Shown here in pieces: positions 1 through 36,647 of a stretch of 36,647 nt of DNA. Source of the DNA: Dyella sp. EPa41 (GTDB taxonomy: Bacteria; Pseudomonadota; Gammaproteobacteria; Xanthomonadales; Rhodanobacteraceae); the NCBI RefSeq assembly GCF_016586165.1, contig NZ_BCPR01000046.1:1-36647 (forward strand). Reading direction: 5' to 3'. The notes under the pieces are model-generated. The model worked only from the letters and a program-made list of their open reading frames with translations, made no database searches and was not told the origin of the DNA. Every line of letters starts with the position of its first letter. Position 1 is the first letter of the stretch. The position numbers and the translations under genes are program-made.

Positions 1-480
1 ATTGATGGCGGGCATGTGCTCACCCAGTCCATGGCCATCGTCGAATATCTCGACGAGACGCATCCCACGCCGCCCCTGCTGCCTGCCGACCCCGCCGGTC
101 GCGCACGCGTACGGGCGCTGGCGCAGGTGGTTGGCTGCGACGTGCATCCGCTGGGCAACCTGCGCGTGCTGCAGTACCTGGTGAACGGCATGGGCCTGGA
201 TGAGTCCGCCAAGGGCGCGTGGTCGCGCCACTGGATCGGCGAGGGCCTGCGTGCGCTGGAAACGATGCTGTCCGGCCACGTGGCGACGGGTCGTTTCTGC
301 CACGGCGACACGCCGACGCTGGCCGACATCTGCCTGGTGCCCCAGCTCTACAACGCCATCCGCTGGAAACTGTCGTTGGACGATTACCCGACCATCCAGC
401 GCATCCATGACGCCTGCCAGGCGCTGGAGGCGTTCCAGCGCGCGGCTCCTGAAGCACAGCCCGACGCGCCGGCGGCGTAA
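1..480 (+). CDS. maiA: Maleylacetoacetate isomerase (zeta-class glutathione transferase), 5' end cut off
   Basis: The reading frame is open from base 1, so the N-terminal thioredoxin-like part, with the glutathione-activating Ser, lies outside the window. What is left begins inside the glutathione-binding segment (LTQSMAIVEYLDE) and runs through the helical C-terminal domain, with the family-typical stretches CDVHPLGNLRVLQYL, HWIGEGL, FCHGDTPTLADICLVPQLYN and a QPDA end. The family isomerises maleylacetoacetate to fumarylacetoacetate in tyrosine/phenylalanine breakdown, in the cytoplasm, using glutathione. Partner genes (fumarylacetoacetase, homogentisate dioxygenase) would be expected upstream and are not visible. 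The stop is 6 bases before the next gene, so the two may share a transcript. Another zeta-class GST is possible, but the match over the whole visible part is good. Confidence 0.88.
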   Translation: MDGGHVLTQSMAIVEYLDETHPTPPLLPADPAGRARVRALAQVVGCDVHPLGNLRVLQYLVNGMGLDESAKGAWSRHWIGEGLRALETMLSGHVATGRFCHGDTPTLADICLVPQLYNAIRWKLSLDDYPTIQRIHDACQALEAFQRAAPEAQPDAPAA

Positions 481-486
481 ACGCCC

Positions 487-870
487 ATGGCGAGCTTGTG
501 GGGGAAGCTGTGGCGCTGGCAACGAGGCAGGCAGGGCAGCGGCTATGACAAGCTGCTGCTCGGCGGCCTGTGGTGGCCGTTGCCGTGCGATTGCTACCTG
601 CTGCGCTTTCCCGCCGGCGCGTCCGTGCCGCCGCATACCGACCGGGTGAAGCAGGGCAGGCATTACCGGTTGAACATCATCCTGCTGCCGGCGAAGCGTG
701 GCGGCGAGTTCGTATGCGCGCGGCCCATCCATGCCAGTCGCCGCATCAAGCTGTTTCGTCCGGACTTGGAAGAACACAGCGTCACGACGATCGACGAAGG
801 CACCCGCTGGGTGCTGAGCATCGGCTGGGTGCGTGGCGCGCGGGGCGGTGATGCCCGCCCCGCGGCGTGA
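487..870 (+). CDS. Small Fe(II)/2-oxoglutarate-dependent oxygenase-like protein
   Basis: This 127-residue protein has a compact double-stranded beta-helix pattern. It shows the H-x-D pair (His50, Asp52 in PPHTDRV), a distal His97 (EEHSV) and Arg107 (TRWVLSIGW), which fits one iron-binding triad and a 2-oxoglutarate-binding arginine. It resembles short '2OG-Fe(II) oxygenase' proteins of Xanthomonadales. The substrate cannot be told from the sequence. It is far shorter than AlkB or prolyl hydroxylases, so it is close to a bare core. It starts 6 bases after the maiA stop, with no clear Shine-Dalgarno sequence, which hints at coupling to maiA translation. Its stop is only 6 bases from the convergent pilU stop. 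Confidence 0.72.
   Translation: MASLWGKLWRWQRGRQGSGYDKLLLGGLWWPLPCDCYLLRFPAGASVPPHTDRVKQGRHYRLNIILLPAKRGGEFVCARPIHASRRIKLFRPDLEEHSVTTIDEGTRWVLSIGWVRGARGGDARPAA
839..864. terminator. GC-rich hairpin at convergent gene ends
   Basis: A perfect 10-bp stem (839-848 with 855-864, loop TGATGC) lies in the last codons of the oxygenase gene and just beyond the pilU stop. It could end transcripts from both sides, but there is no T-run on either strand, so it may be only a coding-sequence palindrome. Confidence 0.35.
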
Positions 871-876
871 GGTCTG

Positions 877-1992
877 TCAGAAGCCCAAGCCGTACGGATC
901 GTTGCCGGCCAGCTCGGTCGATTCCGAGTTGCCGCTTTCGGACAGGCGGATCTTGAGCGCCAGGCCGTCGCGCGAGTCGGCCTTGTTGAGCGCCTCGTCG
1001 AGCTCGATGCGGCCTTCCTTGTACAGGCGGTACAGCGACTGGTCGAAGGTCTGCATGCCTTCCTGCAGGCTGCGGTCCATCGCCTCCTTCACGTCGTGCA
1101 CCTGGCCGCGGCGGATCATGTCGCGGATCAGCGGCGTGTTGAGCAGCACTTCCACCGCCGGCAGGCGGCGGCCGTCCTTGCCGATCACCAGGCGCTGGCT
1201 GATCACCGCGCGCAGGTTGAGCGCGAGGTTCATCAGCACGTTCTTGTGCGCCGATTCCGGGAAGAAGTTGAGGATGCGTTCCAGCGTCTGGTCGGCGTTG
1301 TTGGAGTGCAGCGTCGCCAGGCAGAGGTGGCCGGTTTCCGAGAACGCGATCGCCGCTTCCATGGTGTCGGTATCGCGGATTTCGCCGATCATGATCACGT
1401 CGGGCGCCTCGCGCATCGCGTTGCGCAGGGCCTCGTGATAGCTGTGCGTGTCCAGGCCGACTTCGCGCTGGTTCACGATCGATTTCTTGTGGCGGTGCAG
1501 GTACTCGATCGGGTCCTCGATGGTGAGGATGTGGCCCGAGGAGTTCTGGTTGCGATGATCGATCATCGCCGCCAGCGTGGTCGATTTGCCCGAGCCGGTG
1601 GCGCCCACGACGAGGATCAGTCCGCGCGGTTCCATGATGAGTTCGCGGAAGATGGTCGGCAGCTGCAGCTGGTCGATGCTGGGAATTTCGCTCTTGATCG
1701 CGCGGATCACCATGCCCACTTCGCCGCGCTGCTTGAACACGTTGATGCGGAAGCGGCCGGCTTCCTTCACCGCCAGCGCCATGTTCAGTTCGAGGTCGCG
1801 CTCGAACTGCGGCACCTGGCCTTCGTCCATCAGCGAGTAGGCGATCTTCTTGACCATGCCGCTCGGCAGGCCGGTATTGCCCAGCGGGTAAAGCTTGCCC
1901 TCGACCTTGATGTTCACAGGGGCGCCCGTCGTCAGGAACATATCCGACGCGCCCTTGTCAACCATTAGCTTGAGGAAATAACCGATGTCCAC
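877..1992 (-). CDS. pilU: Type IV pilus retraction ATPase PilU
   Basis: This 371-residue cytoplasmic AAA+/GspE-type ATPase belongs to the PilT/PilU group. The N-terminal PAS-like half carries DMFLTTGAPVNIKVEGKL (about residues 17-34). The Walker A motif is GATGSGKST (130-138), the Walker B/Asp-box region is VIMIGEIRDTDTMEAAI (about 199-215), and the His-box is GHLCLATLHSNNADQTLERI. The stretch MEAAIAFSETGHLCLATLHS and the extended C-terminus are typical of PilU rather than PilT, which usually has an AIRNLIREGK-type segment. PilU works with PilT to pull back pili under load (twitching, DNA uptake). In related genomes pilT is often next door. Here it is not, and the neighbour is a divergent lipoprotein gene 80 bases away. 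The convergent end is 6 bases from the oxygenase gene. Confidence 0.93.
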   Translation of the reverse strand: MDIGYFLKLMVDKGASDMFLTTGAPVNIKVEGKLYPLGNTGLPSGMVKKIAYSLMDEGQVPQFERDLELNMALAVKEAGRFRINVFKQRGEVGMVIRAIKSEIPSIDQLQLPTIFRELIMEPRGLILVVGATGSGKSTTLAAMIDHRNQNSSGHILTIEDPIEYLHRHKKSIVNQREVGLDTHSYHEALRNAMREAPDVIMIGEIRDTDTMEAAIAFSETGHLCLATLHSNNADQTLERILNFFPESAHKNVLMNLALNLRAVISQRLVIGKDGRRLPAVEVLLNTPLIRDMIRRGQVHDVKEAMDRSLQEGMQTFDQSLYRLYKEGRIELDEALNKADSRDGLALKIRLSESGNSESTELAGNDPYGLGF

Positions 1993-2016
1993 TCGAATCC
2001 CCTAATTTCGTGCGCA

Positions 2017-2046
2017 TTGCTAAAGTCGATTATGCCCGCCCACAAT
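2017..2046 (+). promoter_or_regulatory. Candidate sigma70 promoter for the lipoprotein gene pair
   Basis: TTGCTA (2017-2022) and CACAAT (2041-2046) are 18 bases apart in the 80-base divergent gap between pilU and the lipoprotein gene. Each matches the consensus at 4 of 6 positions. The start codon lies 29 bases downstream. This is plausible but weak. Confidence 0.28.
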
Positions 2047-2075
2047 ACGCCGCGACACTCCGAGAGGACTGAGTG

Positions 2076-2669
2076 ATGGTGCACATCTTTTCCCCGCTGT
2101 GGGGCCGCCCGAAGGGCGTCCGTACGGCGGTTTCGACCCTGACGCTGGCCGTGACGCTGGCGCTTTCCGGCTGCGCGAGCGTGCCGCCACCGGACGGGGC
2201 CATGAATCAGGCGCAGGTCCAGCTGCAGGCGGCACGCGATGCCGATGCGGCCGATTACGCGCCGGTTGACCTGGGTTTCGCCCAGAGCAAGTTCCAGCAG
2301 GCCCAGAACGCCATGGCCAGCCGCAAGTACGACGACGCGGCCACCCTGGCGGACGAGGCTCGCGCGGACGCCGAACTGGCGCGCGCCAAGGCGCGCCTGG
2401 CTGCCGCCCGGTCGCAGATCCAGAGCAAGACCAGCGCCAACCGCCAGCTGCGGGAGCAAATCGAGCAGTCGCTCTCCGACCAACAGCAGCAGGACCAGTC
2501 GCAGAACTCGGGCCTGCCGGCGCAGCAGCAGACCCAGGACATGCCGGCGCCGCCGAGTTCCTCACTGTCCGAACCCATGCCGGAGGGCCAGGGTTTCCAG
2601 ACCCTGCCGCAGAACAATCCCCAGCCGGTGCCCCCGGTGAATCGTGACGATCAGGGAGGCCACCCATGA
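2076..2669 (+). CDS. DUF4398-type outer-membrane lipoprotein
   Basis: A signal peptide ends in a lipobox (ALSGC; the Cys is about residue 33 from this start), so this is a lipoprotein. After the Cys come a Pro-rich linker, a DUF4398-like helical region (about 45-130: AQVQLQAARDADAADYAP, LGFAQSKFQQAQNAMASRKYDDAATLADEARADAELARAK) and a Gln/Pro-rich, low-complexity tail. The helical part looks like a coiled coil carrying TPR-like 'AQSKFQQAQNAM..KYDDA' units. The ATG at 2076 is chosen because the AGAGG at 2063-2067 is 8 bases before it; a GTG at 2073 is the alternative. The stop overlaps the next start (ATGA), so the two proteins are made together and probably act together in the envelope. The function is not known. 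There is no OmpA-type peptidoglycan-binding domain. Confidence 0.8.
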   Translation: MVHIFSPLWGRPKGVRTAVSTLTLAVTLALSGCASVPPPDGAMNQAQVQLQAARDADAADYAPVDLGFAQSKFQQAQNAMASRKYDDAATLADEARADAELARAKARLAAARSQIQSKTSANRQLREQIEQSLSDQQQQDQSQNSGLPAQQQTQDMPAPPSSSLSEPMPEGQGFQTLPQNNPQPVPPVNRDDQGGHP

Positions 2670-3289
2670 AATCCTTGACCCTACGACTTTCCGCGGTGCT
2701 CCTGGCGCTGGCCGCCACCGGCGTGGCCCAGGCCGCCAAGGAGGACATGGACGTCGCCCGCCTGACCAACAGCCTGGATCAGCTGTCCAGTGATCCGGCG
2801 CTGGGTTCCTATGCCCAGGCGGAGCAGGCGCGCGCCCGTGACGCGGTGAACCAGCTCGCTCAGGCCCGCTCCCGCGACCGCGCCCATGCCCTGTATCTGG
2901 CCGAGCGTCGCGTGGACCTTGCCCGCGCGACGGCCCAGTTGCAGGACGCGCAGCAGCAGATCAACCGGCTCGACCGCGAGCACGACCAGATCCAGCTCGA
3001 TGGCAGCCGCCGCGAAGCGGAGATGGCGCGCCGCGAGCTGGAACGCCAGCGCCTGCAGTACCAGATGGAGCAGGAGGAATCCGCCCGCCAGCTGGCGGCC
3101 GGCGCCGAAGCGACGGCCCAGGCCCAGGCCCAGGCCGAACAGGCCAAGAAGGTCGCGGCGGCCCAGGCCCGCGTCGCCAATGCCGCCAAGAAGCAGGCCG
3201 AGCTGGCCGCCCAGGCCGCCAAGCTGATGCGCTCGCAGATGCAGCAGGGCGACAACGGTTCTTCGGACAACAAGGACCAGGGCAAGTAA
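2666..3289 (+). CDS. Exported Ala/Gln-rich coiled-coil protein (DUF4398-like)
   Basis: This 207-residue protein starts with a Sec signal peptide with a likely AQA cut site (GVAQA|AKED, near residue 23). The rest is one long amphipathic helix pattern: ARLTNSLDQLSSDPALGSYAQAEQARARDAVNQL, then RRVDLARATAQLQDAQQQINRLDREHDQIQLDG and a very Ala/Gln-rich run to about residue 190, with a hydrophilic tail. Related proteins in other proteobacteria often carry a C-terminal OmpA domain. Here the gene stops after the coiled coil. It overlaps the preceding lipoprotein gene by 4 bases (ATGA), so the pair is translationally coupled. A periplasmic partner of the lipoprotein is the simplest reading. No catalytic motif is seen. 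Confidence 0.75.
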   Translation: MKSLTLRLSAVLLALAATGVAQAAKEDMDVARLTNSLDQLSSDPALGSYAQAEQARARDAVNQLAQARSRDRAHALYLAERRVDLARATAQLQDAQQQINRLDREHDQIQLDGSRREAEMARRELERQRLQYQMEQEESARQLAAGAEATAQAQAQAEQAKKVAAAQARVANAAKKQAELAAQAAKLMRSQMQQGDNGSSDNKDQGK

Positions 3290-3317
3290 GCCCCGCGCGA
3301 GCTTGTCCGAAATCCCC

Positions 3318-3354
3318 AAGGGCCGGCCGGGCATGGCTCCGCCGGCCCTTGTTT
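3318..3354 (+). terminator. Intrinsic terminator after the coiled-coil gene pair
   Basis: A perfect 10-bp stem, AAGGGCCGGC (3318-3327) with GCCGGCCCTT (3341-3350), has a 13-base loop and is followed by GTTTTC. It lies 28 bases after the stop of the coiled-coil gene. Confidence 0.75.
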
Positions 3355-3592
3355 TCGGGGCCGAGGGCACGAGCCGGGCGGCTTGACGGGGCGCTTCGTT
3401 CAAGAATCGGCAAGCACTTGTTCGGGATCTGCAAAAGACTGTTCCGGCAGCCTTTTTTCGGCCGATCGGCTGCGTCATCCCGCCCCGAATCTGGCGCTTG
3501 CATGACCCCAGGGCCGAGAGTAGGGTCAAGTTCCCAGGGGGCATCTTCGCACCCTGGGTCACCGACCTGAATCATGCACTCATCCTTCCCCT

Positions 3593-3630
3593 TCAAACGG
3601 TGTCCATGGACCGGTCAAACGGCATGGACC
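3593..3630. repeat. Imperfect tandem direct repeat upstream of the DUF465 gene
   Basis: TCAAACGG followed by CATGGACC occurs twice: 3593-3600 with 3605-3612 (4-base gap), and 3615-3622 with 3623-3630 (no gap). The two copies lie 78-115 bases before the small gene's start. It may be a binding site for a regulator or a chance duplication. Confidence 0.5.
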
Positions 3631-3657
3631 TCGGGTGCGTGCGTGCATTCCTCGTCA

Positions 3658-3682
3658 GCGGGCGCCACTCCCAGGCGCCCGC
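3658..3682 (+). promoter_or_regulatory. Strong hairpin in the leader of the DUF465 gene
   Basis: A 9-bp perfect stem, GCGGGCGCC (3658-3666) with GGCGCCCGC (3674-3682) and loop ACTCCCA, lies 10 bases before the AGAGGAGG ribosome site (3693-3700). It could stabilise the mRNA or act as an attenuator. The tail CGTTCTCT is poor for an intrinsic terminator. Confidence 0.45.
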
Positions 3683-3707
3683 CGTTCTCTCCAGAGGAGG
3701 TTGCATC

Positions 3708-3935
3708 ATGTTTGAAAACCAGCAGCGTGATGATGTCGAAGCTTTGATGAAGGCCGACGCGGAGTTTCGTCGGCTTTACCAGCACCATCAGGAGCTCGAC
3801 AGCAAGGTGCACGACGCCGAAATCGGCGTGCTTCCCATCGACGACATGACGTTGTCGGGCATGAAGAAGGAGAAACTCCACGCGAAGGAGCGGCTCCAGC
3901 GCATGTGGGACAACCGAACGCACCGCATCAACTGA
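3708..3935 (+). CDS. DUF465/YdcH-family small protein
   Basis: This 75-residue charged helical protein reads MFENQQRDDVEALMKADAEF, then RRLYQHHQELDSKVHDAE, and GMKKEKLHAKERLQRMW near the end. The pattern (an early 'D..F..L...H..LD..V...E' and a late 'L...K...KD.L' stretch) is that of the DUF465/YdcH family, short antiparallel helical hairpins of unknown role. The ATG at 3708 is well supported by an AGAGGAGG ribosome site 7 bases upstream, and the length is normal for the family. Longer in-frame starts upstream have no ribosome site. It stands alone between a terminator-bearing leader and a downstream hairpin, so it is likely a single-gene transcript, possibly well translated. Confidence 0.82.
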   Translation: MFENQQRDDVEALMKADAEFRRLYQHHQELDSKVHDAEIGVLPIDDMTLSGMKKEKLHAKERLQRMWDNRTHRIN

Positions 3936-3957
3936 ATCTGCGCGGTTTCGCATGAAC

Positions 3958-4001
3958 GCGGCCCCGGAAGCCTCCCGCAAGGGAACGGTTTCCGGGGCCG
4001 C
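3958..4001 (+). terminator. Long hairpin after the DUF465 gene
   Basis: GCGGCCCCGGAA (3958-3969) pairs perfectly with TTCCGGGGCCGC (3990-4001). The loop itself contains TCCC-GCAA-GGGA, a 4-bp stem with a GNRA tetraloop. There is no T-run after the stem, only CAGCGTTT. It is a likely terminator or 3'-end stabiliser. Confidence 0.6.
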
Positions 4002-4040
4002 AGCGTTTCCGGGGAAAGTCGAGGGTCATGATGCCTCGGT

Positions 4041-4046
4041 TATGAT
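4041..4046 (+). promoter_or_regulatory. Candidate -10 box for cystathionine beta-synthase
   Basis: TATGAT matches the -10 consensus at 5 of 6 positions, 54 bases before the start codon. No good -35 box is seen at 16-18 bases, so this is tentative. Confidence 0.25.
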
Positions 4047-4100
4047 CGTGCCCCTTGTCGGCCACCCCGGTGCCGCCGGCGCACAACCCAAGGAGTTCCC

Positions 4101-5471
4101 ATGACGGTCCACCAGAGTGTCCTCGAACTGATCGGACGTACCCCGATGGTACGCGCGCAGCGCCTGGATGTCGGACCGTGTGAGCTGTTCCTCAAGCTGG
4201 AAAGCGCCAACCCCGGCGGTTCGGTAAAGGACCGCATCGGCCTGTCGATGATCGAAGGTGCCGAGAAAGCCGGGAAGATCCGCCCTGGCGACACTCTGGT
4301 CGAAGGCACCGCCGGCAATACCGGGCTCGGCCTGGCCCTGGTCGCGCAGCAAAAGGGATACCGCCTGATCCTGGTGGTGCCCGACAAGATGAGCCGCGAG
4401 AAGATCTTCAACCTCAAGGCCATGGGCGCCGAGGTCGTGCTCACGCGCTCGGACGTGGCCAAGGGCCACCCCGAGTACTACCAGGACATGGCCGAGCGCA
4501 TTGCGCGCGAAACGCCGGGCGCCTATTTCATCAACCAGTTCGGCAACCCGGACAACCCGGCGGCGCATATCGCCACCACGGGCCCGGAAATCCTCGAGCA
4601 GCTGGACGGCCGCGTCGACGCCATCGTCGTCGGCTGCGGCTCGTCGGGCACGCTGAGCGGGCTGTCCAAGTTCTTTGCTGAGCGCTCGCCAAATACCGAG
4701 TTCGTGTTGGCCGATCCGGTCGGGTCCATTCTTGCTCAGTACATCAACGAAGGGACACTCTCGACCAAGTCGGCCAGCTGGATGGTGGAAGGCATCGGCG
4801 AGGATTTTCTTCCCACCATCAGCGACTTCACGCGCGTGAAGAAGGCCTATGCAATTCCCGACAAGGAGAGCTTCCTGGTGGCGCGCGAACTGCTGGCGAA
4901 AGAGGGCATTCTCGGTGGTTCGTCCACCGGCACGCTGCTGGCCGCCGCGTTGCGCTACTGCCGCGAGCAGACCAGCCCCAAGCGCGTGGTGACGCTGGTA
5001 TGCGACACGGGCAACAAGTACCTGTCGAAGATGTACAACGACTACTGGATGCTCGACAACGGCTTCCTCGAACGCGAACAGCACGGCGACCTGCGCGACC
5101 TGCTGCTGCGTCCGTTCGCGCAGCGCGATACCGTCGTGGTTGGCCCGAACGAGCTGCTCATGACGGCTTACACGCGCATGAAGCTTTACGACGTGTCGCA
5201 GCTGCCGGTGATGGATGGCAACCGCCTGGTCGGCATCCTCGACGAATCGGACGTGCTGATGCACGTGCATGCGGACGAGGCGAAGTTCCGCGACGCCGTT
5301 TCCACCGCCATGATCACCAACCTGCAGATGCTGGACGTGCGCTCGCCCATCGAGTCGCTGCTGCCGGTGTTCGACCGCGGCCACGTGGCCATCGTGGTCG
5401 ATGGCGAACAGTTCCTGGGGCTGATCACCCGGATCGATCTGCTGAACTACCTACGTCGCAAGGTGCATTGA
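4101..5471 (+). CDS. cbs: Cystathionine beta-synthase (PLP domain plus CBS-domain pair)
   Basis: This 456-residue protein condenses serine and homocysteine to cystathionine, the first step of reverse transsulfuration. It is a fold-type II PLP enzyme. The PLP lysine is Lys43 in GGSVKDRIG, the substrate loop is VEGTAGNTGLG (67-77; many homologues have EPTSGNTG) and the phosphate-binding loop is GCGSSGTLSG. Residues from about 335 to the end form two CBS regulatory domains (LYDVSQLPVMDGNRLVGILD; VFDRGHVAIVVDGEQFLGLI). The CBS pair distinguishes it from plain cysteine synthase. The start follows AAGGAG at a good distance. A cystathionine gamma-lyase gene lies 8.5 kb away (13976), so both steps of Met-to-Cys conversion are in this window. 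It is followed 134 bases later by glmS on the same strand. Confidence 0.93.
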   Translation: MTVHQSVLELIGRTPMVRAQRLDVGPCELFLKLESANPGGSVKDRIGLSMIEGAEKAGKIRPGDTLVEGTAGNTGLGLALVAQQKGYRLILVVPDKMSREKIFNLKAMGAEVVLTRSDVAKGHPEYYQDMAERIARETPGAYFINQFGNPDNPAAHIATTGPEILEQLDGRVDAIVVGCGSSGTLSGLSKFFAERSPNTEFVLADPVGSILAQYINEGTLSTKSASWMVEGIGEDFLPTISDFTRVKKAYAIPDKESFLVARELLAKEGILGGSSTGTLLAAALRYCREQTSPKRVVTLVCDTGNKYLSKMYNDYWMLDNGFLEREQHGDLRDLLLRPFAQRDTVVVGPNELLMTAYTRMKLYDVSQLPVMDGNRLVGILDESDVLMHVHADEAKFRDAVSTAMITNLQMLDVRSPIESLLPVFDRGHVAIVVDGEQFLGLITRIDLLNYLRRKVH

Positions 5472-5605
5472 TCGGCGGCCGCCGGCGCGCCCACGATGGT
5501 GCTCCGGGTCGCCCATCCTGCGCCGTGAAAGTTTGTTGAAATCGCGCGCGTCCAAAGTCGCTGCCTGCGATGCGGATATACGCGCCCTTTCGAAGGAGTA
5601 CAGGT

Positions 5606-7435
5606 ATGTGTGGAATCGTTGCTGCCGCCGCCCAGCGTGACGTGGCGCCGCTGCTTATCGTCGGACTCAAGGCGCTGGAATACCGTGGCTACGACTCCGC
5701 GGGACTGGCCGTGCTCGACCGTGGCGAGATCCATCGCGTACGCGCCAAGGGCAAGGTCCGCGAGATGGAGTCGCTCTATCTGGCCGAACCGTTCCCCGGC
5801 AGCACGGGCATCGCCCACACCCGCTGGGCGACTCATGGCGTGCCGAACGAAGCGAATGCGCATCCGCACATGGCCGGCAGCGTGGCGCTGGTCCACAACG
5901 GCATCATCGAGAACTACGCGACGCTGCGCGCCGACCTGCAGGCACGCGGCCATGTATTTACCTCGGAAACCGATACCGAGGTGATGGCCGCGCTGATCAA
6001 CGAGCATGTGGAAGCCGGCCTGGGCCTGCGCGAAGCCGTGCTTGCGACGGTGCGCGAACTGGAGGGCGCCTATGCGATCGCCGTCATCAGCAGCAAGGAG
6101 CCCGGTCGCGTCGTCGGTGCGCGCCATGGTGCGCCGCTCCTGGTGGGCGTGGGCATCGGCGAGCATTTCCTGGGGTCGGATGCGCAGGCGCTGATCCAGG
6201 TCACCAACAAGATCATCTACCTCGACGAAGACGACGTCGCCGACATCACGCGCGACAGCGTGGCGATCTACACGCTCGACGGCGAACGCGTCGAGCGTGC
6301 CGTCAACGAGAGCGAGCTCTCGGCGGATGCCGTGGAACGTGGCGAATTCCGCCATTACATGCAGAAGGAAATCTTCGAGCAGCCCAACGCCGTGGCGGCC
6401 ACGCTCGAAGCGCGCATCGGACCGCATGGCGTGCTGCCGGCCATCTTTGGCGTCGATGGCGACGAGATGCTCTCCAAGGTGCGTGGCGTGCACATCATCG
6501 CCTGTGGCACCAGCTACCACGCCGGCCTGGTGGCCAAGTACTGGCTTGAGGAACACGCGCGCCTGCCGGTGAGCGTGGAGGTGGCCAGCGAATACCGCTA
6601 TCGCGAAGCCGTGGTGCCCGACGGCACGCTGTTCGTCGCCATTTCCCAGTCCGGCGAAACGGCGGATACGTTGGCCGCGATGCGCGAGTCGCGCCGCCGC
6701 GGCTATCTCGGCACCCTGGCCATCTGCAACGTGCCGGAATCCTCAGTGGTTCGCGAAGCGGACCTCAAGCTGATGACGCGCGCCGGCCCGGAGATCGGCG
6801 TGGCCTCCACCAAGGCCTTTACCACCCAGCTTGCGGCGCTGGCGCTGTTTACGTTGCACCTGGCGCAGCAGCGCGGCCTCGACCGCGCGCGCTACATCGA
6901 CCTGTGCACCCAGTTGCAGCACATGCCGCGCGCCATCGAAAACGCGCTCAAGCTGGAACCCCAGGTCATCGAGCTGGCCGAGCACCTCATCCATCGCCAG
7001 CACGCACTGTTCCTCGGTCGTGGCGTGCAATACCCGGTGGCGCTGGAAGGTTCGCTCAAGCTCAAGGAAATCTCCTATATCCACGCCGAGGCTTACCCGG
7101 CCGGTGAGCTCAAGCATGGCCCGCTGGCGCTGGTGGACGAGAACATGCCGGTCATCGCCGTAGCACCGAACGGCCCACTGCTCGACAAGCTCAAATCCAA
7201 CCTGCAGGAAGTGCGCGCCCGCGGCGGCGAACTGCTCGTCTTCGCCGATGGCGAAGCCAGCCTCGAAGGCAACGGCACCCGCGGCGTCACCCTGCGCATC
7301 AACGGCGGCGGTGACTTCATCGCCCCCGCCGTATTCACCATTCCGCTGCAGCTGCTGGCCTACCACGTGGCGGTGCTGCGCGGCACCGACGTGGACCAGC
7401 CGCGGAACCTGGCGAAGTCGGTGACGGTGGAATAA
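5606..7435 (+). CDS. glmS: Glutamine--fructose-6-phosphate aminotransferase (isomerizing)
   Basis: This enzyme makes glucosamine-6-phosphate from fructose-6-phosphate and glutamine, the entry to UDP-GlcNAc for peptidoglycan and lipid A. The start is set at 5606 because Cys2 must become the N-terminal nucleophile (MCGIVAAA), AAGGAG lies 7 bases upstream, and the resulting 609 residues equal the usual length. An earlier in-frame start at 5570 would block the nucleophile. Domains are: class II glutamine amidotransferase (1 to about 240; EYRGYDSAG, HTRWATHG, HNGIIENY), then two SIS sugar-binding domains (about 285-425, GTSYHAG and SQSGETADT; about 455-600, GRG, EGSLKLKEISYIHAEAYPAGELKHGP), and the C-terminal KSVTVE. 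No glmS ribozyme-like or other obvious leader structure is seen in the 134-base gap before it. Confidence 0.96.
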   Translation: MCGIVAAAAQRDVAPLLIVGLKALEYRGYDSAGLAVLDRGEIHRVRAKGKVREMESLYLAEPFPGSTGIAHTRWATHGVPNEANAHPHMAGSVALVHNGIIENYATLRADLQARGHVFTSETDTEVMAALINEHVEAGLGLREAVLATVRELEGAYAIAVISSKEPGRVVGARHGAPLLVGVGIGEHFLGSDAQALIQVTNKIIYLDEDDVADITRDSVAIYTLDGERVERAVNESELSADAVERGEFRHYMQKEIFEQPNAVAATLEARIGPHGVLPAIFGVDGDEMLSKVRGVHIIACGTSYHAGLVAKYWLEEHARLPVSVEVASEYRYREAVVPDGTLFVAISQSGETADTLAAMRESRRRGYLGTLAICNVPESSVVREADLKLMTRAGPEIGVASTKAFTTQLAALALFTLHLAQQRGLDRARYIDLCTQLQHMPRAIENALKLEPQVIELAEHLIHRQHALFLGRGVQYPVALEGSLKLKEISYIHAEAYPAGELKHGPLALVDENMPVIAVAPNGPLLDKLKSNLQEVRARGGELLVFADGEASLEGNGTRGVTLRINGGGDFIAPAVFTIPLQLLAYHVAVLRGTDVDQPRNLAKSVTVE

Positions 7436-7490
7436 GCGTTCGCAGGGAGCTCCATGGACCGTCCCGGATGCGATGGGGAACGCTGGGGAA

Positions 7491-7496
7491 TACAAT
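7491..7496 (+). promoter_or_regulatory. Candidate -10 box for the phosphohexomutase gene
   Basis: TACAAT matches the -10 consensus at 5 of 6 positions, 29 bases before the start codon. The -35 region is poor. It would give the mutase gene its own short-leader transcript downstream of glmS. Confidence 0.28.
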
Positions 7497-7525
7497 CCCA
7501 CGTTTCCCACCCTCCGGTTCCCACC

Positions 7526-8869
7526 ATGAAGTGTTTCAAGGCCTACGACATCCGCGGGCGCGTGCCTGATGAGCTCAATGAGGACGTCGCGTACCGTTTG
7601 GGACGGGCATTCGCCTGTGCGGTGGGGGAGGGCGCCGTTGTGGTCGGCTTCGATATCCGCCGCGACAGTCCGGCATTTGCTGAGGCGATCATCCGCGGCT
7701 TGAACGATGAGGGGCGCGACGCCATCGACATCGGTCTGTGCGGAACGGAGGAGGTCTATTTCCAGACGTTCCACCGCCAAGTGGCGGGCGGCATCATGGT
7801 GACCGCGAGCCATAACCCGATCGACTACAACGGCATGAAACTGGTCCGGGAGGGCGCACGTCCGATCAGCGGCGATACCGGATTGCGCGATATCGAGCGG
7901 TGGGTCGAGAAGAACGAGTTCGGCCCACCAAAGACCTTGCGGGGCAGCATCGCGCGCGACCACGACAAGTCAGCCTATATTCGGCATCTCCTGGGCTACA
8001 TCGAGCCAGAGGCCTTTCGCCCACTGAAGGTCGTGGTCAATGCGGGCAACGGCGGCGCCGGCAGCGTTATCGATTTGCTCGACGAACACCTGCCGTTGGA
8101 GTTCATTCGAATCCATCACGAGCCGGACGGAACCTTTCCCAACGGCATCCCGAATCCACTTCTGCCGGAAAATCGTGCGGCTACGGCCGAGGCCGTCCGC
8201 TTGCATGGCGCCGATTTTGGCATCGCCTGGGATGGTGATTTCGATCGCTGCTTCCTGTTCGATGCGAAGGGCGAGTTCATTGAGGGCTACTACATCGTCG
8301 GCCTGCTTGCCGCGCAGCTGCTACAGAAGCAGCCGGGGGCGAAGATCATCCATGACCCTCGCCTGACCTGGAACACCATCGACATGGTGCTTCAAGCGGG
8401 CGGCATTCCGATCGAAAGCAAGACGGGCCATGCCTTCATCAAGGAACGAATGCGTGCCGAAGACGCCATCTATGGCGGTGAAATGAGTGCGCATCACTAT
8501 TTCCGCGAGTTCGCCTATTGCGACTCGGGCATGATCCCCTGGTTGCTGATAGCCGAACGAATCTGCAAAACCAACCTCGGCCTAACCGAGATGCTGGCGG
8601 AGCGCGTGGCGGCCTATCCTTGCAGCGGGGAAATCAATTTCGTCGTGGATGACCCGGTGAGTGTCGTGGCGAAGGTGCTTGAACACTTCGCTCCCCTCCA
8701 GCCGTCCATGGAACGTATCGATGGCGTCAGCGCCGATTTCGGCAACTGGCGCTTCAATCTTCGTTCGTCCAATACGGAGCCACTCCTGCGCCTTAACGTG
8801 GAATCGCGCGGGGACGTCGCATTGATGAAGGCAAGGACGCGCGAGCTGTCCGATCTGATCAATGCATAA
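7526..8869 (+). CDS. xanA: Phosphomannomutase/phosphoglucomutase (XanA/ManB type)
   Basis: This 447-residue alpha-D-phosphohexomutase interconverts hexose-6-P and hexose-1-P, feeding Man-1-P to XanB and Glc-1-P to RmlA. Visible motifs are the catalytic phosphoserine loop [13 protein letters not shown] (about residues 93-105), the metal loop DGDFDRC, the sugar-specificity loop GEMSAHHYF and the C-terminal phosphate-binding loop [21 protein letters not shown] is the signature of dual-specificity PMM/PGM enzymes of this group. The start [11 protein letters not shown] is chosen by family; the longer open frame to 7454 has an unlike N-terminus. The ribosome site is weak (CCGG only). It is convergent to xanB and separated from it by a two-way terminator. 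Confidence 0.93.
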
Positions 8870-8892
8870 AAAAGGGCCGCAATGGCCCTTTT
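8870..8892. terminator. Bidirectional intrinsic terminator between xanA and xanB
   Basis: AAAAGGGCC (8870-8878) pairs perfectly with GGCCCTTTT (8884-8892), loop GCAAT. The A-run on one side and T-run on the other make it work on both strands. It sits one base after the xanA stop and 22 bases past the xanB stop. Confidence 0.88.
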
Positions 8893-8913
8893 CGCTCTCG
8901 GCAGAGCGCAGGA

Positions 8914-10326
8914 TCAGGCTCGACCGTACACATCATCGAAACGGACAATGTCGTCTTCGCCCAGATAGCTGCCCGACTGCACTTCGATAAGTTCGACCGG
9001 CACTTTGCCGGGATTGCGCAGACGATGCTTGCTGCCCAGGGGAAGATAGGTGCTCTGGTTTTCCGCCAGCAGAAACACCTTGTCGTCGCAGGTGACTTCG
9101 GCAACGCCCTTGACCACGATCCAGTGCTCGGCACGATGGTGATGCATCTGCAGGCTTAGCGCGGCACCGGGCTTTACGACAATCCGCTTGACCTGGAAAC
9201 GGTCGCCGCTTTCGAGCGAATCGTACGTGCCCCAGGGTCGGTGCACCACGCGGTGCAGATCGTGCTCGGTACGCCCGGCGCTCTTCAGCTGGTCGACGAT
9301 CTTCTTCACATCCTGCGAAGCATCACGTCGTGCCACCAGTGTTGCATCTGGCGTGGTGACGACCACCACGTCCTTCAGCCCCACCGTGGCGACGAGATGC
9401 CGGTCATGCGACCGCACCAGGCTGCCGGTCGTGTCCAGCGCGATCACATCGCCTTCGAGATGGTTGCCGTCGGAATCCTTATCGGCGGCAAGCCATAGCG
9501 CATCCCAGGAGCCGATGTCCGACCAACCGCAAGCCACGGGCACCACCGCCGCTCGGGCCGTTTTTTCCATGACGGCATAGTCGATCGAATCGCTAGGCGC
9601 AGTGGAGAAGGCTTCGGCATCAAGACGAACGAAGTCGAGGTCGATGTTCGCTTTGGCGAAAGCCGCGCGCGCCGCTTGGAGCATGGCAGGCGCATGCGCG
9701 TCGAGCTCCTCCAGGTAGCGTGATGCGCGAAACATGAACATCCCCGAATTCCAGTCGTATTCGCCGCTGGCGAGATAGTGTTCGGCAACGTCCAACTTGG
9801 GTTTTTCGACGAACTGTTCGACCTTGAACGTTTCGCCCTCCAAGGCCTCGCCCCGTCGGATGTAGCCAAAGCCGGTTTCCGGACGATCCGGTCGGATGCC
9901 GAAGGTCACGAGCCAGTCCTTTTCAGCCAAAGGCCGTGCCTTGGCGACGGCCTCACGGAACGACTGATCGTCACCAATCAGGTGATCTGCAGGAAGCACC
10001 AGGATGATGGCGTTGGTGTCTCGCGCCATGGCCTGGAGCGCGCCGACGGCGATTGCCGGTGCCGTGTTGCGCGCCATGGGCTCCAGCAGGATGTCGGCGC
10101 CCTCGATGCTCAAGTCCTTAAGCTGTTCCGCGGCAAGGAAACGATGATCATCACTGGCGACGACAACAGGCGCCGCGACGTCCGGCAAGCGCATCGCACG
10201 CTGGACAGTCTGCTGGAACAACGTCTCGCTGCCGGCCAGCGACAGGAACTGCTTGGGCAGGTTCCTGCGTGAGATGGGCCACAGCCGGGTGCCGCTGCCG
10301 CCACTGAGGATGAGAGGGATAATCAT
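8914..10326 (-). CDS. xanB: Mannose-1-phosphate guanylyltransferase / mannose-6-phosphate isomerase
   Basis: This bifunctional type II enzyme of 470 residues isomerises fructose-6-P to mannose-6-P and joins Man-1-P to GTP, giving GDP-mannose. The N-terminal nucleotidyltransferase shows LSGGSGTRLWPISR (near residue 8), PKQFL, FVEKP and YDWNSGMFMF. The C-terminal cupin isomerase (about 350-470) shows RPWGTYDSLE, QMHHHRAEHWIVV and a GSYLGEDDIVRFDDVYGR end. Length and order match XanB/AlgA/ManC proteins. It is the last gene of the rmlBACD-xanB operon, 6 bases after rmlD. GDP-mannose could serve both O-antigen and a xanthan-like exopolysaccharide; no xanthan (gum) genes are in the window. Confidence 0.95.
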   Translation of the reverse strand: MIIPLILSGGSGTRLWPISRRNLPKQFLSLAGSETLFQQTVQRAMRLPDVAAPVVVASDDHRFLAAEQLKDLSIEGADILLEPMARNTAPAIAVGALQAMARDTNAIILVLPADHLIGDDQSFREAVAKARPLAEKDWLVTFGIRPDRPETGFGYIRRGEALEGETFKVEQFVEKPKLDVAEHYLASGEYDWNSGMFMFRASRYLEELDAHAPAMLQAARAAFAKANIDLDFVRLDAEAFSTAPSDSIDYAVMEKTARAAVVPVACGWSDIGSWDALWLAADKDSDGNHLEGDVIALDTTGSLVRSHDRHLVATVGLKDVVVVTTPDATLVARRDASQDVKKIVDQLKSAGRTEHDLHRVVHRPWGTYDSLESGDRFQVKRIVVKPGAALSLQMHHHRAEHWIVVKGVAEVTCDDKVFLLAENQSTYLPLGSKHRLRNPGKVPVELIEVQSGSYLGEDDIVRFDDVYGRA

Positions 10327-10332
10327 GCCGTG

Positions 10333-11268
10333 TCAGTTCCTTGCCTCGGCGAGCACATCGAGCGTGCGGTGCAAACCCACCGTCCAGTCGGGGAGGGCGT
10401 AACCGAAAGTTTGCGCGAAACGTGAGTTGTCGAGCACCGAATAGGCCGGGCGCTTGGCCGGTGTAGGGAACTCGCTGCTGTCGATGGCGTGCACCGCCGG
10501 TGCCTTTGGCAGCAGTCCGCGTCGGGCCGCCTGCTCCATGATGGCCGAAGCAAACCCGTGCCAGCTGGTCTGGCCACTGGCGGTCAGGTGGTAGGTTCCT
10601 TCCAGCGACCTGCGCGCATCCGCATCGGCGGCGAGCCAGCGATCGATGGCAGAAAGGGTGCCTTCCACGATCAACTGAGTATCGGTGGGGCTGCCCACTT
10701 GGTCGGCCACGACGCGCAACTCTTCCCGCTCGCCGCCAAGGCGCAGCATCGTGCGCAGAAAGTTGTGGCCAACCGGGGCGTATACCCAGGCCGTGCGGAA
10801 ATTGAAGTGGGGGGCACCGCTTGCAAAGAGTGCTTCTTCGCCGGCCCGTTTACTGCGACCGTAGGCGCCGGCTGGCCGCGCGACAGCATCTTCTCGGTAG
10901 GGGCTGCGGGCGTCGCCCGCGAACACGTAGTCGGTCGAATAGTTCACCAGCAACGCTCCATGCACCTTGGCCCAGCGCGCAAGCACGCCAACGGCCTCAC
11001 CGTTGACGCGGGTGGCGATGGCCTCCTCCTGCTCGGCGCGGTCCACCGCCGTGTAGGCGGCGGCGTTGATGATGACGCCGGGCTGTTCGGCGTCCAGCAG
11101 GGTCGCCAGAGTCTCGGGTGACGCCAGGTCGGCCTTGGCCCCAGGGCCGTCGTCGACAAGCTTGCCGTCACGCGTGGCTGCTGTCACCACGCCGCGGGTG
11201 GCGAGCCCACCATGGGAAAAGAAGGTGCGGCCCAACTGGCCATTGGCGCCCAGCAGCAGGATCTTCAA
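10333..11268 (-). CDS. rmlD: dTDP-4-dehydrorhamnose reductase
   Basis: This 311-residue short-chain dehydrogenase/reductase reduces dTDP-4-keto-L-rhamnose to dTDP-L-rhamnose with NAD(P)H, the final step of the pathway. Motifs are the N-terminal nucleotide loop LLLGANGQLGRTF (from residue 3), NYSTDYVFAG with the catalytic Thr region, and the Tyr-x3-Lys pair in YGRSKRAGEEAL. The usual 'RTAWVYAPVGHNF' segment follows. It overlaps rmlC by 4 bases (ATGA). Confidence 0.95.
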   Translation of the reverse strand: MKILLLGANGQLGRTFFSHGGLATRGVVTAATRDGKLVDDGPGAKADLASPETLATLLDAEQPGVIINAAAYTAVDRAEQEEAIATRVNGEAVGVLARWAKVHGALLVNYSTDYVFAGDARSPYREDAVARPAGAYGRSKRAGEEALFASGAPHFNFRTAWVYAPVGHNFLRTMLRLGGEREELRVVADQVGSPTDTQLIVEGTLSAIDRWLAADADARRSLEGTYHLTASGQTSWHGFASAIMEQAARRGLLPKAPAVHAIDSSEFPTPAKRPAYSVLDNSRFAQTFGYALPDWTVGLHRTLDVLAEARN

Positions 11269-11822
11269 GCACGATACTCCGGCAGACGATCCGGCGGAAC
11301 GTCGGCGAGGAGCGGGGTCTTGCCGTCCTTGTCCGAAAGGAGCGGCTCGCTCACCGGCCAGTCGATGCCGATGGCAGGGTCGTTCCAGCGTACGCCACCA
11401 TCCGCCTTCGCGTCATAGAGGTCGGTGCACTGATACGAGAACGTGGCGAACTCGGACAGCACACAAAACCCGTGAGCGAAACCTTCAGGTATCCAGAAAT
11501 GACGGTGGTTATCCGCAGTCAACATCACCCCGGCCCACTGACCGAAGGTAGGTGATCCGCGACGGATGTCGACCGCAACGTCATAGACCTCCCCTTCGAG
11601 CACACTGACGAGTTTGCCCTGCGGGTGGGGCCACTGGTAATGCAGCCCGCGCAGAACGCCGCGAGCGGAACGGGACACGTTAGACTGCACGAACTTCCGG
11701 TCGACGCCCGCTTCACGGTACTTGGCTTCGTTATAGCTTTCGTAGAAGAAGCCGCGCGAATCACCGAACACCTGCGGTTCGATTACGATGCAGCCCGGCA
11801 GGGAGGTTTCGACGACCTTCAT
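11265..11822 (-). CDS. rmlC: dTDP-4-dehydrorhamnose 3,5-epimerase
   Basis: This 185-residue cupin-fold epimerase converts dTDP-4-keto-6-deoxyglucose to dTDP-4-keto-L-rhamnose. Family motifs are [40 protein letters not shown] (catalytic His in LHYQ), [30 protein letters not shown] and a C-terminal [11 protein letters not shown]. Length is normal. It overlaps rmlA and rmlD by 4 bases each, so all steps are translationally coupled. Confidence 0.95.
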
Positions 11823-12706
11823 CCAATGTAGCCTTGTTTGGTGAGGTTGTTGAGGTATTGACCGTAACCCGTCTTGGACAATGGGGCGGCGAGACGAAGC
11901 AGTTGCTCGGCATCAATCCATTTGTTGACGTATGCGATCTCTTCAGGACAGCAGACCTTGAGGCCCTGGCGGTTTTCGATGGTTTGGATGAAGTTTCCAG
12001 CTTCCATCAGTGACTGATGCGTGCCCGTATCCAGCCATGCATAGCCACGTCCAAGCTGTTCGAGGTGCAGCGAGTCATCCTCAAGGTAGCGGCGGTTAAG
12101 GTCGGTGATCTCAAGCTCGCCGCGAGGCGAAGGCTTGAGATCTGCTGCGAAATCGCAGGCGCGGCCGTCGTAGAAGTACAGGCCCGTTACCGCGTAGTTG
12201 GAACGTGGCTGTTTTGGCTTTTCTTCGAGTCCGATGACCTTGCCCTGCGGGTTGAACTCGGCAACGCCGTATCGCTCGGGATCACTCACCCAATAGCCAA
12301 ACACGGTGGCGCCGTGTTCGCGTGATGCCGCCCGCTTCAGGCGTTCAGTGAGACCCACGCCATAGAAGATGTTGTCACCCAGCACCAGGCAGCTTGGTTT
12401 CCCATCCACGAAGTCGCGACCTATGATGAAGGCCTGTGCGAGCCCGTCGGGCGACGGTTGCACCGCATAATGGATATGAATTCCCCACTGTGACCCGTCT
12501 CCGAGCAAGCGTTGGAACAGCTCCTGCTCGTGCGGGGTATTGATCATGAGGATGTCGCGGATACCCGCTAGCATCAGGGTTGCGAGCGGGTAGTACACCA
12601 TCGGCTTGTCGTAGACTGGCAGCAACTGCTTGCTTACCGCCTGGGTGATCGGATACAGGCGTGTGCCAGAGCCTCCGGCCAGAATGATGCCCTTTTGCAT
12701 GCTCAT
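11819..12706 (-). CDS. rmlA: Glucose-1-phosphate thymidylyltransferase
   Basis: This 295-residue sugar nucleotidyltransferase makes dTDP-glucose from Glc-1-P and dTTP, the first step to dTDP-rhamnose. Motifs are [17 protein letters not shown] (near residue 4), [26 protein letters not shown] (metal Asp), [20 protein letters not shown] and WLDTGTH. The start at 12706 (MSMQKG) is chosen because it forms an ATGA overlap with the rmlB stop and gives the family length. The upstream frame to 12778 lies within rmlB and is not family-like. Confidence 0.95.
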
Positions 12707-13752
12707 GCGCCGAGCCGCTCCATGCGATAGCTGCCGTCCAGTACGCGGTCGGTCCATGCCTGGTTGGCGAGGTACCAATCGACCGTATGCGCGATTCCCG
12801 TCTCGAAGGTCTCGGTGGGCTTCCAGCCCAGTTCGCGCCGCAATTTGCCAGAATCTATCGCGTAGCGGCGATCATGCCCGGGTCGATCCTTAACGAAGGT
12901 GATCAGGTCTTCCCTGCGCTTTCCATTCGACAGGGGGTGGCGCTGATCGAGCAGTGAGCAGATCGTCTTTACAACGGTAATGTTCTCCTGCTCGGCATTG
13001 CCGCCTATATTGTAGGTTCCTCCAACCAGGCCACCTTCCAGAACCCGCCGGATGGCGGAGCAATGATCACCCACGTACAGCCAATCGCGCACGTTGCGGC
13101 CGTCACCGTATACCGGGAGCGACTCTGCCTTCAGCGCCTTCTGAATGATCAGCGGGATCAGCTTCTCAGGAAATTGGAACGGGCCATAGTTATTCGAGCA
13201 ATTGGTCGTCAGCGTCGGGAGGCCATAAGTGTGATGGAACGCCCGGACAAGGTGGTCAGACGCAGCCTTGGACGCCGAATAGGGGGAATTGGGCGCGTAA
13301 GGCGTGTCCTCCGTGAACAGGCCTTCAGCGCCGAGCGAGCCGTACACTTCGTCCGTGGAGACATGAAGGAACCGAAAGGCTCCGGCTGCGCTTTCGTCGA
13401 GCGCACGCCAATAGTCGCGGGCGCATTCGAGTAGCCCGAGAGTGCCGACGACATTGGTTTCAATGAAAGCCGCCGGTCCGTCGATCGAGCGGTCCACGTG
13501 CGACTCGGCGGCAAAGTTCACGATTGCATCGGGCCGATGTTCGGCAAGTAGTTGACTGACCCGTTCGCGATCCCCGATATCACCCTGAACGAAGACGTGC
13601 CTGCTATCGCCATTAAGCGAGGCCAGCGTATCCGGGTTGCCCGCATAGGTAAGTTTGTCCAGATTGACCACCTTGTGGCCTCTGGCAACCAGCTGGAGTA
13701 CAAAATTCGCGCCTATGAAGCCGGCTCCGCCGGTTATCAGTAGAGTATTCAT
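12703..13752 (-). CDS. rmlB: dTDP-glucose 4,6-dehydratase
   Basis: This 349-residue extended SDR enzyme converts dTDP-glucose to dTDP-4-keto-6-deoxyglucose with bound NAD+. It shows [13 protein letters not shown] (near residue 5), the catalytic [10 protein letters not shown] segment, [22 protein letters not shown] with Tyr-x3-Lys, and [15 protein letters not shown]. The start at 13752 (MNTLLITGG) has GAGGG upstream. The open frame continues to 13902, but that part is out of family. This is the first gene of the rmlBACD-xanB operon. The 223-base gap to the divergent metB should hold both promoters. Confidence 0.96.
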
Positions 13753-13783
13753 AGCCCTCGGTGTCATCTTGACGGTCCGTCTC

Positions 13784-13812
13784 ATTGTGTCATGTCGCCC
13801 AAACCGTGAAAA
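13784..13812 (-). promoter_or_regulatory. Candidate promoter for rmlBACD-xanB
   Basis: On the minus strand, TTTTCA (13812-13807) and CACAAT (13789-13784) are 17 bases apart; each matches 4 of 6 consensus bases. The -10 box is about 32 bases before the rmlB start codon. Confidence 0.3.
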
Positions 13813-13975
13813 ACCCCAGGCAGGGCAACTTGAGCGCCGTTTGAGGCGATATTCCCCACAAGGACGTGAATTTGCCCGGAACCCTCGCCAGCCCGAGGGC
13901 AACGCTTTTCGCCTTGTTTAAGATACGATTCCCGTCTTGCGAGCGGGCTAAACGCCGGATCACGGATACTGACAC

Positions 13976-15145
13976 ATGGCAAAGAAAGCGGCATCGGAGC
14001 GGTTGGGGCTGGGGACGCGTGCGATTCACGCCGGGCAAACGCCTGATCCCTCGACGGGTGCCATCATGGTGCCCATCTACGCCACGTCCACGTATGTTCA
14101 GGCCAGCCCGGGGGAGCACCTGGGGTACGAGTATTCTCGGACGCAAAACCCTACTCGAATGGCCTATGAACGCTGCATAGCCGACCTGGAAGGGGGCCAG
14201 GCGGGTTTCGCCTTTGCTTCTGGACTTGCCGCCGCAAGCACGGTGTTGGACCTGCTGGACAGCGGCAGCCACGTGATCGCTATGGACGACCTGTACGGTG
14301 GTACCTACCGCCTGTTCGAGCGTGTACGACGCCGGTCGGCGGGCCTCGATTTCAGCTTCATCGATTTGAACGATACCGGGGCCCTCAGGGCTGCAATCAG
14401 GCCAAACACCCGCATGATCTGGGCGGAGACGCCCACCAACCCCATGCTCAAGCTGGTCGATCTCGCCAAGCTTGGCGCATTTGCCAAGCAGCACGGCTTG
14501 ACGCTAGTGGTGGACAGCACTTTCTGCTCGCCAATGTTGCAGCGTCCGCTGGAGTTTGGCGCGGACATCGTGCTGCATTCCGCGACCAAGTATCTCAATG
14601 GCCACTCGGACATGGTGGGCGGCGTTGTCGTCGTCAGCCAGGAGTCCGGGCTGGCCGACCAGATGGCCTTTCTACAGAATTCGGTCGGTGCCGTTGGAGG
14701 GCCCTTTGACTCATTTCTGGCCATGCGCGGGCTGAAGACGCTGCATCTGCGCATGCGTGCGCACTGCGAAAACGCGATGGAAATCGCGAAATGGCTGGAA
14801 AAGCATCCGGCCATCGAGAAGGTGATTTATCCAGGTCTAAAGAGCCACACGCAACATCAATTGGCCAAAAGGCAGATGGACGGTTTCGGCGGCATTATCA
14901 CCATTGAGGTCAAGGGGGGGCTCAAGAAGGCGCGCCGCGTGCTTGAGCGTTGCCGGATTTTTGCCTTGGCCGAGTCGCTCGGTGGCGTGGAAAGCCTCAT
15001 TGAGCACCCGGCGATCATGACGCACGCCTCCGTGCCGGCGGCAAACAGGAAGCGCCTGGGCATAAGCGATGGCCTGATCCGCCTGTCCGTGGGGGTGGAG
15101 AACCCTGCTGATTTGCTTTCCGAGCTGGCCGGGGCGCTTGCGTGA
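13976..15145 (+). CDS. metB: Cystathionine gamma-lyase / gamma-synthase (Cys/Met PLP enzyme)
   Basis: This 389-residue fold-type I PLP enzyme has YEYSRTQNPTRMAYERCIADLEGG (48-73), ASGLAAAS, YGGTYRLFERV, AETPTNPMLKLVD and the PLP lysine Lys205 in HSATKYLNGHSD. It ends with SLGGVESLIEHPAIMTHAS and GLIRLSVGVENPADL. Gamma-lyase and gamma-synthase cannot be told apart safely by eye. The cystathionine beta-synthase at 4101 favours the lyase (reverse transsulfuration to cysteine). In xanthomonads this gene, called metB, borders the variable LPS locus, and the same holds here: wzm starts 43 bases downstream on the same strand, so readthrough into the LPS genes is possible. Confidence 0.92.
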   Translation: MAKKAASERLGLGTRAIHAGQTPDPSTGAIMVPIYATSTYVQASPGEHLGYEYSRTQNPTRMAYERCIADLEGGQAGFAFASGLAAASTVLDLLDSGSHVIAMDDLYGGTYRLFERVRRRSAGLDFSFIDLNDTGALRAAIRPNTRMIWAETPTNPMLKLVDLAKLGAFAKQHGLTLVVDSTFCSPMLQRPLEFGADIVLHSATKYLNGHSDMVGGVVVVSQESGLADQMAFLQNSVGAVGGPFDSFLAMRGLKTLHLRMRAHCENAMEIAKWLEKHPAIEKVIYPGLKSHTQHQLAKRQMDGFGGIITIEVKGGLKKARRVLERCRIFALAESLGGVESLIEHPAIMTHASVPAANRKRLGISDGLIRLSVGVENPADLLSELAGALA

Positions 15146-15188
15146 TCAAAGTTGGAGAGCAGCAACGGGTCGAGGGAGCGAATCAACA

Positions 15189-16034
15189 ATGACTTCAGGC
15201 ACCATTGGCGGCAGACGGGCCCAATGGAAGGGGTGGCTGTTGGCGCCATTTTCATTCCTGACTACATACAACTCGTTGACGATCGAACTGGCGAAGCGTG
15301 ATGTGCTGGGCCGCTATCGCGGAGCCAGCTTCGGTCTCCTGTGGTCTCTCATCAGCCCCTTTCTCATGCTGATGGTCTACACCTTCGCCTTTGGAAATAT
15401 CTACAAGGGGAGGTGGCAAGAGGCTGCGGATCGGCATGACAGCTTCGCCATCATTCTTTTCATCGGGTTGATCGTGCACGGCTATTTTGCCGAGTGCCTG
15501 AATCGCTCACCGTTGCTGGTTACCAGCAACGTAAACTTCGTGAAGAGGGTCGTCTTCCCACTCGAGATTCTTCCGTGGCCGATGATTCTTTCCGCGCTTT
15601 TCCACATGGCCATGAACATGGTTGTGTTCATCGTGCTTCGATTGGTCATGGACCATGAGTTTTCCTGGACCATCGTTTTCTTGCCGGCCGTCGTTGCACC
15701 GCTCGTCGTGCTCACCGCTGGACTGGCATGGTTCTTCGCTGCACTCGGAGTCTACTTTCGTGACATCGGCCAAGTGACCGGCGTGATGTCCATGGCGGCA
15801 TTGTTCCTTTCGTCCGCCATGATTCCCATGTCGAGCCTGCCCCCCGCCTATCAGGTATTTTTTAACCTGAATCCCCTAACGTTCATCATCAATCAGGCAC
15901 GCGCTGTCGCGCTCTGGGGCGAAATGCCCAACTGGTTGGGCCTGTTTGCCTATTTTTGCGCGGCAATGACCTTTGCATATGCGGGCTATGGCTGGTTCCG
16001 CGCTACCAGGCGGGGGTTTGCCGATGTCCTCTGA
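15189..16034 (+). CDS. wzm: O-antigen ABC transporter permease
   Basis: This 281-residue ABC-2-type permease exports a finished polysaccharide across the inner membrane with Wzt. An N-terminal cytoplasmic part (RRAQWKGWLLAPFSFLTTYNSLTIELAKRDVLGRYRGASFG) is typical of this group. About six membrane segments follow (for example GLLWSLISPFLMLMVYTFAF, SFAIILFIGLIVHGYFAECL, VFLPAVVAPLVVLTAGLAWFF, VTGVMSMAALFLSSAMIP), and the last loop carries LPPAYQVFFNLNPLTFIINQAR. The ATG at 15189 has GAGGGAG 10 bases upstream; an open frame to 15138 overlaps metB and is unlikely. The stop lies 11 bases inside wzt, so the two subunits are coupled. A hand count of one row here (15841-15900) gives 47% GC, well below the flanks. 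Confidence 0.92.
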   Translation: MTSGTIGGRRAQWKGWLLAPFSFLTTYNSLTIELAKRDVLGRYRGASFGLLWSLISPFLMLMVYTFAFGNIYKGRWQEAADRHDSFAIILFIGLIVHGYFAECLNRSPLLVTSNVNFVKRVVFPLEILPWPMILSALFHMAMNMVVFIVLRLVMDHEFSWTIVFLPAVVAPLVVLTAGLAWFFAALGVYFRDIGQVTGVMSMAALFLSSAMIPMSSLPPAYQVFFNLNPLTFIINQARAVALWGEMPNWLGLFAYFCAAMTFAYAGYGWFRATRRGFADVL

Positions 16035-17400
16035 GAACATCGCGATTCGCGTCCATGGGGTAAGCAAGGTTTACCCCATTTACGATAGGCCGCATCATCG
16101 GCTGCTCCAGATGCTGTCCCGGCATGACAAAGGTCGGTGGTTCCGCGAATTCTGGGCTGTCCGAGACGTCGATTTTTCGGTGGCGCGCGGCGAGACATTG
16201 GGCATCGTTGGTCGTAACGGCTCGGGCAAGTCCACACTGCTCCAGATGATCTGCGGTACGTTGACACCATCGGCCGGCAGCATTGACGTTCGCGGCCGCG
16301 TGGCGGCGTTGCTCGAGCTGGGTTCGGGGTTCAATCCGGATTTCACCGGTCGAGAAAATGTCTTTCTGAACGGCACGGTGCTCGGGCTTACCCGGCCGGA
16401 GATCGAAGACCGGTTCGACGACATTGCAGCTTTTGCCGATATCGGCGAATTCATCGACCAGCCGGTGAAGAGCTATTCGAGCGGCATGTATGTCCGATTG
16501 GCATTTGCCGTCGCGATCAACGTCATGCCGGATATTCTCGTGGTCGATGAGGCATTATCCGTCGGTGACGAAGCTTTCCAGCGCAAATGCTTCGCCCGCA
16601 TCAACGCGATTCGCGAAAATGGGGCGACGATCCTTTTTGTTTCCCATTCGGCCAGTGTAGTCACGGAGCTCTGTAACAGGGCTGTCCTTCTCGATCACGG
16701 CGAGCTGCTAGGCATTGGTGCACCCAAGACCATCGTCTCCCGTTACCAAAAGATGCTTTACGCCCCGGCGGATCGCCTCGATGCCATTAGGTCTGAAATT
16801 CGAGCGGAGTGCGGTACACCTGAGGCAGCCGCCGAGCAGGGCCTGGCGCTCGCGGAAGCGCAGCAGGTGGTCTCGTCCGCTTCGGGCGTAGAGATGGAAG
16901 AGCAAGACGAACTTTTCTTTGACGAAGGCCTGGTTCCGCAAAGCACGCTTCACTACGAGTCCCTTGGCGCCGAGATTACGGACGTTCGGCTGGAAACGCC
17001 CGGCGGCAAGCGAGTCAACGTGCTCAAGGCGGACAGGGAGTACGTTTACGCTTACAACGTCGTGTTCCGGCAGTCGGCTTCGGCAGTACGTTTTGGCATG
17101 ATGATCAAGACGGTCACTGGCCTTGAGCTGGGCGGTGGCGCGTCTTCCACGTTGACCGACTCGATCGTCGTCGTGGAAGGGGGGCAGGAGTTCGAAGTGC
17201 GTTTCCGCTTCCGTGCGCATCTCGCCCCAGGTACCTATTTCCTGAATGCAGGCGTCGTGGGCAGGGTGGGCGAAGAAGAAGGGTATCTGGGTCGTTGCAT
17301 CGACGTTGCGATGTTCCGTGTCATGCACGATCCCGAGCGCCTTGCCACGGGCCTGATCAATTTTGACATCCAACCGTCGTTCCGCAGCGCGGAGGCATGA
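16024..17400 (+). CDS. wzt: O-antigen ABC transporter ATPase with C-terminal glycan-binding domain
   Basis: This 458-residue protein has the nucleotide-binding domain first: Walker A GRNGSGKST (near 64-72), the GSGFNPDFTGRENVFLNG segment typical of polysaccharide exporters, signature SYSSGMYVRL (150-159) and Walker B ILVVDEALSVGDE (171-183). After an acidic linker (about 250-305), residues about 313-450 form a Wzt C-terminal domain (ITDVRLETPGGKRVNVL, YAYNVVFRQSAS, GTYFLNAGVVGR). In characterised systems such as E. coli O9a and Raoultella O2a, a Wzt of this length binds the chemically capped non-reducing end of the O-antigen and so couples chain length to export. A fused methyltransferase and sulfotransferase-like domain in the next gene could supply such a cap; that is inference. 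Confidence 0.94.
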   Translation: MSSENIAIRVHGVSKVYPIYDRPHHRLLQMLSRHDKGRWFREFWAVRDVDFSVARGETLGIVGRNGSGKSTLLQMICGTLTPSAGSIDVRGRVAALLELGSGFNPDFTGRENVFLNGTVLGLTRPEIEDRFDDIAAFADIGEFIDQPVKSYSSGMYVRLAFAVAINVMPDILVVDEALSVGDEAFQRKCFARINAIRENGATILFVSHSASVVTELCNRAVLLDHGELLGIGAPKTIVSRYQKMLYAPADRLDAIRSEIRAECGTPEAAAEQGLALAEAQQVVSSASGVEMEEQDELFFDEGLVPQSTLHYESLGAEITDVRLETPGGKRVNVLKADREYVYAYNVVFRQSASAVRFGMMIKTVTGLELGGGASSTLTDSIVVVEGGQEFEVRFRFRAHLAPGTYFLNAGVVGRVGEEEGYLGRCIDVAMFRVMHDPERLATGLINFDIQPSFRSAEA

Positions 17401-20400
17401 GATTAGTCACCATGAGTGAGAATTCGCGTTCCCGGAAGAAGGGCATTTTCATACTCGGCATGCATCGTAGTGGCACTTCTGCCACGACGCGTGTCGTCAA
17501 TCTGCTTGGGGCTGATCTCGGCCCGGCCCTGGTCGACCCTGCGCCGGACAACAGAAAGGGATTCTGGGAACACTTCGAAGCCAACCAACTTGATGACCTT
17601 CTGCTCACCGAGCTTGGTCGTACATGGCACGACATTCGCGAGATGCCCCCCGGCTGGGAGAATTCGCCTGAAGCGAGGCAGGCCGTGGCAACATTTGCGC
17701 GCCTGATCGAGCGCGACTTTGGCGATAGCCCGGTCTGGGCCATCAAAGACCCGCGTATGTGCCGGCTCGCGCCGCTCTGGCTTGAAGCGGCCCAGCGTTG
17801 TGATGTCGACGTTTCGGTATTGCTGGTGGTGCGCAACCCGCTCGAAGTCGCGGAATCGCTGCGCGTGCGTGATCGCTGGGTGCCGGGACACTCGTACTTG
17901 CTTTGGATGCAGCATTTGCTGGAGGCCGAGCGGGCCACCCGTGATCGCCCCAGGAGCGTACTCCTATATGACCAGTTGCTCGAAGACTGGCGTGGATCCA
18001 TGGCGCGAGTAGCGGGTGAGCTGCAGGTCGACTGGCCGCGTGGCTTTGACGTCGCCGGTGCAGCTATCGACAGTTTTCTCGAAGTGGGCGAGCGGCATTT
18101 CAATGTTGCCGAGGGCGAGTCCTCTCACGCTGATGCCCCCCGATTGCCTGGATTGGTCGGGAAGCTCTACGAAATCTGTGGGCGCATCTCGCGCGGCCTG
18201 GGGGCGTGGCGCGAGGTAGACGCGCTGTACGACGAGTATCTCGCGGCCTCGCAGATTTATGCCGAGCCCATAATCGACCTGGTCTCCCGTAAGGCACGAG
18301 CCGAAGAGAGGGCAAAGCACGCGGAATCGATCGCCAATGCGGTGGATACGGTTGCGGGTTCCCTGCGGGATCAGATTGCGGAATCCCTGGAAGCCTCGAA
18401 CGCAGCGAGGGAAGCCGCGGATGCCGCGAGAGAAGCCGCGAGTTCTGCGAAGGAGGCCGCGAGTTCCGCGCAAGCACTCATCCTGAGCCAGGATGAAAAG
18501 CTCGAGAGGTTTAGTGCACTGATGGAGGCGGCCAGCACGCAGCTCGCCTCCCAAGGTGAGATGATCGACAGGCTGACGAATGCAGCCGAGGCAACCGGTG
18601 ATCTGCTTGACTCGGCCGACGTTCGCAGCGAAGCGCTTGAGAAGGCTCTTCTTGAGAGCGACAAATACATCGACGAGCTGCTGAATTCGACCAGTTGGCG
18701 CGTCACTGCGCCGCTGCGTTGGGCCCGCCAGAGGGTGCTGTCCAAGCACCTGCGGACGGCTTTGGGCCGCGGCGTCAAGGCGACCTATGACAGTCTTCCC
18801 CTCTCGGTGGACGCGAAGCTCGCGGTGAAGGGAGCGGTATTCCGTGGCCTATCACCCGTGCTGCGTAACACGAACGCATACAGGTCGTGGAAGAACTTCA
18901 AACGCAACCCGTCTGCCCGACCAGCGGCCGTCCAAAACATCGCGGACGGCACTCCGGTTGCCAAGGCTCCGCGGCCACGGGCACCTCTGCGCCCCGTCCC
19001 TTTCGACGGTCAGGGGCGGCTGGCGTTCTTCACCATTTGCTCGCGTAACTTCACGGCCTACGCGCGGACGCTAGCGGACTCGATACGCGCCCAACATCCG
19101 GACGCGGCCTTGTTCGTCGCCCTGTGCGACGAGCGCGGCGAGGACTACGACGTCAGCGGCTTGCCGTTCGAGCTGGTGGAACTGGACCAGCTGGACATCG
19201 CCGACTACCAGGAAATGGGGCGGCGGTACAACATCACGGAATTCAATACTGCAATAAAGCCTTTCGTATTTACGTACTTGTTCGAAAGGAGGGGCTTCGA
19301 GAAGGTCGTCTACCTCGACCCCGACATCCTCGTCGTCAGTCCCCTGGACGAAGTGACCAGCGCCCTTTCAGATGGGGCCGAGGCTGTGCTCACACCGCAC
19401 ATCCTGCATCCAGCGGAGAATACCGAGCGTACGGACATCCATATGCTTCAGCTCGGGATTTATAACCTGGGTTTCGTGGCGCTGCGCAACACCGCTCGAG
19501 TGCGCGAGATCGTCAAATGGTGGGAACGCAGGCTGGAATTCGAATGCGTGATTCGTCCTGAGGAAGGACTGTTCGTCGATCAAAAGTGGGCCGACCTTCT
19601 GCCGTCCTTCATCGAGAACACGCACATCCTCCACCATCCCGGCTACAACGTGGCGTACTGGAACCTGCCGCAACGACAGGTGACGCTGCGCGACGACACA
19701 TGGCTGGTGAATGGGCAACGCCTGCGATTCGTCCACTTCTCCGGTAACAAGCTGGAGGACCCGGCCGTGTTCTCGAGGCACAGTTGGCAGCTGAACGTGG
19801 ACAACATCGGTGACCTCAAGCTGTTGCTTGATGAGTACCGTAGCCGCGTCTTCGGCAACGATCATTTGGCGTATGCAAGGTTTCCCTATTCGTTTAGCTG
19901 GAATGGCGCGAGCGGCAAGAACGAACACACGCCGCAGGGAGCCACGCTCACGGCCCAACAGGCCGCCAACGAACCGATTCGGGGCGCGGAGTTGTCTGAT
20001 GCGGCGGGATCAGGTTATTCGGCCCGCCGATTTGCGAAGGATGTCATTCGTGACGCAGGAGGACCCGCCCAAGTGGCGAGGAAGGCGTGGCGCATCTATC
20101 GCGAGCGTGGCCTGAAAGGCGTGCGCGAGAAGATTTCGACGCTGTCGGTGACGTATTCAGACAATGTTGCGCGTGAAGAGGAATGGGTTCCCAAACCCCA
20201 TGCTTCCCATGTCGTCAAGCGTGCGATGTTTGTGGACTGGTCGACGCCGCGCCCCGATCAGGACGCGGGTTCGGTGACGACGTTCGGATTCCTGAAGATT
20301 TTTGTCGAACTCGGTTACGACGTGACGTTCATTCCGAGCGATTTGGAGTACCTGGGCAGATACAGCGATCGACTCGAGGCGCTGGGCATTCGCTGCCTCG

Positions 20401-22202
20401 ATCGCTCGACCGTGGGCAGCATGGCGTCGCACCTGCGGCAGCACGGTTGCGATTACGACTTGGTGATGGTTTTCCGAGCCCCCGTCGCGGCTCTCTACAT
20501 GTCCGATATCAAGCGCTACGCGCCCTATGCCAAGTTCGTTCTGGAGACGGCGGATCTCCACTACCTGCGTGACACCCGGCATGCCGAGCACGAAGATTCG
20601 GATGAACTTCGCGCGAAGGCGCTGGCGGCCAAGGAGTTTGAGCTCAACATCATCAACACGGCTGACGTGACCATCGTGGTCAGCCCCGTGGAGAAGGAAA
20701 TCCTGTCGCTGGATGCTCCTGAAGCCGACATCAGGTACTTGCCGGTGCCTCTGGTCACCTCCGGCAGGCCGGAGAAGATCGCTGGCTTCGATGAACGCGA
20801 GGGCATCGTGTTTGTGGGTGGGTATCGGCATCTTCCCAACGTCGACGCCATGGAGTATTTCTGCCGCGAGATTTGGCCGTTGGCCAGCGCGCGGCTGCCC
20901 GGCGTCGAGTTCCTGATCGTCGGTAGCTTCCCTCCCCCGGAGATCGTGGCCTTGGGAGACATTCCTGGCGTCAGGGTTGTCGGCTTCGTGGAGGATCTGG
21001 ATAGCCTCCTGTCGAAGGTACGCTTGTCTGTAGCGCCTCTTCGGTTCGGGGCGGGAGTCAAGGGCAAGGTAGCCACAGCGATGATCGCGGGCGTGCCCGT
21101 GGTGGGCACCGCCATTGCATTCGAGGGCATGGGCCTGGAAGCAGGTGTCGAGGTGCTGGAGGCGGATGTTGCCTCTGAATTCGCCGATCTGGTTGTGCGG
21201 GCCTATTCCGACCCAAATCTGTGGTCCGAGCTCTCGGTGAAGGGCATGCGGAAGGTCGACCTGTTGTACACGGAGGAGGCCGGAAAGGAACATCTCGGCC
21301 GCCTGCTAGAACAGACCGGCTTGCGCAACAACGACTTTGTTTTCGAGCGGATCGGATCCTATTCAACTTATGTGCGGCACCAGCAACGCACCGAGAACGA
21401 ACGGGCACGCCGCGCCCAACTTGAGCTGGACCTTATCCCTGCAGACGAGGAGAGCTTTCTCATCGATGGGTATTGCGTCAATTGCGACGATGCAAGCCAG
21501 TTCAGGGTGAGCTTCATGTACTCGTGTCAGACAACACCCGCTGGAAGGCCGATTCCCAACTGGCGCGAACACCTCGATTGCGTCAAGTGCAGCTTCATCA
21601 ATCGGGCCCGCGGCATCATGCAGCTGGTGAATCATGTCTTGCATGTGCCAAAGACCTCGCGCATCTACCTCACGGAGCGGACGACCCGGCAATACCAGTG
21701 GTTCGAAGCAAATTTCAACAACGTCACGGGCACCGAGTATTTTGGCCCCGAGTACGCGGGTGGAAGTTTTGTCAACGGTATCCGGCACGAGGACCTGACG
21801 TCGCTGACTTTCGCAGATGCTTCGTTTGATCTGATTGTTTCGCTGGACGTGCTGGAGCACGTGCCCGATGCCGAAGCGGCGTTTCGCGAGTGCTACCGGA
21901 CCCTTGCCCCTGGCGGTGTCCTGCTGTTCACCGCGCCCTTCTCCTCGAGCAGCCCGACGGAGATCACGCGAGCGATCCTGCGCGAGGATGGTGCGATCGA
22001 ACATCTGATGGAGCCGGAATACCATGGGAATCCTGTGGACCCTGAGAATGGTGCGCTGTGCTTCCGTTACTTCGGCTGGGACATGCTGGAGCAACTGAAG
22101 AGAGTCGGGTTCGAGGAGGCCGAGGCGATCTGTTATTGGTCGCGAGATCTCGCCTACCTGGGAGGGGAGCAGTTTGCTTTCGTGGCACGGAAGCGGCGGT
22201 GA
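17397..22202 (+). CDS. Giant multidomain O-antigen assembly protein: sulfotransferase-like, coiled coil, two glycosyltransferases, methyltransferase
   Basis: One uninterrupted 1601-residue frame. (1) Residues 20 to about 260: sulfotransferase-like P-loop, GMHRSGTSATT (21-31) and VVRNPLEVAES (144-154). (2) About 300-430: Ala/Glu-rich coiled coil with repeated AREAA/SAKEAASSA units, ending in STSWRVTAPLR (431-441), a motif common in bacterial glycosyltransferases. (3) About 541-835: GT-A type domain resembling GT8, FFTICSRNF with the metal motif in YLDPDI (Asp641, Asp643) and a late VHFSGNK. (4) About 943-1310: GT4-like GT-B domain, FVGGYRHLPNVDAMEYF and RFGAGVKGK (1216-1224). (5) About 1355-1601: a likely zinc site (Cys1360/1363, Cys1395/1398) then a class I SAM methyltransferase with LDVLEHVPDAEAAF and APGGVLLFTAP. 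The start overlaps the wzt stop (ATGA), but its GGAGG lies only one base away; ATG 17412 is the alternative. It is probably cytoplasmic and membrane-associated. Sugar and sulfate specificity are unknown. Confidence 0.88.
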   Translation: MRLVTMSENSRSRKKGIFILGMHRSGTSATTRVVNLLGADLGPALVDPAPDNRKGFWEHFEANQLDDLLLTELGRTWHDIREMPPGWENSPEARQAVATFARLIERDFGDSPVWAIKDPRMCRLAPLWLEAAQRCDVDVSVLLVVRNPLEVAESLRVRDRWVPGHSYLLWMQHLLEAERATRDRPRSVLLYDQLLEDWRGSMARVAGELQVDWPRGFDVAGAAIDSFLEVGERHFNVAEGESSHADAPRLPGLVGKLYEICGRISRGLGAWREVDALYDEYLAASQIYAEPIIDLVSRKARAEERAKHAESIANAVDTVAGSLRDQIAESLEASNAAREAADAAREAASSAKEAASSAQALILSQDEKLERFSALMEAASTQLASQGEMIDRLTNAAEATGDLLDSADVRSEALEKALLESDKYIDELLNSTSWRVTAPLRWARQRVLSKHLRTALGRGVKATYDSLPLSVDAKLAVKGAVFRGLSPVLRNTNAYRSWKNFKRNPSARPAAVQNIADGTPVAKAPRPRAPLRPVPFDGQGRLAFFTICSRNFTAYARTLADSIRAQHPDAALFVALCDERGEDYDVSGLPFELVELDQLDIADYQEMGRRYNITEFNTAIKPFVFTYLFERRGFEKVVYLDPDILVVSPLDEVTSALSDGAEAVLTPHILHPAENTERTDIHMLQLGIYNLGFVALRNTARVREIVKWWERRLEFECVIRPEEGLFVDQKWADLLPSFIENTHILHHPGYNVAYWNLPQRQVTLRDDTWLVNGQRLRFVHFSGNKLEDPAVFSRHSWQLNVDNIGDLKLLLDEYRSRVFGNDHLAYARFPYSFSWNGASGKNEHTPQGATLTAQQAANEPIRGAELSDAAGSGYSARRFAKDVIRDAGGPAQVARKAWRIYRERGLKGVREKISTLSVTYSDNVAREEEWVPKPHASHVVKRAMFVDWSTPRPDQDAGSVTTFGFLKIFVELGYDVTFIPSDLEYLGRYSDRLEALGIRCLDRSTVGSMASHLRQHGCDYDLVMVFRAPVAALYMSDIKRYAPYAKFVLETADLHYLRDTRHAEHEDSDELRAKALAAKEFELNIINTADVTIVVSPVEKEILSLDAPEADIRYLPVPLVTSGRPEKIAGFDEREGIVFVGGYRHLPNVDAMEYFCREIWPLASARLPGVEFLIVGSFPPPEIVALGDIPGVRVVGFVEDLDSLLSKVRLSVAPLRFGAGVKGKVATAMIAGVPVVGTAIAFEGMGLEAGVEVLEADVASEFADLVVRAYSDPNLWSELSVKGMRKVDLLYTEEAGKEHLGRLLEQTGLRNNDFVFERIGSYSTYVRHQQRTENERARRAQLELDLIPADEESFLIDGYCVNCDDASQFRVSFMYSCQTTPAGRPIPNWREHLDCVKCSFINRARGIMQLVNHVLHVPKTSRIYLTERTTRQYQWFEANFNNVTGTEYFGPEYAGGSFVNGIRHEDLTSLTFADASFDLIVSLDVLEHVPDAEAAFRECYRTLAPGGVLLFTAPFSSSSPTEITRAILREDGAIEHLMEPEYHGNPVDPENGALCFRYFGWDMLEQLKRVGFEEAEAICYWSRDLAYLGGEQFAFVARKRR

Positions 22203-22218
22203 TCCACTGCCGCCGACG

Positions 22219-22258
22219 TTCGTCCTACTCCCAGCGTGAGGACGAAGCCTTGCTGGGA
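22219..22258 (+). other. Two interleaved 7-bp stems: possible RNA pseudoknot or switch before hddA
   Basis: TTCGTCC (22219-22225) can pair with GGACGAA (22240-22246), and TCCCAGC (22229-22235) with GCTGGGA (22252-22258). The order of arms (1-2-1-2) is that of an H-type pseudoknot with 3-, 4- and 5-base connectors, or of two mutually exclusive hairpins. It lies in the 101-base gap between the giant gene and hddA, 46 bases before the hddA start. Confidence 0.4.
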
Positions 22259-22303
22259 ATCCACTCCCGCCTCTATGCGGATCTTCTTTAAGAGATTGAA
22301 TCG

Positions 22304-23335
22304 ATGAGTGTGCTGGTTAGGGCTAGAGCACCGCTTAGACTCGGCTTGGCGGGTGGCGGAACGGACGTGTCGCCGTACTGCGACGTCTACGGCGGCCAGG
22401 TCATGAACGTGACCATCGACAAATATGCGTACGCGGTCGTCAGCGAGGGGCAGAAGGACCAGGTCAGATACCACGGCATTGACGTGGATATCTCCGAGTC
22501 CCATCACTGCGACGAGCTGGTGCTCGACGGTGGTATGCGCCTGGCGAAAGGCGTCTACGCGCGGATTGTCCGCGACTTTCTGGGCGGTCGCGGGCGGCCA
22601 GTCGACGTCAAGACGTTCTCCCATGCGCCCCCGGGGTCCGGCCTTGGTTCGTCGTCGACCATGGTGGTGGCGCTGGTGCAGGCGTTCACGGAGTTTTTCC
22701 AGCTTCCGCTCGGGGAATACGAAGTTGCCCATCTGGCCTATGAAATCGAGCGCAAGGACCTCGGACTGGCAGGCGGCAAGCAGGATCAATACGCGGCGGC
22801 ATTCGGCGGCTTCAATTTCATGGAGTTCTATGCCGACGAACGGGTGATCGTGAACCCGTTGAGGGTGAAGGACTGGGTCTGGGCTGAGCTCGAAGCCTCG
22901 CTGGTGCTGTATTTCACCGGGGTCTCAAGAGCCTCCGCGGATATTATCGACCAGCAGTCGCGGAACGTCGGCGAACAGAAGCAGTCGTCGATTGACGCGA
23001 TGCATCGGCTCAAGGCTGAGGCGGTGCAAATGAAGGAGTCCGTGCTCAGAGGTGACCTCATGGCCTTCGGAAAAACCCTGATGGCTGGATGGGAGGCAAA
23101 GAAGCAGACCGCAGATTGCATTACCAATCCGCTCATCGAATCGGTTGAGCAACTTGCATATGCCAACGGCGCCCGCGCCGCCAAGGTGTCAGGTGCGGGC
23201 GGCGGCGGTTTCATCATGTTCGTTTGCGACCCAGAGCGCCGAATTCCGCTCGTCCGCGCATTGACCAGCCAGGGCGGTAGCGTCATGGACTTCCACTTCA
23301 CCCAACACGGGGCCACATCATGGCGAATCAGCTAA
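22304..23335 (+). CDS. hddA: D-glycero-alpha-D-manno-heptose 7-phosphate kinase
   Basis: This 343-residue GHMP-family kinase phosphorylates C1 of D-glycero-D-manno-heptose 7-phosphate, giving the alpha-1,7-bisphosphate. Motifs are RAPLRLGLAGGGTDVSPYCD (8-27), the ATP-binding loop HAPPGSGLGSSSTM (107-120), RKDLGLAGGKQDQYAAAFGGF and the C-terminal KVSGAGGGGFIMF. The 'GGGTDVSPY' and 'GGKQDQYAAAFGG' segments separate HddA-type sugar kinases from homoserine or mevalonate kinases. A fucose/heptose kinase of related type is the main alternative, but the three following genes complete the GDP-heptose route. It overlaps gmhA by 16 bases. AGAG at 22291-22294 serves as a weak ribosome site. Confidence 0.9.
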   Translation: MSVLVRARAPLRLGLAGGGTDVSPYCDVYGGQVMNVTIDKYAYAVVSEGQKDQVRYHGIDVDISESHHCDELVLDGGMRLAKGVYARIVRDFLGGRGRPVDVKTFSHAPPGSGLGSSSTMVVALVQAFTEFFQLPLGEYEVAHLAYEIERKDLGLAGGKQDQYAAAFGGFNFMEFYADERVIVNPLRVKDWVWAELEASLVLYFTGVSRASADIIDQQSRNVGEQKQSSIDAMHRLKAEAVQMKESVLRGDLMAFGKTLMAGWEAKKQTADCITNPLIESVEQLAYANGARAAKVSGAGGGGFIMFVCDPERRIPLVRALTSQGGSVMDFHFTQHGATSWRIS

Positions 23336-23919
23336 ACGACCACATTGACTCCGAGTTCTCGAAGTCGATAGACCTTCTCAAGACCATGTCGATCGATGCG
23401 TCCCTTCGCGCGCAAATTGCCGAGGTGGTGGGAATATCGGTCAATGCGTTGAGGCAGGGGCACAAGCTGATGTTCGCCGGGAACGGTGGAAGCGCGGCGG
23501 ACGCCCAGCACTGGGCGGGCGAACTGGTCAGCCGCTTTTACTTCGACCGTCCGGGCCTTCCTGCCATAGCATTGACGACGGACACCAGTATCCTGACCGC
23601 CATTGGCAACGACTACGGCTACGACTACGTATTCGCCCGGCAAGTCGAGGCGATTGGCCAGCGGGGGGATGTGCTGTTCGCCATCTCCACGTCGGGCAAG
23701 TCGAAGAACATCCTGCGCGCCGTGCGCGCTGCCCGGGAACGCGGCGTCGTTTCCATAGGTTTCACGGGCGCCGGTGGCGGCGATATGGCGAACGAGTGTG
23801 ACCACTGCATACGCGTGCCGTCGGACGAGACTCCGAAAGTCCAGGAAGGGCACGAGTTCCTGGGACACCTGATCTGCGGGCTCATCGAGAGCGAGATGTT
23901 CGAACATGGCCGTGCCTGA
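23320..23919 (+). CDS. gmhA: Sedoheptulose 7-phosphate isomerase
   Basis: This 199-residue single SIS-domain enzyme turns sedoheptulose 7-phosphate into D-glycero-D-manno-heptose 7-phosphate, the first committed heptose step. Visible motifs are FAGNGGSAADAQHWAGELVSR (52-72), ALTTDTSILTAIGNDYGYDYVFARQVEA, ISTSGKSKNILRAV (122-135), and a late HEFLGHLICGLIE that carries the metal-binding His. Length is normal for GmhA. It lies inside the heptose cassette, overlapping hddA by 16 bases and hddC by 14 bases. Confidence 0.94.
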   Translation: MANQLNDHIDSEFSKSIDLLKTMSIDASLRAQIAEVVGISVNALRQGHKLMFAGNGGSAADAQHWAGELVSRFYFDRPGLPAIALTTDTSILTAIGNDYGYDYVFARQVEAIGQRGDVLFAISTSGKSKNILRAVRAARERGVVSIGFTGAGGGDMANECDHCIRVPSDETPKVQEGHEFLGHLICGLIESEMFEHGRA

Positions 23920-24613
23920 GGAAATCGTCGTCCTGGCAGGAGGGTTCGGAACCCGGCTGCGTGACGTGGTCAGCGATGTTCCCAAGCCGTTGGCCCCTGT
24001 ACGGGGGCGGCCGTTTCTCGCATACCTGCTGGACGCATTTGCCCAGCAGAAGCTCCGGCGTGTCATCTTCGCGACGGGTTACATGGGGGAAGTGCTGCCC
24101 GAGGCGCTCGGGCGTACCTGGCGAGGGATGGATCTGGTCTATGTGAGGGAGAGCGAGCCTCTCGGCACCGGCGGGGCCATCGCCCATGCGGCAGCTTCGA
24201 TCATGGGCGACGCGTTCTTTGTGGCGAACGGGGACACCTTTCTTTCCCTCGATTACGCGGCTTTCGCCCAATTCTCGGCAGCACATTCGGTCGAGATCGG
24301 CGTCGCCCTGGCAAATGTTCCCGACGTGGGGCGCTATGGTGCCGTCGAGATAGACGGTGCCCGCATCGAGCGTTTCAGGGAGAAGGGAGGCTCGGGTCCT
24401 GGGTTCATCAACGCGGGAACATATTATGTGCGGTGCGCTGCGTTGACGGCATTTCCGCCGGCGCGAAAATTCTCATTCGAGACGGACGTCCTCGCGACGA
24501 TGACCGGCTCGGGCCGGATGGCCGGATTTACGAGCACGCATGATTTCATCGATATCGGGGTGCCGGAAGACTATCGGCGGTCCCCTGTGTGCCTTGGTGT
24601 GGAAAGTGCCTGA
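23906..24613 (+). CDS. hddC: D-glycero-alpha-D-manno-heptose 1-phosphate guanylyltransferase
   Basis: This 235-residue nucleotidyltransferase activates heptose 1-phosphate with GTP to give GDP-D-glycero-alpha-D-manno-heptose. It has the N-terminal LAGGFGTRLRDVVSDVPKPLAPV (10-32), YVRESEPLGTGGAIAHA, FVANGDTFLSLDY (metal Asp), and FINAGTYYV, with the short length typical of HddC/RmlA-like proteins lacking a C-terminal domain. Specificity for heptose and GTP is inferred from the neighbours hddA, gmhA and gmhB. The alternative is a mannose or glucose 1-phosphate transferase. It overlaps gmhA by 14 bases and ends 6 bases before gmhB. Confidence 0.88.
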   Translation: MAVPEEIVVLAGGFGTRLRDVVSDVPKPLAPVRGRPFLAYLLDAFAQQKLRRVIFATGYMGEVLPEALGRTWRGMDLVYVRESEPLGTGGAIAHAAASIMGDAFFVANGDTFLSLDYAAFAQFSAAHSVEIGVALANVPDVGRYGAVEIDGARIERFREKGGSGPGFINAGTYYVRCAALTAFPPARKFSFETDVLATMTGSGRMAGFTSTHDFIDIGVPEDYRRSPVCLGVESA

Positions 24614-24619
24614 CCGGAT

Positions 24620-25174
24620 ATGACGGATGCACGCAAAAAGGCGCTTTTCCTAGATCGGGACGGTGTGATCAATGTCGACTACGGTTACGTCTGCAGCGCG
24701 GAGCGCACCGTATTCATCGACGGGATCTTTGATCTCTGTCGCGCTGCGGAGGCGCACGGGTTCATTATCGTCATCGTGACGAATCAGGCCGGAATCGCCA
24801 GGGGCTATTACTCCGAGGAGGACTTCCATGCGTACATGACATGGATGTCTGACGAGTTCGCGAAATGCGGAGTGAAACTGTCACGCGTCTACCATTGCCC
24901 GCACCATCCTTCCGAAGGCATCGGTCGATACCGGGTCGATTGCGATTGCCGCAAACCCATGCCGGGCATGATTCTGAGGGCTGCCGAAGACGAGGGGGTC
25001 GATCTCGCCAGGTCGATATTCATCGGCGACAAGATGTCCGACATGAAAGCCGGTCGGTCCGCAGGCGTCGGGAACCTGTGGCTTTACGGGCAGGACGATA
25101 GCGTCGACGGACGGGCCGACATCGTTCCCCTCCACACGTTGGAGCAGGGCCGCCAACTGCTGGAAAACCTGTGA
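24620..25174 (+). CDS. gmhB: D-glycero-D-manno-heptose 1,7-bisphosphate 7-phosphatase
   Basis: This 184-residue HAD-superfamily histidinol-phosphatase-like enzyme removes the 7-phosphate from heptose 1,7-bisphosphate. It shows the nucleophile motif FLDRDGVIN (Asp12, Asp14), VTNQAGIARGYY (53-64), a zinc site made by Cys93, His95, Cys108 and Cys110 (YHCPHHP and DCDCRKP), the Lys in RKPMPGM, and FIGDKMSDMKAGRSAG with the last Asp pair. All key residues are present. It is the last gene of the rightward LPS transcript. The hairpin at 25180-25206 follows directly. Confidence 0.94.
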   Translation: MTDARKKALFLDRDGVINVDYGYVCSAERTVFIDGIFDLCRAAEAHGFIIVIVTNQAGIARGYYSEEDFHAYMTWMSDEFAKCGVKLSRVYHCPHHPSEGIGRYRVDCDCRKPMPGMILRAAEDEGVDLARSIFIGDKMSDMKAGRSAGVGNLWLYGQDDSVDGRADIVPLHTLEQGRQLLENL

Positions 25175-25179
25175 CCATC

Positions 25180-25206
25180 GCGCGGGGCGACCTGGCGGCC
25201 CCGCGC
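25180..25206. terminator. Hairpin at the end of the heptose cassette
   Basis: A perfect 9-bp stem, GCGCGGGGC (25180-25188) with GCCCCGCGC (25198-25206) and a 9-base loop, lies 5 bases after the gmhB stop in the convergent gap before etfA. There is no T-run, so termination strength is uncertain. Confidence 0.5.
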
Positions 25207-25276
25207 AACGACTACCTCATGGTCTCGGGCAACTAGCAAATTTTGAATCCTTGCACTCCGCTTGAGGTGTGTCGGC

Positions 25277-26224
25277 TCAATTACCCAGTGCCTGTTCCAA
25301 CTGCGGCAGCAGCGTAAACAGGTCACCCACCAAGCCGATGTCGGCAATTTCGAAAATCGGCGCCTCGCCGTCCTTGTTGATTGCCACGATGGTGCCCGCG
25401 TCCTTGATGCCGGTGAGGTGCTGGATGGCGCCGGAAATGCCGATGGCCATGTAAAGCTCGGGGGCGATGATCTTGCCCGTCTGGCCCACCTGCAGGTCAC
25501 TCGGCACGTAGCCAGCGTCGACGGCGGCACGCGAGGCGCCCACGGCGGCGCCGATCTTGTCGGCGAACTTGAAGATGATGTCGAAGTTCTCCTTCGAGCC
25601 CACGCCGCGGCCACCCGAGACCACCTTGCTGGCGCTCTGCAGGTCAGGACGGTCGCTCTTGCCCGACTGCAGTTCGACGAAGCGGGTATGCGAGGGCAGG
25701 GCTACGTCCACCGTCAGGGCTTCGACCGGGGCGTTGTTGGCGCCCGTCGCCGCGGCAGGCCAGGAGGCCGTGCGGATGGTGGCGACGACGGTGGTGTTGG
25801 GATCGGCTTCGACCGTGATGATCGCGTTGCCGGCATAGATCGGGCGCTTGAACGTGTGGGCGCTTTCCACGCTCATCACGTCACTGACCTGGGCCACGCC
25901 GAGCAGGGCGGCCACGCGCGGCAGCACGTCCTTGCCGAACGTGGTCGACGGAGCGAACACGTGGCTGTAGCCGGTGGCGGCCTTGGCGATCTGCGGGGCC
26001 AGCACGGCGGCCAGCGGATGCGCGTTCTCGGCGCGGGCGACGGTGAGCACGCGGCTCACGCCTTCGATCTTGGCGGCGTCGGCGGCGATGGCGTCGACGT
26101 TGTCGGCCAGCACCAGCACGTCGATGGCTTCGGGCTTGATGGCCGCGGCGGCGCTCACGGCGCGCGCGGTGGAGGAGTTGAGCTTGCCGCCGAGGTGTTC
26201 GGCGACGACGAGGATCTTGGTCAT
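25277..26224 (-). CDS. etfA: Electron transfer flavoprotein, alpha subunit
   Basis: This 315-residue FAD-binding subunit of ETF takes electrons from acyl-CoA and other dehydrogenases and hands them to ETF:quinone oxidoreductase. It shows the C-terminal FAD domain signature [46 protein letters not shown], and [25 protein letters not shown]. The start has GAGGGAAC upstream on the minus strand. It is second in the etfBA pair (80-base gap with a hairpin). In xanthomonads this gene marks the far border of the variable LPS locus. Confidence 0.96.
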
Positions 26225-26269
26225 GGGTGTTCCCTCAGACGTGGGACAGGGAGGCTTTTATTGAAAAGT

Positions 26270-26287
26270 CCGGCCATGGACGGCCGG
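26270..26287 (-). promoter_or_regulatory. Hairpin between etfB and etfA
   Basis: CCGGCC (26270-26275) pairs with GGCCGG (26282-26287), loop of 6. On the minus strand it is followed by ACTTTTCAAT, so it could be a weak attenuator or 3' stabiliser between the two subunit genes. It has a T-run only four long. Confidence 0.4.
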
Positions 26288-26304
26288 GTTTTGATCAGGG
26301 ACGA

Positions 26305-27051
26305 TCACAAAAGCCCCTTCTGCTTCAGCGCCGCGACCAGTTCGGCCGCATCCTTCACCATTACGCCCTTGCTGCGCTTGGCCGGCGCGGTGTAGTGCGT
26401 GGTCTTGAGGTGGTCGTTGGCTTCGACGCCCAGCGAGCCGAACTCGATGGTGTCGATCGGCTTGGACTTGGCCTTCATGATGTCCGGCAGCTTGATGAAG
26501 CGCGGCTCGTTGAGGCGCAGGTCGGTGGTGATCACGGCCGGCAGTTCGGCTTCGATCACTTCCAGGCCGGCATCGACTTCGCGGGTCACCCTGGCCTTGC
26601 CGTCGGCGATCTCGACCTGGCTGGCGAAGGTGGCCTGCGGACGATCCCACAGCGCGGCCAGCATCTGGCCCGTCTGGTTGGCGTCGTCGTCGATGGCCTG
26701 CTTGCCGAGGATGACCAGGGCCGGCTGTTCCTTCTCGATCAGCTTCTGGAAGATGCGGGCGGCGGTGAGCGGCTGCACGGCGTCCGTGGTCACCACGTGG
26801 ATCGCGCGGTTGGCGCCCATGGCCAGGCCGTTGCGCAGGTGCGGGGTGAGGTCGGCAGGGCCGATACCCACGACCACCACTTCTTCGGCCACGCCCTTTT
26901 CGCGCAGGCGCAGGGCTTCTTCCAGGGCGATGTCGTCGAACGGGTTGGCGGAAAGCTTCACGCCATCCGTCACCACGCCGGTGCCATCGGGTTTCACCTG
27001 GATGCGGACGTTGTAGTCCACGACGCGCTTGTAGCCAACAAGAATCTTCAT
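26305..27051 (-). CDS. etfB: Electron transfer flavoprotein, beta subunit
   Basis: This 248-residue AMP-binding subunit of ETF begins MKILVGYKRVVDYNVRIQVKPDG and contains NPFDDIALEEALRLREKG, the AMP-site region VILGKQAIDDDANQTGQMLAALWD and EAELPAVITTDLRLNEPRFIKLPDIMKAKSKPID, the last being the family signature. The start at 27051 is chosen by family and by AAGGA in the minus-strand leader. The open frame to 27144 adds a non-homologous N-terminus. It lies upstream of etfA and probably has its own promoter in the AT-rich gap behind the glycosyltransferase gene. Confidence 0.96.
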   Translation of the reverse strand: MKILVGYKRVVDYNVRIQVKPDGTGVVTDGVKLSANPFDDIALEEALRLREKGVAEEVVVVGIGPADLTPHLRNGLAMGANRAIHVVTTDAVQPLTAARIFQKLIEKEQPALVILGKQAIDDDANQTGQMLAALWDRPQATFASQVEIADGKARVTREVDAGLEVIEAELPAVITTDLRLNEPRFIKLPDIMKAKSKPIDTIEFGSLGVEANDHLKTTHYTAPAKRSKGVMVKDAAELVAALKQKGLL

Positions 27052-27097
27052 CGATGGGTCCTTAACTGATAAACCGCCGCGCGGGCAGAAAAATGAC

Positions 27098-27127
27098 ATT
27101 CTACTCGGCTTCAAACATTTGTATGAA
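27098..27127 (-). promoter_or_regulatory. Candidate promoter for etfBA
   Basis: On the minus strand TTCATA (27127-27122) and TAGAAT (27103-27098) are 18 bases apart; matches are 4 of 6 and 5 of 6. It lies in an unusually AT-rich 93-base gap, 47 bases before the etfB start, and would free etfBA from the glycosyltransferase transcript. Confidence 0.35.
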
Positions 27128-27144
27128 TACGTCAGGAAAAACAA

Positions 27145-29211
27145 CTAAAAACAGTCATTTAACCTATTCTTTGGGCATGTGGACAAGGTCGTCGGGGTGT
27201 CCGAAGCTCGGCCGTAAACGCTGGCGGCATCCGCCATGGTGAAGCCGGCCGACCATGTTGCCAGAGCGAAGATGCGTTCCACGGCGTGAGCCGTGGTGCC
27301 ATCGTTCTGGTCTACCTCGTGCCCGAACTCCCAGGGCGCCATGTGCGCGTCGAGTAGTGGGCGAAGCGCAGCGAGGCGGACCCAGAACATGCTTCCGGCG
27401 ACGAACTCGCTGGCGGGCGAGGGCTGAGAAAGGCCAAGCCTGGTGCAGAGCGCGCGAATGTTCGCTTCGTCGGCACCCCGGAAATGCTCCAGCGGCTGCG
27501 AGTGGCCCTCAGGCGCTACCAGCCCCAGGCGGGGATCGGTGGCGAAAGCCTCCAGGATGCGCGGGGCGCGGTCGCCGGCCAGGCTCTGGAGCAATTCGTG
27601 GCGCCACTGCGAGCCGTCCCCTCGATGCACCGATTGCTTGGTGTGCAGTTTGAGGACGGTGTCGACGCCTTCGTTGAGAAGCTGGTCGGCCACCTGCAGG
27701 AAAGGAAGCACATCACGACCGCGGTTTTCGAAGACATGGATTTCTGCGTCTACCCCGAGCCCCTTCAGTCGCGCCCGGACCTCGTGTTCGCGTTCGGGTG
27801 CCGTTGTGATCACGATTCGCCAGTTGAGCGCACTGTGGCTCAAGCTTGCGATCACGTCGTCGAGCACTTCCGCGTACCACGCATGCACGACGACACAAGG
27901 ACGTGTGGCAGTGTTTTCACGTGGTGGCAATAGTGCGGCACGGGTGGCATCCAACCAGGCATGCCCAAGGCGTATGTCAGGCTCCAGCACGGCACCTTCA
28001 GCCCATTCGTTCCACGCATTGATGAAGACCATCGGAGCGCGTGGCGAGCGCGTCTGGGCTACGGAAACAGCATGCCGCAGCCAGTCTCGATAGGTGCGTG
28101 GCGATGCATGGGCCAGCACGCGGCCGCGGCCGCTCCTACGGGGTTCGTTGTCCCAGCCCGGGTTGACGCCCGGATATAGCAAATAGCCAGGTGTGGCGGC
28201 GTTGGTGGCGTGACGCACGAGTTCGCGCCAGTCGAGCACGTCGCCGGCGAAGTCCGGATTGATAAGTTGCTGTTCGCCTGTGATTGTATTCAACGAGATG
28301 TTGTTCGGTGGGAACTCCACCGCTGCATCAAAGCCGATATTGGCCGGGTCGACACGATCGAAACTTTGTACATAGGCGAGGTGGATCTCGCCGATGCCGT
28401 TATCGCGGCACCATGCACGCCAGCGCGCTGCTGTCTCCTTCGGTGACGGCAGGAGACCGGGGCGATACACCAGCAGCATCGGCTTGCCGTCGACGCGCAA
28501 GTAGCGCGGATCCCTCAGGTAGACGGCGACATGCGCAATGAACGCGAGGTCGTCCTCCGCGCTGTGCTGCTGGCCAATCAGCACATCATCCGCGCGGCCG
28601 TCCCAGCGCCGCGACCAGTTTTCGTTCGCCCAGCACAGGCAGATGGGCAGGTCGAGATCAGCATTGACAAGCCATTGGCGCAACGGTGCCTCCAGCAGCG
28701 TCTTGCCAGCGAACCAGTAAAAGTAGGTGCAGAAAGCGCCGATGCCGTACTCGCGCGCGAGTTGCATCTGTTTGCGCATCACGTCCGGCTGGCGCAGGTC
28801 GTAGTAGCCCAATTCGCCGGGTAGCCTGGGTTGTGCATGACCCTCGTACTGCGGAAGTGCACGCGTCACATTCCGCCACTCGGTGAAGCCGGTGCCCCAC
28901 CATGTGTCGTTCTCTGGTATCGAGTGGAACTGTGGCAGATAGAAGGCAACCAATGTCGCCGGCAGCGGTGATGGCAGTGCCTCCTTGCGACGCGGCACAT
29001 GGCCGATGGCGTGCTCCACCGCGCGCTGCAGAGGGCGGCGTGACCTGTCGACTGGCGCCCGCCCGCGTGCCCCGGTAGGCACCATGCCGGCGTAGCGATC
29101 CAGAAAACGCTGCCTCCATCGGTCACGTGTCGCCACCGGCAAGGGCGTCAGGCGAAAGCCGGCGCGCAGCAGTTGGAAGACCTGGCGTTTGGCGAAATCG
29201 AAGAGCGGCAT
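27145..29211 (-). CDS. WbsX-type glycosyltransferase fused to an RgpF-like (rhamnan synthesis) domain
   Basis: This 688-residue protein (start MPLFDFAK) has two parts. Residues about 86-430 match the WbsX family: VAFYLPQFHSIPENDTWWGTGFTEWRNV (88-115), QPRLPGELGYYDLR, CTYFYWFAGKTLLE, CLCWANENWSRRWDG and the conserved FINAWNEWAEGAVLEPD (396-412). Residues about 438-688 match RgpF/rhamnan synthesis protein F: VVVHAWYAEVLDDVI, FENRGRDVLPFL (494-505), VLKLHTKQSVHRGDGSQWR. Both families occur in O-antigen and rhamnan loci, which fits the dTDP-rhamnose operon in this window. The specific linkage is unknown. The longer open frame to 29334 overlaps the preceding gene and is less likely. It sits 49 bases downstream of the GT2-GT4 gene, between it and etfB. 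Confidence 0.87.
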   Translation of the reverse strand: MPLFDFAKRQVFQLLRAGFRLTPLPVATRDRWRQRFLDRYAGMVPTGARGRAPVDRSRRPLQRAVEHAIGHVPRRKEALPSPLPATLVAFYLPQFHSIPENDTWWGTGFTEWRNVTRALPQYEGHAQPRLPGELGYYDLRQPDVMRKQMQLAREYGIGAFCTYFYWFAGKTLLEAPLRQWLVNADLDLPICLCWANENWSRRWDGRADDVLIGQQHSAEDDLAFIAHVAVYLRDPRYLRVDGKPMLLVYRPGLLPSPKETAARWRAWCRDNGIGEIHLAYVQSFDRVDPANIGFDAAVEFPPNNISLNTITGEQQLINPDFAGDVLDWRELVRHATNAATPGYLLYPGVNPGWDNEPRRSGRGRVLAHASPRTYRDWLRHAVSVAQTRSPRAPMVFINAWNEWAEGAVLEPDIRLGHAWLDATRAALLPPRENTATRPCVVVHAWYAEVLDDVIASLSHSALNWRIVITTAPEREHEVRARLKGLGVDAEIHVFENRGRDVLPFLQVADQLLNEGVDTVLKLHTKQSVHRGDGSQWRHELLQSLAGDRAPRILEAFATDPRLGLVAPEGHSQPLEHFRGADEANIRALCTRLGLSQPSPASEFVAGSMFWVRLAALRPLLDAHMAPWEFGHEVDQNDGTTAHAVERIFALATWSAGFTMADAASVYGRASDTPTTLSTCPKNRLNDCF

Positions 29212-29260
29212 ACACGTTATTCCGGTGGCCCGGGAATGGTCCGCATTGCGGCGGAGCGGG

Positions 29261-31270
29261 TCAATCCAGTACGCGGCGAAGGGTAGCCGCGGCAGCGCGG
29301 GACGAGAAGTGCTCGTCCACATTGCGCAGGCCATTGCGTGACAAAGTCATCCACAAACCCTCGTGAGACGCGAGGCGCGCGGCCGCGGCGGCAAAGCCGT
29401 CTGGATCTTCAGCCACGAGCACATCGGTGCCGGGGCGCAATTGCATGCCTTCCACCGCCGTATCGGTCGCGATTACCGGAACGCCATAGCTCATGGCCAT
29501 ATTGATCTTGCCTTTCACCCCGGCACCGAACCGGAGCGGCGCCAATGACGCCAGTGCGTGCTCCATGATGGGAGCGAGATCTGGCACCCGGCCGCAAAAC
29601 ACCAGGCCAGGCCCGGAGAGTTCCTTTCGCGCGGCATCCGGGATGTCGCCCACCACGTTCACGACCACTTCGGGCAGCCGCGCGCGCAGTGCGGGCACTA
29701 TGTCGGTCGCGATCCAGCGGATCGCGTCGACATTGGGAGGGTGCCCGTATCCACCGATGAAAACCAGGTCTCTTCGCCCCGAATATGGATACCTGCACCC
29801 GAACACATCATGGATGTTCGACAGTAGCTCAATTTTCGCCTGCGGCAGCTCGCTCGCCAGCAAGGCCTGCTCGTGTGGACTCACCACGAAGGTGACATCG
29901 CATTGCTCGATCAGCGCCAGTTCGCTTTTCCGCGAGGCCTGTGCTTGTCGGGCCATGGATGCGCTGCCGCTCAGTTCGGCGGCCCGTTGTTCGCGCAGGA
30001 AATGCAGGTCAACAGTGTCGAAGAGGAGGCGCGCCCTTGGCGACAGCTTGCGCACCAGCGATGCATATTGCCCAGCGACGGTGTGACGGCAAAGGATCAC
30101 GGCATGAAGTTCGTGGCCGTGCGCGCGCAGCCAATGCGGTAGGTCCGACACCCAAGGGCGACAGAGCACTTCGACGCCCAACTCGCCCAAGGCACGGATC
30201 TCGTCGTCGGTGGCGCGGCCATCGTCGGGCAGGAACGATACCGACCACCCCTGTTCGTCGAGCAGGCGGAGAATGGCAGTGAGGCGCAGGGACCCGGAGT
30301 CGCGCGTGGGTTCCGGCGTCATGCTGTCGACAACGAGGATGCGACCACGGCGACGCCAGCGTAGCGCACGAAGCAGTGAAGTGCCTTCCGGCGGCTGAGA
30401 CCGTAGGGCGCTTTCCCATTTCGCCGAGAATACGGCCTGGTTCGTCACCTGGTGGCGTTTCATGCCCGAGTGCAGGTCGGTGCCGGCGCTGATGCCTTCG
30501 CAGTGAATGACGGTGCTGGACGGCTCGTAATAGACCTTCAGGCCGAGCTGTCGCATCGCGAATGCCAGGTCGGTGTCTTCGTAGTAGGCGGGTGCATAGC
30601 GCTGGTCGAACCCGCCGACGCTGCGGAACACATCGCGGCGGATCATCAGCGATGCACCACTGACATAGTCCACTTCGCGACGATAGCGCCAGGCAGGGGT
30701 GTCACGCTGCTCGAAGCGGCCCGACGTCCAGCAGTTGCCATCGGCGAACACAAGGCCTCCGGCTTCCTGCAGGCGGCCATCCGGATAGACCAGGCGGCTA
30801 CCAGCGATACCGCAGTCCTTGCGGTCATTGAAGCAGGCAAGCAGGCCGTCGAGCCAGTTCGGCGTGACTTGTGTGTCATTGTTGAGGAACAACAGGAAGT
30901 CGCCACGCGCTGCCGTGGCGCCCGTGTTGCTCGTGCCAATAAAGCCCAGGTTGCGATCATTGCGCAGTATGCGCAGGCCTTGGACTTGGCTAAGCCGCTC
31001 GACCGAGTTGTCGGGAGAGGCATCGTCCACCACGATCACTTCGAACGAGGCTGTCGGGGCATTTCGCGCGATCGAGCGCAGGCATGCAAGCGTATAGGCC
31101 ACCTTGCCGTGGACCGGAATGATCACCGATACCAGCGGTTGCTCCGAGGTGGGCAGCGTGAACGGGGTAAAAGGTAGGTCGAGCGACTCGACGTGTAGCG
31201 AATCGTCGAGCGTCGGGCGTCGCACGAATTCCTGGCGAACACGCGCGAGCGTGCCACGCCAGCCACGCAA
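29261..31270 (-). CDS. Two-domain glycosyltransferase (GT2 plus GT4)
   Basis: With the conservative TTG start at 31270 the product has 669 residues. The N-terminal half is a GT2 (GT-A) domain: LVSVIIPVHGKVAYTLACL (46-64), VVDDASPDNS, RNLGFIGTSNTG, LLFLNNDTQVTPNWL (metal motif) and GGFDQRYAPAYYEDTDL. The C-terminal half, from about residue 310, is a GT4-like (GT-B) domain: DSMTPEPTRDSGSLR, LLFDTVDLHFLREQR, FIGGYGHPPNVDAI and LAPLRFGAGVKGKINMAMSYGVPVIAT. That half closely resembles domain 4 of the 1601-residue protein. No ribosome site precedes TTG. A GGGAGGA at 31356-31350 lies 7 bases before an in-frame CTG (31342-31340), giving a likely longer N-terminus (see findings). It lies just downstream of the ETF-QO gene and is probably co-transcribed with it. 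Confidence 0.88.
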   Translation of the reverse strand: MRGWRGTLARVRQEFVRRPTLDDSLHVESLDLPFTPFTLPTSEQPLVSVIIPVHGKVAYTLACLRSIARNAPTASFEVIVVDDASPDNSVERLSQVQGLRILRNDRNLGFIGTSNTGATAARGDFLLFLNNDTQVTPNWLDGLLACFNDRKDCGIAGSRLVYPDGRLQEAGGLVFADGNCWTSGRFEQRDTPAWRYRREVDYVSGASLMIRRDVFRSVGGFDQRYAPAYYEDTDLAFAMRQLGLKVYYEPSSTVIHCEGISAGTDLHSGMKRHQVTNQAVFSAKWESALRSQPPEGTSLLRALRWRRRGRILVVDSMTPEPTRDSGSLRLTAILRLLDEQGWSVSFLPDDGRATDDEIRALGELGVEVLCRPWVSDLPHWLRAHGHELHAVILCRHTVAGQYASLVRKLSPRARLLFDTVDLHFLREQRAAELSGSASMARQAQASRKSELALIEQCDVTFVVSPHEQALLASELPQAKIELLSNIHDVFGCRYPYSGRRDLVFIGGYGHPPNVDAIRWIATDIVPALRARLPEVVVNVVGDIPDAARKELSGPGLVFCGRVPDLAPIMEHALASLAPLRFGAGVKGKINMAMSYGVPVIATDTAVEGMQLRPGTDVLVAEDPDGFAAAAARLASHEGLWMTLSRNGLRNVDEHFSSRAAAATLRRVLD

Positions 31271-31357
31271 GGCGACGCTGCCGCGGAAACGTTGCAGCGC
31301 GTAATTCAGGCGTTTGAAGCGCCAGGTGAGTCGGGCGGACAGCGCAGAGTCCTCCCG

Positions 31358-32974
31358 TCAGAGATTCTGGTAATTCGGCCCCGACCCACCCTCTGGCGTC
31401 ACCCAGTTGATGATCTGGTACGGGTCCTTGATGTCGCAGGTCTTGCAGTGCACGCAGTTGGCGGCGTTGATCTGCAGGCGCTTGCCGGTGCTTCCGTCGG
31501 GCTTGGCGTCGTCGACGATCTCGTAGACGCCGGCGGGGCAGAAGCGGGTGCAGGGGTTGCCGTATTCGACGGTGCACTGGCTGATGCACACGTTGGTGTC
31601 GGCGACCTGCAGGTGGATGGGTTGGTCTTCGTCGTGCTCGGTGGCGGCGAAGTACACGCCGGCCAGGCGGTCGCGCGGCGGCAGTTCGCGCTGCAGGTAG
31701 TCGCGCTTGGGCTCTTCCTGCTGGCCGAGCTTGTGCAGCGAGGACCAGTCGGCCTTGTTCTTGAGCGTCCACGGCGAGGCGCCTGCCACGACGGTTTCCC
31801 AGGCGGCGTTCAACATGCCGAACCACAGGCCCTTCTTGAAGGCGGGCTTGATGTTGCGCACCTTCTTCAGCTCGGCCATCACGTCGGAGGCGCGCAGCCT
31901 GGCGTCGAAGCCGGCCGGGTCGAGCCCGGTGGCGGCCAGGTGTTCGGCGGCGAGCATGCCACTCTTGATCGCCTGGTGGGTGCCCTTGATCTTGGGCACA
32001 TTGAGCAGGCCGGCGGTGTCGCCGATCAGCAGTGCGCCGGGCATTTCCAGCCTGGGCAGCGACTGGTAGCCGCCGGTGACGATGGCGCGTGCGCCGGCCG
32101 AGAGGATGGTGCCGCCTTCCAGCAACGACTTCACCGTCGGATGGTTCTTCCATTGCTGGAAGGCTTCCCACGGCTGGTAGTTGGGATCGGTGTAGTCCAG
32201 GCCGCTGACGTAGCCCAGCGCGATCCGGTCCTTGTCCAGGTGATACAGGAAGCTGCCGCCATAGGTGTGGCTGTCGGCCGGCCAGCCGAAGCTGTGCACG
32301 ATCTTGCCCGGCTGCACGCGGCCGGCGGGTACCTGCCACAGTTCCTTGATGCCGATGGAGTAGCCCTGCGGGTCGCTGTCCTTGTCCAGCGCAAAACGCT
32401 TGATCAGCTGCTTGGTGAGGCTGCCGCGCGCGCCTTCGGCCAGCACGGTGACCTTGGCCTTGATGTCGATGCCCTGGGTGTAGCCCGGCTTGTGCGAACC
32501 GTCCTTCGCCACGCCCATGTCGCCGATGCGCACGCCTGCGACGGAACCGTCTTCGTTGTAGATGTTGTCGGCGGCGGCGAAACCGGGAAACACGTCCACG
32601 CCCAGCGCCTCGGCCTGCGGCGCGAGCCAGGCGCACATCGCACCGAGCGAGACGATGAAGTTGCCGTGGTTGTTCATGCCCGGCGGCACCGGCAGCTTGC
32701 GTTCGCCGGTCTTGGTGAGCAGCCAGAATTCGTCCTCGGTGGCGGGCACGCAGATCGGCGGCGGGTTGTCGCGCCAGCCGGGCAGCAGCGCGTCCAGCGG
32801 CTGCGGTTCGATCACAGCGCCGGAGAGGATCTGCGCACCGATGGTCGACGCCTTTTCGATCACGCACACGCTCACGTCCGGCTTGAGCTGCTTCAGGCGG
32901 ATGGCGAAGGAGAGGCCTGCGGGGCCTGCGCCGACGACGACGACGTCGTATTCCATCATTTCGCGGTCGCTCAT
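31358..32974 (-). CDS. Electron transfer flavoprotein:ubiquinone oxidoreductase
   Basis: This 538-residue membrane-bound flavoprotein passes electrons from ETF to ubiquinone. It starts MSDREMMEYDVVVVGAGPAG (FAD loop 15-20), with GGSFLYHL, GYVSGLDYTDPNYQPW, the second FAD segment IGDTAGLLNVPKIKGTHQAIKSG and the ubiquinone-associated helix region. It ends in the ferredoxin-like 4Fe-4S part (NPCTRFCPAGVYE and NCVHCKTCDIKDPYQIINWVTPEGG). The start at 32974 has GGAG 7 bases upstream; the longer open frame to 33043 does not look like family. It is usually close to etfBA; here two glycosyltransferase genes lie between them. Confidence 0.96.
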   Translation of the reverse strand: MSDREMMEYDVVVVGAGPAGLSFAIRLKQLKPDVSVCVIEKASTIGAQILSGAVIEPQPLDALLPGWRDNPPPICVPATEDEFWLLTKTGERKLPVPPGMNNHGNFIVSLGAMCAWLAPQAEALGVDVFPGFAAADNIYNEDGSVAGVRIGDMGVAKDGSHKPGYTQGIDIKAKVTVLAEGARGSLTKQLIKRFALDKDSDPQGYSIGIKELWQVPAGRVQPGKIVHSFGWPADSHTYGGSFLYHLDKDRIALGYVSGLDYTDPNYQPWEAFQQWKNHPTVKSLLEGGTILSAGARAIVTGGYQSLPRLEMPGALLIGDTAGLLNVPKIKGTHQAIKSGMLAAEHLAATGLDPAGFDARLRASDVMAELKKVRNIKPAFKKGLWFGMLNAAWETVVAGASPWTLKNKADWSSLHKLGQQEEPKRDYLQRELPPRDRLAGVYFAATEHDEDQPIHLQVADTNVCISQCTVEYGNPCTRFCPAGVYEIVDDAKPDGSTGKRLQINAANCVHCKTCDIKDPYQIINWVTPEGGSGPNYQNL

Positions 32975-33041
32975 GGCGTAACTCCAACTGGCTGCTGCGG
33001 CACGATTCCGTTCCCCCACGTATGGAAACGGGCAAACCGGC

Positions 33042-33070
33042 ATTGTCCGGGTTCAGGCGGTGCCGGGCAA
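33042..33070 (-). promoter_or_regulatory. Candidate promoter for ETF-QO
   Basis: On the minus strand TTGCCC (33070-33065) and GACAAT (33047-33042) are 17 bases apart, 4 of 6 matches each. They lie 68 bases before the start codon in the 171-base divergent gap shared with the amidase gene. Confidence 0.32.
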
Positions 33071-33087
33071 CGTGGATGGCCGAATCC

Positions 33088-33118
33088 TTGCAAACCCTTC
33101 ATCTCCGGTGGTGATAAT
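33088..33118 (+). promoter_or_regulatory. Candidate promoter for the amidase gene
   Basis: TTGCAA (33088-33093) and GATAAT (33113-33118; 5 of 6) are 19 bases apart, the long end of the normal range. The start codon lies 27 bases after the -10 box. Confidence 0.38.
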
Positions 33119-33145
33119 CGACCGTGAGACCCAGGGAAGAACAAT

Positions 33146-34543
33146 ATGAACCTGCAACCCCCGATCAACGATCTCGACCAGCGCCGGGCGACGATGTGTC
33201 AGCTGTTGCACTGGCTGGCGGTCGATCGGGTACAGCCGCAGTCGTTGGCCGAAACGTACCTGGAGGCGATCGAGCGCCTCAATCCCGAGATCAACGCCTA
33301 TGTCAGCCTGAGCTCGGCCATGCTGCAGGAGCAGGCGCTGGCGGCCCAGCATCGTCGCCGTGACGGCGTGATCGGGCGGCTCGACGGCATCCCCATCGCG
33401 CTCAAGGACAATTTCGACGTGGCCGGTTGGCCAACCCGCGCGGGCCTGGCCGGCCGCTCCAGGCCGGTCGGCGAAGACGCCCATGTGGTGGCGCGGCTGC
33501 GCGCCTCGGGCGCCGTCATCATCGGCAAGACCAATATGGACGAGGGGGCGCTGGGCGCGACCACCGACAACCCCCATTACGGCGCCACCCACCATCCGCT
33601 TCGCCACGGCTATACGGCGGGCGGCTCGTCGGGCGGCGCGGCCGCGGCCGTGGCTGCCGGGCTCGCGGTGGCCGCGGTGGGTTCCGACAGCCTGGGCTCG
33701 ATCCGTATTCCGGCCAGCTATTGCGGCGTTTACGCGCTCAAGCCCACGCATGGGGAAATCTCGGCGCGTGGCATGGTGCCGGCGGCGCGGCGGCTGGACA
33801 CGGTGGGCCTGATCGCGCGCAGTGCGGACGATCTCACCGTGCTGCTGCAGGTACTGGCCGGCTACGACGCCGACGACCCGCGCTCGCGCCGCCGTCGCGT
33901 GGCCCTGTCGCCACCGGACTGGGAGCCGGGGCGTTTGCGTGCCGGCTTCCTGCCCGACCTCGCGGCGCTCGGCGTACAGCAGGAGGTCATCGCCGTGTTC
34001 GAGGCTGCGCTGGCCAACTGGCCGCGTGAGCTGGGCGAACGCCGCACGGTGGATTTTTCCGACTGGGATTTCGCACGCACGCGTCGCGCCGGTTTCCTGC
34101 TGATGGAGGCGGAGATGCTCGGCACCTTCGCCGCGGATCTGGCCGATACGGAGTGCCGGGTGTCCGAGCATTTTCGTCGATTGCTGGGCTATGCGGCAGG
34201 CAAGAGTGCTGCCGACTATGCTTGCGCCGATCGCGTGCTCGACGCGGCCACGCTGAAGATGCGCCGCCTGTTCGCGCAGATCGACGTGCTGGTGCTGCCC
34301 ACCACGCCGCAGGGCGCGTTCCCGCTCGATGGCCCGGTGCCCGATTCGCAGGCGGACCTGACCAGCTTCGCCAGCCTGGCTGGTTGCCCGGCGGTGAACA
34401 TCCCGATGGGTTACCTGCCCGACGGCATGCCGGTGGGCCTGCAACTGGTCGGCGCACGCGGCTCCGATTTGCGCCTGCTCGAACTCGCCTCGGTGTTGGC
34501 GGCCACGCTGGATGTGGAGCCGGCGTTTCCCGGGATCGTATGA
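33146..34543 (+). CDS. Amidase-signature family hydrolase
   Basis: This 465-residue enzyme has the amidase-signature Ser-Ser-Lys triad: Lys87 in PIALKDNFDV, the cis-Ser Ser161 in AGGSSGGAAAA and the nucleophile Ser185 in GSDSLGSIRIPASYCGVYALKPTHG. The 24-residue spacing of the two serines is standard. The DSLGS form, rather than D-x-GGS, is seen in a subgroup with 'YCGV'. The family hydrolyses amides, including aryl- and acyl-amides and Glu/Asp-tRNA intermediates. The substrate here is unknown; the lack of gatB/gatC neighbours and the motif form argue against GatA. It has AGGGA before the start and reads away from ETF-QO. A REP-like palindrome follows the gene. Confidence 0.85.
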   Translation: MNLQPPINDLDQRRATMCQLLHWLAVDRVQPQSLAETYLEAIERLNPEINAYVSLSSAMLQEQALAAQHRRRDGVIGRLDGIPIALKDNFDVAGWPTRAGLAGRSRPVGEDAHVVARLRASGAVIIGKTNMDEGALGATTDNPHYGATHHPLRHGYTAGGSSGGAAAAVAAGLAVAAVGSDSLGSIRIPASYCGVYALKPTHGEISARGMVPAARRLDTVGLIARSADDLTVLLQVLAGYDADDPRSRRRRVALSPPDWEPGRLRAGFLPDLAALGVQQEVIAVFEAALANWPRELGERRTVDFSDWDFARTRRAGFLLMEAEMLGTFAADLADTECRVSEHFRRLLGYAAGKSAADYACADRVLDAATLKMRRLFAQIDVLVLPTTPQGAFPLDGPVPDSQADLTSFASLAGCPAVNIPMGYLPDGMPVGLQLVGARGSDLRLLELASVLAATLDVEPAFPGIV

Positions 34544-34569
34544 GAAGGCTTGAGAGCTAGCTTTTAAGG

Positions 34570-34599
34570 CCGTCATTCCGGCCTGCGCCGGAATGACGG
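34570..34599. repeat. REP-like palindrome (GTCATTCC...GGAATGAC)
   Basis: A perfect 13-bp inverted repeat, CCGTCATTCCGGC (34570-34582) with GCCGGAATGACGG (34587-34599) and loop CTGC, lies between the amidase and AlkB genes. The GTCATTCC/GGAATGAC core is widely known as a dispersed extragenic palindrome in proteobacteria, including xanthomonads. It may also act as a transcript-end hairpin. Confidence 0.75.
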
Positions 34600-34616
34600 G
34601 CAGCGGTGAGGCACGC

Positions 34617-35243
34617 ATGTTGAGCTTGTTCGATGAGATGCCCGGCTGGCAGTCACTCCCATTGCCAGGCGCCGAGCTATCGCTGTGGCGGCATTGGCTC
34701 GACGATGCGGAGGCCGACGCCTTGCTTGCCGGATTGCGGGCAGCGATTCCCTGGGAAGTCCATCGCATCCGCATCTATGGGCGCGAGGTGGATTCGCCGC
34801 GCCTGAGTTGCTGGATCGGCGACCCTGATGCGACCTACGTGTACTCGCGAACGCGTTTCGAACCGCGCCCGTGGCAACCCGCGCTGGCGGTTTTGCGCAG
34901 CCGGGTGGAAAAGGCCTGCGGCAGCCGTTTCAACAGCGTGCTCGCCAACCTGTATCGCAGCGGCCAGGACTCGATGGGCTGGCACAGCGACGACGAACCC
35001 GAGCTGGGCGAACGACCGGTGATCGCATCGCTCAGCCTTGGCGCCGAGCGGCGGTTTCGACTCAAGCCCAGGCAGGCCGGCACGCGTGAGGACACGCGCG
35101 TCATCACGCTGGGGCACGGCAGCCTGCTCAGGATGGCCGGCGACGCGCAGCGTCTCTATGTGCACGATTTGCCGAAGACGAGCGCGGCGGTGGGGCCGCG
35201 CATCAACCTGACATTTCGCTGGATCGATCCGTCGCGGCGCTGA
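34617..35243 (+). CDS. alkB: AlkB-family Fe(II)/2-oxoglutarate-dependent dioxygenase
   Basis: This 208-residue protein matches AlkB-like nucleic-acid demethylases, which oxidise N-methyl lesions in DNA or RNA. Active-site residues are His123 and Asp125 in NLYRSGQDSMGWHSDDEPELG, the distal His183 (YVHDLPKT), and the 2-oxoglutarate/substrate arginines Arg195 and Arg201 (PRINLTFRW). The nucleotide-recognition lid includes YGREVDSPRLSCWIG. The start at 34617 follows GTGAGG at 6 bases; an in-frame ATG at 34593 lies inside the REP-like palindrome and is rejected. It stands alone on the plus strand, with its stop 9 bases from the convergent lipoprotein gene. Confidence 0.92.
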   Translation: MLSLFDEMPGWQSLPLPGAELSLWRHWLDDAEADALLAGLRAAIPWEVHRIRIYGREVDSPRLSCWIGDPDATYVYSRTRFEPRPWQPALAVLRSRVEKACGSRFNSVLANLYRSGQDSMGWHSDDEPELGERPVIASLSLGAERRFRLKPRQAGTREDTRVITLGHGSLLRMAGDAQRLYVHDLPKTSAAVGPRINLTFRWIDPSRR

Positions 35244-35252
35244 GCGCTGGCG

Positions 35253-35876
35253 TCATTCGGTGGGCGCGGCCGGCGATGCCAGCGACTGCTGTGTTGTCCA
35301 CGCCACCACCTGCGCCGCCAACGCATCGCTGGCCTGCCCAAACGCCGCGACCACCTGCGGAACGGAGGTCCCTCCGACGGGCTGCGTGACGTCGAAACGC
35401 CGCGTCGCCACCACGCGCAACCCGCTGTTCTGCACGAGGCGTGCGTCGTAGCGGATGACCACCACGGGCGCGTTGCCTTGGTACTCCGACTGGAAGGCAC
35501 GCAGGTCACCGGCCAACGTGTAGCTCGCGGGCAGTCCATTGTCGTCGCTGCTCACCGACGCAGCCCTGCCATCGTCGCGGAAGGCGTCGATCAGGCGGTT
35601 GCGCAGCAAGGTCGTGGCGGTGTCGCTCCAGCGTGCGCCCTTGTACACGCTGACCAGATCGCCTTGCGGCATCACCGCGATGCGCGAGCTGTCGATCATG
35701 CGCTCGGCCTGTGGCGTATTGATGCGCAGCGACCAGCTCGCCGAAGGCGCCTGCGCGTGCGGCAGCGGTGTCGCGGGCAACCGGTAGATGTCGGGTGTTT
35801 CGGCCTTGGGCAGCACCGAGCACGCCGTCAGCACGGCGGCAGCGATGCAGGCGGAAAGACGGGCATACAGCCTCAT
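35253..35876 (-). CDS. ABC-type transport auxiliary lipoprotein (PqiC/YmbA-like)
   Basis: This 207-residue lipoprotein has a short signal peptide with lipobox LTAC (Cys19). It then shows the ABC_trans_aux pattern IYRLPATP, SWSLRINTPQAERMIDSSRIAVMPQGDLVSVYKGARWSDTATTLLRNRLIDAF, and a late PVVVIRYDARLVQNSGLRVVATRRFD. Such proteins are outer-membrane partners of MCE-domain lipid transport systems. The start overlaps the MlaD-family stop by 4 bases (ATGA), so it is the last gene of that operon. The exact partner system (Pqi-, Mla- or Yeb-like) needs the cut-off upstream genes. Confidence 0.86.
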   Translation of the reverse strand: MRLYARLSACIAAAVLTACSVLPKAETPDIYRLPATPLPHAQAPSASWSLRINTPQAERMIDSSRIAVMPQGDLVSVYKGARWSDTATTLLRNRLIDAFRDDGRAASVSSDDNGLPASYTLAGDLRAFQSEYQGNAPVVVIRYDARLVQNSGLRVVATRRFDVTQPVGGTSVPQVVAAFGQASDALAAQVVAWTTQQSLASPAAPTE

Positions 35877-36647
35877 GGCACGAACTCCTTGCTGCGATCG
35901 CGGCCCAACAGGAAGCCGGTGGGATTGTCATCGAGGCGGCGCGCGACGCCGCGCAGCGACCCGGCGGCGTCGCGCAACTCGCGGATCGCCGGCGCCAGCT
36001 CGCTGAAGCCCTGCATGCCGCCGTTGATCGAAGCGCGATTGTCGTTGACCAGGCGATCAATGTTGGCGGTGACGCGTTCCACCGATGCGAGCGCATTCCT
36101 GGCGCTGTCGAGCGTGGCCTTGCCCTGGTTGTCGACCAGGCCGTTGGCCGACTGCACGAGCTTCTGGGTTTGCGCCAGCGTGTCGTTGGCCTGCTTGCTG
36201 GCTTCGGCGAGCTGCTTGAGCAGCGTGCGGATGTCGTCGCGCTGGTCGGCGATGGCGCCGGTGGCCTTGTCCAGATGATCGAGCGTACGCCCGATGCGGT
36301 CCATGTTCTCGGGCGACAGCAGGGTGCTGGCGCGCGCCACCACATCGTTGATGTTCATCACCAGGTCCTCGCCGTTGGCGAGTATGCGGCTGAGCGGGGA
36401 GGGGTCGGCCACGATCACCGGCAGTTCGCCGTTCTTGCTTTCCAGCGGCGGGCTGCCGGGCGAGCCGCCGCTGAGCTGGATCACCGCCAGGCCGGTCACG
36501 CCGGTCAACGCGAGCTTGGCGTGCGTATCCTGCCGCACCGGCGTGTCGCCACCGAGGCGGATCCAGGCCAGCACCTTGCGCGGATCCTGCTTGTCGAGCT
36601 TGAGCTGGGTGACATCGCCAACCTTGATGCCGTTGTACTGCACGGCG
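35873..36647 (-). CDS. MlaD/MCE-domain lipid transport protein, N-terminus cut off by the window
   Basis: The frame is open to the window edge, and the visible 258 residues begin inside the MCE domain (QYNGIKVGDVTQLKLD, VLAWIRLGGDTPVRQDTHAKL, GVTGLAVIQLSGG). A long helical, coiled-coil tail follows (about 80-255), for example TLDHLDKATGAIADQRDDIRTLLKQLAEASKQANDTLA. It ends DDNPTGFLLGRDRSKEFVP. The N-terminal membrane anchor lies outside the window. The family binds phospholipid between an inner-membrane ABC transporter and the outer membrane. Operon partners (permease and ATPase) should lie beyond base 36647. It overlaps the lipoprotein gene by 4 bases. Confidence 0.9.
   Translation of the reverse strand, partial: AVQYNGIKVGDVTQLKLDKQDPRKVLAWIRLGGDTPVRQDTHAKLALTGVTGLAVIQLSGGSPGSPPLESKNGELPVIVADPSPLSRILANGEDLVMNINDVVARASTLLSPENMDRIGRTLDHLDKATGAIADQRDDIRTLLKQLAEASKQANDTLAQTQKLVQSANGLVDNQGKATLDSARNALASVERVTANIDRLVNDNRASINGGMQGFSELAPAIRELRDAAGSLRGVARRLDDNPTGFLLGRDRSKEFVP

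Follow-up and report, generated by a model that had tools for sequence, protein, structure and literature searches.

The stretch of DNA that was analysed (the window, 36,647 nucleotides of Dyella sp. EPa41, contig NZ_BCPR01000046.1) carries an ABC transporter and its neighbouring genes; all features described here lie on the forward strand. The ABC-2 membrane permease Wzm (15138..16034) was recognised by PF01061 (E=4.3e-22). It is followed by Wzt (15973..17400), in which an ABC ATPase (ABC_tran, 1.8e-23) is followed at the C terminus by a domain for glycan binding (about 16768-17397; Wzt_C, residues 327-463, 6.9e-27). The listed start of wzt is a TTG codon, and the true start may be located downstream of it. 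The end of wzt is overlapped by 4 bp by the next open reading frame (17397..22202), which starts with ATG and remains open for 1601 codons. A GDP-D-glycero-D-manno-heptose gene set (22304..25174), made up of HddA-, GmhA- and HddC-like genes and a HAD phosphatase, was assigned from best NCBIfam/Pfam matches under the NCBIfam cut-offs and probably serves in donor supply. An APS kinase gene is present in the genome and was counted in favour of the sulfate-cap model described below.

An earlier note on this DNA had read the long frame as one 1601-residue protein with five modules. The open reading frame was confirmed and the modules were recovered, the GT8-like one weakly, and the four quoted motifs (GMHRSGTS, YLDPD, RFGAGVKGK and LDVLEHVPDA) are all present in the translation. 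A chance open reading frame or an annotation fusion was considered and rejected, because the frame is open and its modules have homologues in other species (roughly 32-47% identity). With the whole protein as query, a scan of genome contigs gave 3 loci, all matched only in the stretch from GT4 to the early tail, and among the 141 records obtained from plasmids no match extended over 80% of the query.

The sulfotransferase (ST) head (residues 14-277, 17436..18227) is the proposed chain-terminating cap enzyme. It was assigned from a profile match, a fold match and the presence of Sulfotransfer_3 in relatives (32/37 aligned heads). The window head alone gave no Pfam match at 1e-3; its sole match, to Sulfotransfer_1, was below the cut-off (E 0.0028, 17.5 bits, cut-off 22). 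When the predicted head structure was compared with the PDB, all 26 matches with E≤1e-3 were sulfotransferases, in agreement with the sulfotransferase-like character first proposed. Residues of the P-loop GMHRSGTS (residues 21-28, 17457..17480; G21 and R24-S28), of the KDPR segment and of the pair R146 and S154 (17832..17858) are invariant in 37/37 aligned heads. The P-loop is a putative 5'-phosphosulfate loop; R146 and S154 form a putative 3'-phosphate site of PAPS, an assignment that rests on the spacing of Arg and a Ser eight residues further on, which we take to be the same in cytosolic SULTs. The nodulation protein NoeE, presumably a sugar sulfotransferase, was matched by 2/37 heads, and profile searches of the window head gave no match to a WbdD-type methyltransferase-kinase. 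Judged from these features, the head would be a PAPS-dependent sulfotransferase able to transfer sulfate.

The head is continuous with a predicted helix of 127 residues (271-397), which is followed by a second one (410-430). This coiled coil (residues 271-430, 18207..18686) is the proposed ruler. The block pLDDT of the helix was 71-92 as far as residue 380 and then fell to 54-62; residues 285-430 show a hydrophobic period of 3.50, the heptad periodicity being equalled in 0/2000 shuffles. The polymerase modules are located on the other side of the coil. The GT8-like glycosyltransferase module (residues 536-850, 19002..19946) was called on weak evidence: DPD of the YLDPD motif is invariant in 5/5 aligned sequences, PF01501 was matched by 1/5 aligned sequences and not by the window, and the only match to PDB profiles was the GT8 protein 3tzt (E 0.0042). 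The GT4-type module (residues 938-1306, 20208..21314), also named in the earlier note, was borne out by PF13692 (2.3e-19) and by homologues at 38-45% identity; TIGR03087 was matched at 1.6e-33, yet under its cut-off.

The tail is a Cys-containing methyltransferase-like module (residues 1380-1599, 21534..22193), assigned from alignments and from Methyltransf_11 (3e-14, over the cut-off). The DVLEH, PGG and EYHGD segments are conserved in the alignment with relatives. The glycine-rich AdoMet motif I is absent in the window (IYLTERTT..) and in 12/12 aligned relatives, and matches to PDB profiles span only the part after motif I. The structure model, built from 3 sequences, was too poor for a fold call (pLDDT 54.8). 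The module was found in 5/38 ST loci, the window included, and three scans of viral contigs for the methyltransferase gave 2, 0 and 0 loci.

The distribution of the ST was determined in two surveys. Among 92 wzt loci of the family, the window counted, ST was present in 37/38 loci with a Wzt_C of window type (similar at E<1e-30) versus 3/54 others (Fisher 5e-21, relatedness of the loci ignored). Among 299 genomes of the phylum, window-type Wzt_C (E≤1e-10; both limits were set after the lists had been seen) was found in 10 genomes, with ST in 10/10 versus 3/34 genomes with other Wzt_C. G407, the first genome to miss the phylum limit (8.2e-4), gave no ST match. Both genes were in one cluster in 8/10 of these genomes, and non-adjacent in 3 of the 8. 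The P-loop was located ≤139 bp from the wzt stop in 34/39 listed ST proteins. In 53 loci without clear ST, the head of the next gene matched Methyltransf_11 (29), Methyltransf_24 (9), DUF4915 (6), GT99 (2) or a pyruvyltransferase (2); one of them that was tested, from the related genome L051, proved homologous to WbdD (PDB WbdD, E about 1e-45). Two loci (L079 and L083) lack ST and have a DUF4915 head although their Wzt_C domains are related (42% and 36%), which counts against the sulfate-cap model described below.

Co-variation was measured with a Mantel test. ST distances follow those of Wzt_C (r 0.77) but not those of MetB (0.14); after removal of WztN, Wzm and MetB the ST-Wzt_C correlation was 0.55 (0/2000 permutations). 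The correlation drops with physical distance (WztC > WztN > Wzm > MetB), and since linkage alone would produce the same gradient, the test decides the matter only in part. Linkage accounts for part of the co-variation. Nearest-neighbour agreement with ST was 16/27 each for WztC, WztN and Wzm, which, like the gradient, counts against the sulfate-cap model.

On this basis it is fairly probable, in our estimation, that the 1601-residue protein is an all-in-one O-polysaccharide polymerase, ruler and terminator, with the ST head as a sulfate cap read by Wzt_C. The GT8-like and GT4 modules, C-terminal to the coil, would extend a lipid-linked chain at the membrane, and the coiled coil (about 271-430) would keep the N-terminal head at a distance such that only long-enough chains reach it. 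The head would then use PAPS to place a terminal sulfate on the chain and so stop its growth, and the Wzt_C of the adjoining ABC transporter would recognise the sulfated end and license export. The earlier note had assigned the cap to the C-terminal methyltransferase and had regarded the sulfotransferase as an unexpected extra modifier. These roles are likely reversed, since the ST head tracks the Wzt_C type and fills the slot held elsewhere by a WbdD homologue, by other methyltransferases or by GT99. An N-terminal ST followed by a coil, with the glycosyltransferases behind, is also the order of known terminators (PMC11231755).

The original assignment, in which Wzt_C reads an end methylated by the tail and the ST is a second modifier, draws on methylated ends being a known Wzt signal (PMC3482155) and on the family matches and conserved segments of the tail. 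We consider it improbable: the window and its 12 relatives lack motif I, the PDB matches begin only after it, the tail was found in 5/38 ST loci although those loci have a common Wzt_C type, and it is positioned at the polymerase end rather than past the ruler. As a cap read by Wzt the tail was therefore rejected; it is an accessory module that, if it has any activity, probably modifies internal or side positions. Were the head instead a kinase of the P-loop type or a scaffold without activity, this would agree with the Pfam score of the window below the cut-off, with the low TM-scores (TMt 0.33-0.49 among the first 26) and with the entry of P-loop kinases (PFKFB3) into the fold search from rank 33 (E 1.4e-3). 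Against this stand the uniform class of the 26 better matches, the invariant R146 and S154 and the matches to NoeE, which make such a head very unlikely.

Decoration of internal repeat sugars by the ST, its link to Wzt being merely that of one exchanged cassette, is also unlikely, though the linkage-like gradient is what it predicts. It is further favoured by ST in places without Wzt, which also counts against the sulfate-cap model. In the phylum sample 22/35 ST genomes had no PF14524 match, so that ST also occurs without Wzt_C, and two ST-GT proteins (L034, ST..GT8..GT4, the closest module order, and L043, ST..GT8) have no Wzt or Wzm in the 20 kb covered. Two other leads did not help to decide: an incomplete gene table over 12.7 kb around an ST-headed gene of a Rhodobacteraceae plasmid (CP081099) has no annotated Wzt, and the stretches searched for 69 loci of viral-contig ST relatives contain nothing that matches Wzt at 1e-15. 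Against the cassette reading, ST genes not adjacent to wzt still occur with the same Wzt_C type (L050, L058, L069, L070, G244, G261 and G380; those of L069 and L070 are short and without a coiled coil, a point against the sulfate-cap model). Among 18 tails behind ST there are 7 unlinked clusters, ST and Wzt remaining paired while the following chain is swapped, and a ruler between modifier and polymerase would make little sense for internal decoration.

Extending the sulfate-cap reading, we lean towards a class of sulfate-capped O-polysaccharides across Pseudomonadota, in which a distinct Wzt_C subfamily would read the terminal sulfate, ST plus coiled coil would be the terminator, and the 1601-residue protein, which would unite ruler, polymerase and sulfate cap in a single chain, would be the most integrated form. 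In the papers covered, the characterised caps read by Wzt are methyl, methylphosphate and Kdo. If the proposal is true, caps are heads that can replace one another: those for methyl, methylphosphate, Kdo and sulfate, and perhaps for pyruvyl and a DUF4915 activity, are exchanged along with the Wzt_C that fits them, and the Wzt_C type becomes a predictive code for the cap. With sulfate as a cap, the export checkpoint would gain a charged chemistry that depends on PAPS, and surface-glycan length would be tied to sulfur metabolism. Within nine genera, heads and Wzt_C types vary in concert at a single slot of the chromosome, which amounts to a natural experiment on how caps are recognised. The sulfate-cap reading also makes sense of a fusion that looks weak and odd, and opens it to testing.

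The literature covered for an ST terminator or a sulfated chain end tied to Wzt yielded one direct case (PMC4483657); a 2019 terminator census and a 2020 review were outside its scope, and priority is uncertain. In this case, wbsalmo of Aeromonas salmonicida, ORF19 encodes an ST domain and is located between wzt and wbbB; unlike the window head it is a separate gene of 216 residues. No sulfate is reported there for the O-antigen, which counts against the sulfate-cap model. Also comparable are the ST-coiled-coil genes right after wzt in related genomes (e.g., L040, L041, L059 and L066), which share a homologous ST head (34-47% identity), a helical region, the slot and the Wzt_C type, but are stand-alone genes of 430-480 residues, whereas the window fuses GT8-like, GT4 and methyltransferase-like modules behind. 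WbdD of E. coli O9a likewise combines an N-terminal end modifier with a coiled-coil ruler and a CBM-bearing Wzt partner; it is a kinase and methyltransferase without glycosyltransferases, and the window head has no WbdD domain. The one-chain layout is experimentally known for WbbB (Klebsiella/Raoultella O12) and ORF6 of Klebsiella O7 (PMC11231755), a comparison that supports the original view of ruler, two glycosyltransferases and end-modifying enzyme in one chain right after a CBM-bearing Wzt. WbbB has an N-terminal terminator, a coiled coil, two GT modules and a CBM-bearing Wzt, but its cap is Kdo, added by GT99, whereas the 1601-residue protein has an ST head and an added methyltransferase-like tail (PMC11231755). 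ORF6 also joins terminator, coiled coil and two glycosyltransferases, but its methylphosphate cap is made by an N-terminal methyltransferase-kinase and its modules are GT2, in contrast to GT8-like and GT4 here (PMC11231755). The Wzt_C domain and the modifier-coil-polymerase order fit these coiled-coil polymerase/terminator systems with a CBM-bearing Wzt, and by analogy export may depend on the terminal modification.

The 1601-residue protein is encoded by ORF 17397..22202 (+), the start of which overlaps the final codons of wzt, on contig C46 (the window) of a 4.92 Mb assembly, the gene content of which suggests a member of the Xanthomonadales. Its sulfotransferase (ST) head gave a weak profile score on its own (Sulfotransfer_1, E 0.0028); Sulfotransfer_3 was matched in 32/37 related heads, and 15 columns, including the P-loop, K117-D118-P119-R120, R146 and S154, were invariant across all 37. 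AlphaFold2, supplied with residues 1-463 and 48 relatives from viral contigs, returned a confident domain (block means 84-98 across residues 11-230) followed by a single helix (271-397). When the PDB was searched by fold with the predicted head, all 26 matches at E<=1e-3 were sulfotransferases, with modest TM-scores (TMt 0.33-0.49), and P-loop kinases appeared from rank 33 on. Residues 285-430 displayed a hydrophobic period of 3.50, equalled in none of 2000 shuffles. The GT8-like assignment (19002..19946, +) is weakly supported and that of GT4 (20208..21314, +) is clear. The tail resembles methyltransferase families solely past motif I; in the alignment comparison the glycine-rich loop was missing from the tail and its 12 relatives, and two CxxC pairs occurred in most of them. 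Region 21534-22193 and its relatives (alignment A3) represent a methyltransferase-like family in which Cys pairs are conserved and E..T replaces the glycine-rich AdoMet motif.

The association of the ST with a particular type of the C-terminal glycan-binding domain of Wzt (Wzt_C) was surveyed after a same-family wzt search of 157 genomes, 142 of which gave a match at 1e-50. The 92 loci comprised the window, 11 chosen for likeness to the 1601-residue protein or for proximity, and 80 taken down the Wzt-score list (its top part, some second loci within a genome being skipped). An ST ORF was present in 37/38 loci with Wzt_C similarity at E<1e-30 and in 3/54 of the remainder (Fisher 5e-21, uncorrected for relatedness). 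These three were L082, which falls just short of the Wzt_C limit because its E is 6e-30, and L093 and L126, weak matches about 8 kb off. Clear exceptions were L079 and L083, in which a Wzt_C related to the window's is accompanied by a DUF4915 head. The P-loop lay <=139 bp from the wzt stop in 34 of the 39 listed ST proteins (weak L093 counted); four others were found 3.2-4.1 kb downstream of that stop, and L093 at 7.9 kb. ST and non-ST loci were both present in nine genera (g1, g4, g6, g13, g17, g18, g37, g40 and g42), and, among the loci fetched, genomes G013, G121 and G177 each held one of either kind.

Heads were also scanned at 53 loci without a clear ST (L119, with no usable gene, was left out). 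Methyltransf_11 and Methyltransf_25 were each detected in 29/53, Methyltransf_24 in 9/53, DUF4915 in 6/53, and GT99, pyruvyltransferase and acyltransferase in 2/53 each; these counts may overlap. The L051 protein is a WbdD homologue (residues 16-531), to which the L092 head from G121, a genome that also holds the ST-type locus L078, aligned with 55% identity; the GT99 domain of WbbB was found in the L123 protein. The slot after wzt is thus often occupied by known cap-class enzymes. DUF4915-headed proteins (L079 6615-8267, −; L083 3393-6476, +; four more loci of alignment A1), two of the six accompanied by a Wzt_C related to the window's, are candidates for further cap chemistry. Heads of the polysaccharide pyruvyl transferase type were annotated by sequence in the proteins that follow wzt at L129 (5292-6641, +; assignment confirmed) and L130 (7101-8450, −), and perhaps supply a pyruvyl cap.

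The phylum was sampled evenly with 299 genomes, of which 44 had Wzt_C (PF14524) and 35 had the ST. The window Wzt_C found relatives (E<=1e-10) in 10 genomes, all of which carried the ST, versus 3/34 other Wzt_C genomes (one-sided Fisher 1.2e-7); with the window's family left out the figures were 8/8 and 3/33 (1.7e-6). The ST lay within 14 kb of Wzt_C on the same contig in 8/10 and on another contig in G462 and G330; it immediately followed wzt in G379 and G291, followed it by 0.7 kb in G238, and was non-adjacent in G380, G261 (opposite strand) and G244. As 22/35 ST genomes had no PF14524 match, the ST family has other roles too.

Distances were compared over the 34 ST loci having all genes. 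Those of the ST correlated with Wzt_C at 0.77, with the N-terminal Wzt part (WztN) at 0.67, with the permease Wzm at 0.50 and with MetB at 0.14; the ST-Wzt_C partial correlation after removal of the other three was 0.55 (0/2000 permutations), and that of ST with Wzm given Wzt_C was −0.11. Within a 27-locus core the ST-Wzt_C partial was 0.49 (0/2000), ST-WztN given Wzt_C was 0.26, and nearest-neighbour agreement with the ST was 16/27 each for Wzt_C, WztN and Wzm. Part of this co-variation may be due to linkage; linkage alone is disfavoured by the non-adjacent ST cases. More than 150 residues followed the coiled-coil region in 18/39 ST proteins, and these tails fell into seven clusters without a long match between them, the window tail being alone in its own. 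The pairing of wzt and ST is thus retained as the GT part behind them changes.

The gene order is MetB/C-like enzyme, wzm, wzt with Wzt_C, the 1601-residue gene, then HddA-, GmhA- and HddC-like genes with a HAD phosphatase, a set that fits a GDP-D-glycero-D-manno-heptose pathway. Upstream, on the opposite strand, are an rmlBACD set and a ManC-type gene. Judged from neighbouring genes alone, the donor sugars are likely to be drawn from rhamnose, mannose-derived sugars and heptose. ORF 25262-26395 (+, 377 residues) matched neither Pfam nor NCBIfam and is 52-75% identical to its counterparts in related loci. Region 27145-33035 (−) encodes three proteins (WbsX+RgpF, GT2+GT4, and one of 681 residues without a Pfam match); homologues with about 51-82% identity recur in several loci of the same genus, which marks it as a constant block adjoining variable O-antigen genes.

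According to PMC11231755 and PMC3482155, characterised systems carry the terminator at the distal end of a coiled-coil ruler with the polymerase modules opposite, and capped chains alone are exported, via the Wzt binding module. The window protein has the same layout, but with a sulfotransferase as terminator. From this match we infer a reading in which the GT8-like and GT4 modules would extend the chain, the coiled coil would measure it, the ST would transfer a single terminal sulfate from PAPS, and Wzt_C would read that sulfate. APS kinase is encoded in the window's genome and likewise in 11/14 control genomes, so that it is only permissive for a sulfate cap. The window's genome gave three APS kinase matches above the cut-off (C78:17374-17817, C140:314-772 and C56:4723-5046), two of them strong; PAPS synthesis is possibly duplicated there.

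Several observations speak against a sulfate cap. Neither Wzt nor Wzm was found in the 20 kb stretches around the ST..GT8..GT4 protein of L034 and the ST..GT8 protein of L043, and L069 and L070 encode short STs without a coiled coil. The L034 protein (7759-12741, +; 1660 residues) has a module order like the window's, with no methyltransferase found. PMC4483657 places an ST-domain ORF between wzt and wbbB in Aeromonas salmonicida, with sulfate not seen by its authors in the O-antigen. A single sulfate per chain could have been missed there, which is offered as an excuse and not as a result. A terminator census of 2019 reportedly predicted new cap chemistries. The architecture is of a known kind, and its ST head stands outside the characterised caps compared (methyl, methylphosphate and Kdo).
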